NCBI RefSeq assembly: GCF_002222635.1
Contig: NZ_CP022415.1
Location: 1,488,001 to 1,552,000 of the forward strand
Origin: Pseudosulfitobacter pseudonitzschiae
GTDB lineage: Bacteria > Pseudomonadota > Alphaproteobacteria > Rhodobacterales > Rhodobacteraceae
DNA: 64,000 nucleotides
Direction: 5' to 3'
The position numbers were made by a program, and so were the translations under genes. Below the pieces are notes generated by a model. That model was given only the letters and a program-made list of their open reading frames with translations. It made no database searches and was not told the DNA's origin. Positions 1 to 64,000 of the stretch are shown here, in pieces (positions within the stretch are counted from its first letter, which is position 1; each line of letters starts with the position of its first letter).

Positions 1-204
1 TTCGGCCAGTCGGATTTGCGCGATGCCGGGGTTTGCAGCAATGATCTTGAGCATCCCGTAGTATCGCGGTGCGCTGCCAAAGTCTGTGATCACCTTCTCG
101 AAGCGTTTATAGGCCAGAATCTGCAACTGCCGTATCCGAAACGACACCCGATCCTGCAAATCTTGCGGGATCAGGGCGGTGTCGGTTTCGGGCAGTGGGA
201 ACAT
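1..204 (-). CDS. MarR-family transcriptional regulator, N-terminal part
   Basis: The 68 visible codons run off the left end of the window. The peptide starts MFPLPETDTALIP and contains FGSAPRYYGMLKII, followed by a segment that looks like the first helices of a MarR winged-helix domain. The recognition helix and the C-terminal dimerisation helix lie outside the window. The ATG begins two bases after the dctM stop codon, so it is probably the last gene of the TRAP operon or coupled to it. A regulator in this position plausibly controls the transporter in response to its substrate. The family call rests on the N-terminus only. Confidence 0.62.
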   Translation of the reverse strand, partial: MFPLPETDTALIPQDLQDRVSFRIRQLQILAYKRFEKVITDFGSAPRYYGMLKIIAANPGIAQIRLAE

Positions 205-205
205 A

Positions 206-1498
206 TCAGTTCATGCTGCCCGGCAGGAACAGAACGATGGCCGGAAAGGCAATCAGCAAGAGCAACCGCAGAACATCGACCAACACAAAGGGCAGAACCC
301 CCTTGAAGATCGTGGGCAGGCTGACACGTGTGGCGATCGAATTGATCACAAAGACGTTCATGCCGATGGGCGGCGTGATCAGGCCCAGTTCGACCGTCAT
401 GACGATGATGATGCCGAACCAGATCGGATCAAATCCCAGCTCGGTGATGACCGGAAAGACGATGGGCACCATCAGAATGATCATGGCCATCGCATCCAGA
501 AAACAGCCCAGTACCAGAAACAGCAACATGATCAAAAGCAGCGTGCCATAGCGGCCCGCGCCCAAATCCAACAGGAATTGTGTCAGGTCCTGGGGCACCT
601 GCGTGATCGCCAGAAAATATCCGAACAGCGTCGCACCGATCAGCACCACATAGATGGCAACCGATGTGCGCAGAGCTTCGACCAGGCAATCCAGCAGCTT
701 GGCCAAATTCAGTCGTCGCCGCACGAACCCGATCAGCGCGGTCAGAAATGCGCCCGCCGCCGCTGCTTCGGTTGCGGTGACGATGCCAAAGTAGATCGAC
801 ACAATCACGGCGATGAACAGCAGACCCACGGCCCAGACTCCGCGCAGCGATGCGAATGCATCGAGGAACGAGAATGTATCGCTGGCGGGCAGGGTGCGCG
901 CGTACCAGATGCGCACGGTGGCCATATACATGAACACCGCCAGAATACCGGGCACGATGCCTGCAATAAACAAGGTGCCGATGTCCTGTTCGGTGATAAA
1001 CCCGTAGATCGCCAGCACCACAGAGGGCGGGATCAGAATGCCCAAGGTGCCGCCTGCCGCGATGATACCGGTCGAGGCATCATCGGGATAGCCGGCCTTC
1101 TTCATTTCGGGATAGGCAATCTTGGTCATTGTGGCGGCTGTGGCCACCGATGAACCGCAAATCGCGGCAAAGCCTGCACAAGCGCCAACCGTCGCCAGCC
1201 CCAGACCGCCACGAAAGCCGCCCAGCCAAGCACGTCCCGTGCGAAACAGCTCGGATGACATGCCCGAGTTGGTCGCCAAAACCCCCATCAGGACAAAAAA
1301 CGGTATCAGTGTCAGGTTGAAATCCGTGATGGTGCTGATCGGTGACTGTGCCAGCAGGTTCAGTGCAGGTTTCATGCCCACCACCGCGCCAAAGCCGCCA
1401 ATACCCACCAACCCCATCGCCACCCCGATCGGCACACGTAGGATCATCAATGCAAACAAAACCACAAAGCCGCCGCCGGCCACCCATTCACCGCTCAT
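206..1498 (-). CDS. dctM: TRAP transporter large permease subunit (DctM type)
   Basis: A 430-residue, very hydrophobic protein with about 12 membrane segments, the usual size for the large TRAP subunit that carries ion-coupled solute flux across the inner membrane. Family features include the opening VVLFALMILRVPIGVAMGLVG, the GGTLGILIPPSVVLAIYG segment and the C-terminal ELGLITPPIGMNVFVI. Its ATG overlaps the stop codon of the small permease gene (ATGA), which implies translational coupling. The genes run dctP, dctQ, dctM and marR on the minus strand. The substrate cannot be read from the permease. Confidence 0.93.
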   Translation of the reverse strand: MSGEWVAGGGFVVLFALMILRVPIGVAMGLVGIGGFGAVVGMKPALNLLAQSPISTITDFNLTLIPFFVLMGVLATNSGMSSELFRTGRAWLGGFRGGLGLATVGACAGFAAICGSSVATAATMTKIAYPEMKKAGYPDDASTGIIAAGGTLGILIPPSVVLAIYGFITEQDIGTLFIAGIVPGILAVFMYMATVRIWYARTLPASDTFSFLDAFASLRGVWAVGLLFIAVIVSIYFGIVTATEAAAAGAFLTALIGFVRRRLNLAKLLDCLVEALRTSVAIYVVLIGATLFGYFLAITQVPQDLTQFLLDLGAGRYGTLLLIMLLFLVLGCFLDAMAMIILMVPIVFPVITELGFDPIWFGIIIVMTVELGLITPPIGMNVFVINSIATRVSLPTIFKGVLPFVLVDVLRLLLLIAFPAIVLFLPGSMN

Positions 1499-2049
1499 TT
1501 TTGATCACTGTCCTGCAGAAGTGTTTCGTCAAAGGCGTCGAATTCGCCCAGATCACGGCCATCGCGCACAATAATCACCAGCCGCACTGCGGTGGTGAAC
1601 AGCGCCGCCACCATCCCCAGCCAGATCGCTGCGAAAAACGGCCAGTGGGCCAGACGCAACTCCATCGTCACGTCGCCACCGCCCATCGCATCCATCACCC
1701 GTTCACCGATTTTCCATGTCAGCAGCGCGGTAAAGCCCAACAGCACAAGCCAGGCAAAGCCGTTGATCGCAATTTGCACCGGCTTGGGCACGGACAATGC
1801 CAGCAAATCAACCTTGATATGGGTGCCGTGAAATCCAAGACTGGCCAGCCCCCATGCAATCGCAATCCCCAGTACCAGCCGCGAGACGTCAAAAACATCC
1901 GGCACCGGACGGGCAAAGCCATAACGCCCGATGGCCGACACCACGATCAGCACCGTGACAAGGCCCAGCATGATGCCCGCAACCCGTTCGATATTTTGGA
2001 TAATTTTGCCGACAATCCGGTTGCCGTCGCCACGCCGCTCGGTGGACAT
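1495..2049 (-). CDS. dctQ: TRAP transporter small permease subunit (DctQ type)
   Basis: A 184-residue protein with four predicted membrane helices; IAWGLASLGFHGTHIKVDLL and the WPFFAAIWLGMVAALFTTAV region match the DctQ family. It pairs with the large permease. A GTG further upstream at 2088 keeps the frame open but lies inside the intercistronic hairpin. The ATG at 2049 follows AAAGGAAG at good spacing and is preferred. The gap to dctP is 76 bp and holds the hairpin described separately. Confidence 0.88.
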   Translation of the reverse strand: MSTERRGDGNRIVGKIIQNIERVAGIMLGLVTVLIVVSAIGRYGFARPVPDVFDVSRLVLGIAIAWGLASLGFHGTHIKVDLLALSVPKPVQIAINGFAWLVLLGFTALLTWKIGERVMDAMGGGDVTMELRLAHWPFFAAIWLGMVAALFTTAVRLVIIVRDGRDLGEFDAFDETLLQDSDQK

Positions 2050-2076
2050 AAACCGCTTCCTTTCCACGGGTTCAGA

Positions 2077-2109
2077 GCCGCGCGGCACCTGTTGGGTGTG
2101 CCGCGCGGC
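2077..2109 (-). promoter_or_regulatory. Intercistronic hairpin between dctP and dctQ
   Basis: Perfect 12-bp inverted repeat, GCCGCGCGGCAC at 2077-2088 and its complement at 2098-2109, with a 9-base loop. No T-run follows in either direction, so it is not a standard terminator. Its place directly after the binding-protein gene suggests an mRNA-stabilising or attenuating structure that gives more binding protein than permease. That role is inferred. Confidence 0.7.
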
Positions 2110-2125
2110 CTGTTTTCAGGCGTGA

Positions 2126-3145
2126 TCAGTAACGCGCGTCGTTCGCTTCAAGCGATTTGACGAACCCGTCAAAGATCGCATCAGCGTCGCCACCGGCAGC
2201 CGTAACGTTGTCGCGCCATTCGGCGATCAACGGTTCGGCTGCGGTGCGCCATGCAGCGACTTCTTCTTCGGTCGGCACGTTCAACGTCTGTTCGGAATCA
2301 GCGATCAGCTTTTCACGGGCGGCCATGTCATCGTCAAACCAGCCTTGGGCCACATTCGAAGACCACTCGGGCGTGCAATGGCTGTCGATCACAGCCTTGT
2401 CCGCATCAGACAGGCCCGCATAGCTGTCGGGGTTCATCAACAGAATCTGTGCCGACATATAAAACGGCATATCAAGATGCTGCTGGACTTCGTCGGTCAG
2501 TTTGAAGTCGTACATCGCACCCCACGGGAATGTCACAGCCTCGGCTGTGCCGCGCGACAGGGCCTCGCGAACTTCGGGTGCTGGCACCTGAACCGGTCCG
2601 CCGCCCAGCAGGCTGACGAAACGTGCCATCGTGGCGTGTGCAGGTCGGATGTTTTTGCCCTTGATGCCTTCGGGTGCGGTGATCTTGTCCTTGGAGTGCA
2701 GCGTGCCGGGGGCATGGGGATGCACAAAGCATACCTTTACATCCGGCATTTCCGCAGGGGCGCCAAATTCGGCGTACCATTCGTGGATCGCCTTGGCCCC
2801 GCGCACGGAATCGTCGACCAGAAACGGCACTTCGGTCAGGGCATAAATCGGAAAACGACCCGCAGTATAGCCGGGGTTGACCCATGCAAAATCGACGATG
2901 CCCTGCTTGACCATATCGTAATGGTCAGGTGCCTTGCCCAGTTGTTGTGCCGGAAAAACCTGAATGGCAATGCGCCCTTCCGAGGCCTCTTCGACGTCTT
3001 TGGCCCAAGGCGTGATACCTTTGGACGCGGGCGCGATGCCTTCGGGCACCCAATGCGACAAACGCAATGTGGTATCTTGTGCAAACAGTGTTGCGGGCGC
3101 GACAATGGCCAAAGCCGCAACGCGAGCGATATTTTTAAACTTCAT
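2126..3145 (-). CDS. dctP: TRAP transporter substrate-binding protein (DctP type)
   Basis: A 339-residue periplasmic protein with a signal peptide (MKFKNIARVAALAIVAPATL, cleaved near LFA-Q). The mature start TTLRLSHWVPEG and the GKNIRPAHATMARF segment, which should hold the conserved substrate-carboxylate arginine, fit the DctP fold. The reading frame is open about 430 bp further upstream, but the ATG at 3145 follows a strong GGGAGGATT site and starts the signal peptide. It is the first gene of the operon. The substrate is probably a carboxylate, as for most of the family, but is unknown here. Confidence 0.92.
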   Translation of the reverse strand: MKFKNIARVAALAIVAPATLFAQDTTLRLSHWVPEGIAPASKGITPWAKDVEEASEGRIAIQVFPAQQLGKAPDHYDMVKQGIVDFAWVNPGYTAGRFPIYALTEVPFLVDDSVRGAKAIHEWYAEFGAPAEMPDVKVCFVHPHAPGTLHSKDKITAPEGIKGKNIRPAHATMARFVSLLGGGPVQVPAPEVREALSRGTAEAVTFPWGAMYDFKLTDEVQQHLDMPFYMSAQILLMNPDSYAGLSDADKAVIDSHCTPEWSSNVAQGWFDDDMAAREKLIADSEQTLNVPTEEEVAAWRTAAEPLIAEWRDNVTAAGGDADAIFDGFVKSLEANDARY

Positions 3146-3433
3146 GATAATCCTCCCTAACGAGACCTGTGATCCTCCCACGATCCCGAAATTGATGGAT
3201 ATCAAACATTCGTGCACAATCAAGTTTAATCGCGTGGATTTGGCGGGTTTCCATGCGATACGGTAAAACTCAGCAGGTAGATTAAGCGCCCGTTCACGCA
3301 TTGACGTCATAACAGGTTTATAATGGCAATCGTGCCTGAAATCTGTCTGGGACTGCACGTTGCGGATGCTGAACACCTTGTGCCACTGCCTTGAGAAACC
3401 TTCCGGGCCCGCACCTTTGAGGGATGCTTCGGC

Positions 3434-3949
3434 ATGAAAGAAACACGCATGCACATCACTCAAGGTCAACACGCGGCGTCGTGCGATCCCGATGTGGTGA
3501 TCACCACGCTTCTCGGGTCTTGCGTGGCCTGCTGCCTGTGGGATCCCGACGCAAAGGTGGGCGGGATGAACCACATGCTGTTAACCGTGCGCGGCGATGC
3601 CAGCCTGAGCGACAATTTGATTGGCATCAACGCGATGGAAGTGTTGATCAACGAGTTGATCAAAGCCGGCGCCCGGCGGGAGTCGCTGCGCGGTAAAGCT
3701 TTTGGCGGTGCCCGCATGGTGAACGGTCTTTCAGACATCGGAGAGGCGAATGCCCAGTTCACGCTAGATTTTCTGGCGCGTGAGGGCATCACCTGCGACG
3801 GTCATTCTTTTGGCGGCACAAATGCCCGCAACATCCGGTTCTGGCCTGCAACAGGCCGCGTGCTGCAACGCATCTCGACCGATATTATTGACGAGCCACG
3901 GACAAGTGTTCAGACCCCACCCAAGGGCAATGATCTTGAGCTGTTCTAG
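3434..3949 (+). CDS. cheD: CheD, chemoreceptor glutamine deamidase
   Basis: CheD deamidates glutamines in methyl-accepting chemotaxis proteins and so takes part in adaptation. The 171-residue protein has the CheD catalytic layout: LGSCVACCLWDP with the nucleophilic cysteine, GGMNHMLL with the histidine, and a conserved C-terminal half (FGGTNARNIRFWPATGRV). It lies convergent to the minus-strand che operon rather than inside it. An in-frame ATG 15 bp downstream is an alternative start. The extreme C-terminus is NDLELF, which resembles the tail of the neighbouring small che-operon protein. Confidence 0.93.
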   Translation: MKETRMHITQGQHAASCDPDVVITTLLGSCVACCLWDPDAKVGGMNHMLLTVRGDASLSDNLIGINAMEVLINELIKAGARRESLRGKAFGGARMVNGLSDIGEANAQFTLDFLAREGITCDGHSFGGTNARNIRFWPATGRVLQRISTDIIDEPRTSVQTPPKGNDLELF

Positions 3950-4395
3950 CCGGAGTTGGGCGAAGGGGCCGTGCCAGCAAATGGGGCAAGGGTGATCCAC
4001 GAGAAGTTCTGACGTTTGAAATACGAGTTTGGCGGCGAAGAACGCCACCGGACAGAGATTGTCAGCAGCTTGCTCGCGCATAGCATTTCGGCAGGTGTTT
4101 CAAAATGCCGGTTCAATCACATTATTCGTCCTGTTCTTAGGCGATCCAACCTTCTGAGGTCACCGCGTGACCTGAATGTGCCAGAGCACGCGCGCAGCTT
4201 GTATCGCATCGCCGCGCGCAAGTGCTCTTGCTGCATCATCGCAAGCGAAGGCTTCACTACGCAGGTGCAAGTTGCGCCCTGACGTCGCAGTTGCATTGCG
4301 CGTCTGATCAACCCGCATCTACGATCAAACAATGATGTCCGCGTTGACCGTACCAAAGCGGAAATCGAATGCTGAATTGCGGCTCTTACGGCCTC
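3950..4395. other. Non-coding gap between cheD and the che operon
   Basis: About 446 bp between two converging transcription units. No reading frame here has a credible start site or a recognisable product. The only clear structure is an inverted repeat, AGGTCAC-CGC-GTGACCT, at 4157-4173. It lacks a T-run, so it is not an obvious terminator. No piece of cheB was recognised in any frame. Confidence 0.6.
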
Positions 4396-4734
4396 CTAAA
4401 ACAGATCCAATGCCCCTGCAGTGCCGGTTTGACCGGCATTGCTCCCGTCGTTGTGGATCAACTGCCGAGTGCTTTCCAACCGCACCGAGTCGCACAAGCT
4501 GTCGTGCTGCTGATCCGGCTCGCGAAACTGTCTGACCAACTCGGAAATATCCATCAAGGACTGGTGCAAATAATCCAGCTTTTGCATGCCGGTCAGAAAA
4601 TCCGCTTCGGTCATATCCAGATGCTTGAAATGCGCACCGATCAACAGTTCGACCTGCCGTACCTGGGCTGCAAGCTCGGCCAGATGCGCACCCGTGCGTG
4701 TGGTCAGCGGGGTCTTCGACATATCCGCATTCAT
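4396..4734 (-). CDS. Small helical che-operon protein, CheZ-like candidate
   Basis: A 112-residue protein with no firm family match. It is the last gene of the che operon; its ATG overlaps the stop of the upstream cheY (ATGA). The middle (residues about 15-70) looks like one or two long amphipathic helices and contains D54-YLH-Q58. This matches the D-x-x-x-Q spacing of the catalytic Asp and Gln in CheZ phosphatases. The chain ends ALDLF, reminiscent of the C-terminal CheY-docking peptide of CheZ. It is much shorter than CheZ (about 214 residues). Either a small CheY-P phosphatase or an unrelated CheE/CheU-like accessory protein is possible. Confidence 0.6.
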   Translation of the reverse strand: MNADMSKTPLTTRTGAHLAELAAQVRQVELLIGAHFKHLDMTEADFLTGMQKLDYLHQSLMDISELVRQFREPDQQHDSLCDSVRLESTRQLIHNDGSNAGQTGTAGALDLF

Positions 4735-5117
4735 AGCGGCCCCACCACGGTTTCAATGCACCGCCGCAAATCAATCGGTTCAAACGGTTTTTTCAGGTAA
4801 TTGTTCATGCCCAGTTTACGGCCATGATCCATGATCTGTTGTTCAGCCCGTCCGGTGATCAAAATAAATCCGATCTTCTGTGTTTCGGGCTGGCTGCGCA
4901 AATGATGTAGAAACGTCAGACCATCCATATTGGGCATGTTGTAATCGGAAATCACCAGATGCACAGGCGTGCGTTGCAACTGTACCAACGCGGCGGCACC
5001 ATCATCGGATGTATAGACGGTTTGAATGCCAAAACCGTCCAGCGCCTGTGTGATCAGGCCACGACTGGTGGACATATCATCTACGACCATGATCCGGATT
5101 TGATCACGAAGTGCCAT
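4731..5117 (-). CDS. cheY: CheY-type single-domain response regulator
   Basis: A 128-residue receiver domain without an output domain. The acidic pair is VVDDMS (residues 11-14), the phospho-acceptor is D58 in VISDYNMPNMDG, and the switch threonine and lysine are in ILITGRAE and YLKKPF. It should be phosphorylated by CheA and act on the flagellar motor or as a phosphate sink. It overlaps cheR upstream and the CheZ-like gene downstream, so all three are probably co-translated. It is the second cheY of the operon. Confidence 0.93.
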   Translation of the reverse strand: MALRDQIRIMVVDDMSTSRGLITQALDGFGIQTVYTSDDGAAALVQLQRTPVHLVISDYNMPNMDGLTFLHHLRSQPETQKIGFILITGRAEQQIMDHGRKLGMNNYLKKPFEPIDLRRCIETVVGPL

Positions 5118-6015
5118 TCAGTTTCCCCTGTCTCTTGAACGTATCTGGTAGGTTGGTGTCAAAGGTTGGAGATTTGTCATAAGCGGTGGGCCCGGACATA
5201 CAAAACCCCAAGGCTTCGGGCGCGGGCACTCGTTCCGAGTGCCCAAGAAACAAAACGCCATCGGGGGCCAGAACCGAATGGAACCGCGGCCAAAGGGCGT
5301 CTTGTGTCGGACTGTCGAAGTAAATCACGACATTGCGGCAAAATATGGCGTCAAAGACATGGTTCATTGGCCAGGGCTTGAGCAGGTTCAATTCCTTGAA
5401 CCGTATTAACTGGCGCAGCGCATCTGTCATTTTATGGGCAGGCTGTCCCGCATTGTCGACAGGCTGCAAGAACCGTTTGCGCAGATGATCGGGTATGCCC
5501 TGAAGCATCCTGTCGGGATAAACGGCGTCACGGGCAAAGGCGATCACTTTCGGGTCAACATCCGTGGCCAGAATCCGGAAATCCGCATCTTGCAGTGAAG
5601 GATCATGGTCCAGCAGATGCATGGCGATCGAAAACGCTTCCTGCCCGTTGGAACATCCCGCAGACCAGATGCGGAATCGTCCGCCTGCTTTCAGCTTTAC
5701 CTGCGCCCGTGGCAGGATCTTGTCGCCTAGAATGTCGAAGTGATGCGGTTCGCGAAAGAACTGCGACACGTTTGTCGTCAGCGCCGAAATCATCATGCGC
5801 CGCTCATCGGTGCCAGCGTCCGAGCGGATCAACGCCAGATAACCTTCAAATGTGGCGGTCTTTGTCTCGCGCAGCCGGTGGCGCAGGCGCGATTGCACCA
5901 TGCGCACCTTCTCGGGGGCAAGGATCAGGCCCGCCTCGTGGTAAGACACCTGATGCAAGGCCTCGAGCGTCGCCAGCGACAGCTCGGCTTCAAGGTCTTG
6001 GCGGACATCTGTCAT
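5104..6015 (-). CDS. cheR: CheR, chemotaxis protein methyltransferase
   Basis: The 303-residue protein transfers methyl groups from S-adenosylmethionine to receptor glutamates. The N-terminal helical domain (about residues 15-85) is followed by a Rossmann-type domain with the CheR signatures FFREPHHFDIL, RIWSAGCSNGQEAFSIAM, ILATDVDPKVI and IFCRNVVIYFD. The gene overlaps cheW upstream by four bases and cheY downstream by 14. No methylesterase gene (cheB) accompanies it in this window. Confidence 0.95.
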   Translation of the reverse strand: MTDVRQDLEAELSLATLEALHQVSYHEAGLILAPEKVRMVQSRLRHRLRETKTATFEGYLALIRSDAGTDERRMMISALTTNVSQFFREPHHFDILGDKILPRAQVKLKAGGRFRIWSAGCSNGQEAFSIAMHLLDHDPSLQDADFRILATDVDPKVIAFARDAVYPDRMLQGIPDHLRKRFLQPVDNAGQPAHKMTDALRQLIRFKELNLLKPWPMNHVFDAIFCRNVVIYFDSPTQDALWPRFHSVLAPDGVLFLGHSERVPAPEALGFCMSGPTAYDKSPTFDTNLPDTFKRQGKLNGTS

Positions 6016-6470
6016 GCGGCATCACTTTGAGGTGCAGGTACAATTTCGGACAGTTCAAGCACGCGGATCATCCGATCGTCCAGCAAAGTCAGCGCCTTGA
6101 TAATGCCCCCGCCACCGGTCGAGGCCGAATCCGGCGGTGGCTGCAGATCGTTAGAAGTAAGCGCAATGATGTCCGACACAGCATCGACCAGCAGGCCGGT
6201 CATCGTCTCTTCGAATTTCACCACGATAATCACGTTGCGATCGGTATGCTCGCGGGGCGGCAGCCCCAACCGTTCAGCCAGATCCATCACCGGCAAAACC
6301 GTGCCGCGCAGGTTGATCACACCCTTCATATAGCTGGGTGCATGGGGCAGTGGCGTGGTGCGGGTCCAGCCGCGAATTTCGCGGACGCACATGATATCGA
6401 GCGAATATTCCTGATCACTCAATCGGAAGGTCAGAAGCTCTACGGGGGTGCTGGGGGGGATGTCATTCAT
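6012..6470 (-). CDS. cheW: CheW, chemotaxis coupling protein
   Basis: A 152-residue single CheW domain that links chemoreceptors to CheA in the polar array. Visible family features are LLTFRLSDQEYSLDIMCVREI, the YMKGVINLRGTVLPVMDLAERLGL core and LLVDAVSDIIAL. Its start overlaps the cheA stop (ATGA) and its stop overlaps the cheR start, so expression is coupled. Length and domain content are standard. Confidence 0.95.
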   Translation of the reverse strand: MNDIPPSTPVELLTFRLSDQEYSLDIMCVREIRGWTRTTPLPHAPSYMKGVINLRGTVLPVMDLAERLGLPPREHTDRNVIIVVKFEETMTGLLVDAVSDIIALTSNDLQPPPDSASTGGGGIIKALTLLDDRMIRVLELSEIVPAPQSDAA

Positions 6471-8602
6471 GGCGTCATTTCCATCAATTTGGGAGAGAGG
6501 GCCGAGGTGTTGCTCTGGGCCTGTGCGATGATGTCTGCAGGATCAAGGATCAGGGCAATCTGCCCGTCACCAAGGATTGTCGCAGCGGCAATTCCGGGCG
6601 CGCGATAAAAGCTTTCGTCGAGCCCCTTAATAACAACCTGACGCTGGTCCTGAATCTGGTCGACGATCAGGGCGGCCCGGCTGCCTGCCTCGTCAGCAAT
6701 CAGCAGAACGACAGAGTCCAGATAACTGTCTTGCGCCTTGCGGTATCCCAATTCGACCCCAAGATCGAACAATGAGACAAATTCGCCGCGCACCCGGACC
6801 ACGTTCAGACCGGGGCGGGTTTGTTCAAGATTGTCGTGGTCAATGGTCAGTGTTTCGATCACCAGATTAAGCGGCAAGACCATCGTTTCACCCGCCACAT
6901 GCACAACCATCCCGTCCAGCACGGCAAGCGTCAGCGGCAGCGAAATCGAGAAGGTCGTGCCGCTGCCCGGCGTGGACGTGATGGTGATCCGCCCGCCCAG
7001 TGATTGGATGGCATTGCGCACAACATCCATTCCAACGCCACGTCCGGACAGGTCCGAGACCTCGGAGGCCGTCGAAAACCCCGGCAAAAACAGAAGGTTG
7101 TCGATTTCCATGTCGGACAGCACAGCATCTTGGGCGATCAGACCCTTGATCGTCGCGATCTGCTGGACTTTGTGCCGGTTTATGCCGCCGCCGTCGTCGG
7201 AGACCTCGATGATCACGCGGCCCGAGCGGTGGGCGGCGGTCAGTTTAACGGTGCCCTGTTCCGGCTTGCCTGCGGCGATGCGATCCTGCGTGGCTTCCAG
7301 ACCGTGATCAACGGCATTGCGGATCATATGGGTCAGCGGGTCGGACAAGCGTTCGATGACAGTTTTGTCGACCTCGGTTGTGTCGCCTTCGGTGACAAGA
7401 CGCACGTCCTTGTGCACCGCTGCGGAACATTCACGCACGATGCGCGACATACGTTGAAACAGTGATTTGACGGGCTGGGCGCGGATCATCATCACGCTGT
7501 CCTGAATGTCGCGGGTCAGGCGCTGGAATTCTTCAAGCCCGTTCATCGCGTCTGAATGGGGCGACAGGCCGGAAGATTCGAGGCTTTGTGACAACATCGC
7601 CTGATTGATGACCAATTCGCCCACAAGGTTCACCAGACGCTCAATCCGATCCAGATCGACGCGCACGACGGCTTTGGCAGCGGGCGGTTGTATTGTCTTG
7701 GCCTTGGCGGCGGGAGACGGCGGGGCGCTGACCGGGGCGGACTCGGCCGGTTCGGGTTTGGCGGCAAAGGACGGGACCAGATCGGGCAGGGGCGGCAGAT
7801 CAGGCAAGGCTGTGCTTGCCGGGACCGCTTGCGTAGCTTGTGGGCTTTCAACCGTCAAGTCGCACAGACCTTCGACAAATTCGAAGACCGAGGCAATTTC
7901 ATCCTCAGTCACGTCCGCTGTCAGGACGATGGTCCATTCCAGATAGGCCGCTTCGGGCGCGCACTCTGTCAGTCGGGGCACCTTGTCGGTCACGCAGATA
8001 ATCTCGCAGGGGCCAAGATCTGTCAGCGCGCGCAGGATCATAAAAGGCTCGTTGCCCGTTTCATAAAGCTCGGCGTGCGGGACAAAATGTATTGTGAACT
8101 GTCCGGCTCTGGCGGATGGCAACGGTGGCAGGTCTGGCAGGCACAGATCAAGTGCGAGGCCCATCGGTTGAAAGTCGATCTCCGCTTCGTCTTCTTCTTC
8201 CACGCCCTTGTTGCCCAGCAGCGCATCCAATTCGGTCAGGATCGCATTGCCCTCAGCTTCGGGCAGCACGCCGCCATCGCGCGACTCCCGCACCAGATCC
8301 GATAGGTGATCGGCGGCGCGAAAGAACAGTTTAATCGCGTCACCATCGGCCACCAGCGTGTTGCTGCGCACACCGTCCAGCACCGTTTCGTAGCGATGCG
8401 CAAAGCGCACCAACCCTTCAAGCCCAAAGGCACCTGCACCCCCCTTGATCGAATGGACCGCGCGGAAAACAACGTTGATGGTTTCAAGATCGTCGCCGTT
8501 GTCGGCCATAGTTTGCAGACCGTCCTGCAATGCCTCTAGCAGCTCTTCGCATTCGATAAAGAAAGAGGCCCTGATTTCGGCCATCGGGTCGGGTTGGGAC
8601 AT
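6467..8602 (-). CDS. cheA: CheA, chemotaxis sensor histidine kinase
   Basis: A 711-residue cytoplasmic kinase with the full CheA layout: an Hpt domain with phospho-acceptor H50 in AVHSIKGGAGAFG, a less conserved middle, a Pro/Ala-rich linker at about 265-310, the P3 dimerisation helices, the ATPase domain with the N-box HMIRNAVDHGLEA, DDGGGI and GRGVGMDVV, and a C-terminal CheW-like P5 domain (VLPLNLVIETL to LILDPADII). It autophosphorylates and passes phosphate to the two CheY proteins in this operon. It lies between cheY and cheW. Confidence 0.96.
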   Translation of the reverse strand: MSQPDPMAEIRASFFIECEELLEALQDGLQTMADNGDDLETINVVFRAVHSIKGGAGAFGLEGLVRFAHRYETVLDGVRSNTLVADGDAIKLFFRAADHLSDLVRESRDGGVLPEAEGNAILTELDALLGNKGVEEEDEAEIDFQPMGLALDLCLPDLPPLPSARAGQFTIHFVPHAELYETGNEPFMILRALTDLGPCEIICVTDKVPRLTECAPEAAYLEWTIVLTADVTEDEIASVFEFVEGLCDLTVESPQATQAVPASTALPDLPPLPDLVPSFAAKPEPAESAPVSAPPSPAAKAKTIQPPAAKAVVRVDLDRIERLVNLVGELVINQAMLSQSLESSGLSPHSDAMNGLEEFQRLTRDIQDSVMMIRAQPVKSLFQRMSRIVRECSAAVHKDVRLVTEGDTTEVDKTVIERLSDPLTHMIRNAVDHGLEATQDRIAAGKPEQGTVKLTAAHRSGRVIIEVSDDGGGINRHKVQQIATIKGLIAQDAVLSDMEIDNLLFLPGFSTASEVSDLSGRGVGMDVVRNAIQSLGGRITITSTPGSGTTFSISLPLTLAVLDGMVVHVAGETMVLPLNLVIETLTIDHDNLEQTRPGLNVVRVRGEFVSLFDLGVELGYRKAQDSYLDSVVLLIADEAGSRAALIVDQIQDQRQVVIKGLDESFYRAPGIAAATILGDGQIALILDPADIIAQAQSNTSALSPKLMEMTP

Positions 8603-8614
8603 CTTTTGGTTCTC

Positions 8615-8980
8615 CTATCCAGCGACCATTTGCAGGGCTTTGATCAGCTTGGCCGGATCAAAGGGTTTAACGATCCAGCCTGTGGCCCCTGCATTGCGCG
8701 CCCGCGCCTTCAGTTCGGGTGCGGCTTCGGTCGTAAGCACCAGAATGGGCGTGGCGCGGTGTTTGGCCTGTCCGCGTACCGCGTCGATAAAGCCGAAACC
8801 GTCCATGCGAGGCATGTTGATGTCGGTGATGATCGCGTCGGGCGCGATGCCGTTCAGTACCTCGACACCGTGAATCCCGTCGTCGGCGGTGGTCACGGTA
8901 AAACCCGCAGGCTCCAGCGCCAGCCGGATCATGTCGCGCATGGTGCGGCTGTCATCAACGGCGAGAATATTCAGGCTCAT
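8615..8980 (-). CDS. cheY: CheY-type single-domain response regulator
   Basis: A 121-residue receiver with acidic pair AVDDSRTMR (D9, D10), phospho-acceptor D53 in AIITDINMPRMDG, threonine in VLTTEAAPE and lysine in WIVKPFDP. The ATPILVLTTE segment resembles classical motor-binding CheY proteins more closely than the second cheY of the operon does. It overlaps the STAS gene upstream by four bases and precedes cheA. This is the cheX-cheY-cheA order known from Caulobacter. Confidence 0.93.
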   Translation of the reverse strand: MSLNILAVDDSRTMRDMIRLALEPAGFTVTTADDGIHGVEVLNGIAPDAIITDINMPRMDGFGFIDAVRGQAKHRATPILVLTTEAAPELKARARNAGATGWIVKPFDPAKLIKALQMVAG

Positions 8981-9246
8981 CTGGCGACCTCGCAGATTTT
9001 TTCCGGTGTCATGCCCATGCAGTGAAGCTGGGCCAGCGCCTTGTCGGACACATTGACCATTTGCAGCCGGTTGCCCGCAGTTTTGGCCGCCGCAAGGACC
9101 ATTTGCAGGCCCAATGCGCCAAAATGGCCAACGTGCGCGGCATCAAGCACCAGCGTGTCACCGTCGGGCCGCGATTTCAGATTGGCCAGAACAGCGGGCA
9201 CGCTGGACAGGTCCAGCCTTGGCGGCAGGATGATGGGTTCAGCCAT
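8977..9246 (-). CDS. STAS-domain protein at the head of the che operon
   Basis: An 89-residue protein with a STAS fold: LPPRLDLSSVPAVLANL, then LVLDAAHVGHFGALGLQMVLAA. The serine that is phosphorylated in SpoIIAA-type anti-anti-sigma factors (D-S-S-G-L) is replaced in GALGL, so Ser-phosphorylation control is unlikely. Caulobacter has a protein of similar size and position called CheX, which is not related to the CheX phosphatase. It is the first gene of the operon and is translationally coupled to cheY. Its role is unknown. Confidence 0.75.
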   Translation of the reverse strand: MAEPIILPPRLDLSSVPAVLANLKSRPDGDTLVLDAAHVGHFGALGLQMVLAAAKTAGNRLQMVNVSDKALAQLHCMGMTPEKICEVAR

Positions 9247-9419
9247 GCGGCAGTCCTTTCTTGGGGGGAGGGTCGCAAATTCACAGTCTCGACAAGCCTC
9301 GTCAGCGGTTGCGGCCTGTCTAGCGGACGCAGCGTTAAGAACCGGTTACGGAATGTGGGGGATTTATGCCTGACGGGGCATCCGCCGTGGCAATGCACCG
9401 TGTCTGAACAGGCAACACC

Positions 9420-9450
9420 AAAAAAAACCCGGTGCGCAGGGCACACCGGG
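9420..9450 (-). terminator. Rho-independent terminator after the methyltransferase gene
   Basis: On the minus strand, CCCGGTG and CACCGGG form a 7-bp GC stem (9428-9434 with 9444-9450). Eight consecutive T follow directly. It lies 27 bp past the stop codon of the gene ending at 9477 and ends that operon before the che promoter region. Confidence 0.9.
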
Positions 9451-9476
9451 ACTATATCTGGACTATTTAAGAAAAC

Positions 9477-10559
9477 TTAGCCGCGGCGGCGGCGGCCACC
9501 TGTGCGGCCTTCGCGGCCACGGCCTTCTTGACCGACTTTGGGCGCCACTTTGTTAAAGCGGATCCAGTCGGTGCCATGCGGGTCGTTGTTGGTCAGGAAG
9601 TTGGCGGCACGGATGGCCTCCATTTCCTTGCCCGCGCGGGGCAGGGTGGACCCAAGCCCGAACATCTGCACAAAGGTCTCGTCGTCCATGTCTTCGGGCA
9701 GAATGATGCCCGAGGCCGCCACCTCGGCGCGCTTTTCCGCGATGCGCACAGGCCCGATGGGCAGGGCGATCGGGTTCATGATCGCACTTGTCATACCTGC
9801 GGCCATTGCCATCGGCAAAAACGCATTGTTGATGCCGTGACGGTTGGGCAAGCCAAAGCTGATGTTGGATGCCCCGCAAGTAGTGTTCACCCCAAGCTCT
9901 TCGCGCAGACGACGCACAAGGGTAAAGACCTGCAAACCCGCTGTAGCCATCGCACCAATGGGCATGACCAGCGGATCGACAACGATATCATAGGCCGGAA
10001 TGCCAAAATCGGCCGCACGTTGCACGATCTTTTTGGCAACTTCGAAACGCACATCGGGGTCTTCGGAAATGCCGGTGTCGTCATTAGAAATGGCCACCAC
10101 AGGCACGTTGTATTTCTTGACCAGCGGCAGCACCAATTCCAAACGCTCTTCCTCGCCGGTGACCGAATTCAGCAGCGGGCGGCCTTCGGCGGCGGCCAGA
10201 CCCTGTTCCAGCGCGCCGGGAACCGAGCTGTCGATGCACAGGGGCACGTCGACAATGGCCTGCACCCGTTCCACCAATGCTTTCATCAGCATCGGTTCGA
10301 CAAAGTTGTTGTCCGCATAGCGGGGGTCTTCGGCCATCTTGTTCGAGAACACAGCGCCCGAGTTTACGTCAAGAATGGTGGCACCGGCAGCCACCTGCGC
10401 CAGCGCGTCGGCCTCGACGCGGCTGAAATCATCGCGCTCCAGTTCTTCGGCCAGGATCTTGCGGCCGGTGGGGTTGATGCGTTCACCGATCACGCAGAAC
10501 GGTTGGTCAAAGCCGATGATCGCGGTCTTGGTTTTGGATTCAACGATGGTGCGTGTCAT
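9477..10559 (-). CDS. Methyltetrahydrofolate:corrinoid methyltransferase, pterin-binding TIM barrel
   Basis: A 360-residue pterin-binding protein of the DHPS/AcsE/MetH-folate-module superfamily. Diagnostic segments are FCVIGERINPTGRK, GATILDVNSGAVF, VPLCIDSSVPGALEQGL, PLLNSVTGEE and TTCGASNISFGLPNRHGIN. It would pass the methyl group of 5-methyl-THF to a corrinoid protein. It has no homocysteine- or B12-binding domain of its own. Rhodobacteraceae are known to split methionine synthase into separate proteins, so this may be the folate module; a role with another methyltransferase is possible. The last 20 residues are Arg/Gly-rich. The start at 10559 follows GAAGGACC; an in-frame start 54 bp upstream overlaps the preceding gene. 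Confidence 0.85.
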   Translation of the reverse strand: MTRTIVESKTKTAIIGFDQPFCVIGERINPTGRKILAEELERDDFSRVEADALAQVAAGATILDVNSGAVFSNKMAEDPRYADNNFVEPMLMKALVERVQAIVDVPLCIDSSVPGALEQGLAAAEGRPLLNSVTGEEERLELVLPLVKKYNVPVVAISNDDTGISEDPDVRFEVAKKIVQRAADFGIPAYDIVVDPLVMPIGAMATAGLQVFTLVRRLREELGVNTTCGASNISFGLPNRHGINNAFLPMAMAAGMTSAIMNPIALPIGPVRIAEKRAEVAASGIILPEDMDDETFVQMFGLGSTLPRAGKEMEAIRAANFLTNNDPHGTDWIRFNKVAPKVGQEGRGREGRTGGRRRRG

Positions 10560-10572
10560 GGGTGTCGGTCCT

Positions 10573-11502
10573 TCAGGCGTTGGCCGGTTGGGCAGCAGCG
10601 CCGCCGTTTTCAATGGCCCAATGGGCGTTGGTTTTGATACCGCCCAGCGGGAAGAAGTGTACGTTTGTCACGTTAAAGTCGGGATTGGCAGCCTTGTGCG
10701 CCGCCAGTTCCGAAATGACGTCCGCAGGCTCAAAGGGCAGCAGCAGCTTGGTCACGTCCTTGGCGCGGCGTTGCAGCACGCGCAAAGATGCGCCCACACC
10801 GCAAGCGACGGCAAATTTGATCATGGTTTGCAGCTTGGCAGGGCCAGCGATCCCTATGTGGATGGGCAGGTCGATTCCTGCGGCCTTGATGGTGTCGGCC
10901 CACTCGATGATCGGCTGCGCCTCGAAGGCGAACTGGGTGGCCAGTGCCATTTGCGCATCGGTTCGGTTCGAAAAATCCTGTTTCCAGCGCAGCGCATCGG
11001 CCACGTTGATGCCACGGCCATCGGGGTCGATGTCCTTGTTGCCCTCGGGGTGGCCGGCAACGTGCAAGCGCACGAACCCCGCCTTGTCAAAGGCACCGGT
11101 TTCCAGCAACTGCATCGAACTGTCAAAATCGCCGTGCGGCGTGGTCACGCCACCTGCCAGCAGCAGAGCCTGTTTCACGTCCGCCTCGCCCTGATAGCGG
11201 GCAATCCAGTCGTCCAGCATGGCACCGTTATGGATGATGCGCGCAGGAAAGTGCGGCATAACCGGAAAACCGTCCGCATTCAGACGTTTCGCCGTGGCAA
11301 CCATATCCTCAATCGGGGTGCCCTCGATGTGGGCGATGTAGACGCGGGTACCTGCAGGCAACAGATCGCGGAAATTCTCGACCTTTTCGGCGGTGCGCGG
11401 CATCACTTCGATCGAATAGCCCTGCAGGAAGCTTTCGACTTCGGCAGAGATGCGGCCCGCAACCGGACCCTCGGAGGATTTTTTAAAGTTTAGAAGTGCC
11501 AT
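10573..11502 (-). CDS. Methylenetetrahydrofolate reductase family protein (MetF-like)
   Basis: A 309-residue TIM-barrel protein. SIEVMPRTAEKVENF, VYIAHIEGTPIEDMVATAKRL, FPVMPHFPARII, LLLAGGVTTPHGDFDSSMQLL and VAGHPEGNKDI match the flavin- and folate-binding core of MetF. It should reduce 5,10-methylene-THF to 5-methyl-THF, the methyl donor of the next gene 13 bp downstream. The two genes therefore form a short methyl-delivery operon. The chain is divergent from enteric MetF. Confidence 0.85.
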   Translation of the reverse strand: MALLNFKKSSEGPVAGRISAEVESFLQGYSIEVMPRTAEKVENFRDLLPAGTRVYIAHIEGTPIEDMVATAKRLNADGFPVMPHFPARIIHNGAMLDDWIARYQGEADVKQALLLAGGVTTPHGDFDSSMQLLETGAFDKAGFVRLHVAGHPEGNKDIDPDGRGINVADALRWKQDFSNRTDAQMALATQFAFEAQPIIEWADTIKAAGIDLPIHIGIAGPAKLQTMIKFAVACGVGASLRVLQRRAKDVTKLLLPFEPADVISELAAHKAANPDFNVTNVHFFPLGGIKTNAHWAIENGGAAAQPANA

Positions 11503-11536
11503 GACGGGAAACCCTTTGAACAGGCGGTGGCGGGGC

Positions 11537-11833
11537 TCAGGCCCAACCTTCGTTGTCGATCAGCGCCTTAATCCGCGCGGTGTCGTATTCGGTGTCGAGG
11601 CGGGTGGCCTCGGCTTCGGCAATCTGGACGGGGTCGCCTTCGATATTGTGGGCCACGGCCTTGCGCCACTCGGCCAGATAGGCATCGGCGTCGCGGGCAT
11701 TTACCTTCATCGCGGCGCGGTCGATGGCCTGTTCGAACCGTTCGGGCAACTGTCGCTTGGAACCGCTGCGGCCTTTGCCCACGATCACCTGCGCAGGAAT
11801 GTCTCTCCAGTATACGATTGTCACATCAGGCAT
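11537..11833 (-). CDS. Small conserved protein annotated as virulence-factor domain
   Basis: A 98-residue soluble protein with conserved opening MPDVTIVYWRDIPAQVIVGK and a C-terminal half rich in charged helices. It resembles a family labelled virulence factor in databases, a name without experimental support that I know of. The ATG at 11833 follows GAGGAA; a longer frame upstream lacks a site. It is the first gene of the one-carbon operon, 34 bp before the MetF-like gene, so a role in folate or corrinoid methyl transfer is a reasonable guess. Confidence 0.75.
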   Translation of the reverse strand: MPDVTIVYWRDIPAQVIVGKGRSGSKRQLPERFEQAIDRAAMKVNARDADAYLAEWRKAVAHNIEGDPVQIAEAEATRLDTEYDTARIKALIDNEGWA

Positions 11834-12088
11834 CTCTGATTCCTCTTGCACGATTTTGCCCTGTCTAAGGCACGCGGTCAGATCGCCGGTGGCGTTTTTC
11901 GACGCAAAGCACTCTTTCCGCGACCCTTTGCACAGCGACGCACGAATGGACAGCAAGCGGCATCACCACTGGCAGGGCGTTTACGCCCTCGCAGACCGCT
12001 TGAGAGGCCTTTGCCACTGAAAGGTGGCCTTGCGCGGGGTGCGTCAAAAGCCTATCGTTTATTCAACTCGTTATGAAAGGCGCATACA

Positions 12089-13201
12089 ATGGCGCCAAAG
12101 CGTCCCAAAGGTGCGGGCGCGCTCGAACAACCGGCTCTGAGCCCCGTGCCTCAGTCCGGATCACGTGAGCTTTATGCCGCGCTCGATCTGGGCACGAACA
12201 GTTGTCGTATGCTGATTGCCCAACCCAAGGGAACGGGCTTTCATGTGATCGACAGTTTCTCCAAATCCGTCCAGCTGGGTGCGGGTCTGGAACGAACCGG
12301 GCGTTTGTCGCGCGGATCAATGGCGCGCACCATTCAGGCGTTGCGCATCTGCCAGCAAAAGCTGCGCCAGCACAAGGTGCGGCGTATGAAACTGGTCGCA
12401 ACCGAAGCCTGTCGGCGCGCGGTAAATGCGCAGGAATTCATCCAGCGGGTCCATCGTGAGACCGGATTGCGGCTGGACATCATCCAGCCCGAGGAAGAAG
12501 CGCGGCTGGCCGTGATCTCTTGCGCCCCTCTGGTCAATCGCAAGACCCAGAACCTGTTGGTGGTGGACATCGGGGGCGGGTCGACCGAGTTGGTGTGGAT
12601 CGACATTTCCAAGGTACCCAAGAACGATCGCCCGCAGGCGATCATGCGGCTGCACAGCGGTTTCAACACGGCGGCCGTCAAAAACGTACCACAGGCTCGC
12701 GTGGTTGACTGGATCAGCGTGCCATTGGGCGTGGCCACATTGCGCGACCAGTTCAACGATGTCGAAGACGACGCCGCGCGCTTTGCGCTGATGAGCTGGT
12801 TTTTTGAAGAGAACCTTGCGGATTTTGCACCCTACCATGACACCAAAGTACACGAGAAATTCCAGATCGTCGGCACCTCTGGCACCGTGACCACGGTTGC
12901 GGCGTCGCATCTGGGGCTGAAACGCTATGATCGCACGCGGGTGGACGGGTTGCGCATGTCATCCGAGCAGATCGACAAGGTGATCCGGAGCTATCTGGAC
13001 ATGGGGCCGGGGGGGCGTCGGGCCGATCCGCGTATCGGGCAGGACCGGCAGGCGCTGATCATGTCGGGGGCCGCGATCTTGCAGGCGTTGATGCGCTGCT
13101 GGCCCACCGACCGGCTGAGCGTGGCCGACCGTGGCCTGCGCGAGGGGCTGCTTTATGCGCAAATGAGTGCGGATGGCGTGCTGGGCGACGGGGTGCTTTA
13201 G
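12089..13201 (+). CDS. ppx: Ppx/GppA-family phosphatase (exopolyphosphatase-like)
   Basis: A 370-residue member of the ASKHA fold that hydrolyses polyphosphate and/or pppGpp. The first phosphate-binding loop is [14 protein letters not shown], the second is [17 protein letters not shown], and [12 protein letters not shown] lies in the third. The EEEARLAV segment is also typical. It is the short alphaproteobacterial form without the C-terminal HD-like domain of E. coli Ppx (about 510 residues), so polyphosphate and pppGpp activity cannot be told apart. It precedes rlmE by 130 bp on the same strand. Confidence 0.88.
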
Positions 13202-13331
13202 GGGATTGTATACCCCGTGTTCTACGGACTCTATCCAAGGATTATTTGAACCGCAGAACAGGGATCGTGTACCATCGCTTGAAGCGGTGCGCCCAAGCGC
13301 GTATCTGGTCGGCAACGAAAGGCGGATTTCC

Positions 13332-14048
13332 GTGGCAAAAACACCTGATGGCAAGAATACCTCTGGACGCGGACAGCGCGAACTGACCGTCAAGGTCAAG
13401 ACCGCGCGCGGGCGCACCACCAGCTCGACCCGTTGGTTGCAGCGCCAGTTGAACGACCCTTATGTCAAACGCGCGCAGGCCGAGGGCTATCGCGGGCGGG
13501 CGGCGTTCAAGATCATGGAACTGGACGACAAGTACCGCTTTCTGGTGCCCGGCGCGCGCGTGGTCGATCTGGGGGCTGCTCCGGGCGGGTGGTGTCAGGT
13601 TGCGGTAAAGCGCGTCAATGCGCTGAATGAACGGTCAGGCAAATCCGTAGGCACCATTCTGGGCGTTGATCTGCAAGAGATGGACCCGATCGCGGGCTGC
13701 GAATTGCATGTTCTTGATTTCATGGAAGACGATGCCGATCTGGTGGTCAAGGAATGGCTGGGCGGCAAGGCAGACGTGGTGATGTCGGATATGGCGGCAT
13801 CCAGTTCCGGCCACAAACAGACCGATCACCTGCGCATCATTGCGCTGTGCGAAGCGGCGGCCTATTTCGCCTTTGACGTGCTGGAAGTAGGCGGCACATT
13901 TGTCGCCAAGGTTCTGGCAGGCGGTGCCGAAGGTGATCTGCAAAAGCTGCTGAAACAACGCTTTGACAAGGTCGCCAACATCAAGCCACCTGCATCGCGC
14001 GCTGACAGTTCCGAAAAATTCGTGGTCGCCACCGGTTTTCGCGGCTGA
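13332..14048 (+). CDS. rlmE: RlmE, 23S rRNA (uridine-2'-O-)-methyltransferase
   Basis: A 238-residue RrmJ/FtsJ-fold enzyme that methylates the 2'-OH of U2552 (E. coli numbering) in 23S rRNA. The SAM motif is [15 protein letters not shown]. The catalytic K-D-K-E tetrad can be placed in [25 protein letters not shown] and SSEKFVV. The start is GTG at 13332, after GAAAGGCGG at good spacing; the open frame before it has no site. The N-terminal 40 residues are basic, as usual for contact with the 50S subunit. Confidence 0.93.
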
Positions 14049-14137
14049 TCCGGACGCGGCCACACGAAATCTTAAGTGGTGGATGGTCTGATGGCTGCGA
14101 TCCCCTGACGGGGCACGGGCCGCAAAGGACACATGCC

Positions 14138-14571
14138 ATGTTCAAACCGCTTTCAGACCCGACGCTGGCCAGTTGGTCGGGTCAGCCTGCGCTAAGTGCA
14201 CGGCACAACGCTGCAATGGCACGATTTGCCCGGCGGATACTGACAAGGCGTCTGATTTGCCATAATGTGATCGCGGCGGTGCAAATCTGCAATCAGGGTG
14301 GCACATGGGCCAACCTGCCGCAGCCGCCCCAAGACAGCGCAACACCGCGTATATACGCCTGCTGAAAAAGCTGCGTTCGGTGCTGGCTGGCACGCGCGCA
14401 CGGATCGTGGGGTTAAGCGTGTTGGACCAGAACGGGCAGATCGTGGGCACGGCGCGGAAGGCACCCGATGATGTGGCCCATCACGCCCATATCTCGCTGA
14501 GTTTGACAGATCCGGTTAGCGGCACTGTGATCGGGGCCGCGGTTTTTGAACTGGATGCGGCGCAGCTCTGA
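14138..14571 (+). pseudogene. Frameshifted relative of the PDC-like gene at 14969
   Basis: Two overlapping frames together resemble the downstream periplasmic protein. The first (14138-14365) starts after AAAGGA and contains NVIAAVQICNQGG, comparable to DVVAAITAKNAQTG. The second (14305-14571) contains VGLSVLDQNGQIVG and ISLSLTDPVSGTVIG, comparable to TEIFVMDSQGLNVA and VSLTDPATGALIG. The switch from the first to the second frame needs a -1 (or +2) shift in the 61-base overlap, where no classical slippery heptamer was found. The second frame also lacks about 25 residues of the PDC core. A decayed duplicate is the simplest reading; a short functional 88-residue protein from 14305 is the alternative. 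Confidence 0.5.
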
Positions 14572-14754
14572 TCAGTCGGGGCGCGCAAAAGACCTTTGGG
14601 CCATAGATTTGATCTGCTCGGCCTCATCGGCGCTGATTTTCCGGATCGCAAACCCTTTGACGCGGGCGACCGTCGTATCGGCGCGATTTTTCTGACGCAA
14701 CAGTTCGAACAACCGCATGTGCCGTGGTTCTATGGTCTGGGTCATATATGACAT
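14572..14754 (-). CDS. Small protein of 60 residues, unknown function
   Basis: A short basic, helical protein (MSYMTQTIEPRHMRLFELLR at the start, KISADEAEQIKSMAQRSF near the end). It follows a good AAGGAA ribosome-binding site. Its stop codon abuts that of the frameshifted gene on the other strand. There is no signal peptide or membrane segment. I do not recognise a family; the clear start site and compact convergent arrangement argue that it is real. Confidence 0.5.
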   Translation of the reverse strand: MSYMTQTIEPRHMRLFELLRQKNRADTTVARVKGFAIRKISADEAEQIKSMAQRSFARPD

Positions 14755-14968
14755 GGGCCGTTTCCTTGTGACACGCCGAGCCTATGCAGCGCGATTGCAA
14801 CCGTTTGTGCGCGAGATTTGCGGCACCGGCGCGGCATGAAGCGGACATCAATGGGGAAATCACGATAAATTCTAAAGATATTTCTGGTGGATCAGGGTCG
14901 TGGCTAACGCGGGATTAAGGCAGTGCGTCTAGGCCCAATGGGTCACATTTTCCAACAGGAGACTTCCG

Positions 14969-15544
14969 ATGATCAAACATTTGACAATCGCCGCCTTTGC
15001 TCTTGGCATGTTCACCGCCCCGCTGGCCGCCGCCGAGCCCGCAGATGCAATGACGCAATATGTCACCGAAAAAGTGGTGGCATGGCTGCAAACTGATGAT
15101 GTTGTTGCGGCGATTACCGCCAAGAACGCGCAGACAGGCGCCCTGACCGTGCAAGAGGTCGACGATCTAGACAGGGACTGGCGCGCGCAAGTAGGGCAGG
15201 CAGACAAGCCGCTGATTTTGTCGGTGCTCGACACGCCTTTGTCGGCATCCCTGGCTGATCACGTCGCAGGCTCGGGGGGCATGATCACCGAGATTTTCGT
15301 AATGGACTCCCAAGGGCTGAATGTCGCGGCCAGCGCGGTCACCTCGGATTACTGGCAGGGCGACGAGGCCAAGTTCCAGCAAACCTTTGACGTGGGACCC
15401 GGCGCGGTACATGTCAGCGAGGTCGAGCTTGATGAAAGCACGCAAACCTATCAGGCGCAGGTATCGGTCAGCCTGACCGACCCGGCGACAGGGGCGCTGA
15501 TCGGGGCCGTGACATTTGGGTTGAACGCGCAGGCATTTTTCTAG
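14969..15544 (+). CDS. Periplasmic PDC/Cache-like sensor-domain protein
   Basis: A 191-residue protein with a signal peptide (MIKHLTIAAFALGMFTAPLA, cleaved near AAA-E) and one extracytoplasmic domain. The FVMDSQGLNVAAS stretch, then TSDYWQGDEAKFQ and VSLTDPATGALIGAVTFGLN, resemble the ligand-binding half of PDC/Cache sensors. No kinase, MCP or other signalling domain is attached, so it may act as a soluble binding partner. CAGGAG precedes the ATG. A damaged relative lies 400 bp upstream. Confidence 0.72.
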   Translation: MIKHLTIAAFALGMFTAPLAAAEPADAMTQYVTEKVVAWLQTDDVVAAITAKNAQTGALTVQEVDDLDRDWRAQVGQADKPLILSVLDTPLSASLADHVAGSGGMITEIFVMDSQGLNVAASAVTSDYWQGDEAKFQQTFDVGPGAVHVSEVELDESTQTYQAQVSVSLTDPATGALIGAVTFGLNAQAFF

Positions 15545-15547
15545 GGA

Positions 15548-16435
15548 TCATTGCGTGCCCTCACGCATGTCAAAGGCCTGTGCCGTGGTATAAAACGCCT
15601 CGATGATCGGGTTGCGCGTTTCTTTCAGGCTGAACACCGTCTCGTGCGTGGCGAGGCCGCGCATCTCGACGATCGGCAACCGTGCAACCCCGTCGGTGCG
15701 GCTGGTGCTGGCGCGCCACATAAAACCGACGCCCAGTCCATTCACCACCGCCTCGTAAAGCCCGTCGCGTGCATCAAGCGTCAAAAAGGGCTGTGGCGTC
15801 AGATTGGCGCGGGCAAACATGCGCTCTACAGCCCGCTGGGTTGACGATCCAGAGGCGCGAAAGATCAGGTGTTCGCGCGAAAGCTCTTCCACCGTGACTT
15901 CGGTTGCCTGCGCCAGCGGGTGGCCTGCGGGGGCAATGGCAATGACCTCGGAATAGGCCAGTTGTTCGCGCCGGAACCGCGGATCGTTCGGCACATCGGG
16001 TAAAACCCCGATGTCGCACTCGTGGGTCAGCACTGCACGGGCAATCTTTTGATGCGAGCCGGTTTCGACATCCAGTGTCACGCCCGGATAGGCGCGGTGA
16101 AAGGCGGCGATCACTGCCATTCCCGGCATTGCATTGCCCAGACCGATGGCAATCCGTCCTTCGCGCAGGGATGACCGGCTGCGCAGCAACCGTTCGGCCA
16201 CGTCGCGGGCCTCGGCGGCGCGTTCGGCCAGATCGCACAGCTTCAGACACAACGTTGTCGGAACCAGCTGACCTGATTCCCGCATGAACAGCCGCACCCC
16301 GAATTCCGCCTCCAATGCGCGCACTTGCCCCGAAACATTGGGCTGCGTGACACCCAACAGACGGGCTGCCCCGGCGTAAGAGCCGCCCTCGGCCACGGCG
16401 CGGATGGCGTTCAAACGGGAAGTGCTGATTGTCAT
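15548..16435 (-). CDS. LysR-family transcriptional regulator
   Basis: A 295-residue regulator with an N-terminal winged helix (RLNAIRAVAEGGSYAGAARL, then LGVTQPNVSGQVRALEAEFG) and a C-terminal periplasmic-binding-like effector domain. A TTG at 16450 is in frame, but the ATG at 16435 gives the usual LysR N-terminus. It is divergent from the phosphatase/ABC operon, the classical arrangement for a LysR activator of its neighbour, so it probably controls that operon. Confidence 0.9.
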   Translation of the reverse strand: MTISTSRLNAIRAVAEGGSYAGAARLLGVTQPNVSGQVRALEAEFGVRLFMRESGQLVPTTLCLKLCDLAERAAEARDVAERLLRSRSSLREGRIAIGLGNAMPGMAVIAAFHRAYPGVTLDVETGSHQKIARAVLTHECDIGVLPDVPNDPRFRREQLAYSEVIAIAPAGHPLAQATEVTVEELSREHLIFRASGSSTQRAVERMFARANLTPQPFLTLDARDGLYEAVVNGLGVGFMWRASTSRTDGVARLPIVEMRGLATHETVFSLKETRNPIIEAFYTTAQAFDMREGTQ

Positions 16436-16458
16436 TTCCGGAGAATCCAAATGGCGGC

Positions 16459-16488
16459 TTTGCTTTACCCATAGTCTAGGTTTGCTTT
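16459..16488. promoter_or_regulatory. Direct repeats in the LysR/phosphatase divergent promoter
   Basis: TTTGCTTT occurs twice, at 16459-16466 and 16481-16488, exactly 22 bp apart (two helical turns), in the intergenic region between the LysR gene and the operon it faces. Same-face spacing suits a dimeric regulator. No clear T-N11-A palindrome was found at this spot. Confidence 0.35.
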
Positions 16489-16569
16489 GTTACAGGAACA
16501 TCACACTGCACCGTCATGTGTCGCGGCAGAAGCGGGGCCAACGCCCTGCACATGCCGGGAGACAGCCCC

Positions 16570-17325
16570 TTGGACGTTGCGTCGAACCTTATTTCTCTGG
16601 CCCAAAGCCACTCCAAGCTCGACGCACGTGTCGTCGCGCAGGCGAAACTGGTTCTATGTGACCTCGACGGTTGCCTGATCGCAGAAGGGCGCGCCTTTGC
16701 CGATACGGCGGATTTTGTCGCGGGCTGCGGCGCGCGGCTGTGGATCGTCTCGAATGCCTCAGACACCACGGCTGCGGACATGTCGTTGCGTCTGGCAAAC
16801 CTTGGCATCCACGTCCCCGCCGAGCGTATCCTGCTGGCCGGTGAAATCATGCTGGATTACGTGGCCAACGTCGAACAGATCCGCCACATGCGCCTGTTTG
16901 CACCCGCCGCGCTGATCGAAAGCGCCAAAGCATTGGGGGTCGACCCCGCTGCGGAGGTCCCCCAAGCGGTCCTGCTGTGCCGTGACCCCGCTGTGACCGT
17001 CGACACTTTGGGCCAAATTCTGGCGCTGGTCGGGCAGGGCGCGCCGCTGTGGGTGGCCAACGAAGACCTGTCACATCCCGGTCATGATACCCAGCCCGTG
17101 GCTGAAACCGGTGCCTTGCTGGCTGCGTTGCGCGCGATCCGGCCCGCGTTGGTCTGGCGCAGTCTGGGCAAGCCCGATCCGACGATGCTGACAATGGCGC
17201 TGGCACGCAGCGGTCTGGGCGCGGCCGATGCAATCTTTGTGGGCGACAACGCCCTGACCGACGGGCGCGCCGCGGCCGCCCTTGGCATGTCCTTCATTCA
17301 TATCCAAAGGAGCATCTCGCGATGA
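16570..17325 (+). CDS. HAD-superfamily phosphatase (class IIA, NagD-like)
   Basis: A cytoplasmic HAD hydrolase of about 251 residues. Motifs are LCDLDGCLI (nucleophile and acid aspartates), IVSNASDTTA (motif II), SLGKPDPTML (motif III lysine) and FVGDNALTDG (motif IV). The NagD-type cap lies between motifs II and III. A TTG start at 16570 follows GGGAGA at ideal spacing; ATGs at 16552 and 16516 are in frame but have weaker sites. It overlaps the first permease gene (ATGA). Its place at the head of an ABC operon suggests it removes phosphate from an imported compound or its breakdown product. Confidence 0.87.
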   Translation: MDVASNLISLAQSHSKLDARVVAQAKLVLCDLDGCLIAEGRAFADTADFVAGCGARLWIVSNASDTTAADMSLRLANLGIHVPAERILLAGEIMLDYVANVEQIRHMRLFAPAALIESAKALGVDPAAEVPQAVLLCRDPAVTVDTLGQILALVGQGAPLWVANEDLSHPGHDTQPVAETGALLAALRAIRPALVWRSLGKPDPTMLTMALARSGLGAADAIFVGDNALTDGRAAAALGMSFIHIQRSISR

Positions 17326-18248
17326 TCCCGTATCTTGTACGTATTGCGGTCAAATCCGTAATAACATTGTTCGCGATCGCAACGGTCACGTTCATCGCCA
17401 CCCGCCTGTCTGGTAACCCTATCGACACCTTTCTGGGCGACGGGCTGACGGAGGAGGGGCGCGCCGAATTGATCCGGTATTTCCAGCTCGATTCCTCGCT
17501 CTGGCAACAATACCTTGCCTTTTTACGCGGTGCGGTCTCGGGCGAGTTTGGCCTGAGTTTCGTCGATCGCCGCCCCGTCACAGACGTGGTGACCAGCCGA
17601 CTTTGGGCCTCGGGCCAGTTGTTGCTCAGCTCGGTGGCCTTGACCCTTGCGGTGTCAATCCCGCTGGGTGTGCTGGGCGCGATTTACCGCAAAAGCTGGA
17701 TCGGTTCTGCGGTGATGATGGTGGCCTTTGCCGGATATGCGGTGCCTTCCTTTATTTTGGCCATCGTGATGATTTTGATCTTTTCCTATTGGCTGAACTG
17801 GCTGCCCGTGGTGGGCAACGGCAGTTTTGCCCACTTCATCATGCCGACCCTCGCCATGTCGGGGGTGCTGGTCGCGGCGCTGACACGCTTTACCCGCAAT
17901 GCCATGCTGGATGTGCTGGGGCAGGATTTTATCCGCACTGCCCGCGCCAAGGGTCTAAGCGAGGCGCGCGTGGTGCTGCGCCACGGTCTGGGCAATGCCG
18001 GCGTCACTGTGATCTCGGTAATCGGGCTGCAAGTGGCGGGACTGGCTGCGGCGGGCAGCGTGGTCGTCGAAAGCATCTTTTCTTGGCCGGGAATCGGACA
18101 GCTTTTGGTGAACGCAGCCCTCGTACGTGATTATCCGGTACTGCAATTCGGCGTGATCACCGTCGCCGTGGCCGTCGTCGCCATCAACGCCATCACTGAC
18201 GTGTCCTATGCGCTGGCCGATCCGCGCATCCGACTTGCCCGCAACTGA
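17322..18248 (+). CDS. ABC transporter permease, peptide/nickel type (DppB-like)
   Basis: A 308-residue inner-membrane protein with about six helices. It has the DppB-type N-terminus (one helix, then the periplasmic region containing FLGDGLTEEGRAELI) and the cytoplasmic EAA-loop region DFIRTARAKGLSEARVVLRHGLGNA that docks on the ATPase. It pairs with the next gene. It is translationally coupled to the HAD phosphatase gene. Confidence 0.93.
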   Translation: MIPYLVRIAVKSVITLFAIATVTFIATRLSGNPIDTFLGDGLTEEGRAELIRYFQLDSSLWQQYLAFLRGAVSGEFGLSFVDRRPVTDVVTSRLWASGQLLLSSVALTLAVSIPLGVLGAIYRKSWIGSAVMMVAFAGYAVPSFILAIVMILIFSYWLNWLPVVGNGSFAHFIMPTLAMSGVLVAALTRFTRNAMLDVLGQDFIRTARAKGLSEARVVLRHGLGNAGVTVISVIGLQVAGLAAAGSVVVESIFSWPGIGQLLVNAALVRDYPVLQFGVITVAVAVVAINAITDVSYALADPRIRLARN

Positions 18249-18259
18249 GGAGACAGAGC

Positions 18260-19135
18260 ATGACATCCCTCGCAGATCCCGCCATCGTGCCGCGCGCCCA
18301 ACGGGGCACGACGAACTTTATCCAGAAAATCGCCATCGGGATTGCCGTGGTGCTGTTCGCGCTGGCCATGTTGGCCCCTTGGATCGTGCCGTTTGGCCCT
18401 CTGGATCAAAGCCTGCTCAGCCGGTTGCGCCCCCCCTTGGGCTTTGAGCGGTTCGCGATTGGCCACTACGCAGGCACCGATGAGCTGGGCCGCGATGTGC
18501 TGTCGCGCGCTTTGCACGGAATGCGACTGACCCTGGTGCTGGCCTTTGCCGGGGCCATGATCGGTCTTGCGATTGGCGGCACGCTGGGATTGGTCGCAGG
18601 GCTGCGGCGCGGCTGGGTCGAGGATGTGATCATGTCGCTGGTCGATATGCAGATCGCCATTCCCTTCACGCTTGTGGCGTTGCTGATCCTATCGCTTATG
18701 GGGTCGAACCTGACCGTTCTGGTGCTGGTTCTGGGCATCGCCGGATGGGAACAATACGCCCGCATCGTGCGCGCCGAAGTGCGCCGCCTGTCGTCGCTGC
18801 CCTTTATCGAGGCGGCTTGGACCGCCGGGGCAGGGTCCGTCTATATCGCATGGCGCCATGTGCTGCCCAATCTGGTCGCGCCGCTGGTGGTGCAGTTCAC
18901 GCTGGCGCTGTCCAATATCGTGATCCTTGAAAGCACGCTCAGCTTTCTGGGGCTGGGTGTGCAGCCGCCACACCCCTCACTTGGTTCGATGGTGGGGCTG
19001 GGACGCGACTATATGCCGACCGCGCCGTGGATCGTGCTGGTGCCTGCCGCGCTGATCGTGGCGCTGACCTTTTCCGTGCAGATCCTTGGTGACTGGCTGC
19101 GTGACCGCGCCGATGTCCGTCTGCGCGACCGATAA
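18260..19135 (+). CDS. ABC transporter permease, peptide/nickel type (DppC-like)
   Basis: A 291-residue permease with the DppC-type N-terminus (IAVVLFALAMLAPWIVPFGP) and the GTDELGRDVLSRALHGMRL box. The EAA loop runs from LSSLPFIEAAWTAGAG to HVLPNL. It begins 11 bp after the DppB-like gene and completes the membrane part of the importer. Confidence 0.93.
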   Translation: MTSLADPAIVPRAQRGTTNFIQKIAIGIAVVLFALAMLAPWIVPFGPLDQSLLSRLRPPLGFERFAIGHYAGTDELGRDVLSRALHGMRLTLVLAFAGAMIGLAIGGTLGLVAGLRRGWVEDVIMSLVDMQIAIPFTLVALLILSLMGSNLTVLVLVLGIAGWEQYARIVRAEVRRLSSLPFIEAAWTAGAGSVYIAWRHVLPNLVAPLVVQFTLALSNIVILESTLSFLGLGVQPPHPSLGSMVGLGRDYMPTAPWIVLVPAALIVALTFSVQILGDWLRDRADVRLRDR

Positions 19136-19205
19136 CAATCCAAAGAGCCGCAGCAAGCGGCCCAATCAAACCTGAACGAAACGTTGAAACCAAACACCGG
19201 AGAAC

Positions 19206-20759
19206 ATGATGTTCCGACTGATGCTGACCACCGCCCTTGCTGTGCTGCCGCTTGCTGTCACTGCACAGGAAATCACAGTGGGTGCCGCCAACATGGCCCC
19301 CTATCTTGATCCGGGCCGCGACCATTCGAACGTGGGGTCGCAGTTCTATTACAACAGCTTTGACACGCTGATCGACCGTGACCACGCCAAGCTGGAACCC
19401 GAATGGGTGCCCGCACTTGCCACGTCATGGGAACTGGTCTCGCCCACCGTGATGGAGTTGAAACTGCGCGAGGGCGTCAAGTTTCACAACGGTGACCCGA
19501 TGACCGCCGACGATGTGATCTTCTCGCTGAACCGGATGATGCAGGCCACGTTCCCGCCCTATGTGGTGCGCGCCAAGGACCGTCTGGCCAACTTTCCCAA
19601 TGCCGAAAAAGTGGACGAGACCACGATCCGCATCAATGCCAACCGCGAAGAGCCGCTGTGGGAAACGCTGATTTCACTGCAACAGGTCATGATCATCCCC
19701 GAAGCCTATACCAAGGCGCTGACAGGTGATCCGGACGTGGCCGAAGACAGTGATTTCGAGGCTTTCGCACTCGCACCTGTCGGCACCGGACCCTATAAAA
19801 TCGAAAGCTTCCAGCCGGGCGAAAAACTGGTCTGGACCCGCTTTGACGAGTTTTGGGGCGAAAAGGCACCGCTGGAACGTGTGAACGTCGTGCAAATCTC
19901 GGAAACCGCCAGCCGCGTCACCGCCCTGAAAACAGGCGAGGCCGACATCATCACCAATATCGCACCCGACCAGCTGTCGCTGATCGACAATGACCCCGCG
20001 CTGAAAACAGCGGGTTCGGCCACTGCACTGTTCCATGTGATGATCATGAACCAGAACCACCCCAAGCTGGAAGATCCGCGCATCCGTCAGGCAATGAGCC
20101 TTGCCATTGATCGCGACGCGCTGAACGAAGCCCTGTGGCTGGGCAAGGCGATCGTGCCGTCGACGCATACAATGGCTGAAATGGGCGCCTTGCATCAGCC
20201 CGATCTGGTGACGTTCGAATACGACCCCGCACGGGCCAAGGCATTGCTGGAAGAGGCCGGCTATGACGGGTTCGAAATCACCTATGACACCGCGCCCAGC
20301 TATTACACCAACGGAGTGCTGGCAGCACAGGCGATCATGGAAATGTGGGCTGCGGTCGGCATCAACGGCAAGATCGTCGTCGGTGACAAATGGACCGGAA
20401 ACGCACCTGAACTGATGGCGCGCAATTGGTCGAACCCTATGTATTTCGCTGATCCCTTTGGTTCGTTCGGCGTGATGTGGGCCCCTGATGGTCCGTCGCA
20501 AAGCGAAGGCCGTTTCAACACTGACGCGGATTACGCCGAGAAATGGGAACGCTTCCGGTTCTCGACCGACGTCGCGGAGCGCAAGGCGGCCTATGCCGAG
20601 CTGATGGAACGGGTGAAAGAAAATCCGGCCGTTCTGCCGCTTTATCGTCCGTTTGAAAGCTGGGGGATGAAAACCTCGATCAACTGGGCGCCAATGCCCG
20701 GTCACATTCCTTACGTTCTCGATTTCCGCGCGGGCAGCATCACGCTGGCCGGTAGCTGA
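19206..20759 (+). CDS. ABC transporter substrate-binding protein, family 5
   Basis: A 517-residue periplasmic protein with a signal peptide (MMFRLMLTTALAVLPLAVTA, cleaved before QEITVG). The family 5 (SBP_bac_5) signatures include LATSWELVSPTVMELKLREG, VKFHNGDPMTADDVIFSLNR and GTGPYKIESFQPGEKLVWTR. Family 5 proteins bind peptides, opines, nickel complexes, oligosaccharides and some glycerophospho-compounds. The two phosphatase genes of the operon favour an organophosphate ligand, which is an inference. CGGAGAAC lies before the ATG. Confidence 0.92.
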   Translation: MMFRLMLTTALAVLPLAVTAQEITVGAANMAPYLDPGRDHSNVGSQFYYNSFDTLIDRDHAKLEPEWVPALATSWELVSPTVMELKLREGVKFHNGDPMTADDVIFSLNRMMQATFPPYVVRAKDRLANFPNAEKVDETTIRINANREEPLWETLISLQQVMIIPEAYTKALTGDPDVAEDSDFEAFALAPVGTGPYKIESFQPGEKLVWTRFDEFWGEKAPLERVNVVQISETASRVTALKTGEADIITNIAPDQLSLIDNDPALKTAGSATALFHVMIMNQNHPKLEDPRIRQAMSLAIDRDALNEALWLGKAIVPSTHTMAEMGALHQPDLVTFEYDPARAKALLEEAGYDGFEITYDTAPSYYTNGVLAAQAIMEMWAAVGINGKIVVGDKWTGNAPELMARNWSNPMYFADPFGSFGVMWAPDGPSQSEGRFNTDADYAEKWERFRFSTDVAERKAAYAELMERVKENPAVLPLYRPFESWGMKTSINWAPMPGHIPYVLDFRAGSITLAGS

Positions 20760-20767
20760 TCCAATCA

Positions 20768-20790
20768 GGGCCGGGTGATGCACCCGGCCC
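20768..20790 (+). promoter_or_regulatory. Intercistronic hairpin after the binding-protein gene
   Basis: Perfect 10-bp stem, GGGCCGGGTG (20768-20777) and CACCCGGCCC (20781-20790), with a 3-base loop, 8 bp after the stop codon. No T-run follows. It probably stabilises the upstream mRNA or attenuates transcription into the phosphoesterase and ATPase genes. Confidence 0.7.
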
Positions 20791-20812
20791 ACACCCCAAA
20801 GGAGCGCAATCC

Positions 20813-21658
20813 ATGACACGGATCGCCATCGTCACCGACATTCACCACGGCGCGCCATCCCATACCAAACGGGGCGACACCGCACTGGACCTGCTGGGCC
20901 AGTTTGCCGGTTGGGCCAATACACAAAAGCCCGATCTGGTTTTGGATTTAGGCGACCGGATTTCTGACATCGACACCCAGACCGACATGCGGCTGGAACG
21001 CGAAGTGGCAGAAGTGTTCGCGCAGATTGACGCGCCGGTGCAACATATCTGCGGCAACCACGACCGCGACCATCTGAGCGTGGCCGAAAACGAACAGATT
21101 CTGGGGACCGCACTGGGCCATGAGGTGATCGACCTTGGCGATTGGCAGTTGTTGCTGTGGCGTGCCGATGCCAAGATTCACCGCGACACGCCGCGCGTGG
21201 GCTTTGATCTGCCCGAACCGGATTTGCTGTGGCTGTCTCACACCCTGCAACGTGCCGAAAAGCCGACATTGGTCGCCAGTCACGTGCCCTGCTCGGGTCA
21301 CAGCCAGACCGGCAACTATTACTTCCAGCGCAACGCCAGCCTGTCGACCTATCCGCAGGCCGACCGTGTGCGCGACGTGCTGGCACAGGCCCGCGTACCA
21401 TTGGCCTGTATCGCGGGGCATGTGCATTGGAACACCGTGACCACCGTGAACGGCACCCCACACATCACGCAGCAAAGCCTGACCGAAAGCTTTACCACCG
21501 CAGGTGAACCCGCCCGTGCTTGGGGGATGCTGGAGCTGGGCGATACAATCCATTGGCAGGTGTTCGGGGATGACCCGTTCGAGGCGCGCCTGACCCCGAC
21601 GAACCAGCGCTGGACGGCGCCGCTGGCACCCTTTGTCTCAAAGCTTGCTGCGGAATGA
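20813..21658 (+). CDS. Cytoplasmic metallophosphoesterase (class III phosphodiesterase-like)
   Basis: A 281-residue calcineurin-like enzyme with no signal peptide. The dinuclear metal site is visible as IVTDIHHG, DLGDRISDID, CGNHDRDH, VASHVPCSG and IAGHVHWN. The order and size fit the CpdA/GpdQ group, which hydrolyses phosphodiesters such as cyclic nucleotides or glycerophosphodiesters. It sits between the binding-protein and ATPase genes of an importer and overlaps the latter, so it is likely to act on the imported compound. Its product could be dephosphorylated by the HAD enzyme at the head of the operon. Confidence 0.85.
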   Translation: MTRIAIVTDIHHGAPSHTKRGDTALDLLGQFAGWANTQKPDLVLDLGDRISDIDTQTDMRLEREVAEVFAQIDAPVQHICGNHDRDHLSVAENEQILGTALGHEVIDLGDWQLLLWRADAKIHRDTPRVGFDLPEPDLLWLSHTLQRAEKPTLVASHVPCSGHSQTGNYYFQRNASLSTYPQADRVRDVLAQARVPLACIAGHVHWNTVTTVNGTPHITQQSLTESFTTAGEPARAWGMLELGDTIHWQVFGDDPFEARLTPTNQRWTAPLAPFVSKLAAE

Positions 21659-23313
21659 AACTGATGCCCCCCAATCCGCCCGTCATGTCGGTTCGCGACC
21701 TGCGCGTTGCATTCGGTGCAACCGAGGCAGTCCACGGTCTGTCTTTTGATATCCACCGTGGCGAAACGCTGGCGCTGGTCGGTGAAAGCGGCTCTGGCAA
21801 AAGTGCCACGGCGCTGTCGATCCTGCGTCTGATCGAACGCGAGGGCGGGCAGATCACGGGGGGCACAATCCGGCTGGGCGGGACACGTCCCGCCAACATT
21901 ACATCGTTGCGGGCGTCCGAACTGCGCGCCTTGCGCGGTGACCGCGTGGCGATGGTGTTTCAAGAGCCGATGACATCGCTCAATCCGGTGATGACCATCG
22001 GCGCGCAGATTTGCGAAACACTTAGCCTGCATCGCGGCCTGCACGGTGCCGCCGCCCGAGAAGCAGCACGCGCCGCACTGGAACGGGTAAAAGTGCCCGA
22101 GCCTGCGCAGCGTCTGAATCAATACCCGCATGAATTGTCCGGTGGCCTGCGTCAGCGTGTAATGATTGCAATGGCCCTAACCTGCGAACCCGAAGTGCTG
22201 ATCGCGGACGAACCCACAACCGCGCTGGACGTGACGACCCAAGCCGAAATCCTGCGCTTGATCGCGTCGCTGCAACGCGAGATGGGCATGGCGGTGTTGT
22301 TCATCACCCACGACCTTGGCGTCGTTTCGGAAATCGCTGATCGCGTTGTGGTGTTGAAAGACGGGCTGAAGGTCGAAGAAGGCTTTACCGCTGATCTGTT
22401 CGCATCGCCGCGCGCCGATTATACCAAGGAGTTGATGGCCGCATCCCCGCGTCTGGGAGAGGGCGCGCCGGTGCCCTTGGACAATCCCGCGCCGGTTTTG
22501 CAGGTCAACGGTCTGACCACCACCTATGGCGGCGGACTGTTCGCGCGTGCCAGCGCAAAGGCGGCCGTGCGCGATGTTTCGATCACGCTGGGGCGCGGCG
22601 AAACACTGGGGCTGGTGGGCGAATCCGGTTGTGGCAAATCCACCCTTGCTCGGTCGATCATGCGTCTGGTCACCCCCTCTGCTGGCGAGATCACGCTGCT
22701 GGGCAACCGGATCGACGGGCTGTCACGTGCCGCACTCAAAGCGCACCGGTCACATATCCAGATGGTGTTTCAGGATCCCTATGCCTCGCTTAATCCGCGC
22801 ATGTCGATCTGCGATGTTGTGACAGAGCCTGCATTCTTGCACGGAATGGTCAACCGCACGGACCGCAAAGCGATGGCGCTGGACCTGTTGGCGCGCGTCG
22901 GCCTGCCTGCCGATGCGGTCGACCGGTACGCACACCAGTTTTCGGGTGGCCAGCGCCAACGCATCTGTATCGCCCGCGCCCTGTCTGTTCGCCCGCAAAT
23001 CATCGTCGCGGACGAGGCCGTGTCGGCGCTGGATGTGTCGAACGCGCGCCGGATCACCGACCTGATGGCTGACATCCAGAAGCGCGACGGTGTGTCGATG
23101 CTGTTCATCAGCCACGACATTGCCGTGGTCGAACGGGTCAGCCACCGTATCGCGGTAATGCTGAACGGCCAGATTGTCGAAACCGGCCCCACCGACCGCG
23201 TGCTGCACGACCCGCAACATTCCTATACTCAACGGTTGCTGGCGTCGGTGCCACGAGTTGCCGCAAGACACACACCGCTGAGGGTGGCAGGCGCACATCC
23301 GGTCGACGCCTGA
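21655..23313 (+). CDS. ABC transporter ATPase with two fused nucleotide-binding domains
   Basis: A 552-residue fusion of the DppD- and DppF-type ATPases, like YejF or GsiA. Domain 1 (residues 1 to about 265) has [18 protein letters not shown] and ADEPTTALD. Domain 2 (about 280-552) has [18 protein letters not shown] and ADEAVSALD, where alanine replaces the usual Walker B proline. The C-terminal oligopeptide-type extension of each domain is short. The ATG overlaps the phosphoesterase stop codon. It powers the importer encoded just upstream. Confidence 0.93.
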
Positions 23314-23376
23314 TTTCGCAGCTTTTGAAGGGGGCAGGGTCGGTGCAGCACCAGATGCGCCAGAAAGTTTTCGACT

Positions 23377-23397
23377 GTCACATTTCCGATGTGTGAC
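23377..23397. promoter_or_regulatory. Inverted repeat upstream of plcP, possible Pho-type operator
   Basis: GTCACA at 23377-23382 and TGTGAC at 23392-23397 form an inverted repeat with a 9-base spacer, about 32 bp before the plcP start. CTGTCAC at 23375 also fits one Pho-box half-site, with weaker halves 11 and 22 bp downstream (CCGATGT, CTGCGTT). plcP-btaAB genes are PhoB-controlled in other bacteria, but the match here is incomplete. Confidence 0.4.
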
Positions 23398-23428
23398 TGC
23401 GTTATGACACCCCAAAGGCACACAACAT

Positions 23429-24253
23429 ATGGACGGTTCAGTGCGGCACCGGACAATATTCATCTCTGACGTCCATCTTGGTACACTTGGCTGCCAAGCT
23501 GAAATACTGCTGGATTTCCTGTCGAAAAATCAGGCCGACACGATCTATCTGATTGGTGACATCATTGACGCATGGCGGTTGCGGCGTGGATGGTTCTGGC
23601 CCCAAAGCCACAACGACGTGGTGCAGGAACTGCTGTCACGTGCCCATGACGGGGCCAAAATCTTTTACATTCCCGGCAACCACGACGAGATGTTGCGCAA
23701 CTATCTGGGCACGCATTTCGGCGGCGTCGAAGTGGTCGAGACCGCACCCCACACCACCGCCGACGGCAGGCGGCTGCTGGTCACTCACGGCGACCAGTTC
23801 GACAGCATCGTGGTCAATGCCAAATGGCTGGCCCATGTAGGCGACCGTGCCTATGAGTTCGCGCTTTGGCTGAACACATGGGTGAACCGGATCAAACGGC
23901 TGTGGGGCGGGCAATATTGGTCCCTGTCGAAATGGGCCAAACATCAGGTCAAACAAGCGGTCAGCTTTATCAGTGAATACGAACATGTGCTGGCCGATGA
24001 AGCACGGCGCAACGGCTATGACGGGGTCGTATGCGGGCATATCCACAGCGCCTGTATCCGCAAGATCGACGGGCTGGATTACATCAATACCGGCGATTGG
24101 GTCGAAAGCTGCACCGCCGTTGTCGAACATATGGACGGCTCGCTGCACCTGATCGACTGGGCCGAGCATATGCGCACAGGTGTCGCACGTCCCGCGCGGC
24201 GCAAAGCCGGTCGCCGCACCGCAGCCTTAACCAAAGACAAAGAGGTGGCATAA
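23429..24253 (+). CDS. plcP: PlcP-type phospholipase C (metallophosphoesterase)
   Basis: A 274-residue calcineurin-like enzyme with FISDVHLGTLG, LIGDIIDAW, YIPGNHDEML, VTHGDQFD and VCGHIHSACI. The fold resembles LpxH. The direct link to btaA and btaB identifies it as PlcP, which splits phospholipids to diacylglycerol plus a phosphorylated head group during phosphate starvation. Diacylglycerol is the substrate of the next gene product. The spacing to btaA is 5 bp. A basic tail (RPARRKAGRRTAA) may aid membrane contact. Confidence 0.88.
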   Translation: MDGSVRHRTIFISDVHLGTLGCQAEILLDFLSKNQADTIYLIGDIIDAWRLRRGWFWPQSHNDVVQELLSRAHDGAKIFYIPGNHDEMLRNYLGTHFGGVEVVETAPHTTADGRRLLVTHGDQFDSIVVNAKWLAHVGDRAYEFALWLNTWVNRIKRLWGGQYWSLSKWAKHQVKQAVSFISEYEHVLADEARRNGYDGVVCGHIHSACIRKIDGLDYINTGDWVESCTAVVEHMDGSLHLIDWAEHMRTGVARPARRKAGRRTAALTKDKEVA

Positions 24254-24258
24254 GCCCT

Positions 24259-25485
24259 ATGGCCAATTCCCAACAGATCGCCGACCGGCTTGGCGCTGCC
24301 GTTCACCAGAATGATGCGCTGAACGCCACGGGTTTCTTGGAGCGTATCTTTTCCCGCCTGTTTCAGGGTCTGGTTTATCCGCAGATCTGGGAAGATCCGG
24401 TGGTGGACATGGCGGCACTGGCGCTAAAACCAGGGCAGGATGTGTTCTGCATCGCCTCGGGCGGGTGCAATGCGATGTCCTATCTGACGGCACAGCCGGG
24501 ATCGGTCACTGCCGTTGACCTGTCGCCTGCCCATGTGGCGCTGGGTCGTTTGAAAGTGGCTGCGGCTGCGCGTCTGACCCAACCCGAATTTTTTGCACTC
24601 TTTGGACGCGGCGACAGCATCGACAATGTCGCGATCTATGACCGAAAGCTTGCACCGCTGCTTGACGCCCAGACCCGCGCCTTTTGGGAGGGGCGGGTGC
24701 TTGGCCGTCGACGCATTACGATGTTCGCGCGCGGCTTTCATAAATTCGGCCTGCTGGGTCGGTTTCTGAGTCTGGTCCACGCGGTGTCATGGCTGGCCCG
24801 TCTGGACTATACGCCGCTGCTGAACGCGCCGGATCTGGACGCGCAAACGCAATTTTACGACATCCGTATCGCGCCGCTACTGGATGCGGGGCCGGTCCGC
24901 TGGATGGCACGGCGGCGCGCGTCGCTGTTTGGCTTGGGCATTCCGCCCGCGCAATACGATAAACTGGCCGCAGATGGCGGTGGCGACGTGCTGCCGGTGC
25001 TGAAAGAGCGGGTGCGCAAACTGGCCTGCGATTTCCCGATCCGCGACAATTACTTTGCATGGCAAGCCTTTAGCCGCGGTTATCAGCCGGGCACGCCCCA
25101 GTCGGTGCCGCCCTATCTGGAAGCGCAAAATTTCAAAACTGTGGCACAGGGCGCGCAGAATGTGACCTTTGTGAACCGATCGATGACCGAACTGCTGGCC
25201 GAACGTGATGCGGCGTCGCTGGACGCTTATGTGCTGTTGGACGCCCAAGACTGGATGACCGATGCGCAACTGAACGCGCTGTGGGACCAGATTTCACGCA
25301 CGGCACGTCCGGGAGCGCGGGTAATTTTCCGAACCGGCGGCGCGGATGACATCTTGCCGGGCCGCGTGGCGTCCGAATTGCTCGACCGCTGGACCTATGA
25401 CGTGGCAACCTCGCAGGCGTGCTTTGCACAGGACCGGTCAGCGATCTACGGCGGCTTTCACCTCTACCGGTTGGGGGGCGTTTGA
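24259..25485 (+). CDS. btaA: BtaA, SAM:diacylglycerol 3-amino-3-carboxypropyltransferase
   Basis: A 408-residue enzyme that moves the aminocarboxypropyl group of S-adenosylmethionine to diacylglycerol, giving diacylglyceryl-homoserine. Family features include LVYPQIWEDPVVDMAAL, the nucleotide-binding VFCIASGGCNAMSYLTAQP followed by VTAVDLSPAHVALGRLK, and the C-terminal YVLLDAQDWMTD and ARVIFRTGG. The ATG at 24259 follows the plcP stop at once. It is followed by btaB. Confidence 0.93.
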   Translation: MANSQQIADRLGAAVHQNDALNATGFLERIFSRLFQGLVYPQIWEDPVVDMAALALKPGQDVFCIASGGCNAMSYLTAQPGSVTAVDLSPAHVALGRLKVAAAARLTQPEFFALFGRGDSIDNVAIYDRKLAPLLDAQTRAFWEGRVLGRRRITMFARGFHKFGLLGRFLSLVHAVSWLARLDYTPLLNAPDLDAQTQFYDIRIAPLLDAGPVRWMARRRASLFGLGIPPAQYDKLAADGGGDVLPVLKERVRKLACDFPIRDNYFAWQAFSRGYQPGTPQSVPPYLEAQNFKTVAQGAQNVTFVNRSMTELLAERDAASLDAYVLLDAQDWMTDAQLNALWDQISRTARPGARVIFRTGGADDILPGRVASELLDRWTYDVATSQACFAQDRSAIYGGFHLYRLGGV

Positions 25486-25487
25486 CG

Positions 25488-26129
25488 ATGGCCAACACCC
25501 TGTCACATGCCGACCTAATGGACAGCACATACCGCTATCAACGGCTGATCTATGACGTGACGCGGCGCTATTACCTGCTGGGTCGCGACCGGCTGGTGAC
25601 CGATCTGACGCCACCACACGGGGGCCGCGTGTTAGAGATCGGTTGCGGGACAGGGCGCAATCTGGCGCGGATCGCGGACACCTATCCGGGCTGCGCGCTG
25701 TTCGGTCTGGACATCTCGCAAGAGATGCTGCGCTCGGCCAAGGCAAAACTAGGCGCGCGCGCGGAACTGGTGCGTGCCGACGCCTGCGATTTTGACGGCA
25801 CAGCACTGTTCGGGGCAAGCGGGTTTGATCGCGTGGTGCTGTCTTACAGTCTGTCGATGATCCCCGACTGGGACCGTGCCCTGCGCATGGCCGCAGCGCA
25901 GCTTGCCCCCGCAGGTGAACTGCACGTGCTGGATTTTGGCGACCAAAGCCGGTTGCCACGCTGGTTCAGACACCTGCTTCGGGCGTGGCTGGGCCGGTTT
26001 CACGTGGCCCCCCGCGTCGATTTGCACGACCAGATGCAGGCAATCGCACAGGCACATGGGATGCAGTTGCGGTTCAAACAGCTTTATCGTGACTACGCGC
26101 AGTACGGTGTGATGGTGCGCGTCGTATAA
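25488..26129 (+). CDS. btaB: BtaB, SAM-dependent N-methyltransferase of betaine lipid synthesis
   Basis: A 213-residue class I methyltransferase that adds three methyl groups to diacylglyceryl-homoserine to make DGTS. The SAM motif is VLEIGCGTGRNLARIA, followed by LFGLDISQEML and VVLSYSLSMIPDWDRAL. The start lies two bases after the btaA stop. It is the last gene of the plcP-btaA-btaB operon. Confidence 0.92.
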   Translation: MANTLSHADLMDSTYRYQRLIYDVTRRYYLLGRDRLVTDLTPPHGGRVLEIGCGTGRNLARIADTYPGCALFGLDISQEMLRSAKAKLGARAELVRADACDFDGTALFGASGFDRVVLSYSLSMIPDWDRALRMAAAQLAPAGELHVLDFGDQSRLPRWFRHLLRAWLGRFHVAPRVDLHDQMQAIAQAHGMQLRFKQLYRDYAQYGVMVRVV

Positions 26130-26172
26130 AACGCAAGCGACTGAGCGATAGATATAGTGATCAATCGCACAG

Positions 26173-26640
26173 TCAAAGCGGAGGAAACTGACCCGGGCGC
26201 CGTTTCCAATCGGGGGTTGGCACAGTGAAACCGTGTTGGGCTGACTGTACATATCTCGAACCGGCCACTGCGGTCGAGCTTGCCACGCACCCCTGTTCCA
26301 CCTGTGCTTTCATCAATGCGTCGTAGTGGCCGCGCGCCGTCGCCAACTGAGCGGACTGATCAACCGTCAGTGGAAGTGCAAAAATAGCGGGCCAGAAAAT
26401 AAAAAGCGAAGCTGTAACAAGCGCGGTATCCGATTGCGCTGAATTGCGCTGTGCTGATGTGACGTTCATCACATAATCAGCAAGCACACGCCTTTCATGT
26501 GCCAACTCCTGACAGGTTGCTCCCCGATAAATAATGCTAGGGATATAGGTGGCAGTAACGTTCTGTGCCTGCTCGGCGCACCCTGAAATAACCGATGCGC
26601 CACCAAGTGCCACAACAGCTAACTTACGAAAGAATTTCAT
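26173..26640 (-). CDS. Conserved lipoprotein
   Basis: A 155-residue protein with a lipoprotein signal (basic start, hydrophobic stretch, lipobox ISGC with Cys21). A YRGATCQELAHERRVL segment precedes a hydrophobic stretch ASLFIFWPAIFAL. This layout resembles a widespread proteobacterial envelope lipoprotein family of unknown function. It is convergent to btaB. Base composition is visibly lower in GC than the neighbours, in line with the AT-rich DNA that follows. Confidence 0.75.
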   Translation of the reverse strand: MKFFRKLAVVALGGASVISGCAEQAQNVTATYIPSIIYRGATCQELAHERRVLADYVMNVTSAQRNSAQSDTALVTASLFIFWPAIFALPLTVDQSAQLATARGHYDALMKAQVEQGCVASSTAVAGSRYVQSAQHGFTVPTPDWKRRPGQFPPL

Positions 26641-27087
26641 GAAATATCCCGATCAAACTCTACTTTTACATGAAGACGTGAACGCCAACTCGCGTCAATC
26701 CCTCTGTCCTTAGATATTTAGAGAGCGGTTCGAAAATGTAAGGTCAGCACATGTAGATCGCCAAAACCGACCGCCACTAAGCATCAATCTTGCGATACTC
26801 GGCTGATTTTACGTCAAAAAAGTTAATTTACCAAATTTGATCACCCAATCAGAACCGAAATTGGTGAATTGCTTTTCGCCCCGCAAGCGCACTCATTGCC
26901 GCCAGCATTCCATTTCAAACTGTGCCTTCGACCACGGCTCTTTTGGCATTCAGAATTGGCCAGCAAACCTGAAAATTCCCGAGAACTGCCAAAGACCGTG
27001 AGAAACGTGCAAAGCAAACATTTGCGACTTTACCAAAGGCTACCTGTTAATAGGCCTGATCAAACAAGAATCGACCCGGAAGCAGAT
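26641..27087. other. AT-rich intergenic region beside tRNA-Ser
   Basis: About 450 bp with visibly lower GC than the rest of the window and no convincing reading frame. It lies directly past the 3' end of the tRNA gene, a common integration site for mobile DNA, and next to a lower-GC lipoprotein gene. No integrase fragment, tRNA-end duplicate or insertion-sequence ends were found. The promoter of the lipoprotein gene is probably in the left part. Confidence 0.55.
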
Positions 27088-27177
27088 TGGCGGAGAGACA
27101 GGGATTCGAACCCTGGGAACCCGTGAAGGCTCAACGGTTTTCGAGACCGCCCCGTTCGACCACTCCGGCACCTCTCC
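27088..27177 (-). tRNA. tRNA-Ser (anticodon CGA)
   Basis: The minus strand gives a 90-nt class II tRNA. The acceptor GGAGAGG pairs with TCTCTCC, followed by discriminator G and an encoded CCA. The anticodon loop is CTCGAAA (anticodon CGA). There is a long variable arm, and the T arm is CAGGG-TTCGAAT-CCCTG. Confidence 0.97.
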
Positions 27178-27316
27178 GCGGGGGTCTGGTGCGGTCCCAA
27201 TAGTAAGGTTTGGCAGGGGTGGCAAGGGGGGTTTTGCCTGTGATAGCCGATGACGGGATATTTAATTGCCCGTGATCGCAAAACCCATATGTTGGGAGAA
27301 ACGCGAAAGGACCATC

Positions 27317-28144
27317 ATGATCGCTCTTGCACGCTCTCTTTGCCTTACCCTGACCATTGCGCTGACGGCCACCGCCGCACAGGCCGCCGACCGCGCGCGG
27401 CTGGAAACATTTCTTGAAGTCACCGGCTTTGACGTGGCACTGGACAGCATCCGGCTGTCGGCCAGTTCCGCACCGCAGATGCTGGGGCTGGAGGCCGATG
27501 ACTTTGGCGCGCAGTGGACCGTGATGGCGGATGATGTATTCGACACCGCCAAAATGCACGACATGGCGCTGGATATTCTAGGCGAGACGCTGGACGATGA
27601 CCTACTGGATCATGCCACTGCATTCTACAGTTCGGACCTTGGTCGCCGACTGGTTATCGCCGAGAACGACAGCCACATGGAAGATGACAGCGAAACCAAA
27701 TCCGAAGCGGGGCAGGCGATTGTCGAAGGGTTGAAGCGCATCGGATCGTCGCGACTGGAGGCACTTCAGCGGATGAACGCCGCCAGCGACAGTGCAGGCA
27801 CCGCCGTGCGGGCCATTCAAGAGGTGCAGGTGCGATTCCTGATCGCGGCCGCTGCCGCAGGGGTGATCGACCTGAAGATGGAAGAGCCGGACCTGCGCGA
27901 AGCCCTGCGCGCGGACGAGGATGCGCTGCGCCAGTCAATCTCGGAAAGTGCGCTGAGCGGTGCGGCCTATACCTATCAGGCGTTTTCTGACGCCGAGGTT
28001 CTGGAATACGCCGAGGCACTGGAAGATCCCGATATGCGCAAAGTCTATGATCTAATGAACGCGGTCCAATACGAGATCATGGCCAACCGCTACGAGGCGC
28101 TGGCGGCACGGATGCGCGGCTTGCAACCCTCGCAAGAGCTGTAA
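27317..28144 (+). CDS. DUF2059-type exported protein
   Basis: A 275-residue protein with a signal peptide (MIALARSLCLTLTIALTATA, cleaved near AQA-A). The mature part is alpha-helical and contains the DUF2059-like pattern DDDLLDHATAFYSSDLGRRL. Its function is unknown. The ATG at 27317 follows GAAAGGACC. The next gene, four bases on, encodes a divergent paralogue. Confidence 0.8.
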   Translation: MIALARSLCLTLTIALTATAAQAADRARLETFLEVTGFDVALDSIRLSASSAPQMLGLEADDFGAQWTVMADDVFDTAKMHDMALDILGETLDDDLLDHATAFYSSDLGRRLVIAENDSHMEDDSETKSEAGQAIVEGLKRIGSSRLEALQRMNAASDSAGTAVRAIQEVQVRFLIAAAAAGVIDLKMEEPDLREALRADEDALRQSISESALSGAAYTYQAFSDAEVLEYAEALEDPDMRKVYDLMNAVQYEIMANRYEALAARMRGLQPSQEL

Positions 28145-28147
28145 GTA

Positions 28148-28966
28148 ATGGTGCGGTTGATGACGGCGCTTTGGCTGGCGCTGGCCAGCGTCGCGCTGGC
28201 TGGCCCCGAGGCTGATACCACTATACGCCTTCTCCAGCTTGAGGGGCAGATGCAGGTTGCCCGCGAAGAAGCGTTGCGCCATGCCGAGACGCTGAATCGC
28301 GACATTCTGGGCGGGCAGGGCGGTGCGCTGTGGACCAGCCAGATCGACAGCATTTATGATGTCGTCCGCATGACCGAGGGCGCGCGCCCCGCGATCGAGG
28401 CGATCGAAACCACCACGCTGGAGCGGCTGAACCTTTTTCTGGGCAGCGATCTGGGCCGGCAGATCACCGATCTGGAGCTGGCCGCCCGCATCGCGATGAT
28501 GGACGAAGACCGCGAAGAGGCCGCGCGGCGCGCCTTTGCCGATCTTCAGGGTACGGACGATCCGCGCCTGACGGCCGCCCGCGCCATCATCGACGCCGGT
28601 GATCTGGTCGAGCGTAACGTCAGCACCGCGCTGACCGCCAGCTATCAGTTTTACAGCGCGCTGGTTGACGGCGGCGCCTACCAGATGACCGAAGAGCAGA
28701 TCCTGACCGAAGTCTGGTCACAGGAAGAGACACTGCGCATCGACACCGAAGCGTGGCTGATGGGCTATCTGATGCTACTGGTGCAACCGCTGGACGCGGA
28801 TGACCGCGCGACTTATGTGGCCTTTGCACAAACCCCCGAGGCAAATGCGCTGAACGCGGCACTGTTCGACGGATTCGGAGTGGTTTACAGTGATCTGAGC
28901 TATGCGCTCGGGCGGGTTCTGGCACTGAACATCAAAGCGCTGGGGGATGACGGCCCGGAGCTGTGA
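28148..28966 (+). CDS. DUF2059-like exported protein, paralogue of the preceding gene
   Basis: A 272-residue protein with a short signal peptide (MVRLMTALWLALASVALAGP). ETTTLERLNLFLGSDLGRQI corresponds to the DDDLLDHATAFYSSDLGRRL region of the upstream gene. Both share the helical layout and a similar ending. It is co-transcribed with its paralogue. Two related exported proteins encoded together may form a heteromer; the function is unknown. Confidence 0.75.
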   Translation: MVRLMTALWLALASVALAGPEADTTIRLLQLEGQMQVAREEALRHAETLNRDILGGQGGALWTSQIDSIYDVVRMTEGARPAIEAIETTTLERLNLFLGSDLGRQITDLELAARIAMMDEDREEAARRAFADLQGTDDPRLTAARAIIDAGDLVERNVSTALTASYQFYSALVDGGAYQMTEEQILTEVWSQEETLRIDTEAWLMGYLMLLVQPLDADDRATYVAFAQTPEANALNAALFDGFGVVYSDLSYALGRVLALNIKALGDDGPEL

Positions 28967-29149
28967 CAAAACTGGTGCGCACCGCTTGACTTTGGGCCGT
29001 GCGTGGTGCATTGCGCGGCTTCGAACGGGGCCTTTTGGCCTCTCATATGTATATACATCCTCGACGGGATGCGCAGTCCGTGGCGCGAAAATCGCATGAA
29101 ATCCGGAAGTTCCGGTGCCAAACGACGCGGTAGAGTAAGGAAGAACGAT

Positions 29150-29845
29150 ATGTTCGCGGTTCTCAAAACCGGCGGCAAGCAGTACAAAGTTCAAGCGGGC
29201 GATACGCTGCGCATTGAAAAACTGGCCGCAAAAGCAGGTGATAAAGTACAATTCAACGAAGTGATGATGATCGGGGGCGATACGCCCAAGGTCGGCGCAC
29301 CTTTGGTTGCAGATGCAGGCGTTCAGGCCGAAGTCATCGACCAGATCAAAGGCGTCAAGACAATCAACTTCGTCAAACGCCGCCGTAAGCACTCGAGCAA
29401 ACGGACCAAGGGCCACCGTCAGCAGCTGACACTGGTGCGCATCACCGACATTCTCGCCACAGGCGCGGACATGTCGGGCGTGATGGCCGCCGTGGGTGGT
29501 GCAGGCTATACGGCTGTTTTCGCCGACGGCCAGAACGCCAAGCTGAAGACCGCGCAAGCTGAAAAAGCCCGCCGCGCCGACGCTGGTGAAGCTGCCCCCG
29601 AAAAAGCACCCAAAGCCAAGGCCTCGAAAGCCAAAGCATCTTCGGACGCGGACGATCTCAAGCAACTGTCGGGCGTTGGTCCCGCACTTGAGAAGAAACT
29701 GAATGAAGCCGGTGTGACCACCTTTGCCCAAATCGCGGCATGGACGGAAGCGGACGTGGCTGATATGGACGAGAAACTGTCTTTCAAAGGCCGGATCGAG
29801 CGTGAAGGCTGGATCGAACAGGCCAAAGACAAGACCAAAGGCTAA
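29150..29845 (+). CDS. rplU: 50S ribosomal protein L21 with C-terminal helix-hairpin-helix extension
   Basis: Residues 1 to about 103 are a normal L21 ([20 protein letters not shown], then [27 protein letters not shown]). The chain continues to 231 residues, more than twice the usual length. An Ala/Lys-rich linker (about 130-163) leads to a helix-hairpin-helix-like domain, [20 protein letters not shown] followed by [15 protein letters not shown]. This domain resembles those at the ends of some NuoE and other alphaproteobacterial proteins. AAGGAAG precedes the ATG. rpmA follows, as in most bacteria. Confidence 0.93.
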
Positions 29846-29856
29846 GGAGAGACCAA

Positions 29857-30126
29857 ATGGCACATAAAAAAGCAGGTGGTTCATCCCGCAACGGCCGCGA
29901 CTCAGCGGGTCGTCGTCTTGGTGTGAAACTCTACGGCGGTCAGGCCGCCATTCCCGGCAACATCATCGTGCGTCAGCGCGGGACCAAATTTTGGCCGGGT
30001 GAAGGCGTTGGCATGGGCAAGGATCACACGATCTTCGCCGTTGTCGATGGCGCCGTGACCTTTCACAAGGGTCTGAAAAACCGCACCTTCATTTCGGTTC
30101 TGCCACAGGCGGAAGCCGCAGAATAA
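29857..30126 (+). CDS. rpmA: 50S ribosomal protein L27
   Basis: An 89-residue protein with the typical N-terminus [20 protein letters not shown] and [20 protein letters not shown]. The lysine-rich N-terminal arm reaches the peptidyl-transferase centre. It begins 11 bp after rplU and ends just before a terminator. Confidence 0.97.
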
Positions 30127-30154
30127 GCCGAACCTGACAGGTTAAAAGTCTTGA

Positions 30155-30184
30155 AGGGATCGGCGAAAGCGCCGGTCCCTTTTG
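30155..30184 (+). terminator. Rho-independent terminator after rpmA
   Basis: Stem AGGGATCGGCG (30155-30165) pairs with CGCCGGTCCCT (30170-30180), with one G-T wobble and a 4-base loop, followed by TTTT. It ends the rplU-rpmA unit. Confidence 0.8.
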
Positions 30185-30358
30185 CATTTCTCAACAAAAT
30201 CTTAAGGTGCTGGCGTCATTTTCATATCGCAGCGTTTTCTTGCTGTGACTGCCCCACACAGACCTCGCAAAACGCGGCGTCGCACCTTATCTGAACTATA
30301 CCCGCTGCGCGATCTGTGCGCGGGGTTGAATTCGGACTGTTCGAGGAGGAACAAACCG

Positions 30359-30895
30359 ATGGAATTGACCAAAGTGGCCACCCAGCCGATGATCGAAACC
30401 GAACGGTTCGATCTGCGCCCCCTGCGCAAATCCGACCGCGGCCTGATCGAAATGTACGCCGCCGACAAACGGGTCGCCACAATGACCACGTCAATTCCGC
30501 ACCCGTTGCCACCCGGCACATCCGAGGCATTCGTGTCCCGCGCCATGTCGGAAACCCGCGAAGAAGACGTCTGGGCCATTGATGCCAGCAAAGAGGGCGG
30601 CTCGGAACTGATGGGCGTGATCTCGATGCAGCAGATCGACCGCAATCAGGCCGAACTGGGCTATTGGGTGGCACCGGCGTTCTGGAACACCGGTCTTGCC
30701 TCCGAAGCGGTGCAGGCATTGGTCGACGCCAATCCGATGGGCAACCAGGCCCTCTTTGCGGTTGTGTTTCAGGACAACGCTGCCTCGGCCAAGGTGTTGA
30801 CGCACTGCGGTTTTAAGTATCTGGGTGAGGCAGAGAGCTTCTCTGTTGCCCGCAATGCGACTGTCCCCACTTGGACCTACTCGCGCAAACTCTAA
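30359..30895 (+). CDS. GNAT-family N-acetyltransferase (RimJ/RimL-like)
   Basis: A 178-residue acetyltransferase with the opening MIETERFDLRPLRKSDRGLI, a central beta-strand block ELGYWVAPAFWNTGLASEAV that holds a degenerate CoA-binding loop, and NAASAKVLTHCGFKYLGE. These are typical of the RimJ/RimL branch, which acetylates protein N-termini or small amines. GAGGAGGAA gives a strong start at 30359. It lies before obgE, as in related genomes, without a clear functional link. Confidence 0.85.
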   Translation: MELTKVATQPMIETERFDLRPLRKSDRGLIEMYAADKRVATMTTSIPHPLPPGTSEAFVSRAMSETREEDVWAIDASKEGGSELMGVISMQQIDRNQAELGYWVAPAFWNTGLASEAVQALVDANPMGNQALFAVVFQDNAASAKVLTHCGFKYLGEAESFSVARNATVPTWTYSRKL

Positions 30896-30925
30896 CGGTT
30901 GCCCACAGGGGCCCGCACAGGCTAG

Positions 30926-33063
<2,138 letters not shown>

Positions 33064-33099
33064 GGCTTCTTCTGGCTGAAAATATCCCCGCCGGAGGCA
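33064..33099 (-). repeat. Dispersed Roseobacter-type intergenic repeat, copy 1
   Basis: Read on the minus strand, CTCCGGCGGGGATATTTTC followed by AGCCAGAAGAAG. It is a divergent copy of the same layout as the elements at 39032, 49080 and 59493 (GC block, ATATTT or TTTATC core, gapped A-rich GAAGAA end). It lies between proB and proA in reverse orientation. Confidence 0.5.
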
Positions 33100-33136
33100 T
33101 AAATCTTCGCCGACACTGACCACAAGGACCAGACCG

Positions 33137-34402
33137 ATGAACAACTTTGCCAATATTCCCGATCTGATGGCCGACATTGGCGCACGCGCCAAGGCGGCCT
33201 CTGCCGATCTCGCCGTGGCCTCGGCCGAGCGTAAACACGCCGCGCTGGTCAGCGCCGCAGACGCCGTATGGGCACAGCGCGAGACAATCCTGAAAGCCAA
33301 CGCCAAAGATCTGGAATTTGGCCGCGACAAGGGCCTGTCGCCCGCAATGATGGACCGCCTGACCCTGAACGAGGATCGTATTCAGGGCATCGTTGACGGA
33401 CTTCGCAGTGTGGCGGAGCAGGCCGATCCGGTGGGCGCCATTATGGCCGAATGGGACCGGCCCAGCGGTCTGCACATCACGCGCGTGCGCACACCTTTGG
33501 GTGTGATCGGCGTGATCTACGAATCGCGCCCGAACGTTACCGCCGATGCCGGAGCGCTGTGTCTCAAGGCTGGCAATGCGGTGATCTTGCGCGGTGGCTC
33601 GGAAAGTTTTCATTCCTCGAAAGCCATTCATGCCTGCCTGATGCAAGGGCTGCGCGACGCGGCCTTGCCCGAAGACGCGATCCAACTGGTTCCGACCCGC
33701 GACCGCGCTGCCGTGTCGGAAATGCTGACCATGACCGACACCATCGACGTGATTGTACCGCGCGGCGGCAAGGGTCTGGTGGGGCTGGTACAGCGTGATG
33801 CGCGGGTGCCGGTTTTTGCCCATCTCGAAGGCATTGTTCACATCTATGTGGACAAAGACGCCGACCCCGAAAAAGCGCTGCGCGTGGTGCTGAACGCCAA
33901 GACGCGGCGCACCGGTATCTGTGGTTCGGCGGAATGTCTTCTGATCCACCGCGATGCGCTGGCGACGATCGGTCAGGGCCTGGTCAAGGCACTGATGGAT
34001 GCAGGTGTTGAAATGCGCGTGGACGAGACGCTCAAGGCGATTGATGGCACGGTCGAGGCACAGGCCGATGACTGGGGACGCGAGTATCTGGACATGATCA
34101 TGGCGGCCCGCGTGGTCGATGACATCGACGCTGCGATCGCGCATATCCGCACCTATGGCTCGCAGCACACCGAGTGCATCATCACCGAAAACGAAGAGGC
34201 CGCGACACGCTTTATGGCGCAGCTTGATTCAGCGATCATCATGCACAACGCCTCGACCCAGTTTGCTGACGGGGCCGAATTTGGGATGGGCGCCGAGATT
34301 GGCATCGCCACTGGCAAGATGCACGCGCGGGGTCCGGTAGGGGCCGAACAGTTGACCAGCTTTAAATATCTGGTGCGTGGCGACGGGACGACACGCACCT
34401 GA
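33137..34402 (+). CDS. proA: Gamma-glutamyl phosphate reductase
   Basis: A 421-residue NADPH-dependent reductase of proline synthesis that makes glutamate-5-semialdehyde. The aldehyde-dehydrogenase fold shows [31 protein letters not shown] and the active-site region [16 protein letters not shown] with the catalytic cysteine. [17 protein letters not shown] is near the C-terminus. It follows proB. Confidence 0.96.
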
Positions 34403-34410
34403 AATCTGGC

Positions 34411-35007
34411 CTAAAAGCTGATGGTCAGGTCGCCGCTCTGACCGGTGACCGTCAGCTTTCGGCCCGCGTCAGCGACAACCGCCGGAAGCAGGGCAAATTG
34501 CACATGGGCAGGTTCTATCTCTGCGGTCACGGCTGTGCCGTCCAGTGTCTTCCACAGTGCATCGTCCACGTTCAACTTTTCGCCGCGCCCGTGCACCGTC
34601 CAGCGCTGGCGTTCGCAGGTTATCTCGATCCGGCCACCGTAGGGCATGGCCGTTTCCAGGCACTGGATCGCTAAAAATGCCATGCGCACCGCACCGCGCG
34701 GATGTCCGTCCATCGGGCCCCATGCCACGTCCAACCGCCCGCCGTCCATCACGTCGCGCAATACGCCCACAATCTCGGCGCGGCCCATCTGCTGGTTCCC
34801 CGCCATCCCGTAAGCAATGCGAAAAAACCGGATGCGTGCGGTGGCACTGCCGACAGATTGCGAAATCAGCTGCATTTCCGGCCCGTCTCTGCTGCCGGTC
34901 ATTTCAAGCAATTCCAGACCATTGTTGATCGCCCCCACGGGGGATATCAGGTCGTGGCAAATGCGGCTGCCGATCAACGCGGCCAGATTAACGTCACTGG
35001 TGCCCAT
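34411..35007 (-). CDS. chpT: ChpT-type histidine phosphotransferase
   Basis: A 198-residue protein with an H-box SRICHDLISPVGAINNGLEL and a degenerate ATPase-like C-terminal domain, which matches ChpT. In alphaproteobacteria ChpT relays phosphate from the kinase CckA to CtrA and CpdR. In Rhodobacteraceae this pathway controls motility, chemotaxis and gene-transfer-agent genes rather than being essential for the cell cycle. AGGAGG precedes the ATG. It is convergent to proA (8-bp gap) and divergent from the DUF3553 gene, 26 bp away. Confidence 0.9.
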   Translation of the reverse strand: MGTSDVNLAALIGSRICHDLISPVGAINNGLELLEMTGSRDGPEMQLISQSVGSATARIRFFRIAYGMAGNQQMGRAEIVGVLRDVMDGGRLDVAWGPMDGHPRGAVRMAFLAIQCLETAMPYGGRIEITCERQRWTVHGRGEKLNVDDALWKTLDGTAVTAEIEPAHVQFALLPAVVADAGRKLTVTGQSGDLTISF

Positions 35008-35033
35008 GTGCGGCCTCCTGTAAAGGGTAACAG

Positions 35034-35219
35034 ATGGAAGATTTAAACGCCATTCTGGCTCCTGGTATGCTCGTGCGCCATTCCCAATGCCCGGATTGGG
35101 GCGTGGGTCAGGTACAAAGCAACATCGACAAACGGGTCACTGTCAACTTTCGTGAGCAAGGTAAAGTTGTCATCGACAGCAGCCGTATTGCTTTGATACC
35201 CGTATTTGATGGCTCATGA
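35034..35219 (+). CDS. DUF3553 family small protein
   Basis: A 61-residue protein with a single small beta-barrel-like domain: LAPGMLVRHSQCPDWGVGQV, ITVNF-like VTVNFREQGKVVID and ending ALIPVFD. The pattern resembles CarD/UvrD-tail type modules. Its function is unknown. It shares a short divergent promoter with chpT. Confidence 0.8.
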   Translation: MEDLNAILAPGMLVRHSQCPDWGVGQVQSNIDKRVTVNFREQGKVVIDSSRIALIPVFDGS

Positions 35220-35321
35220 TTGTTGCTGAAACGTTAACGGATGGCCGTGTGCGCTAATTTAAGATAAAACCCGCCAACTCCGCTCAGCCCATTCTGGCGG
35301 TCCAAAGATAGACTGACACCA

Positions 35322-36104
35322 ATGCCAATGATCCGCCCCGCACGACAGACCGCTCCGCAGTTCCGGATTTCGATGGCACGCGATGCGAATGATCTGATGG
35401 CGGCGCAGCGGCTGCGTTATGATGTGTTTGTGCGCGAACTGGGCGGCGGCGGCGACATGGTGGACCACGATGCGGGGTTGGAACAGGATCGCTTTGATCC
35501 GTTCTTTGACCATTTGCTGCTGCACGACATGGCACAGGGGCAGGTGGTCGGCGTTTACCGGATGCTGCGCAGTGATCAGGCGCGCGCGGCGGGGCAGTTT
35601 TATTCCGAAGACGAATATGATCTGACCCCCCTGCGGCAATCGGGGCGCAATCTGCTTGAGCTGGGGAGGTCATGCCTGCACCCTGACTATCGCGGTGGCA
35701 TGGCAATGCATTACCTGTGGTCGGCGCTGGCGTCCTATGTGGCCGAGCATGACATCGACATTCTGTTCGGCGTGGCCAGTTTTCATGGCACCGATACAAG
35801 TGCTTTGGCGGCCCCTCTTTCGTTGTTGCACCACCGCCATCTGGCACCGCCGGATGTGCGCGTGCGGGCACGTCCGGAGTCGTTTCAATCCATGAACCTG
35901 ATCCCCGAAGAGGTGCTGGACCGCCGCACCGCCATGTTGCAGGTGCCTGCGCTGATCAAAGCCTATATCCGCCTTGGTGGTGTGATCGGCGAGGGCGCGT
36001 GGATCGACCGGACCTTCAATACCACCGATGTCTGTCTGGTGATGGACACGGCCCATATGAACACCCGCCAAAGCCGTCTTTACACGGCACGGGGCAACAC
36101 ATGA
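35322..36104 (+). CDS. olsB: OlsB, L-ornithine N(alpha)-acyltransferase
   Basis: A 260-residue GNAT-fold enzyme (hemolysin-like group) that joins a 3-hydroxyacyl chain from ACP to ornithine, giving lyso-ornithine lipid. Signatures are AAQRLRYDVFVRELG, VVGVYRMLRSDQA, LLELGRSCLHPDYRGGMAM and a C-terminal IKAYIRLGGVIGEGAWIDRT. A second in-frame ATG lies two codons in. It overlaps olsA by four bases. Confidence 0.93.
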   Translation: MPMIRPARQTAPQFRISMARDANDLMAAQRLRYDVFVRELGGGGDMVDHDAGLEQDRFDPFFDHLLLHDMAQGQVVGVYRMLRSDQARAAGQFYSEDEYDLTPLRQSGRNLLELGRSCLHPDYRGGMAMHYLWSALASYVAEHDIDILFGVASFHGTDTSALAAPLSLLHHRHLAPPDVRVRARPESFQSMNLIPEEVLDRRTAMLQVPALIKAYIRLGGVIGEGAWIDRTFNTTDVCLVMDTAHMNTRQSRLYTARGNT

Positions 36105-36931
36105 CCACCACATGGGACGATGGTAACGTGCCAAAGCCGCGCCGTCTGGGCGCGGGCGATTGGGTGCGGGTAGCCCTGCGCGGCCTGACCGTCGGCGCGC
36201 TGGTCTTTGGCGGGTTGATTGTGCTGTTGTTGGTGCGTCTGGTCGAACGTCCGCTGTGCGGGCTGCGCCGTCCGGTCACACCTTTTATCACCGTAGGCGT
36301 GTGCAAGGGTGCGTTGCGATTGATTGGATTGCCATTGAGCGTGACAGGCGTGCCAATGCGTGGGCAGGGGGCTGTGGTGGCCAACCATTCGTCATGGCTG
36401 GATATTTTTGTGCTGAATGCCTCGAAACGGATCTATTTCGTGTCCAAGTCCGAGGTTGCAAGCTGGCCCGGCATCGGCTGGCTGGCGCGGTCGACGGGCA
36501 CTGTGTTTGTCGTGCGCGATCCGAAACGTGCATCCGAGCAGACGCAGGTGTTTCAGGACCGGCTTCTGGCGGGTCACAAGCTGTTGTTTTTCCCCGAAGG
36601 CACCAGCACCGACGGGCTGCGGGTGTTGCCGTTCAAGCCGACGCTGTTTCAGGCGTTCTTTGCACCCGAGCTGCGTGATATGTTGCAGGTTCAACCTGTT
36701 ACTGTGATCTATCATGCGCCCCGTGGCGCCGATGCGCGGTTTTACGGCTGGTGGGGCGACATGGTGTTTGGAACGCACCTGCTGGGCACGCTGGCTGCAC
36801 GCCGTCAGGGACGGGTCGAGGTGATCTATCATCCGCCCCTGAATGTCGCGGATTTCACCAACCGCAAGACACTGGCCGCTGCCGCCGAAGCCGCCGTGCG
36901 CGGCGCGCATGTGCTGGCGGCGGGCAACTGA
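36101..36931 (+). CDS. olsA: OlsA, lyso-ornithine lipid O-acyltransferase
   Basis: A 276-residue member of the 1-acylglycerol-3-phosphate acyltransferase family. One N-terminal membrane helix (GLTVGALVFGGLIVLLLVRL) is followed by the catalytic NHSSWLD (H-x4-D) and the FFPEGTSTDG motif. Coupling to olsB points to OlsA, which adds the second acyl chain of ornithine lipid, rather than PlsC. The preferred start is the overlapping ATG at 36101. Confidence 0.92.
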   Translation: MTTTWDDGNVPKPRRLGAGDWVRVALRGLTVGALVFGGLIVLLLVRLVERPLCGLRRPVTPFITVGVCKGALRLIGLPLSVTGVPMRGQGAVVANHSSWLDIFVLNASKRIYFVSKSEVASWPGIGWLARSTGTVFVVRDPKRASEQTQVFQDRLLAGHKLLFFPEGTSTDGLRVLPFKPTLFQAFFAPELRDMLQVQPVTVIYHAPRGADARFYGWWGDMVFGTHLLGTLAARRQGRVEVIYHPPLNVADFTNRKTLAAAAEAAVRGAHVLAAGN

Positions 36932-37115
36932 TCCTGCCGCACGCCACAACGGTGGCAAACCGCTCTTGCACCCCGCGCGAAACCGGCCTATACGCGCGAC
37001 ACTTCAATCCGCAGGTGGGGATTGGGCACACGAGGGAGAAATCCTCGGATGTCCGCCGGTTGGTGCATTTGCACTGATACCCCGCCAAGGCGAAAACCGG
37101 AAAAGGATATAAGAC

Positions 37116-37988
37116 ATGGCTCTTCCCGAGTTCTCCATGCGCCAGCTGCTGGAAGCAGGCGTTCACTTTGGTCACCAGACACAGCGCTGGAACCCCCGCA
37201 TGGGCCCGTACATCTACGGCGCGCGCAACGGCATCCACATCATGGACCTGACACAGACTGTTCCGATGCTGGATCAGGCACTGCAAGTCATCCGTGACAC
37301 CGTCGCCAAAGGCGGCAGCATCCTCTTCGTCGGCACCAAGCGTCAGGCTGCACAGCCCATCGCAGATGCCGCAGAGAAATGCGCACAGTATTACATGAAC
37401 CACCGCTGGCTGGGCGGCACGCTGACCAACTGGCAGACCGTGTCCAAATCGATCCAGCGGCTGAAAACCATCGACGAACAGGCCGAGCTGGGCTTCGAAG
37501 GCTTCACCAAAAAAGAACGTCTGGGCATGGAACGTGACCAGTTCAAACTGGAAGCCTCGTTGGGCGGTATCCGTGAAATGGGCGGCCGTCCCGACCTGAT
37601 CTTTGTGATCGACGTCAAAAAAGAAGCGCTGGCCGTCGCCGAAGCCAACAAACTGGGTATCCCCGTTGTGGCTGTGGTTGACACCAACTGCCCGCCCGAT
37701 GGCATCGACTATATCATTCCGGGCAACGACGACGCGGCCCGCGCCATCACGCTGTATTGCGATCTGGCCGCCCGCGCAGCCCTTGACGGTATGAGCGCCC
37801 AACTGGGTGCAGCCGGCGTTGATATCGGTGCAATGGAAGAAGCCCCTGCAGAAGAAGCCGTGGCAGACTCGACCGGTGTTGAAACCGGAAACGTCTCGGA
37901 AGAGACCGCGCACAACGACGCAATGTCGAAAGACGCGCCTTTGGACATCGAAAGCACCAAAGAAACAGTGGCCAAAGCCGACAGCTAA
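37116..37988 (+). CDS. rpsB: 30S ribosomal protein S2
   Basis: A 290-residue S2 ([20 protein letters not shown], then [15 protein letters not shown] and [10 protein letters not shown]). It is about 50 residues longer than E. coli S2 because of an acidic Ala/Glu-rich tail ([20 protein letters not shown]) common in alphaproteobacteria. AAAAGGA precedes the ATG. It heads the rpsB-tsf operon. The 184-bp upstream leader contains no reading frame of note. Confidence 0.97.
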
Positions 37989-38014
37989 GGCTGTTACACG
38001 GTTTTGATACAATG

Positions 38015-38034
38015 CGGCGGGGGCAACCCCGCCG
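38015..38034 (+). promoter_or_regulatory. Hairpin between rpsB and tsf
   Basis: Perfect 8-bp stem, CGGCGGGG (38015-38022) and CCCCGCCG (38027-38034), with a GCAA tetraloop. No T-run follows. It probably adjusts the S2 to EF-Ts ratio by mRNA stability or partial termination. Confidence 0.6.
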
Positions 38035-38064
38035 ACCCGCAATAAATCTGAGGAGACCCAGCAG

Positions 38065-38940
38065 ATGGCAATCACAGCATCTATGGTCAAAGAACTGCGC
38101 GAAAGCACAGGCGCAGGCATGATGGACGCCAAAAAAGCGCTGACGGAAAACGATGGCGACATGGAAGCAGCGGTCGATTGGCTGCGCACCAAAGGTCTGG
38201 CCAAAGCGGCCAAAAAATCGGGCCGTACCGCTGCCGAAGGTCTGGTTGCTGTCAAAGTTGACGGCACCAAAGGCATCGCAGTCGAAGTGAACTCGGAAAC
38301 CGACTTTGTCGGCAAGAACGCCGAATTCCAAGGCATGGTATCGGGCATCGCCGATGTTGCCATCACAGTGGACAATGTCGACGCACTGAACGCCGCCCCG
38401 ATGGGTGGCAAGACAGTAGCCGAAATTGTGACCGACAAGGTTGCGACCATTGGCGAAAATATGTCGGTGCGCCGCATGCAGGCCATCACAGGCGACACCG
38501 TTGTGTCCTATGTGCACAACGCAGCCGCACCCGGCATGGGCAAAATCGGCGTTCTGGTCGCAATGACCGGCGGCGACGACGCCTTTGGCAAACAGGTTGC
38601 GATGCACATCGCCGCCGTGAACCCTGCCTCGCTGAGCGAAGACGATCTTGACGCATCCGTGGTCGAGAAAGAAAAACAGGTTCAAATGGACATTGCACGC
38701 GAAAGCGGCAAGCCCGAAGCCGTCATCGAAAAGATGATCGTGGGCCGTATGAAAAAGTACATGTCCGAAGTGACCCTGCTGAACCAGCAGTTTGTCGTGA
38801 ACCCCGACCTGACCGTGGCAGATGCCGCGAAAGAAGCGGGTGCCACAATCACCGGTTTCGTGCGTCTGGAAGTGGGCGAAGGCATCGAAGTGGTCAAAGA
38901 AGACTTTGCCGCCGAAGTGGCCAAAGTCGGCAAAGGCTGA
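38065..38940 (+). CDS. tsf: Elongation factor Ts
   Basis: A 291-residue nucleotide-exchange factor for EF-Tu. The N-terminal UBA-like domain has [20 protein letters not shown] and the core motif [12 protein letters not shown]. The two dimerisation subdomains and the coiled coil follow. GAGGAG precedes the ATG. Length and neighbours are standard. Confidence 0.97.
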
Positions 38941-38983
38941 TTTCGACGCCTTTCGGGGCGTTCGACAATACACCAAAGACAAG

Positions 38984-39011
38984 CAGGGCATCCAATTGGG
39001 TGCCCTGTTTG
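38984..39011 (+). terminator. Rho-independent terminator after tsf
   Basis: CAGGGCA (38984-38990) pairs with TGCCCTG (39001-39007), with a possible inner CC/GG step, and TTT follows. It lies 44 bp past the tsf stop codon. Confidence 0.75.
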
Positions 39012-39031
39012 CATTTGCACGCGGTCCAAAA

Positions 39032-39089
39032 GGGGGCTCTGCCCCCGCGTGTCTGCGACACTCCCCCGGAGTTTATCCGGCAAGATGAA
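39032..39089 (+). repeat. Dispersed Roseobacter-type intergenic repeat, copy 2
   Basis: A GGGGGC-TCT-GCCCCC hairpin (39032-39046) is followed, after a short GC spacer, by a core at 39064-39089 that begins CCCCGGAGTTTATCC and ends GATGAA. These 26 bases are identical to 59531-59556. The element lies between the tsf terminator and the next gene. Confidence 0.75.
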
Positions 39090-39174
39090 ACATTTGTTCA
39101 CGGTTTTGTGGTCTGGGCGGCGCGCGCGATTGGTCTAGGTTCTTACACAAAGCAACCAACTGGGGATGAATTCC

Positions 39175-39945
39175 ATGATACCGCGCAGAACCTTTCTGGC
39201 CGCCAGTGCCGCCGCCATTACCTTTTTGCCCTATGCCGCACGGGCTGCTGCCCATGCAGGCGACAGTTTCACCACCACCAATGGCGAGATCGAAGTTTTT
39301 CCGGTTGATCACGCATCCTTTGTGATGACCACGCCAGAAGGTACGATCTATAATGATCCCATCGGTGATCCGGCGATGTATACGGATTTTCCAGCCGCCG
39401 ACCTGATCCTTGTCACGCACGAGCATGGCGATCACTACAACGCCGAAACGTTGGCGGCCCTTATGGGCGATGCCACCATCCTCGTGGTCAATCCGGCTGT
39501 GGCGGAAATGCTGCCCGAAGACCTGAAAGCACGGGCGACAGTTCTGGCCAATGGTGAGCAGGCTATGGCGGGCAACGTCAGTATTCGCGCGATCCCGGCC
39601 TATAATACCACCGAAGAGCGCAAGAATTTCCACCCCGAGGGGCGCGACAACGGCTATGTGCTGACCATTGACGGATTTCACGTCTATATCTCGGGTGACA
39701 CCGAGGGCACGCGCGAGATGATGGCGCTGACGGATATTGATCTGGCCTTTGTCTGCATGAACCTGCCCTTCACTATGGACGCAGAAGCCGCAGCCGAAGC
39801 CGTGGCCGCGTTCAAGCCGACCTATGTCTATCCCTATCATTACCGTGGTCGTGATGGTGGCACCCAAGACCCCGAGGTTTTTGCCGCCGCAGTGGGTGAT
39901 GCCACCACGGTCAAGATGGGCAACTGGTACCACAAAGAAGGCTGA
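39175..39945 (+). CDS. Tat-exported metallo-beta-lactamase-fold hydrolase
   Basis: A 256-residue protein with a twin-arginine signal (IPRRTFLAASAAAITFLPYA, cleaved near ARA-A). The MBL fold shows LVTHEHGDHYN (H-x-H-x-D-H), YISGDTEGT and PYHYRGRD, as in the UlaG-like group of predicted metal-dependent hydrolases. The substrate is unknown. The ATG at 39175 has GGGGAT at proper distance; an ATG three codons earlier is the alternative. It is convergent to a minus-strand terminator. Confidence 0.85.
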   Translation: MIPRRTFLAASAAAITFLPYAARAAAHAGDSFTTTNGEIEVFPVDHASFVMTTPEGTIYNDPIGDPAMYTDFPAADLILVTHEHGDHYNAETLAALMGDATILVVNPAVAEMLPEDLKARATVLANGEQAMAGNVSIRAIPAYNTTEERKNFHPEGRDNGYVLTIDGFHVYISGDTEGTREMMALTDIDLAFVCMNLPFTMDAEAAAEAVAAFKPTYVYPYHYRGRDGGTQDPEVFAAAVGDATTVKMGNWYHKEG

Positions 39946-39964
39946 ACCGCGCCGGTGCCGGTGC

Positions 39965-40001
39965 AAAAGAAAACGGAGCCCCCCGGCATGGGCGGCTCCG
40001 T
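39965..40001 (-). terminator. Rho-independent terminator of a minus-strand RNA
   Basis: On the minus strand ACGGAGCC pairs with GGCTCCGT (40001-39994 with 39980-39973) and is followed by TTTTCTTTT. The T-rich tail is only on the minus side, so it ends a transcript that comes from higher coordinates. Confidence 0.8.
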
Positions 40002-40190
40002 TCCTGTTCCTCGGGTCTTGACCACGGGGATGAGACGTGACCCTGAGGATAGGGTCCGACCCGGAAGACTGACTATACATCTCCCGAGCCGGGGTCCGGA
40101 AAGTCCGGCCGGTTGGCAGAGCCCCGTAATCGCGGGGGTTACCTTCCGCTGCTCCAATGGCCTTAAGCCACCACTCACGGAACACCTTGA
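40002..40190 (-). ncRNA. Candidate structured small RNA
   Basis: The 435-bp gap after the MBL gene has no good coding frame but is rich in helices. TGTTCC and GGAACA (40179-40184 with 40005-40010) close a region of about 180 nt. Inside are CCCCG-CGATTA-CGGGG, CCGGA-CTT-TCCGG and GACCCT-ATCCTC-AGGGTC hairpins. A strong minus-strand terminator follows at once. Size and closing helix recall 6S RNA, but I could not place the 6S open-bubble motifs. The exact 5' end is unknown. Confidence 0.5.
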
Positions 40191-40202
40191 TAGTGTCGCT
40201 TA

Positions 40203-40225
40203 ACCTGATGTTTCGAAAGTCAGGT
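40203..40225. promoter_or_regulatory. Lux-box-like palindrome upstream of the candidate RNA
   Basis: ACCTGA (40203-40208) and TCAGGT (40220-40225) flank an 11-base centre containing TTTCGAAA. The half-sites ACCTG/CAGGT equal those of the classical lux box, but the spacing gives 23 bp rather than 20. It lies about 20 bp upstream of the closing helix of the minus-strand RNA, where an activator would bind. A LuxR gene is 155 bp away. Confidence 0.4.
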
Positions 40226-40380
40226 AAACCTTACCTATGGTCAGATTATTGCCCAATTCAGGGAAGGGGAAAGACGATTATGATGCGTCACCGGTGACGA
40301 TTTTACCGACTATTATGGAGTTCATCGCCAATTGTGTCGAGAGATTGTGAAAGAGCGGCGCCCCGAGCCCGCCAAACGGC

Positions 40381-41142
40381 TCAGGCTTCCAGAATGAACA
40401 TCTGGTTGGCAAAGGCCGCTTTCAGCACCGCCTGCGCCGTGGTTTCCACCGCCAGCGCCTCGCGGGCCAGTCTGAGGTGTTTTTCGACCGTGGCGGATGT
40501 CAGCCCCATCAGCACCGCAATGTCCTGCATCGTCTTGCCATCCCCGACCCATTCCAGTGCCTCGCGCTGGCGTTTGGTCAGACCGCGGTTGGGGCCGGAA
40601 TACGGCAGGGTCAAAATCTTGAGGTGCGCAACATTATTCATCAGGTGGATGTCGCGACCATGCGCGTCCCAGACCGCGTCAATTTCGTCTTGGGACATGC
40701 CGTCGCGCGCGGTCAGGGCTATCGCCCCCTTGGAGCGCGCCGACACCGACTTGAAGCTGATGGTATAGCCTGCTGTGACGCCCATCTTTTTGTTGAACTC
40801 CATCACCCGCGCCTCGGCAGGGGTCAGGGTTTTGGTCTCGACCATCTGGCTTAGCATGCGCCAGCTGCCCGCCCCTTCGTTGTTCAACGCCCAACTGACC
40901 ATTGGCGCGTGCACATAATGCTGTTCGCCCATAAAGACATCTGTGTATTCAGTGGAATGGTTGGTCAGGATGATAAAATCTTCAGGGTCGCCCAGATTGT
41001 TGCCGTAGCGATAGCGGGTGAATCCATAGATCAGCCTGTCAAAGCCATAGCTGGCCATCTTTTCGGTGTGCGCGTCCCACAGCCCTTCCATTGTCTGACA
41101 ATTGGAAAGCCCGTGAAGATAGCTGCGCACGTCATCGGTCAT
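40381..41142 (-). CDS. LuxR-family regulator with autoinducer-binding domain (LuxR solo)
   Basis: A 253-residue regulator with an N-terminal autoinducer-binding domain (residues about 20-165) and a C-terminal HTH ([20 protein letters not shown], then [16 protein letters not shown]). At the places of the AHL-contact residues of LuxR/TraR it has Y66 for Trp57, F70 for Tyr61 and A79 for Asp70, while W94 matches Trp85. No luxI gene is in the window, so it is a solo here and may bind something other than a standard acyl-homoserine lactone. Its ATG overlaps the aroQ stop codon. Confidence 0.88.
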
Positions 41143-41582
41143 CCGGCAGACTCCAGATGTTTGGCCAGCGCCTGTATTGCCAGATCATAACCTTGCGCAC
41201 CAAAACCCGCGATCTGCCCCAGTGCGACGGGGGCAATGTGGCTGTGATGGCGAAAGGTCTCGCGGGCGTGGATGTTGGACAGGTGTACCTCGACCACGGG
41301 CAGTTCGACCGACGCAATGGCATCGCGCAGCGCCACGGATGTATGGGTATAGGCACCCGCGTTCAGCACGATGCCGCCGTGTTTGCCTTTTGCCGCGTGG
41401 ATCGCGTCGATCATCACGCCCTCGTGGTTGGACTGCACACAGGTCACGTCCAGACCCGCGGCCTTGCCCCAATCCACGCACATCGCTTCGACATCTTGCA
41501 AAGTTGTACGCCCGTAAACTTCGGGTTGGCGTGTGCCCAGCAGGTTCAGGTTCGGTCCGTTGAGGACAAGAATCGACGTCAT
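41139..41582 (-). CDS. aroQ: 3-dehydroquinate dehydratase, type II
   Basis: A 147-residue dodecameric enzyme of the shikimate pathway. [20 protein letters not shown] carries the catalytic arginine and tyrosine region; [32 protein letters not shown] and [17 protein letters not shown] complete the type II signature. It is followed by the luxR gene with a four-base overlap, an odd pairing of a biosynthetic gene with a regulator. Confidence 0.96.
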
Positions 41583-41661
41583 TTCAACACTCTTGTAAAT
41601 TCAACGTCTAGTTAGCCGCACCGCACCCGTGGTGTCCAGCGCAGTGCGGCGCGTTTTCAAA

Positions 41662-42138
41662 TCAGGCAGCGGGGCCGAATACGGCCAGACCCAGCCAATC
41701 GGCGATCAGGGCAGGGGTCTCTTCGCCTTCGATTTCGATGGTCAGACCGGACTCGCGCAGCAGATCGGTGGCGTTGCGCTGTTTGACCGAATTGATCACA
41801 AAGCGACCCCGCACCCGTGCGCCAGCCTTGACCGGGTTCAGGAACCGCAGCTTGTTAAAGCCGTAGTTGATGCCCATCACCTGACCCTCTGCCATCGAAA
41901 AACATTCGTAGGAAAAGCGGCTGGCAAGGCTGAGCGTCAGGAACCCGTGCGCGATGGCCCCGCCAAAGGGGGTTTCGCGGGCGGCGCGTTCGGGATCGAC
42001 GTGAATCCACTGCTGGTCCAGCGTGGTCTCGGCAAACTGGTTGATCATCTGCTGATCGACGGTGATCCAGTCGGACACGCCTACTTCCTGTCCGATCAAC
42101 CCCTCAAGTCGGGCTACTTCTGTCTCAATAGGTGTCAT
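41662..42138 (-). CDS. MaoC-family dehydratase
   Basis: A 158-residue hot-dog-fold enzyme, probably an (R)-specific enoyl-CoA hydratase. The family motif is DQQWIHVDPERAARETPFGG, then AIAHGFLTLSLASRF with the catalytic Asp and His in D-x4-H spacing. The ATG at 42138 follows AAGGGAGAG. The next gene upstream encodes an MDR-type reductase, and acyl-CoA catabolic genes lie nearby on the other strand. Confidence 0.9.
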   Translation of the reverse strand: MTPIETEVARLEGLIGQEVGVSDWITVDQQMINQFAETTLDQQWIHVDPERAARETPFGGAIAHGFLTLSLASRFSYECFSMAEGQVMGINYGFNKLRFLNPVKAGARVRGRFVINSVKQRNATDLLRESGLTIEIEGEETPALIADWLGLAVFGPAA

Positions 42139-42164
42139 GGTCTCTCTCCCTTGTATCTTTGCGT

Positions 42165-43169
42165 TCACGACGGATCCGCGGCGACGCGCACCATCCGTTT
42201 GCCTTTGTTGTCACCGGCCAACAGGCCGATCAGCGCCTTAGGCGCATTTTCCAGCCCCTCGACGATGTCTTCGGTTACTTTGATCTGGCCGTTGCGCACC
42301 CACGTCTGAAGCGCGCGGATCGCCTTGGCATCGTCGTCTGCGAAATCCATTACGATGAATCCCTCCATACGCAGCCGTTTGACCACGACCAGACCGGGCA
42401 GATTGCGCGGGCCGGTGGGGGCCTTGGTGTCGTACTGGCTGATCGCACCGCAACAGGCGATGCGGCCCTTATCGTTCATCAACGCCAAAACGGTTTCAAG
42501 AACGGTGCCGCCGACGTTGTCAAAATAGACGTCAATGCCATCCGGGCATTCGGCACGCAGTGCTTTGAAAAGGCCCGCGTCGCGGTAATCGACGCAGGCG
42601 TCAAAGCCCAGTTCGTCCACCACCCATTTGCATTTTTCAGCACCGCCCGCGATTCCCACAACGCGGCAGCCCAACGCCTTGCCGATCTGGCCGACAAAAC
42701 CGCCAACCGATCCGGCAGCCGCCGAGACCACGATGGTTTCGCCCGCCATCGGCTTGCCGACGCTGACCAGACCGTGAAAGGCAGTCTTGCCCGCAATGCC
42801 GTAAACGCTGATCAGATGGCTGAGCTGGTCGACCTTTGGCAGCTTTTCGACCTTATGCGCAGGGCGCACAACATAATCGGCCCAGACCGCTTCGGCGGCG
42901 ACGATGTCACCGACGGCCACGCGCGGCGAATTGGTTTCGACCACTTCACAGATCGAATAGGTGGCCATCACATCGCCCGCCTTGACCGCGTCGCGGTAGG
43001 TAGCGCCCTGCATCCACGACCGGTTGGCCGCATCAATCGACATCAGGATGGTTTTCAATAGCACTTCACCATCGCCTACGGCGGGCATTTCAGCCTCTTG
43101 CAGGGCAAAGTGGTCTTCGGTCAGCGTGCCGTCAGGCAGCGATTGCACGACAATCTGTCGGTTGTTCAT
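42165..43169 (-). CDS. MDR-family NADP-dependent oxidoreductase (CurA/PTGR-like)
   Basis: A 334-residue medium-chain reductase without the structural zinc site. MNNRQIVVQSLPDGTLTEDH, the nucleotide-binding VVSAAAGSVGGFVGQIGKAL followed by RVVGIAGGAEKC, and YFDNVGGTVLETVL place it with the prostaglandin/leukotriene reductases and CurA-type 2-alkenal reductases. It probably reduces an alpha,beta-unsaturated carbonyl or acyl compound. It lies 26 bp upstream of the maoC gene in one operon. Confidence 0.9.
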   Translation of the reverse strand: MNNRQIVVQSLPDGTLTEDHFALQEAEMPAVGDGEVLLKTILMSIDAANRSWMQGATYRDAVKAGDVMATYSICEVVETNSPRVAVGDIVAAEAVWADYVVRPAHKVEKLPKVDQLSHLISVYGIAGKTAFHGLVSVGKPMAGETIVVSAAAGSVGGFVGQIGKALGCRVVGIAGGAEKCKWVVDELGFDACVDYRDAGLFKALRAECPDGIDVYFDNVGGTVLETVLALMNDKGRIACCGAISQYDTKAPTGPRNLPGLVVVKRLRMEGFIVMDFADDDAKAIRALQTWVRNGQIKVTEDIVEGLENAPKALIGLLAGDNKGKRMVRVAADPS

Positions 43170-43214
43170 TGTCAGCGTTCCTTGTTATCTAACGTAAAAA
43201 GAGAAAGGTCTGTC

Positions 43215-43877
43215 ATGTCTCAGGAATTCCGCCAGCCCGTCTATGCGCCGCCCAAAGGGGCGGCCGATCTGATGTTGATCCGGCATGGTGAAAGTGCGCC
43301 TGCGCGCGAAGGTGTCAGCTTTGCGCAGATCGACGGGCACGGCGACCCGCACCTGCATCCCCAAGGGCACAAACAGGCCGAGCGTGTGGGCGAGCGGCTG
43401 AAAAACAACGCGATCACAAAGATTTATGTCACCAAACTGACACGCACGCAGCAGACGGCGGCCCCGCTGGCTAAACATCTGGGCCTGACACCGCAGCAAA
43501 ACCCCGATCTGCACGAGGTGCATCTGGGCGATTGGGATGGCGGCCTGTACCGTATCAAGGCCGCAGCGGCCGATCCGGTTTACCGCCAAGCGATGGAGGC
43601 GCAGGATTGGGGCCTGATCCCCAATGCAGAAAGCCGCGACGGTTTTTTCGAGCGGGTCAGGCGCGGACTGCTGGACATCGCGTCGGCGCATATCGACGAA
43701 CAGGTTGCCGTTTTCGTGCATGGCGGCGTGATCGGGGCCGCGCTGGCCGTGGCTGCGCGGTCCGAACCCTTTGCGTTTCTGGGCGCCGCGAACGGGTCGA
43801 TCAGCCGTCTTGTGATACAAGGCGACCGCATGACCATTCGCGGGTTCAACGATATTTCGCATCTGGATGGCCTCTGA
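43215..43877 (+). CDS. Histidine phosphatase family protein
   Basis: A 220-residue phosphoglycerate-mutase-like protein. LMLIRHGESAPAREG contains the phospho-histidine; TKLTRTQQTAAPL, HEVHLGDWDGG and VAVFVHGGVIGAAL hold the other catalytic residues. The ATG at 43215 follows GAAAGG. It is divergent from the MDR reductase gene and convergent to the quinone-reductase-like gene. The substrate is unknown. A second member of the family lies at 51451. Confidence 0.88.
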   Translation: MSQEFRQPVYAPPKGAADLMLIRHGESAPAREGVSFAQIDGHGDPHLHPQGHKQAERVGERLKNNAITKIYVTKLTRTQQTAAPLAKHLGLTPQQNPDLHEVHLGDWDGGLYRIKAAAADPVYRQAMEAQDWGLIPNAESRDGFFERVRRGLLDIASAHIDEQVAVFVHGGVIGAALAVAARSEPFAFLGAANGSISRLVIQGDRMTIRGFNDISHLDGL

Positions 43878-43886
43878 GTTCAGAGG
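43871..43886. terminator. Palindrome between convergent stop codons
   Basis: CCTCTGA-GT-TCAGAGG spans the gap between the phosphatase stop (43877) and the convergent reductase stop (43887). There is no T-run on either side, so terminator function in both directions is only a possibility. Confidence 0.3.
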
Positions 43887-44882
43887 TCATTCGACCTTCA
43901 ACACGACCTTGCCCTGCACCTTGCGGTCTTGAATATATTCCAGCGCCTTGCCTGCCTCTTGCAGCGGGAAAACCGTGCCGATGCGCGGCTTGATCTTGCC
44001 TTCGGCGTAAAGCGCGAACAGATCCTGCATGTTCTCAAGATGGCCTTTTGGGTCTTGGCGTGTGGACGCGCCCCAGAACACGCCCACAATCTGGCAGGAT
44101 TTCAGCAAGGTCAGGTTCAGCGGAATTTTGGGAATGCCCGCGGGAAAGCCCACAACAAGAAAGCGACCGGCCCATGCCATCGAACGCACAACGGGTTCGG
44201 CATACATGCCACCCACAGCGTCATAGGCCACGTTCACGCCGCCCGGTCCGACAAGATCCTTGATCTGCTGGGAAAAGGCGCGCTGCGCGTCCTTGTCCAT
44301 CTCGCGGGGGTAGACCAGCGTATCATCGGCACCGACCTCGCGGCAGAACTGCGCTTTTTCCTCGGAGGACACGGCGGCGATCACGCGTGCGCCGGCAGCT
44401 TTGCCCAGTTCGATCGCGGCCACACCAACACCGCCAGCGGCACCGAGAATCAACAATGTCTCGCCCGGCTGGATGTTGGCGCGGTCTTTCAGCGCGTGAT
44501 GCGAGGTGCCATAGGTCAGCACCAGACAGGCCGCATCTTCAAATGGCATGCCCTCGGGCATTTTCAGACAGGACGCGGCGGGCGCGCACATCTGCGTGGC
44601 AAAGCCGCCAAAGCCCGTCATCGCGATCACTTTGTCGCCCACGGCAAAACCAGTCACGCCTTCGCCTAGCTCTTCAACCACACCCGATACTTCACCACCG
44701 GGGGCAAAGGGGCGTTCCGGCTTCATCTGGTAGAGATCGCGAATGATCAACGTGTCGGGAAAGTTCACGCCCGCCGCTTTGACGGCGATTCGCACCTCGC
44801 CCTTGGCGGGCTTGGGATCGGCGATTTCTGTCCATTCCAGGGTCTCTGGTCCGCCCACGGCGGTGCTCAACATTGCTTTCAT
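43887..44882 (-). CDS. NADPH:quinone oxidoreductase-like MDR protein
   Basis: A 331-residue zinc-free medium-chain reductase. MKAMLSTAVGGPETLEWTEI, FAPGGEVSGVVEELGEGVTG, LLILGAAGGVGVAAIELGKA and VAYDAVGGMYAEPVVRSMAW are typical of the QOR branch. GGAGGGG precedes the ATG; the upstream open frame is not supported. It is divergent from the acyl-CoA dehydrogenase operon, with a 155-bp promoter region between them. Related genes often accompany fatty-acid and isoprenoid catabolic clusters. Confidence 0.9.
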   Translation of the reverse strand: MKAMLSTAVGGPETLEWTEIADPKPAKGEVRIAVKAAGVNFPDTLIIRDLYQMKPERPFAPGGEVSGVVEELGEGVTGFAVGDKVIAMTGFGGFATQMCAPAASCLKMPEGMPFEDAACLVLTYGTSHHALKDRANIQPGETLLILGAAGGVGVAAIELGKAAGARVIAAVSSEEKAQFCREVGADDTLVYPREMDKDAQRAFSQQIKDLVGPGGVNVAYDAVGGMYAEPVVRSMAWAGRFLVVGFPAGIPKIPLNLTLLKSCQIVGVFWGASTRQDPKGHLENMQDLFALYAEGKIKPRIGTVFPLQEAGKALEYIQDRKVQGKVVLKVE

Positions 44883-45037
44883 AACGGGTTCCCCTCCATA
44901 ATCTGTGACGCAACGGCACGACTGGCCACAGCGTCTTGTCATGGGCGATCCTGCCTGCGACACCTTGCCAGCGCAATTGCGAAATGCAATTTTGCATTGC
45001 GGAACGTAACGGCACTGCTGCATCGGGGAGGATGAGC

Positions 45038-46204
45038 ATGAGCGATGACGCACTGGAGACATTCCGGACGGAAGTCAGGACATGGCTGGAGGAAAACTGC
45101 CCCCCGGAAATGCGCGACGGCGCGTCGGGCGAGGATGCAATCGTCTGGGGCGGACGCAACTGGAAATTCACCAGCGACGCACAAAAGCTGTGGCTGGACC
45201 GGATGGCCGCCAAGGGCTGGACTGTTCCTACATGGCCTGTGGAATATGGCGGCGGCGGGCTGGACCGCGCACATCATAAGATTCTGTTCGAAGAGATGCG
45301 CGCGATTGGCGCGCGTGTTCCGCTGCAAAGTTTTGGCATCTGGATGCTGGGGCCTGCGCTGCTGGCCTTTGGCTCGCATGAACAAAAACTGCAATACCTG
45401 CCGCCCATCGCGCGCGGCGAAGTGCGCTGGTGTCAGGGCTATTCCGAACCGGGCGCGGGGTCTGATCTGGCATCGGTCCAGACCAAAGCAGACAGCGACG
45501 GCGACCACTATATCGTCAATGGCCAGAAAATCTGGACTTCTTATGCGGACAAGGCAGATTGCATCTTTGCGCTTGTGCGCACCGACCGCGACGCGCCCAA
45601 ACATCTAGGCATCACGTTCCTTTTGATCGACATGGAAACGCCCGGCGTGACCACCAAACCGATCCGCCTGATTTCGGGCAAGTCACCGTTTTGCGAAACT
45701 TTCTTTGACGATGTGCACGTGCCCAAGGCAAACGTGGTCGGCACCGAGAACCGTGGCTGGGACGTGGCCAAACACCTGCTGACCCACGAACGCGAGATGA
45801 TCTCGGGCGGCGGGCAGGGCTTGCTGGGCGGGCGTCCTTTGGGCGTTGTGCTGAATGAGCAAGAGGGCGGACTGACCGATCCGGTTCTGCGGGCCGAGGC
45901 GATGGGCTGCGAAGTTGACGCGCTGGCCGTGGCGCTGACGCTCGAACGCTACAAGGATCAGGCCGAAAGCGGCGGTGGCGTGGGTGATGCATCGGCCATG
46001 CTGAAATACGCAGGTACCGAGCTGAACAAGCGTCGGCACGAGCTGATGATGTCCGCAGGCGGCTCTGATGCGCTGGAATGGGACGGCAAGTACGGCGGGC
46101 TGGCATCCGACTGGCTGCGTACCAAGGCCAATTCGATCGAAGGCGGCACATCCGAGGTAATGCTGTCGATTATTTCCCGCCGCGTATTGGGGCTGCCGAC
46201 ATGA
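45038..46204 (+). CDS. Acyl-CoA dehydrogenase, first subunit of a pair
   Basis: A 388-residue flavoprotein. GAGSDLASVQTKADSDGDHY (FAD and substrate loop), the FEEMRAIGA helix, and C-terminal IEGGTSEVMLSIISRRVLGL identify the family. GGGGAGG supports the ATG at 45038. It overlaps the next dehydrogenase gene (ATGA). Adjacent, dissimilar acyl-CoA dehydrogenase genes of this size recall the heterotetrameric enzymes of steroid and cyclic-acid degradation, where two subunits share one active site per pair. Confidence 0.92.
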   Translation: MSDDALETFRTEVRTWLEENCPPEMRDGASGEDAIVWGGRNWKFTSDAQKLWLDRMAAKGWTVPTWPVEYGGGGLDRAHHKILFEEMRAIGARVPLQSFGIWMLGPALLAFGSHEQKLQYLPPIARGEVRWCQGYSEPGAGSDLASVQTKADSDGDHYIVNGQKIWTSYADKADCIFALVRTDRDAPKHLGITFLLIDMETPGVTTKPIRLISGKSPFCETFFDDVHVPKANVVGTENRGWDVAKHLLTHEREMISGGGQGLLGGRPLGVVLNEQEGGLTDPVLRAEAMGCEVDALAVALTLERYKDQAESGGGVGDASAMLKYAGTELNKRRHELMMSAGGSDALEWDGKYGGLASDWLRTKANSIEGGTSEVMLSIISRRVLGLPT

Positions 46205-47316
46205 GCACACTTTTATTGACCGAAGACGAAACCATGTTGCAAGACGCCGCACGCGGCTTTCTGGACGGGGCGGCCCCTGTGTCGCACTTTCGCAAGCTGC
46301 GCGATGCGGGCCAGACCCATGATGCAAAACTCTGGGCAGAGATGGCGCAGATGGGCTGGACCGGCGTGCTGGTACCAGAAGAGGCAGGTGGCTCGGACAT
46401 GGGCCACGCCGCGGCCTGTGTTCTAGCGGGAGAGATGGGCAAGACGCTGGCGACCTCGCCGTTTATTTCGACCGCCGTGATCGCCGCGACTGCGCTGCGT
46501 CAGGTGGCCACGGACCGCGCGCGTGATGCGCTGGGTGCGATTGCTGCGGGCGACGTGATCTACGGCCTTGCGGTGGACGAGGGCCATAAACACAACCCCG
46601 AAGGTACGCAGCTTGAGGCGCACGCCGATGGCAACGGGTTCCGTCTGAGCGGCACCAAAGGCTTCGTGGTCGATGGCGGCAATGCCGACCGCCTGCTTGT
46701 GCTGGCCAGAACCGGTGCCGGTCTGACCCTGTTCGATCTGCCCGCAGACCGCAACGGGATCACCCGAACAGTGCAAAGCTTGGTTGACGCCCGTGATGCG
46801 GCAACGGTTACCTTTGACAATGTACAGGCCACCGGCGACGACGTGCTGGGCGCGGTCGATGATGCAATGACCGTGCTGAAACCCGCACTGGAAGCGGGTC
46901 AGGCTGCACTCTCTGCCGAAATGCTGGGCCTTAGTGCCGGAGCCTTTGCAATGACCGTTGGCTATCTGAAGGAACGCAAACAGTTCGGCGTTGAAATCGG
47001 TCGGTTTCAGGCACTTCAACACCGCGCCGCACACCTTTGGTCTGAAACGGAAATTACGCTGTCTGCGGTTCGTCATGCAGGCCGCAAACTGGACGAAGAC
47101 CCCGCCAATGCCACTTTGGCTGTCTCTTTGGCCAAGGCCCGCGCGGCCCAGACCGCCAAGCTTGCGGTGATCGAAGGCGTGCAGATGCACGGCGGCATCG
47201 GAATGACCGATGATTTCGACATGGGGTTTTTCATGAAACGCGCCCGCGTTGCCACCGAATGGCTGGGCGACTACGGCTATCACGCAGCAAAAGTCGCCGC
47301 CGCGCGCGGCTTTTGA
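46201..47316 (+). CDS. Acyl-CoA dehydrogenase, second subunit of a pair
   Basis: A 371-residue, more divergent family member. GWTGVLVPEEAGGSDMGHAA and the C-terminal IEGVQMHGGIGMTDDFDMGF are recognisable, while the middle domain (KGFVVDGGNADRLLVLARTG) is shortened. It lies after the first subunit with a four-base overlap. The sequence fits the beta-type partner of an alpha2-beta2 acyl-CoA dehydrogenase; independent activity is the alternative. Confidence 0.9.
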   Translation: MSTLLLTEDETMLQDAARGFLDGAAPVSHFRKLRDAGQTHDAKLWAEMAQMGWTGVLVPEEAGGSDMGHAAACVLAGEMGKTLATSPFISTAVIAATALRQVATDRARDALGAIAAGDVIYGLAVDEGHKHNPEGTQLEAHADGNGFRLSGTKGFVVDGGNADRLLVLARTGAGLTLFDLPADRNGITRTVQSLVDARDAATVTFDNVQATGDDVLGAVDDAMTVLKPALEAGQAALSAEMLGLSAGAFAMTVGYLKERKQFGVEIGRFQALQHRAAHLWSETEITLSAVRHAGRKLDEDPANATLAVSLAKARAAQTAKLAVIEGVQMHGGIGMTDDFDMGFFMKRARVATEWLGDYGYHAAKVAAARGF

Positions 47317-47331
47317 AGTAAAGGATGAACT

Positions 47332-48156
47332 ATGACACCGAATGAACTGTTTTCATTGAAGGGCAAGATCGCCTTTGTCACCGGCGGCGCCACCGGAATT
47401 GGCCGTATGGCGACCACGGGCCTGATGCAGGCGGGCGCCCATGTGCTGATCGCGTCGCGCAAGGCCGACGCTTGCCTGGCCGTCGCCGAAGAGCTAAACC
47501 AGATGAATGCGCCGGGCAGCGTCGAAGGGTTCGCAGGCGATGTCGGCACCGAAGAGGGCGTCGAGGCGTTGGCCAAGGCCGTGCAGGAGCGCACCGACAA
47601 GCTGCACATTCTGATGAACAATGCAGGCATCTCTTGGGGCGCAAAACTGGGTGAATTCCCGTTTGATGCGTGGGCCAAGGTAATGAATGTGAACAACGCG
47701 GGCATGTTCAGCCTGACCCAATCGTTGCTGCCGCTGCTGATCGCCTCGTCCAACGCCGATGATCCGGCCCGTGTGGTCAACGTGGGGTCGGTCATGGGTG
47801 ACGCACCGCTGGGTGACGGGGCCTACAGCTATGCAGCTTCCAAAGCTGCGGTACACCAGATCACCCGCATCATGGCCAAGGAACTGGCCAGCCAGCATGT
47901 CACGGTAAACGCGCTGGCACCGGGGCCCTTTGTCAGCCGCATGACCGCATTTGCCACCGCAGACGAAACGACACGCAGCAAGGTGGGTGATGACGTGCCA
48001 CTGGGTCGCGTAGGCCGCGAAGAAGACATCGCAGGCTGCATGCAGTTTCTGTGTGGCCGTGGTGGCAGCTATATCACCGGCGCGATCCTGCCGGTCTCGG
48101 GCGGCATTCAGGTGATGTCGGGCCCCAATCTTTTCCGCGCCGCTCTGGAGGGCTGA
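47332..48156 (+). CDS. Short-chain dehydrogenase/reductase
   Basis: A 274-residue classical SDR: TGGATGIG nucleotide loop (residues 17-24), NNAG at about 101, serine in VNVGSVMGD, YSYAASKAAVHQ with the catalytic Y-x3-K, and a C-terminal GAILPVSGGIQVMSGP. It is likely a hydroxyacyl-CoA or ring-hydroxyl dehydrogenase of the catabolic operon. It begins 15 bp after the second acyl-CoA dehydrogenase gene. Confidence 0.92.
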   Translation: MTPNELFSLKGKIAFVTGGATGIGRMATTGLMQAGAHVLIASRKADACLAVAEELNQMNAPGSVEGFAGDVGTEEGVEALAKAVQERTDKLHILMNNAGISWGAKLGEFPFDAWAKVMNVNNAGMFSLTQSLLPLLIASSNADDPARVVNVGSVMGDAPLGDGAYSYAASKAAVHQITRIMAKELASQHVTVNALAPGPFVSRMTAFATADETTRSKVGDDVPLGRVGREEDIAGCMQFLCGRGGSYITGAILPVSGGIQVMSGPNLFRAALEG

Positions 48157-48159
48157 ACC

Positions 48160-49077
48160 ATGATCCGTTTTGATGATCGCGTTGCAATCGTAACTGGCGC
48201 AGGTGTCGGCCTTGGCCGTTGCCATGCGCTGGGTCTGGCCGAGCGCGGTGCCAAAGTTGTGGTCAACGATCTGGGTGCCACCACCGACGGCGCCAGCACC
48301 GGATCGGACGCCGCTCAAAAGGTCGTGGCCGAAATCGAAGCGTTGGGCGGCGAAGCCATCGCCCACGGCGCTGATGTGTCGAATGCCGAACAGGTCAACG
48401 ACATGATCGTCAAAACCATGGAAAAATGGGGCCGCATCGACATTCTGATCAACAATGCTGGCATCCTGCGCGACAAGACCTTCGGCAAGATGACGATGGA
48501 TGACTTTCGCAAGGTCGTCGATGTTCACCTGATCGGCACCGCCAACTGCTGCCATGCGGTCTGGCCGCACATGCGCGCCGCGCAATACGGGCGCATCGTA
48601 GTGACCACATCGGCTTCGGGTCTTTACGGCAATTTCGGCCAGTCCAACTATGGCGCGGCCAAGGCCGGTGTCATGGGGCTGATGAACGTGCTGCATCTGG
48701 AAGGTGCGCGCGACAACATCCGCGTCAACACGCTAGCCCCCACTGCAGCCACCCGCATGACGGAAAACCTGCTGCCCCCCGAGGCGCTGGAGCTCCTCAA
48801 GCCTGAAACCATCACACCTGGCGTGCTCTATCTGGTTTCGGAAGATGGCCCCAGCCGCAAGATTCTGGGCGCAGGGGCAGGGCACTTTGCCCTCACCCGT
48901 GTCTACGAGACCGCCGGCGCGCTGATCGAAGGCGACATCACCCCCGAGGCCGTAGCCGCCAAGTGGGATCAGATTTCCGCCCCGCAAGGTCAGGAAGAGC
49001 TGGCCGACGCGTTTGGCCAGACCCGCAAATTCGCGCTTTCCGCCGCCAAGGCGAAAGGAATCAAACTCGACTGGTAA
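48160..49077 (+). CDS. SDR of the peroxisomal MFE-2 dehydrogenase type
   Basis: A 305-residue SDR with VTGAGVGLGRCHALGLAERG, VVNDLGATTDG, INNAGILRDKTFGKM and the Y-x3-K in SNYGAAKAGVMGL. The extra C-terminal 50 residues and the DKTFGKM segment are hallmarks of the (3R)-hydroxyacyl-CoA dehydrogenase part of MFE-2 and its bacterial relatives. It may work with a MaoC-type hydratase such as the one at 41662. It follows the other SDR after three bases. Confidence 0.92.
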   Translation: MIRFDDRVAIVTGAGVGLGRCHALGLAERGAKVVVNDLGATTDGASTGSDAAQKVVAEIEALGGEAIAHGADVSNAEQVNDMIVKTMEKWGRIDILINNAGILRDKTFGKMTMDDFRKVVDVHLIGTANCCHAVWPHMRAAQYGRIVVTTSASGLYGNFGQSNYGAAKAGVMGLMNVLHLEGARDNIRVNTLAPTAATRMTENLLPPEALELLKPETITPGVLYLVSEDGPSRKILGAGAGHFALTRVYETAGALIEGDITPEAVAAKWDQISAPQGQEELADAFGQTRKFALSAAKAKGIKLDW

Positions 49078-49079
49078 AC

Positions 49080-49122
49080 TTCTTTTGGCCCCAAATATCC
49101 CGGGGTCCGGGGCAGAGCCCCG
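49080..49122 (-). repeat. Dispersed Roseobacter-type intergenic repeat, copy 3
   Basis: On the minus strand, a GGGGC-TCT-GCCCC hairpin followed by GACCCCGGGATATTTGGGGC and CAAAAGAA. It has the same order of parts as copy 2, with about half the core bases matching. It lies between the SDR and thiolase genes. Confidence 0.6.
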
Positions 49123-49155
49123 AATGTCCCGTCCAACCAACAAGGAACCCACTCT

Positions 49156-50352
49156 ATGCGTGACGCAGTAATCGTTTCCACCGCCCGCACCCCGATCGGC
49201 AAGGCCTATCGCGGCGCCTTCAATGCAACCACACCGCAAACTCTGGCGGCACATGCCATCGAGAACGCAGTGAAACGCGCAGGCCTTGACGGGTCGGAAA
49301 TCTCCGACTGCGTTTTCGGGTCGGCGCTGCAACAGGGCCATCAGGCAGGCAACATCGCCCGTCAGGCTGCGCTGCGCGCGGGTTTGCCCGTCACCGTTGC
49401 AGGCATGTCGTTGGACCGTCAATGTGCCTCGGGGATGATGGCGATTGCCACGGCGGCCAAGCAGGTCATCAGTGACGGCATGGACATTGTCATCGGTGGC
49501 GGCGTCGACAGCATCTCGATGGTCCAGACGCCCGAAATGCGCGTCAATGCCGATCCGTGGCTGAAGCAGCACAAGCCCGAGATTTACATGACCATGCTGG
49601 AAACAGCCGAGAACGTTGCTGAACGCTTTAACGTCAGCCGCGAAGCGCAGGACGAATATGCCGCGCGCAGTCAGGAACTGACCCATCAGGCGCAGCAAGC
49701 GGGCCGTTTCGACGATGAAATAGTCGCGATGACCACCACGATGATGATTCAGGACAAGGAAACCAAAGAAATTTCCAAACACGAGATCACGCTGGAAAAA
49801 GACGAGGGCAACCGCCCCGGAACCACCGCCGAAAGCCTTGCGGGGCTCAAGCCCGTGTTCAAGGATGGCATCCACCTCAAAGAGGGCAATTTTATCACCG
49901 CAGGTAATGCCTCGCAATTGTCCGATGGCGCATCTGCTGCCGTGGTGATGGAAGCCAAGGAAGCCGAAAAGCGCGGTCTTCAGCCGCTGGGCCGCTATGT
50001 GGGCGTGATGGCTGCTGGTTGCGAACCTGACGAGATGGGTATTGGCCCGATCTATGCCGTGCCGAAACTTCTGGAAGCGCACGGATTGAAAATCGAAGAC
50101 ATCGGCCTGTGGGAACTGAACGAGGCCTTTGCCTGTCAGGTCATCGCTTCACGCGACAAGCTGGGTATCCCCGATGAGTTACTGAACGTCGACGGCGGCG
50201 CGATTTCAATCGGTCACCCTTACGGCATGTCGGGTGCGCGCATGGTCGGCCACGCGCTGATCGAAGGCAAACGTCGCGGCGCGAAATACGTGGTGTGCAC
50301 CATGTGTGTTGGCGGCGGGATGGGTGCGGCAGGCTTGTTTGAGGTTCTCTAA
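49156..50352 (+). CDS. Acetyl-CoA acyltransferase (thiolase)
   Basis: A 398-residue thiolase. The acyl-accepting cysteine is C90 in [36 protein letters not shown] and [16 protein letters not shown] hold the remaining catalytic residues. It would release acetyl- or propionyl-CoA from a 3-ketoacyl-CoA made by the preceding enzymes. It is part of the plus-strand catabolic operon. Confidence 0.95.
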
Positions 50353-50443
50353 CAAACGCGGCGGCACCGCCGCCGACTATACCATTACAACAGACGGGTG
50401 GGCGCACAGCCCACCCCATTCCCAAACCGAAAGACATATCCCG

Positions 50444-51439
50444 ATGCCCCGTGACGACAGCCATCTTCCAACGGCCCTGCAAGGGCTGCGCGTGCCACTG
50501 GTGGCATCGCCTTTGTTCATCATCTCGGTTCCCGAGCTGGTCATTGCCCAGTGCAAGGCCGGTGTGATCGGCAGCTTTCCGGCACTGAACGCCCGCGAAG
50601 CCGAAGGCGAACACCCGCTTCTGGACACTTGGCTGACGCAGATCAACGAAGAGCTGGACCGCCACAATCAGGCGAACCCCGACAACCCCGCCGCCCCCTT
50701 TGCTGTCAACCAGATCGTCCACCGTTCGAACGCACGTCTGGAGCGCGATCTAGAGATTTGTGCGCGTCACAAGGTGCCGATCTGGATCACCTCGCTGGGC
50801 GCGCGCGAAGAGGTCAACGAAGCGGCCCATTCGTGCGGCGGCATCGTGCTGCACGATGTGATCAACAACACGTTCGCCAAAAAGGCGATCAGCAAAGGGG
50901 CCGATGGTCTGGTCGCCGTGGCTGCCGGTGCGGGTGGGCACGCGGGGATGCAATCGCCCTTTGCGCTGGTCCGCGAAATCCGCGGCTGGTTTGACGGTCC
51001 GCTGCTGTTGTCAGGCGCCATCGCCACGGGCGAGGCGCTGCTGGCGGCCCGCGCGATGGGGGCCGATCTTGGCTATGCCGGGTCTGCCTTTATTGCCACG
51101 GACGAGGCCAATGCCCAACCCGAATACAAACAGATGATCGCAGACGGCAGCGCCGAAGACATCGTCTATTCTTCGCTGTTCACAGGTGTGTCGGGCAACT
51201 ATCTGCGCGGCTCGATTCAGGCTGCGGGCATGGACCCCGACAACTTGCCGTCGGCGGATGCGTCGTCGATGAACTTTGGCGACGGCTCGTCCAAGCCAAA
51301 GGCATGGAAATCCATCTGGGGCGCGGGGCAGGGCATTGGTGCGGTCAAATCGGTCGGGCCAGCGGCGGGCGTCGTTGACCGGATTGCCGACGAATATCAT
51401 GCTGCGGGCAAACGGCTGGCCGCCGAGTTTGCAGAGTGA
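50444..51439 (+). CDS. Nitronate monooxygenase-like FMN protein
   Basis: A 331-residue TIM-barrel flavoprotein of the 2-nitropropane dioxygenase group. Visible are LRVPLVASPLFIISVPELVI, AVNQIVHRSNARLERDLEIC, the FMN/substrate motif AAGAGGHAGMQSPFALVREI and LSGAIATGEALLAARAMGAD. Members in acyl-CoA operons may act as enoyl-CoA reductases or oxidases rather than on nitronates, so the activity is open. The start at 50444 is chosen by fit to the family; the site before it is weak. Confidence 0.87.
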   Translation: MPRDDSHLPTALQGLRVPLVASPLFIISVPELVIAQCKAGVIGSFPALNAREAEGEHPLLDTWLTQINEELDRHNQANPDNPAAPFAVNQIVHRSNARLERDLEICARHKVPIWITSLGAREEVNEAAHSCGGIVLHDVINNTFAKKAISKGADGLVAVAAGAGGHAGMQSPFALVREIRGWFDGPLLLSGAIATGEALLAARAMGADLGYAGSAFIATDEANAQPEYKQMIADGSAEDIVYSSLFTGVSGNYLRGSIQAAGMDPDNLPSADASSMNFGDGSSKPKAWKSIWGAGQGIGAVKSVGPAAGVVDRIADEYHAAGKRLAAEFAE

Positions 51440-51450
51440 GGCACTGAGCA

Positions 51451-52095
51451 ATGGCCGAGCTTTACCTGATCCGCCACGGGCAAGCCTCGTTCGGGGCCGA
51501 CAACTATGACTGTCTGAGTGAAAAGGGCCACGCCCAGTCGGCAGCCTTGGGCGACTGGCTGCGCAGCACCGGCTGGACACCCGACCGTCTGGTCACCGGC
51601 ACGTTAGAGCGGCAGCGTGACACGCTGACCGCGATGGGCTATGACGATGCATCCGAAGAGCACGCAGGGTTCAATGAATACGACTTTCACAACCTGCTGA
51701 TGGCGCGGTTTCAGGGTCAGATGCCCGACGATGTGCGGGGCGACCGCAAATCCCACTTTCGCACGCTGCGCGACACTGTTCTGGAATGGCAGGCGGGCGG
51801 TTTGCCCGATGCCTCGGAAAGCTATCAGACCTTTGTTGACCGAACAGCGGCTGCTATGGAACACGCCACGCGCGACGGCGCCCGGCGGGTGTTGGTGGTC
51901 ACGTCCGGCGGGGTCATTGGGCAATTGGTGTCAAGCGCAATGGAAGCGCCGGCGCGGATGATGATGGAGCTGAACCTTCAGATCAAGAACACCGCCGTGA
52001 CCAAGTTCGTCTTTTCCGGCACGCGCCATTTCGTGCATCAATTCAACGCCACACCGCATTTCGACACCGATCACGATTTGCTGACATATAGCTGA
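51451..52095 (+). CDS. Histidine phosphatase family protein
   Basis: A 214-residue phosphoglycerate-mutase-like enzyme with LYLIRHGQASFGADN, TGTLERQRDT, ENEY-like GFNEYDFH and VLVVTSGGVIGQLVSSAM. It lies 11 bp upstream of an ACAD10/11-type kinase gene and 12 bp after the nitronate monooxygenase-like gene. A phosphatase next to a kinase suggests proof-reading or reversal of substrate phosphorylation, which is inference. Confidence 0.88.
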   Translation: MAELYLIRHGQASFGADNYDCLSEKGHAQSAALGDWLRSTGWTPDRLVTGTLERQRDTLTAMGYDDASEEHAGFNEYDFHNLLMARFQGQMPDDVRGDRKSHFRTLRDTVLEWQAGGLPDASESYQTFVDRTAAAMEHATRDGARRVLVVTSGGVIGQLVSSAMEAPARMMMELNLQIKNTAVTKFVFSGTRHFVHQFNATPHFDTDHDLLTYS

Positions 52096-52106
52096 GGGTC
52101 AAACAG

Positions 52107-53141
52107 ATGAGCCAAGACACACAAACGCTGGATCTCGACGCGGTAGAAACCTATCTGAAGGCCAACCTGCCGGGCTTTGAGGGGCCAATCGAGGCCGAAA
52201 AATTCCAGCTTGGCCAATCGAATCCGACATTCCTGTTGAAAACACCCGCACGCAACTATGTGCTGCGCCGCAAGCCGCCCGGCCAGTTGCTGAAATCGGC
52301 CCATGCCGTCGACCGCGAGTTTCGCGTGCAATCGGCGCTGGCCGATACGGATGTGCCCGTGGCCAAGATGCACCTGTTGTGCGAAGATCCCACGATCATC
52401 GGGTCAGATTTCTATATCATGGACCACGTCAATGGACGCAACTTCAACATGCCCTCGCTGGACGAGTTGGAAAAGGCCGACCGCACCGCCGTGCTGGACG
52501 ATATGAACCGTGTTCTGGCCGCGCTGCACGATGTGGACATCAACGCCGTCGGCCTGTCCGACTTCGGCCCTCCGGGCAACTATTACGAGCGGCAGATCGG
52601 ACGCTGGTCCAAGCAATACCGCGCCTCGGAAACCGAGACGGTGCCAGCAATGGACAAGCTGATCGAAGCGTTGTCCAAGCAGATCCCAGCAGAGGACGGC
52701 CAGCGCACGCTGGTGCATGGCGACTATCGCATCGACAACATGATGTTCGAAAAAGACGGCACCAAATGTCTGGCCGTTCTGGACTGGGAATTGAGCACAA
52801 TCGGCCACCCCTATGCGGATCTTGCTGCGGTGATCATGCAATGGCAAATGCCTGCAACGCCAGAGGGGCGCGGATTGGGCGGGATTGACCGCACCGCCCG
52901 TGGTCTGCCCACGGATGCCGAGTTTGTCGCCAAATACTGCGAACGGCGCGGCATTGGCCCCATCGACAACTTCGGCTTTTACGTGGCATTCTGCTTTTTC
53001 CGCATGACTGCGATCATTCAGGGCGTGCTGAAACGTGCGTTGGATGGCAATGCGTCCAACCCCGAACGGGCCTTGCAGATGGGGCAATATGTGCCGCTGT
53101 TTGCACAGCATGGGCTGGATGCACTGGAGGCAAAGGGATGA
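52107..53141 (+). CDS. APH-family kinase, like the kinase domain of ACAD10/11 and LvaA
   Basis: A 344-residue phosphotransferase. GQSNPTFLLKTPARNYVLRR and PPGQLLKSAHAVDREFRV form the nucleotide lobe, LVHGDYRIDNMMF is the catalytic loop and VLDWELSTIGHPYADLA the metal-binding DxD-type motif. Mammalian ACAD10/11 and the LvaA step of Pseudomonas levulinate catabolism phosphorylate 4-hydroxyacyl-CoAs so that the oxygen can be eliminated. With acyl-CoA dehydrogenases and SDRs in the same operon, a similar step is plausible. The stop codon overlaps the iclR gene. Confidence 0.88.
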   Translation: MSQDTQTLDLDAVETYLKANLPGFEGPIEAEKFQLGQSNPTFLLKTPARNYVLRRKPPGQLLKSAHAVDREFRVQSALADTDVPVAKMHLLCEDPTIIGSDFYIMDHVNGRNFNMPSLDELEKADRTAVLDDMNRVLAALHDVDINAVGLSDFGPPGNYYERQIGRWSKQYRASETETVPAMDKLIEALSKQIPAEDGQRTLVHGDYRIDNMMFEKDGTKCLAVLDWELSTIGHPYADLAAVIMQWQMPATPEGRGLGGIDRTARGLPTDAEFVAKYCERRGIGPIDNFGFYVAFCFFRMTAIIQGVLKRALDGNASNPERALQMGQYVPLFAQHGLDALEAKG

Positions 53142-53935
53142 ACGATCCCGATCTTGCGATGGATACTGCGGAAGACAAAGACCGCAATTTCATCACTGCA
53201 CTGGCGCGCGGGCTGGATATTCTGCGCTGCTTCAAGGAGGGCGAAGGGGCTCTGACCAATCAGGACTTTGCCGCACGCACCGGCCTGCCCAAACCGACCG
53301 TGTCGCGGTTGACCCATACGCTGTGCGTGCTGGAATACCTTGTCGCTGATCCGCGCACCGGAACCTACCGGCTGGGGGCAGGGGTGCTGCGGCTGGGTTT
53401 TTCTGTGCTGTCTTCTATGGGCATGGTCGAACGTGCCCGCGACACAATGCGGGCGCTGTCCAACGGCCCCAACAGCTATATCACTGTGGCCCTTGCCGAA
53501 GCCTATAAAACCGACGCGGTCTATGTGGCAGTGGAAAAGTCGATGGAAAACGTATCGCTGACCATGCAGGTGGGGGCGCGGCTGCCGATTTTTCATTCAG
53601 CCATCGGGCGGGCCATGCTGGTGGGCATGGATGATGACGACCGCGCCATGATGTTCGAGCGTGCCAATGTCAAAGACCCCGATGGACACGCCACGCGCAA
53701 AGCCACTTTTGATCAGGCATTGGCCGAATATGAAAACCTTGGATATTGCCGCAGTTACGGCGACTGGCGGCCCGATGTGAACGGCATCGCAGCCCCTGTT
53801 TTCGCGCTTAGCGGGCGGGGTGTTTACGGGCTGAACGTGGGTGGCCCGTCGTTCCACGTCAAGAAGAAACACCTTGAAAGCGCCTATGGCAAACTGCTGG
53901 TTGATGCCGCAACACGGCTTAGCACGGGCAGCTGA
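53138..53935 (+). CDS. IclR-family transcriptional regulator
   Basis: A 265-residue regulator. The N-terminal winged helix is ALARGLDILRCFKEGEGALT followed by GLPKPTVSRLTHTL. The C-terminal effector domain contains GARLPIFHSAIGRAML and GVYGLNVGGPSFHVKKKHLE. It is the last gene of the catabolic operon and lies next to the HAAT transporter promoter, so it probably controls one or both. Four-base overlap with the kinase gene. Confidence 0.93.
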   Translation: MNDPDLAMDTAEDKDRNFITALARGLDILRCFKEGEGALTNQDFAARTGLPKPTVSRLTHTLCVLEYLVADPRTGTYRLGAGVLRLGFSVLSSMGMVERARDTMRALSNGPNSYITVALAEAYKTDAVYVAVEKSMENVSLTMQVGARLPIFHSAIGRAMLVGMDDDDRAMMFERANVKDPDGHATRKATFDQALAEYENLGYCRSYGDWRPDVNGIAAPVFALSGRGVYGLNVGGPSFHVKKKHLESAYGKLLVDAATRLSTGS

Positions 53936-54410
53936 TCTGGCGATTGGTCGATGCGTCAAAGAATCATCATTTTAGTGGAATTGAATTTTGCAGGGCGGAA
54001 GCAAACCCCTAAAATACGACGCAGCGTCAAAAGGAATACGGTGCCTTGCCGAGGCTGGTTTTTTCGTGAGCCCACCGCAAAACACGCCTTAAAAACAAGC
54101 TGACCTGCTGATTTTTCAGGCGGTCGCAGGCCACAATTCAGCGGTGTACAGACGGACTGGTAATCTTTATTTTTTATTATTATTCAGCTACTTAACTTGC
54201 AAGCACAGCCCAAAATACTCCTCCTGAACACCGTTCCAACTCATCCGTTCGCTGCTGCGTGTATGACCACCTTCGGGACAATATTCACAGTTGCCCGACC
54301 AGACGTGGCGAACGCTTGACTTATCCCACCAGTATGCAAGGATTTTGGCATACCGACGCATAGCAAATGCACGCAAGTGCAGGTCGGGATATGTTCTAGG
54401 GAGGAACCTC
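53936..54410. other. AT-rich promoter region of the HAAT transporter operon
   Basis: 475 bp without a credible gene. The left part holds a weak terminator-like element (GCCT-TGCCG-AGGC then TGG and six T, 54043-54064). The middle is AT-rich. The right part has TTGACT at 54316, the palindrome at 54332-54353, a TGCAC-GCAA-GTGCA hairpin at 54368-54381, and the GGGAGGAA ribosome-binding site. Confidence 0.6.
54332..54353. promoter_or_regulatory. Palindrome at the HAAT promoter, likely regulator site
   Basis: GTATGC (54332-54337) and GCATAC (54348-54353) form an inverted repeat with a 10-base spacer. It starts 10 bp after a TTGACT -35-like hexamer and would cover the -10 region. The adjacent IclR gene is the obvious candidate to bind there. 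Confidence 0.5.
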
Positions 54411-55661
54411 ATGCGTAAATCTATCAAGCTCGGACTCGGCGCCGCGCTGGCGTTGTCCGTCAGCTCAGCCGCTGTAATGGCCGAAAATGTGAAAATTGCC
54501 TTTATTGATCCGCTCTCCGGCGGCTTTGCTGCCACTGGCATCAACGGCCTGCACCAATTTGAATTTGCTGCCGAAACGCTGGTCAACGCCAAGGGTGGCG
54601 TTCTGGACGGCGATATGTTCGAAATTCTGCCGTTCGACAACAAGATCAGCCCCAAGGAATCCCTCATTCAGCTTCAGGTCGCGATTGACCAGGGCGCACG
54701 CTACATCGTTCAGGGCAACAGCTCGGGCGTTGCGAACGCTCTGACCGAGGCCATCGACAAGCACAACCGCCGCAACCCCGACACTCAGGTTCTGTTCCTG
54801 AACTATTCGGCTGTTGATCCCGCACTGACCAACGAAAAGTGTAACTTCTGGCACTTCCGTTTCGATCCGCACGCAGACATGAAAATGGCTGCGCTGACGG
54901 ACATGATCGCCGAGAACCAGGACGTCAAAAAAGTCTATGTTATCGGTCAGGACTATTCGTTCGGTAAAGCCGTGGCGAGTGCTGCCGTGTCGATGCTGGC
55001 CGAAAAACGCCCCGACATTGAAATCGTCGGCAACGAGCTGCACCCGATCGGCAAGGTGAAAGACTTTACACCCTATGCCCGCAAGGTTGTGTCCTCGGGC
55101 GCGGATGCGGTGATCACCGGCAACTGGGGCGCGGACATGCTGGGCCTTGGCAAGTCGATCCTCGAGAACGGCTTTGAAGGCCCGATCTTCACATATTATG
55201 CGGCTGCTGACGGTATCACCGCCGCCTTTGGCGAAAGCGGTGTGGATTCGCTCTATCTGGTGGCAGAAGGTGACGACAACCCACCGCCCAAACCTGAAAC
55301 ACAAGAGTACATTCAGGCGTTCAAAGCCAAGTACCCAGATGGCAACATGTCCCAGACCCGTATCACCAATGTGATCCAGATGCTGGCACAGGCGATCAAC
55401 GAAGCGGGCACTGCGACAGACGTCGTCCAAGTGGCCAACGCGCTGGAAGGCATGACCTTCAAGGACAGCCTGTGGAGCACAGATGAAATGCATATGCGTC
55501 CCCAAGACCACCAGTTGGTTCAGGACATTCACATCTTTGGTCACCAGCCAGTGGAAGCACCCTATGACATGGACAACTCGGGCTATGGTCTGAAAGTTCA
55601 GTTCACGGTTGAAAACGCTTCGGCGGATATCGCAACCACATGTGAAATGAAGCGTCCGTAA
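54411..55661 (+). CDS. HAAT-family ABC transporter substrate-binding protein
   Basis: A 416-residue periplasmic protein of the Leu/Ile/Val-binding (Peripla_BP_6) type. Signal peptide: MRKSIKLGLGAALALSVSSA, cleaved near VMA-E. The mature protein starts VKIAFIDPLSGGFAATGING, and GQDYSFGKAVASAAVSMLAE and AYDMDNSGYG-like PYDMDNSGYGLKVQF follow. Proteins of this group bind branched amino acids, short amides or aromatic and other carboxylates. The catabolic neighbours favour a carboxylic acid. GGGAGGAA supports the ATG. Confidence 0.92.
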   Translation: MRKSIKLGLGAALALSVSSAAVMAENVKIAFIDPLSGGFAATGINGLHQFEFAAETLVNAKGGVLDGDMFEILPFDNKISPKESLIQLQVAIDQGARYIVQGNSSGVANALTEAIDKHNRRNPDTQVLFLNYSAVDPALTNEKCNFWHFRFDPHADMKMAALTDMIAENQDVKKVYVIGQDYSFGKAVASAAVSMLAEKRPDIEIVGNELHPIGKVKDFTPYARKVVSSGADAVITGNWGADMLGLGKSILENGFEGPIFTYYAAADGITAAFGESGVDSLYLVAEGDDNPPPKPETQEYIQAFKAKYPDGNMSQTRITNVIQMLAQAINEAGTATDVVQVANALEGMTFKDSLWSTDEMHMRPQDHQLVQDIHIFGHQPVEAPYDMDNSGYGLKVQFTVENASADIATTCEMKRP

Positions 55662-55674
55662 GGCACGTCTTGAT

Positions 55675-55704
55675 GGCCCGCTCCCTCTCTTGCGGGGGCG
55701 GGCC
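55675..55704 (+). promoter_or_regulatory. Intercistronic hairpin after the HAAT binding-protein gene
   Basis: GGCCCGC (55675-55681) pairs with GCGGGCC (55698-55704), and inner C- and G-rich stretches can extend the stem. Only GTTT follows, so it is at most a weak terminator. It occupies the same position as the hairpins at 2077 and 20768. Confidence 0.65.
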
Positions 55705-55748
55705 GTTTCACACCAAAATCGCCACATCCTACTTCGGAGGGACCCCGG

Positions 55749-56705
55749 ATGGACCTCGTACTCGTCAATTTGATCGACGGGCTGGTGACCGGACTGCTGT
55801 TGTTTATGCTGTCTGCCGGTCTGACACTGATTTTCTCGATGATGGGCGTGCTGAACTTCGCTCATGCCAGCTTTTACATGTTGGGTGCCTATTTCGCCTA
55901 CCAGATCAGCCTTGCGCTGGGGTTCTGGATGGGGCTGATCTTTGCGCCCATAATCGTCGGTGTCATTGGCGCCGGAGTCGAACGCTATGGTCTGCGCCGC
56001 GTTCACCAATATGGCCACGTGCCGGAGCTGATCTTTACTTTCGGTCTGGCGCTGCTGATCGAGGAATTGGTGCAATTCATCTGGGTTCGTAACCAGATGC
56101 CCTACCAGATTCCGGATGTTCTGAATTTTACTGCCTTCGCCATCTCGGGCAACTCGATCCCCGCCTATAAGGTCTTTATGATCTTCATCTCGATCGCGAT
56201 CTTTATTGGCCTGCTGTATGTGCTGACCAAGACGCGCGTTGGTATGATCATTCAGGCCGCCCTGAGCTATCCGCGCACCGTCGAGGCCCTGGGCCACAAC
56301 GTGCCGCTGATCTTCATGGGTGTCTTTGGTGTGGGTACAGCTCTGGCCGGTGTGGCCGGTGTGATTGCGGGCCCTGTGCTGGGCACATTCCCCGGCATGG
56401 CCTTTGTCCTTGGGTCCATCGTTTTCGTAACAATCGTCATCGGCGGATTGGGATCACTATGGGGGGCACTGGTGGCGTCGCTGCTGATCGGTTGGATCAC
56501 CACATTCGCCAAATCCTACAACATCCGTATGGAAGACATCCTGAACGGTATCGGCATTTCGACCCCCGAGAACCTGAGCGAAAGCATGTTCAGGGATATC
56601 TGGGCTGTCACCAGCCCGCAAATCGCCGACATCCTTCCGTATATCCTGATGGTGCTGATCCTTATTTTCCGCCCATACGGCCTATTTGGGAACCGTGACG
56701 CATGA
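55749..56705 (+). CDS. livH: HAAT ABC transporter permease (LivH type)
   Basis: A 318-residue membrane protein with about eight helices. It opens LVNLIDGLVTGLLLFMLSAG and contains MGVLNFAHASFYMLGAYFAY, the LivH signature, plus the cytoplasmic loop YPRTVEALGHNVPLIFMGVF that contacts the ATPases. Four-base overlap with livM. Confidence 0.94.
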   Translation: MDLVLVNLIDGLVTGLLLFMLSAGLTLIFSMMGVLNFAHASFYMLGAYFAYQISLALGFWMGLIFAPIIVGVIGAGVERYGLRRVHQYGHVPELIFTFGLALLIEELVQFIWVRNQMPYQIPDVLNFTAFAISGNSIPAYKVFMIFISIAIFIGLLYVLTKTRVGMIIQAALSYPRTVEALGHNVPLIFMGVFGVGTALAGVAGVIAGPVLGTFPGMAFVLGSIVFVTIVIGGLGSLWGALVASLLIGWITTFAKSYNIRMEDILNGIGISTPENLSESMFRDIWAVTSPQIADILPYILMVLILIFRPYGLFGNRDA

Positions 56706-58018
56706 ACAATCCAATGAGAGACGACCAGATCACCACCGATCCCAGCAAGCCCGCCCAGCGGATGCGTGCCGGATCGCAGAGGCTTGCGGCGTTCCCGTGG
56801 GTGATTGCGGGGCTTGCCTTGTTGGTGATGCCATATGTGTTCACCGACAACTCGGCGATCACCATCATGAACCAGATGGCGATCACCATTATCTTTGCGC
56901 TGGCCTATAACATGCTGCTGGGGCAGGGCGGGATGCTCAGCTTTGGCCATGCTGTCTATGCGGGTGTAGGCGGTTTCGCGTGTATGCACGTTATGTCCAA
57001 CACCGATTTCTTTTCGATGCTGCCGCTGCCGGTACTGCCAATCTTTGGCGGCCTGTTCGGTATGGGGCTGGCGATGATCATTGGCAGCTTCTCGACCCGC
57101 AGCGCGGGCACCGTCTTTGCGATGATTTCGCTGGGCGTGGGCGAATTGATCGCGGCGTGTTCGGTCATCATCGTGGCGTTCTTTGGCGGTGAAGAGGGTG
57201 TTTCGGGCGACCGGACCTATGGTTTGCCGTTCTTTGGCATCGAATTCCTGCAACAGATCGAAGTCTACTATCTGATCGCATTCTGGTTGATGCTGTCGGC
57301 GCTATTGATGTACCTGTTTTCGCGCACGCCCATCGGGCGCATGGCGAACGCGGTGCGCGACAACCCCGAACGCGCTGAATTCCTGGGCTATTCGTCACGC
57401 TGGGTGCGCTACTACAGCTTCATCTTCTCGGGCTTTTTCGCCGGCATCGCCGGTGGCCTGTTCGCAATCAACTACGAAATCGTGACCGAAGAGAACCTGA
57501 ACACCGCCTCGTCGGGTGTGATCCTGCTGGTGACCTTCCTTGGTGGCGTCGGCTTTTTCTTTGGGCCGATCATCGGCGCGATTGCCTTTACGCTACTGCA
57601 AACGGTCCTGTCGCTGCAAACAGACCTGTGGGCGTTCTATGCCGGCGTTCTGTTCCTTGCGACCGTGATGTTTTTTCCCGGAGGACTGGCAGGGCTGCTG
57701 ATGATGCACGTACCTGCAATCCGGATGGGCAAGGCGTCAAAACTGGTGGTGCCCTATATCATCACATTGATACCTGCGCTGATCGGTATTCTGGGCCTGT
57801 CCGCATTGGTCGAGATGACATTCCACGCCCGCCATTCTTCGGTGGGTGACGAGGAAATGACCGTCTTCTGGACCACCTTCGACAGCCATGACGTGCTGCC
57901 GTGGGCCATTGCCATCGGTGTCACAGTGGTGGCCTTTGGCGTCATGCGCATGATGCTTCCGACGCTGCGTGCCGCTTGGGCCGAAGCCAACACATCCACC
58001 AAGGGAGGTGCCGCATGA
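56702..58018 (+). CDS. livM: HAAT ABC transporter permease (LivM type), C-terminally extended
   Basis: A 438-residue permease. The core has ALAYNMLLGQGGMLSFGHAV, YSSRWVRYYSFIFSGFFAGI and TFLGGVGFFFGPIIGA. Beyond the usual end (about residue 330) it adds about 100 residues with two more predicted helices (IITLIPALIGILGLSALVEM and LPWAIAIGVTVVAFGVM). It overlaps livH and livG by four bases each. Confidence 0.93.
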   Translation: MNNPMRDDQITTDPSKPAQRMRAGSQRLAAFPWVIAGLALLVMPYVFTDNSAITIMNQMAITIIFALAYNMLLGQGGMLSFGHAVYAGVGGFACMHVMSNTDFFSMLPLPVLPIFGGLFGMGLAMIIGSFSTRSAGTVFAMISLGVGELIAACSVIIVAFFGGEEGVSGDRTYGLPFFGIEFLQQIEVYYLIAFWLMLSALLMYLFSRTPIGRMANAVRDNPERAEFLGYSSRWVRYYSFIFSGFFAGIAGGLFAINYEIVTEENLNTASSGVILLVTFLGGVGFFFGPIIGAIAFTLLQTVLSLQTDLWAFYAGVLFLATVMFFPGGLAGLLMMHVPAIRMGKASKLVVPYIITLIPALIGILGLSALVEMTFHARHSSVGDEEMTVFWTTFDSHDVLPWAIAIGVTVVAFGVMRMMLPTLRAAWAEANTSTKGGAA

Positions 58019-58776
58019 CCACCGCAGCACTTGAACTGCAAGACCTGCGCAAGAGTTTCGGCAAGACCGAGATTATCCGCGGCGTCAATCTGGCCGTGGG
58101 CGAAAACGAACGCCACGCCATCATCGGGCCGAACGGGGCGGGCAAATCCACCCTGTTCAACCTGATCACGGGGCGGTTTCCGCAAACCTCTGGGGCGATC
58201 CGGCTGCATGGCAACGATCTGGCGGGCAAGGCCCCGTTCGAGATCAACCGCATGGGGCTGAGCCGCAGTTTCCAGATCACCAACATCTTTCCAAAGATGA
58301 CAGTGTTTGAAAACGTCCGTTGTTCGCTGCTGTGGTCAATGGGCTACAAGTACAACTTCTGGTCCATGGTCGGGCGCAGCCGCGCGCTGACTGAGGGCGC
58401 CGAGCAGATCCTGGAACAGATCAACCTGACCAATCGGCGCGATCTACCGGCGGGCACATTGTCCTATGCAGAGCAGCGCGCACTGGAAATCGGCATTACC
58501 ATCGCAGGTGGTGCCGACGTGATCATGTTGGACGAACCTACCGCTGGCATGAGCCATTCGGAAACCGACTATATCGTCGATCTGATCCGCATCGTGACCG
58601 AAGGCAAAACCCTGATCATGGTCGAACACGACATGGGCGTGGTCTTTGGACTGGCCGACCGGATTTCGGTTCTGGTCTATGGCGAGTTGATTGCCACCGG
58701 CCGCCCCGAAGACGTGCGCGCCGATCCCAAGGTTCAAGAAGCCTATCTTGGCGCTGCACTGGAGGCAGAACACTGA
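58015..58776 (+). CDS. livG: HAAT ABC transporter ATPase (LivG type)
   Basis: A 253-residue ATPase: Walker A GPNGAGKST, LSRSFQITNIFPKMTVFENV, signature TLSYAEQRALEIG (S-Y replaces S-G), Walker B VIMLDEPTAGMS and switch VEHDMGVV. It pairs with LivF. It shares one base with livF. Confidence 0.94.
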   Translation: MTTAALELQDLRKSFGKTEIIRGVNLAVGENERHAIIGPNGAGKSTLFNLITGRFPQTSGAIRLHGNDLAGKAPFEINRMGLSRSFQITNIFPKMTVFENVRCSLLWSMGYKYNFWSMVGRSRALTEGAEQILEQINLTNRRDLPAGTLSYAEQRALEIGITIAGGADVIMLDEPTAGMSHSETDYIVDLIRIVTEGKTLIMVEHDMGVVFGLADRISVLVYGELIATGRPEDVRADPKVQEAYLGAALEAEH

Positions 58777-59477
58777 TGCTCGAAGTCACCGATCTGCACG
58801 CCTATTATGGCAAGTCACACATCCTGCAAGGGGTGAACCTGAACATTCAGGAGGGCGAGATCGTCGCCCTTCTGGGGCGCAACGGGGTGGGCCGTTCCAC
58901 CACCTGCAAGGCGATCATGGGCGAGGTTGTCCCGCACGGTTCGGTCAAGTTCCGCGGACAGGAAATCGCGGGCAAAAAGGCCTTTGAGGTTGCCAATCTT
59001 GGCATCGGATATGTGCCCGAAAACCGCGATATCTTTCCCGGACTGACCACGCGGCAAAACCTGATCCTTGGCTTGAAACCGGGCCAGAAGGACGGCGCGG
59101 GCCGCTGGGCGATGCAGGACATGTTCGACATGTTCTCGAACCTGAGCGAACGCGCGGACGTCGAGGCATCGGTGATGTCGGGCGGCGAACAGCAGATGCT
59201 GACCATGTGCCGCACGCTGATGGGCGACCCCGATCTGGTGATGATCGACGAACCGACCGAAGGCCTGAGCCCGCAAATGGTTCAAAAGGTTGCCACAGTT
59301 TTGCAAGAGATCGCCAAACGCGGGGTGTCCACCTTGTTGGTCGAACAAAAGCTGTCGATCGCTTTGGACATCGCGAACCGCGTCTATGTGATGGGTCACG
59401 GTCAGGTCGTGTTCGAGGGCACGCCGCAAGAGTTGAAAGAACGCGACGACGTGCGCAAGGAATGGCTGGAAGTCTGA
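58776..59477 (+). CDS. livF: HAAT ABC transporter ATPase (LivF type) with Walker A Lys-to-Arg change
   Basis: A 233-residue ATPase with signature SGGEQQML, Walker B LVMIDEPTEGLSP and switch LVEQKL. The Walker A loop reads GRNGVGRSTT (residues 34-43), so the phosphate-binding lysine is Arg40. The codon is CGT, two changes from AAG/AAA-type lysine codons, so a single sequencing error is unlikely. The partner LivG keeps its lysine. The remaining motifs are intact. Confidence 0.93.
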   Translation: MLEVTDLHAYYGKSHILQGVNLNIQEGEIVALLGRNGVGRSTTCKAIMGEVVPHGSVKFRGQEIAGKKAFEVANLGIGYVPENRDIFPGLTTRQNLILGLKPGQKDGAGRWAMQDMFDMFSNLSERADVEASVMSGGEQQMLTMCRTLMGDPDLVMIDEPTEGLSPQMVQKVATVLQEIAKRGVSTLLVEQKLSIALDIANRVYVMGHGQVVFEGTPQELKERDDVRKEWLEV

Positions 59478-59492
59478 CCGGTTGATTGTGTC

Positions 59493-59556
59493 GGGGGAGG
59501 CTAGCCCCCCGGCACGTGCGCGTCACCCCACCCCGGAGTTTATCCGGCAAGATGAA
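59493..59556 (+). repeat. Dispersed Roseobacter-type intergenic repeat, copy 4
   Basis: A G-rich/C-rich hairpin (GGGGGAGGCTAGCCCCCC from 59493) is followed by a spacer and a 26-base core (59531-59556) identical to 39064-39089. It lies 16 bp after livF and may also act as the 3' end of that operon. Confidence 0.75.
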
Positions 59557-59652
59557 GACTACCGTAAATGCCCCAACGCAACGTCATACCCCGCATTTGG
59601 ACTTTGACAGCGCTGTAATAGCCGTCACATTGGCAGCAAATCAGAGGGGGAA

Positions 59653-60408
59653 ATGATGGCAGATCAGTCATGGATCACGCAAAAAGATCACGGTAACGGC
59701 ATTCGGGAACTGGTGCTGGAACGCGCGCCGGTCAACGCGCTGGACCCTAAAATCCTGATGGGATTTCAAGATGTTATGAATGACTTATCATCCGATGATA
59801 ATGTGCGCTCTATCGTGCTGTCTTCAGGCTGCAAGGTGTTCTCTGCCGGACTGAACCTGAAAAAGGCCCGGCATTTTGACGAGGATGACCAGCGCGCCAT
59901 CGTTAACGGGTTGAACCAGGGGTTTATGGCGCTTTTTGCCAGCCCCAAACCGGTGATCTGCGCCATCAACGGACCTGCGATTGCGGGTGGGTTGTTCTTT
60001 GTTCTGGCGTCGGATCACCGCATCGCTGTGCCACACGCCCAGTTCGGACTGGCCGAGGTTCGGGTTGGCGTGGGATTTCCTGCAGGGCCGCTGGGTATCG
60101 CGCGCGCCATGCTGGATGCGAACATGACACGGCGCATGATGATGCGCGGCCAACCCATTGATGTTCATGCAGCATTGGCCGCAGGACTGGTGGACGAGAT
60201 TGTCGCGTCAGAGGATTTGGCGCAAGCGGCAATGGACGCGGCACGCGACTTTGCGCAGATCCCGCCCCAAGCCTACGCAGCCGTCAAATCGCAACTGCGT
60301 GCAGATACCATCGCCCGCATTGCACAGGCCGTGGCCGTAGAAACAGCAGCGGATCTGCCGTGGTATACAGATGAAACAGCCGCCGCTATGGCGCGGATGA
60401 TAGGATAA
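59653..60408 (+). CDS. Enoyl-CoA hydratase/isomerase family protein
   Basis: A 251-residue crotonase-fold protein. VFSAGLNLKKARHF forms half of the oxyanion hole, GPAIAGGLFFVLASDHRI the other half, and HAQFGLAEVRVGVGFPAGPL carries the expected acidic residue. The second catalytic glutamate of classical hydratases is not obvious, so an isomerase or hydrolase role is possible. It heads the last gene set of the window, seven bases before the serine hydrolase gene. Confidence 0.88.
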   Translation: MMADQSWITQKDHGNGIRELVLERAPVNALDPKILMGFQDVMNDLSSDDNVRSIVLSSGCKVFSAGLNLKKARHFDEDDQRAIVNGLNQGFMALFASPKPVICAINGPAIAGGLFFVLASDHRIAVPHAQFGLAEVRVGVGFPAGPLGIARAMLDANMTRRMMMRGQPIDVHAALAAGLVDEIVASEDLAQAAMDAARDFAQIPPQAYAAVKSQLRADTIARIAQAVAVETAADLPWYTDETAAAMARMIG

Positions 60409-60414
60409 CGCCAC

Positions 60415-61623
60415 ATGCCCACAGTTGACCAAACCCGCATGGATCGCATTAAACCTTGGATGCAAACCTATGTTGACACTAGAAAGTTTGCAGGAAGCAG
60501 CGTTCTGGTGAACCAAGGCGGCACCGAGGTATTCTATCACGACACCGGCCTGCGCGATGTGGCAACTGCCGCACCGTTCACCCGTGATACGGTGGCGCGC
60601 ATATATTCAATGACCAAACCCGTAACCTCGCTGGCGTTAATGATGCTGGTAGAGGAGGGGCGCATTCATCTGGACGCGCCACTGTCTGCGGTGCTGCCGG
60701 AATTTGCCGACATGCACGCATTGGTCAAGGGGGCCACCTCGATTGATCAGGTAGAACGCTGCCCCGTGCCAACGCTGCACCAGACCGTGACGCACACCGG
60801 CGGCTTCAGCTATCCGTTCAACCCCGGCGTGCTGCCCAAAGCGATGGAAGACGCCAAGCTGCTGTTTGGTCCCTCGGAGGGGTCGCTTGCCGAGGTATGC
60901 CAGCGTTTGGGCACGTTGCCGTTGGCCTTTCAACCCGGCACACGCTGGGAATATTCCGTTGGTATCGACGTGATCGGCCGCGTGGTCGAGGTGCTGTCGG
61001 GCCAATCGCTTGACGCGTATTTCCAGACCCGCATTTTCGATCCGCTGGGCATGACCGAAACCGGCTTTGCTGTGCCCGACGGTGCATTGGACCGCTTTGC
61101 GTCGCTGTATACGCCGTTGGCCAGTGGTGCGATGGCGCTGAACAACGCCGAAAACAAGAGCGCGGACACGCTGCGCTGTGTCGATGTGGCGGACAGATCG
61201 CCCTTCCGTGCGCCCAGCACCCTGTCAGGAGGCGGCGGTCTGGTGGGAACCATTGACGATTACATGCGCTTTTGCGAGGCGCTGCGCACAGGCGGGCAGG
61301 GGCTTGTGTCGCCAGCCACCCTGCGGTTCATGATGGCCAACCACCTGCCCGGAGAGATTGCCAGCATGGGCCCCTCCAGCTTTGCCGAACAACCGATGAC
61401 CGGCATGGGCTTTGGCATTGGCGGATCGACCGTTCTGAACCCTGCACGCACCCGCACGCCGTCATCAGTGGGCGATTTCAGTTGGGGCGGAATGGCATCG
61501 ACATTTTTTTGGGTTGATCCTGTGCATGACCTGTCGGTTGTGTTTTTCACCCAGCTGAGCCCGTCAAGCAGCTATCCGGCACGCCCCGAGTTAAAAGCGC
61601 TGATCCACGGAGCATTGTCATGA
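60415..61623 (+). CDS. Serine hydrolase of the class C beta-lactamase/esterase family
   Basis: A 402-residue protein with the S-x-x-K motif S65-MT-K68 (IYSMTKPVTS), the tyrosine Y180 in TRWEYSVG and a C-terminal GGMASTFFWVDP that resembles the KTG-type strand. No signal peptide is visible, so it is cytoplasmic. That points to an esterase, transesterase or lactonase acting in metabolism and not to antibiotic resistance. It overlaps the next gene by four bases. Confidence 0.88.
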   Translation: MPTVDQTRMDRIKPWMQTYVDTRKFAGSSVLVNQGGTEVFYHDTGLRDVATAAPFTRDTVARIYSMTKPVTSLALMMLVEEGRIHLDAPLSAVLPEFADMHALVKGATSIDQVERCPVPTLHQTVTHTGGFSYPFNPGVLPKAMEDAKLLFGPSEGSLAEVCQRLGTLPLAFQPGTRWEYSVGIDVIGRVVEVLSGQSLDAYFQTRIFDPLGMTETGFAVPDGALDRFASLYTPLASGAMALNNAENKSADTLRCVDVADRSPFRAPSTLSGGGGLVGTIDDYMRFCEALRTGGQGLVSPATLRFMMANHLPGEIASMGPSSFAEQPMTGMGFGIGGSTVLNPARTRTPSSVGDFSWGGMASTFFWVDPVHDLSVVFFTQLSPSSSYPARPELKALIHGALS

Positions 61624-63575
61624 CCGACCGCCGTATTCTCTGGACGCCAAGTGCCGAGCGCGTGGCAGGCACCTTGATGGCGCGGTTCGAACGCTGGCTA
61701 GAAGCCGAGCGCGGTTTGACGTTCACCGATTACGGCGCGATGTGGGACTGGTCGGTGACCGATCTGGAGGGGTTCTGGTCGGCGATCTGGCAATTCTTTG
61801 ACCTGCCCGCATCGGTGCCGCCCACCATATTTTTGGCGAAAAACCGGATGCCGGGGGCCGAGTGGGGGCCTGGGGCCAAGCTGAACTATGTCGACCATCT
61901 GCTGCGCCATGCTGACATGCGGCCTGACGATGTGGCTGTGGTTGTGCAATCGGAAACTTTCGACCGGACCAGCCTGACGTGGGCCGAACTACGGGCGCAG
62001 GTGGCTTCGGTCGCGGCGCATCTGGCGGATATGGGCGTGGGTCAGGGTGACCGCGTGGTCGCGATCCTGCCCAACACGCAGACCGCTGTGATTGCGTTTC
62101 TGGCGACCGCGTCGCTGGGGGCTGTCTGGTCGCTTTGTGCGCCTGATATGGGGCATGTGGCGATCCTTGACCGGTTTACCCAGATCGAGCCCAAGGTGCT
62201 GATCGCGCAAGACGGCTATACCCACGCGGGCAAACCGGTGGATCGCAGTGCCGTGATCGAACAGATCAGCGCGGGCCTGCCCAGTGTAACCAACCGCATC
62301 ATGGTGCCCGTAGCGCACGCGCTTCCCGATGGTTGGACCGATTGGGCCACTCTGATCAACCGCAACGCCACGTTGCATAGCAAACAGGTGCCGTTCGAGC
62401 ATCCGCTGTGGATTGTCTATTCGTCCGGCACCACCGGCAACCCCAAGCCCATCGTGCACAGCCATGGCGGCATCGTTCTGGAATCGGCCAAACAGTCTCT
62501 GCATCAGGATCTGGGGCCGAAAGACCGCTATGCTTGGCTGACCTCGTCTGGCTGGATCATGTGGAACTCGCAATTTTCGGCTCTGGGGCAGGGTGCGATG
62601 CTGGCGATGTACGACGGCGCGCCCCATCATCCCGATATGGGTGTGGTCTGGCGCTTTGTCGCGGACGAGGGGCTGACCTATTTCGGCGCAGGCGCGGCCT
62701 TCTATGCGGGATGTCTGAAAGCGGGCATTTCACCGCGCACCGATGTCGATCTGTCAGCGTTGCGGTCGCTGGGATCGACCGGATCGCCATTGTCCGAAGA
62801 CGCCTACAATTGGATTTACACCGAGGTAAAGGAGGACGTCTGGCTGGCACCCATTTCAGGTGGCACCGATCTGGCGGGCGCCTTTGTGCTGGGCCATCCC
62901 AGCATGCCAGTGCGCGCAGGCGAAATGCAATGTCGTGCGCTTGGCAATGCGGTGCGCGCCTTTGATGAAGAGGGCACCGAGCTGATCAGCGCGGTGGGCG
63001 AGCTGGTATGTACCCAGCCGCTGCCATCGATGCCATTGTATTTCTGGGGCGACGAAGATGGCAGCCGTCTGCATGACGCCTATTTCGACACCTATCCCGG
63101 CATCTGGCGGCATGGGGACTGGATCGAGATCAACGCGCGCGGCGGGTCGGTGATCTTTGGCCGTTCCGACGCCACGATCAACCGCAAGGGGCTGCGCATG
63201 GGATCGGCCGAAATCTATCAGGCGGTCGAGGGATTGCCCGAAATCATGGATAGCCTTGTGGTCGATCTGGAGTTTCTGGGCCGCGAGAGTTTCATGCCGC
63301 TGTTCGTGGTTCCCGCCAAGGGGCAACGGCTGGATGATGCCCTAAAAGACAAGATCAACAACGCCATTCGCACCGGTGTTTCGGCGCGTTTTGTGCCCAA
63401 TGAAATCATCGAAGTGGCCGATATTCCACGCACCCTATCAGGGAAAAAACTTGAAGTTCCGGTGAAAAAGCTGCTTTTGGGCGGTGATCCGGTCCATGTC
63501 GTCAACCGCGACTCTATGGCCAACCCCGCCAGCTTCGACTTTTTCATAGATTACGCAAAGGCCCGTGCCACATGA
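61620..63575 (+). CDS. Acetoacetyl-CoA synthetase
   Basis: A 651-residue adenylate-forming enzyme. The N-terminal ACAS-type segment (FTDYGAMWDWSVTDLEGFWS) is followed by VYSSGTTGNPKPIVHSHGG (P-loop), ISGGTDLAGAF, and YPGIWRHGDWIEI, with the acyl-adenylate lysine in IPRTLSGKKLEVPVKKLL. It activates acetoacetate or a related 3-oxo acid with ATP and CoA. It is coupled to both neighbours by four-base overlaps. Confidence 0.93.
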   Translation: MTDRRILWTPSAERVAGTLMARFERWLEAERGLTFTDYGAMWDWSVTDLEGFWSAIWQFFDLPASVPPTIFLAKNRMPGAEWGPGAKLNYVDHLLRHADMRPDDVAVVVQSETFDRTSLTWAELRAQVASVAAHLADMGVGQGDRVVAILPNTQTAVIAFLATASLGAVWSLCAPDMGHVAILDRFTQIEPKVLIAQDGYTHAGKPVDRSAVIEQISAGLPSVTNRIMVPVAHALPDGWTDWATLINRNATLHSKQVPFEHPLWIVYSSGTTGNPKPIVHSHGGIVLESAKQSLHQDLGPKDRYAWLTSSGWIMWNSQFSALGQGAMLAMYDGAPHHPDMGVVWRFVADEGLTYFGAGAAFYAGCLKAGISPRTDVDLSALRSLGSTGSPLSEDAYNWIYTEVKEDVWLAPISGGTDLAGAFVLGHPSMPVRAGEMQCRALGNAVRAFDEEGTELISAVGELVCTQPLPSMPLYFWGDEDGSRLHDAYFDTYPGIWRHGDWIEINARGGSVIFGRSDATINRKGLRMGSAEIYQAVEGLPEIMDSLVVDLEFLGRESFMPLFVVPAKGQRLDDALKDKINNAIRTGVSARFVPNEIIEVADIPRTLSGKKLEVPVKKLLLGGDPVHVVNRDSMANPASFDFFIDYAKARAT

Positions 63576-64000
63576 CAGATGCCCACCAGACCCTTCTGGA
63601 CCTGCTCGAAGTCGAACAACTCGAAGTCGATTTGTTTCGGGGTACAGGGCAGGGTGGTGAAACCTCGACCCGTATTTTCGGCGGGCAGGTCATCGGTCAG
63701 GCGCTGGCTGCGGCCTATGGCACCGTGCCGCACCGGCTGTGCCATTCCCTGCACGCCTATTTCATCCGGCCCGGTGATCCGGAAATTCCGGTGATCTATC
63801 AGGTGGACCGCGCCCGCGACGGGGGCAGCTTTACCACCCGCCGCGTGGTGGCGATCCAGCACGGCAAGCAGATCCTGAACATGTCGGCCAGCTTTCACGT
63901 CGAAGAACCGGGCCGCCATCACCAGCATCCGATGCCGCAAGTCTCGGGGCCAGAGAATTGGCCAGACCGCAACAAGCTGCGTGCCGATGAACTGGACCGC
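63572..64000 (+). CDS. tesB: Acyl-CoA thioesterase II (TesB), N-terminal part
   Basis: The first 143 codons of a double-hot-dog thioesterase that runs off the right end. LLEVEQLEVDLFRGTG, IFGGQVIGQALAAAYGTVPH, HSLHAYFIRPGDPEIPVIYQ and RDGGSFTTRRVVAIQHGKQI are typical of TesB. The C-terminal half with the catalytic D/Q/T residues is not visible. It overlaps the acetoacetyl-CoA synthetase gene (ATGA). Confidence 0.92.
   Translation, partial: MTDAHQTLLDLLEVEQLEVDLFRGTGQGGETSTRIFGGQVIGQALAAAYGTVPHRLCHSLHAYFIRPGDPEIPVIYQVDRARDGGSFTTRRVVAIQHGKQILNMSASFHVEEPGRHHQHPMPQVSGPENWPDRNKLRADELDR

Follow-up and report, generated by a model that had tools for sequence, protein, structure and literature searches.

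We identified, in the window (the whole stretch of 64,000 nucleotides that was analysed), an operon that we read, with a probability of about 0.75, as an inducible system for taking up and breaking down a small phosphodiester, that is, a phosphate joining two alcohols, of which at least one is probably a sugar or polyol; a diester of this sugar or polyol type is the most likely substrate. The gene content and order of the operon, the kinship of its proteins, their conserved residues and an enzyme fusion are direct results of the computation. The layout consists of a LysR gene divergent from the order HAD - permease - permease - solute-binding protein (SBP) - metallophosphoesterase (MPE) - double ATPase. 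The named genes lie where the first-pass annotation had placed them, and all have open frames, with families assigned by Pfam and NCBIfam. For the neighbouring plcP, btaA and btaB, profile models give families only, and the gene names are those we presume.

15548..16435, minus strand: LysR-type regulator, divergent (PF03466/PF00126), kept beside the operon in related loci
16447..16487, no strand: putative LysR operator, two copies of CCAWA-N7-TTTGCTT, 22 bp apart
16570..17325 (open frame from 16516), plus strand: HAD-IIA-like phosphatase (PF13344/PF13242)
17322..18248, plus strand: ABC importer permease 1 (PF00528)
18260..19135, plus strand: ABC importer permease 2 (PF00528)
19206..20759, plus strand: SBP, apparently of the AccA kind by sequence, fold, residues and tree (SBP_bac_5, PF00496)
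20813..21658, plus strand: class III-type MPE, presumed phosphodiesterase (calcineurin-type, PF00149)
21655..23313, plus strand: double ABC ATPase, fused, with an oligo_HPY tail (PF00005 twice, PF08352)
23429..24253, plus strand: plcP-type phosphoesterase (PF00149), a neighbour outside the system, adjacency not conserved
about 24259..25485 (ORF read from 24031), plus strand: btaA (DUF3419, PF11899), a neighbour outside the system
about 25488..26129 (ORF read from 25419), plus strand: btaB-type methyltransferase (PF13649 and others), a neighbour outside the system

The HAD gene most likely starts at the TTG at 16570 and not at 16516; this TTG is aligned in all 11 compared promoter regions and in most of them follows a GGAGAC-type site.

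Of 56 related loci, 51 have enough flanking sequence for the comparison, and 35 of these contain the complete set. Because the set recurs in this way, the gene order is beyond chance, and the conservation of the LysR-HAD-permeases-SBP-phosphoesterase-ATPase order, which the first-pass annotation had suggested checking, is borne out. The operon is patchily shared among bacteria, and the MPE is kept within the unit in Rhodobacterales, Hyphomicrobiales, Acetobacteraceae, Halomonas and a Synergistales MAG. No HAD gene was found beside the MPE gene in seven of the 51 sufficiently flanked loci, nor in L022, by a search that a divergent HAD could escape, and a second MPE replaces HAD in four of the seven HAD-less loci; the second hydrolysis step is therefore not always local. 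No ATPase directly follows the MPE in seven of the 47 loci that have permeases and SBP, and a UgpC-like ATPase follows it in three loci (L069, L073 and L075). When the neighbours were searched for catabolic genes from which the alcohol might be identified, ABC importers and TIM-barrel proteins were the families recognised as recurrent. AccA-like importers occur at L050, L053, L054 and L065; at L053 and L054 no phosphodiesterase belonging to the AccA-like operon was found within the stretch examined. Other neighbours were left without a name, including antisense frames and, at five loci, an SDR-like family.

The nearest solved structures to the SBP, by sequence as well as by predicted fold, are the AccA proteins in the PDB, and the SBP groups with AccA in the tree. 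According to the available text of the cited paper, AccA binds agrocinopine, a sugar phosphodiester, and contacts its phosphate through N54, Y375, Y376 and S419 (PMC4526662). Residues N42, Y366, Y367 and S409 of the SBP align with these contacts, respectively. The quartet is complete in 16 of 17 SBP orthologues versus none of 16 control SBPs, which are distant and align with several gaps, making their aligned residues less certain than those of the relatives. Unlike the phosphate contacts, the AccA contacts to pyranose-2-phosphate (N284, W178, Y145 and E434) are replaced in the SBP by L275, Q159, R126 and M424. Among eight AccA-like proteins N284 alone is constant, position 178 is W in three and Y in five, and Y145 and E434 vary; the contact E510 lies beyond the alignment and was left out of the scoring, and Glu504, as given in the available text, did not fit the numbering (PMC4526662). 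The flexible loop 402-414, which AccA has in place of a helix, is matched in the predicted SBP structure, built on an alignment holding four AccA-like rows, by a coil at residues 393-404 flanked by strands 388-392 and 405-411. Additionally, a phosphodiesterase-type gene adjoins the importer in seven of eight further SBP relatives versus none of six generic operons; the sole exception is without the phosphate contacts, and two relatives that do have such a gene carry an incomplete quartet (TYYS and TWYA). As judged from sequence, the SBP is of the AccA kind, with the phosphate grip kept and the sugar-reading residues different.

All metal motifs (DxH, GD, GNHD, H and GHxH) are present in the MPE. 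Residues D9/H11, D48, N82/H83, H157 and H203/H205 are invariant in 30 of 30 aligned relatives, and the family carries its own conserved QSL-x-ESF motif. The predicted model (pLDDT 88.7) has GpdQ and Rv0805 among its nearest folds, at 16-21% identity in structural alignment, and the zebrafish dimetal phosphatase 2nxf in the top row, in a fold search that cannot separate phosphodiesterases from pyrophosphatases. These data agree with the earlier call of a GpdQ/CpdA-like metallophosphoesterase. In fold and metal motifs the MPE resembles the class III phosphodiesterases GpdQ, Rv0805 and CpdA, but it differs from them in sitting in an importer operon and in having QSL-x-ESF. PF00149 proteins are common, 16 being found in this genome, and this one is presumed to be a phosphodiesterase.

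The HAD protein retains intact DxDG, VSN, GKP and GDN..TDG motifs. It scores 46.6 bits against the NagD equivalog (cut-off 368) and 68.6 bits against the HAD-IIA model (cut-off 100.15) of NCBIfam, and the NagD structure 2c4n is distant kin (E 6.4e-11). The assignment to NagD itself was rejected, the score being under the curated cut-off. MPE and HAD form one fused protein in five of the 56 loci; beside four of these fusions (L079, L081, L082 and L085) no reference importer gene was found, the sequence upstream of L082 being only 0.5 kb.

Phosphodiester import followed by two-step hydrolysis, as first proposed from the letters of the sequence, is supported strongly, though indirectly, by the AccA-related SBP with its phosphate contacts, the phosphodiesterase-type genes beside its further relatives, the MPE-HAD fusions and the GpdQ/Rv0805-like fold. 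Transport, the kind of substrate, the mode of regulation and which cut comes first are inferences. In the periplasm, the SBP would grip the phosphate through the aligned quartet and read the attached alcohol with residues unlike those of AccA. Both permeases, together with the double ATPase, would then carry the intact diester across the membrane. Once it is in the cytoplasm, the dimetal enzyme would cleave one ester bond, giving an alcohol and a phosphomonoester, and the HAD phosphatase would split the latter into phosphate and the other alcohol. Expression is probably switched on by the divergent LysR protein, which would respond to the diester or the monoester product and bind CAAAG-N5-CTTTG repeats, and the cell would gain both carbon and phosphate.

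The statement that no such system had been described was too strong, because the agrocinopine acc operon of Agrobacterium follows the same scheme, though its enzymes are others. As far as its available description goes, that operon comprises the SBP AccA, the transporter AccBCDE, the phosphodiesterase AccF, the putative phosphatase AccG and the regulator AccR (PMC4526662). The two share the SBP family and fold, the phosphate contacts, a peptide-type ABC importer, and a cytoplasmic phosphodiesterase with a phosphatase. However, AccF is of the GDPD type (PF03009 in the K84 homologue), and no member of that family occurs in the marine operon, whose phosphoesterase belongs to PF00149 by Pfam. The marine operon further differs in having a HAD protein as phosphatase, a LysR (or RpiR) regulator and a fused ATPase, the N284 and W178 sugar contacts of AccA are replaced, and no T-DNA link was seen. 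The XanT-XanP xanthosan system of Xanthomonas likewise imports and hydrolyses a sugar phosphodiester for nutrition, but, in the text available, through unrelated proteins, a TonB-dependent outer-membrane transporter and a 2H-phosphoesterase (PMC12807533). A search by titles and beginnings of abstracts, with most subscription journals outside its coverage, returned no prior description of the present gene set. UgpBAEC with UgpQ takes up glycerophosphodiesters and cleaves them in the cytoplasm by a CUT1-type importer and a GDPD enzyme; import and cytoplasmic cleavage of a phosphodiester are alike, whereas the marine operon has a peptide-type importer and an MPE with a HAD phosphatase.

A large share of dissolved organic phosphorus consists of phosphodiesters, which are poorly identified. 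We give even odds to a wider reading, in which AccA, far from being peculiar to crown-gall bacteria, belongs as one branch to a large class of SBPs that read phosphodiesters through an N-Y-Y-S grip on the phosphate. Each branch would be accompanied by a phosphodiesterase, which is interchangeable and can be a GDPD, a metallophosphoesterase or a member of the alkaline-phosphatase superfamily. The operon in the window would then be a marine branch for an environmentally common sugar or polyol phosphodiester, its enzyme pair occurring also as one bifunctional diester-to-phosphate enzyme. With such a signature, importers of this type that are now labelled peptide transporters could be sought in genomes and metagenomes, and it would give a lead to the compounds on which these bacteria feed. 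It would also place the agrocinopine system, whose description comes from tumour-inducing plasmids, in a broader family with a background outside pathogens.

Other substrates were weighed against a sugar or polyol phosphodiester. It is possible, if distinctly less probable, that the same machine imports glycerophosphodiesters, i.e. deacylated phospholipids such as glycerophosphocholine or glycerophosphoinositol, in which case the MPE would be a glycerophosphodiesterase of the GpdQ type and the HAD protein would cleave glycerol phosphate or the other monoester. Against this, four of the five Ugp loci are closely related (UgpB 93-100% identical), the other frequent neighbours (TIM-barrel isomerase-like proteins and AccA-like importers) point to sugars, and AccA reads sugar phosphates in the available account (PMC4526662). 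A nucleotide-type diester or pyrophosphate (a 2',3'-cyclic nucleotide, CDP-alcohol or ADP-ribose), opened by the MPE and relieved of its phosphate by the HAD protein, is doubtful. The best NCBIfam match of the MPE, the 2',3'-cNMP phosphodiesterase SpdA, speaks for it, but at 29.5 bits against a cut-off of 400, with no equivalog reached. The top fold row 2nxf, from a family that we take to be active on ADP-ribose and CDP-alcohol, and the Rv0805 rows also favour nucleotides; the ligands of AccA-type pockets are nevertheless sugar phosphates, and the recurrent neighbours identified, among many frames left without a name, are importers and TIM barrels with no nucleotide genes.

Peptides are an unlikely substrate. 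By their family names, SBP_bac_5 proteins, Dpp/Opp-type permeases and their ATPases mostly serve peptides, yet an ordinary peptide importer that acquired two unrelated phosphoesterases is a highly improbable account, rejected because of the SBP, which sits with AccA and has a phosphate quartet not found in the control SBPs; the retention of the MPE in the unit from Rhodobacterales to the Synergistales MAG also argues against it.

We likewise regard as very unlikely the earlier suggestion of a PhoB-controlled phosphate-scavenging unit acting together with plcP-btaAB. The two are adjacent in this genome, and in Phaeobacter sp. MED193, as far as the available text reports, PlcP and BtaA are up under phosphate starvation and undetected in a phoB mutant (PMC10132767). 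This adjacency is, however, not conserved: within the flanks examined, PlcP lies near the operon in two of the 56 related loci and BtaA/BtaB in none, and in both congeners with MPE and BtaA (the genomes of L030 and L031) the genes are on different contigs. The betaine-lipid genes probably stand beside the operon by chance. Nor was a convincing Pho box found: no match with up to three mismatches occurs in the 39 promoter regions, where shuffles predict 0.32. The power of this test is limited, and its consensus performs poorly in this genome (six matches versus three for the reversed pattern). The scan of the window gave five matches versus 4.45 expected, which is chance, and even the best one ahead of plcP, on the minus strand at 23393-23410 with three mismatches, is weak. 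The 39 regions are on average nearer the consensus than shuffles (mean best match 4.74 versus 5.71 mismatches), so weak Pho control is possible.

These promoter regions carry a LysR-type dyad instead. The nearest NCBIfam model of the regulator is phn_lysR (TIGR03339), at 194.7 bits versus a cut-off of 341.1, and identity with the AEP-type PhnLysR was rejected on that score. The dyad in CCAWA-N7-TTTGCTT is close to CAAAG-N5-CTTTG. Scored on the same 39 related promoter regions from which the pattern was derived, at least one operator site with at most one mismatch is present in 28, or 0.92 sites per region versus 0.009 in mononucleotide shuffles. The window contains exactly two perfect matches, both in the putative operator.

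The operon most probably serves phosphodiester uptake followed by two-step hydrolysis, a reading that we place at about three chances in four. The first-pass annotation had proposed it from the combination of a peptide-type ABC importer with a metallophosphoesterase (MPE; PF00149) and a HAD phosphatase (HAD), and it is supported indirectly by phosphate contacts kept in the solute-binding protein (SBP) and by phosphodiesterase genes beside the relatives of this SBP. The genes lie in a 5.1 Mb genome as follows.

15548-16435, minus strand: LysR gene, divergent from HAD
up to 23313 (end of last gene), divergent from LysR: HAD phosphatase, two permeases, SBP_bac_5 protein (the SBP, 19206-20759), MPE (20813-21658) and a fused double ATPase, in that order

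Among named relatives, the MPE is closest, at 87% identity, to those of Sulfitobacter sp. 20_GPM-1509m and Pseudosulfitobacter pseudonitzschiae. When eleven promoter regions, including that of the window, are aligned, the TTG at 16570 emerges as the likely start of HAD. The resulting 134 bp LysR-HAD gap contains two copies of CCAWA-N7-TTTGCTT, 22 bp apart (16447-16465 and 16469-16487), the only exact matches in the window; this repeat pair looks like a LysR operator. If up to one mismatch is allowed, 28 of 39 promoter regions of this kind have a site, at 0.92 per region versus 0.009 in shuffled regions, the pattern having been derived from the same, related regions in which it was counted. About 2.3 kb before the LysR gene end lies a Ppx/GppA-family phosphatase gene (12089-13201).

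The binding pocket was compared with that of AccA, the agrocinopine-binding SBP of the Agrobacterium acc operon, in which, according to El Sahili et al. (PMC4526662), N54, Y375, Y376 and S419 contact the phosphate and N284 helps anchor the sugar. All four phosphate contacts (N42, Y366, Y367 and S409 in the window) are present in 16 of 17 SBPs of window-type operons (orthologues), the remaining Halomonas row being without that part of the protein, as well as in 8/8 AccA-like proteins and 5/7 further relatives. None of 16 control SBPs (DppA, NikA, OppA and 13 others) has the complete quartet, and one distant hit lacks it as well; the quartet is invariant across the 29-row folding alignment (25 orthologues and 4 AccA-like proteins). 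In contrast, the N284 position is Leu or Ile in 17/17 orthologues versus Asn in 8/8 AccA-like proteins, and the W178 position is Gln or Ser versus Trp or Tyr. Since the phosphate contacts are kept while the sugar contacts are changed, the window SBP should hold a phosphate ester, but with a different alcohol from that of AccA. The flexible loop described as unique to AccA in the same paper is likewise coil in the predicted model of the window SBP (residues 393-404).

Among eight further SBP relatives opened (L101-L106, L113 and L114), seven (~31-34% identity) have a phosphodiesterase-type gene within the ABC operon or immediately next to it; in L104 this gene is convergent. These genes belong to the alkaline-phosphatase superfamily (PF01663 or PF00884) in six and to PF00149 in two, L106 having both kinds. 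L106 and L113 carry such a gene, yet their quartet is incomplete; the eighth relative, the weak hit L114, has neither. Left out of this count, as they were opened for what they were, are K84 acc with a GDPD gene, L028 with an MPE gene, and L029, which ranks first among the hits after the orthologues and has genes for a GDPD, an MPE and a PF01663 protein. By gene name, no phosphodiesterase gene was seen in six generic SBP_bac_5 operons, one of which (L112) has a sulfatase-like gene upstream beyond two opposite genes. Across the operons opened, the phosphodiesterase association of this kind of SBP is general. Separately, L101 (10063-14425), from a plasmid of Sinorhizobium fredii, has its AccA-like importer and PF01663 gene directly upstream of the C-P lyase genes phnF-phnG-phnH-phnI-phnJ. 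On plasmids of Mesorhizobium, S. meliloti and Nitratireductor, GHMP kinase, NTP transferase and CDP-alcohol phosphotransferase genes adjoin AccA-like importers with PF01663 (L102:198-2824, L106:248-2569, L113:1187-3569); this set could in principle make a phosphodiester, and a make-and-eat (rhizopine-like) system is possible.

The acc operon follows the same logic, with AccA-led import, the phosphodiesterase AccF and the putative phosphatase AccG. However, MPE and HAD stand in for AccF and AccG in the window, the regulator differs and the AccA sugar contacts are not matched, and by gene content the operon does not count as an acc operon. The xanthosan system of Xanthomonas (PMC12807533) also concerns sugar-phosphodiester nutrition, but with unrelated proteins. 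In the titles and abstract listings searched, a partial coverage of the literature, this gene set is not described. The earlier statement that no described system has exactly this set is nevertheless too strong, since acc works on the same principle with other enzymes.

A contig search with the window MPE returned 56 loci, 51 with enough flank to score. The complete set is present in 35 of these, and permease-permease-SBP precedes MPE in 47, seven of which show no ATPase directly after MPE. An RpiR regulator and reversed HAD replace LysR and HAD in five loci; HAD was not found in seven, four of which have a second MPE. MPE-HAD fusions occupy four, a fifth having too little flank; they come from alphaproteobacterial MAGs and a Synergistales MAG (L079, L081, L082, L083, L085), and no importer was recognised beside four of the five. 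MPE matches occur in 10/292 sampled genomes of the order and 3/6 of the genus, and the full set is also plasmid-borne in Octadecabacter and Halomonas, with a variant on a Chelatococcus plasmid. The unit is real but patchy. Because of this distribution and the plasmid copies, we read it as a horizontally moving catabolic trait rather than core phosphate metabolism. Some copies appear broken: two of the ten order matches, with one internal stop (L012, G141) or split in two pieces (L018/L019, G215), and a Halomonas SBP with a frame break near its start (L023:8843-9070). They point to either gene loss in certain lineages or errors in the sequences.

Other importers adjoin window-type operons. AccA-like ABC operons do so at four loci: L050 and L065, where PF01663 genes run off the end of the stretch, and L053 and L054, where none was seen in the stretches examined. 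Halomonas has ABC genes with annotated GDPD and alkaline-phosphatase-family genes, and UgpB-type importers occur in five loci. In L075 (2151-6502), L069, L073 and L076, the window-type permease-permease-SBP-MPE unit is directly preceded by genes for a UgpB-type SBP, two permeases and UgpC. Downstream of the unit come a second MPE and, in all but L076, a further UgpC-like ATPase.

The gene order listed in the first-pass annotation recurs in most of these loci, but its proximity to the betaine-lipid genes plcP-btaA-btaB (23429-26129) is not: within up to 10 kb on each side, BtaA/BtaB occur in 0/56 loci and PlcP in 2/56, and MPE and BtaA lie on different contigs in both congeners having the two (L030, L031). 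No Pho box with at most three mismatches to the consensus, which has little power in this genome, was present in the 39 promoter regions, which are on average somewhat nearer to it than their shuffles. In Phaeobacter, the phosphate response of PlcP and BtaA runs through phoB (PMC10132767); this says nothing about the operon upstream. The proposed phosphate-limitation role finds no support.

About 9 kb after btaB, the window contains GNAT (PF13444) and lysophospholipid-type acyltransferase (PF01553) genes (35322-36931), which resemble olsB-olsA for ornithine lipid; two phosphorus-free lipid routes would then lie close together. Elsewhere are chemotaxis genes (3434-8980; by Pfam, CheD 3434-3949 and CheA 6467-8602, with neighbouring and intervening cheR-, cheW- and cheY-like frames that were assigned by sequence inspection alone) and a LuxR-type autoinducer-binding regulator (PF03472; 40381-41142, minus strand).
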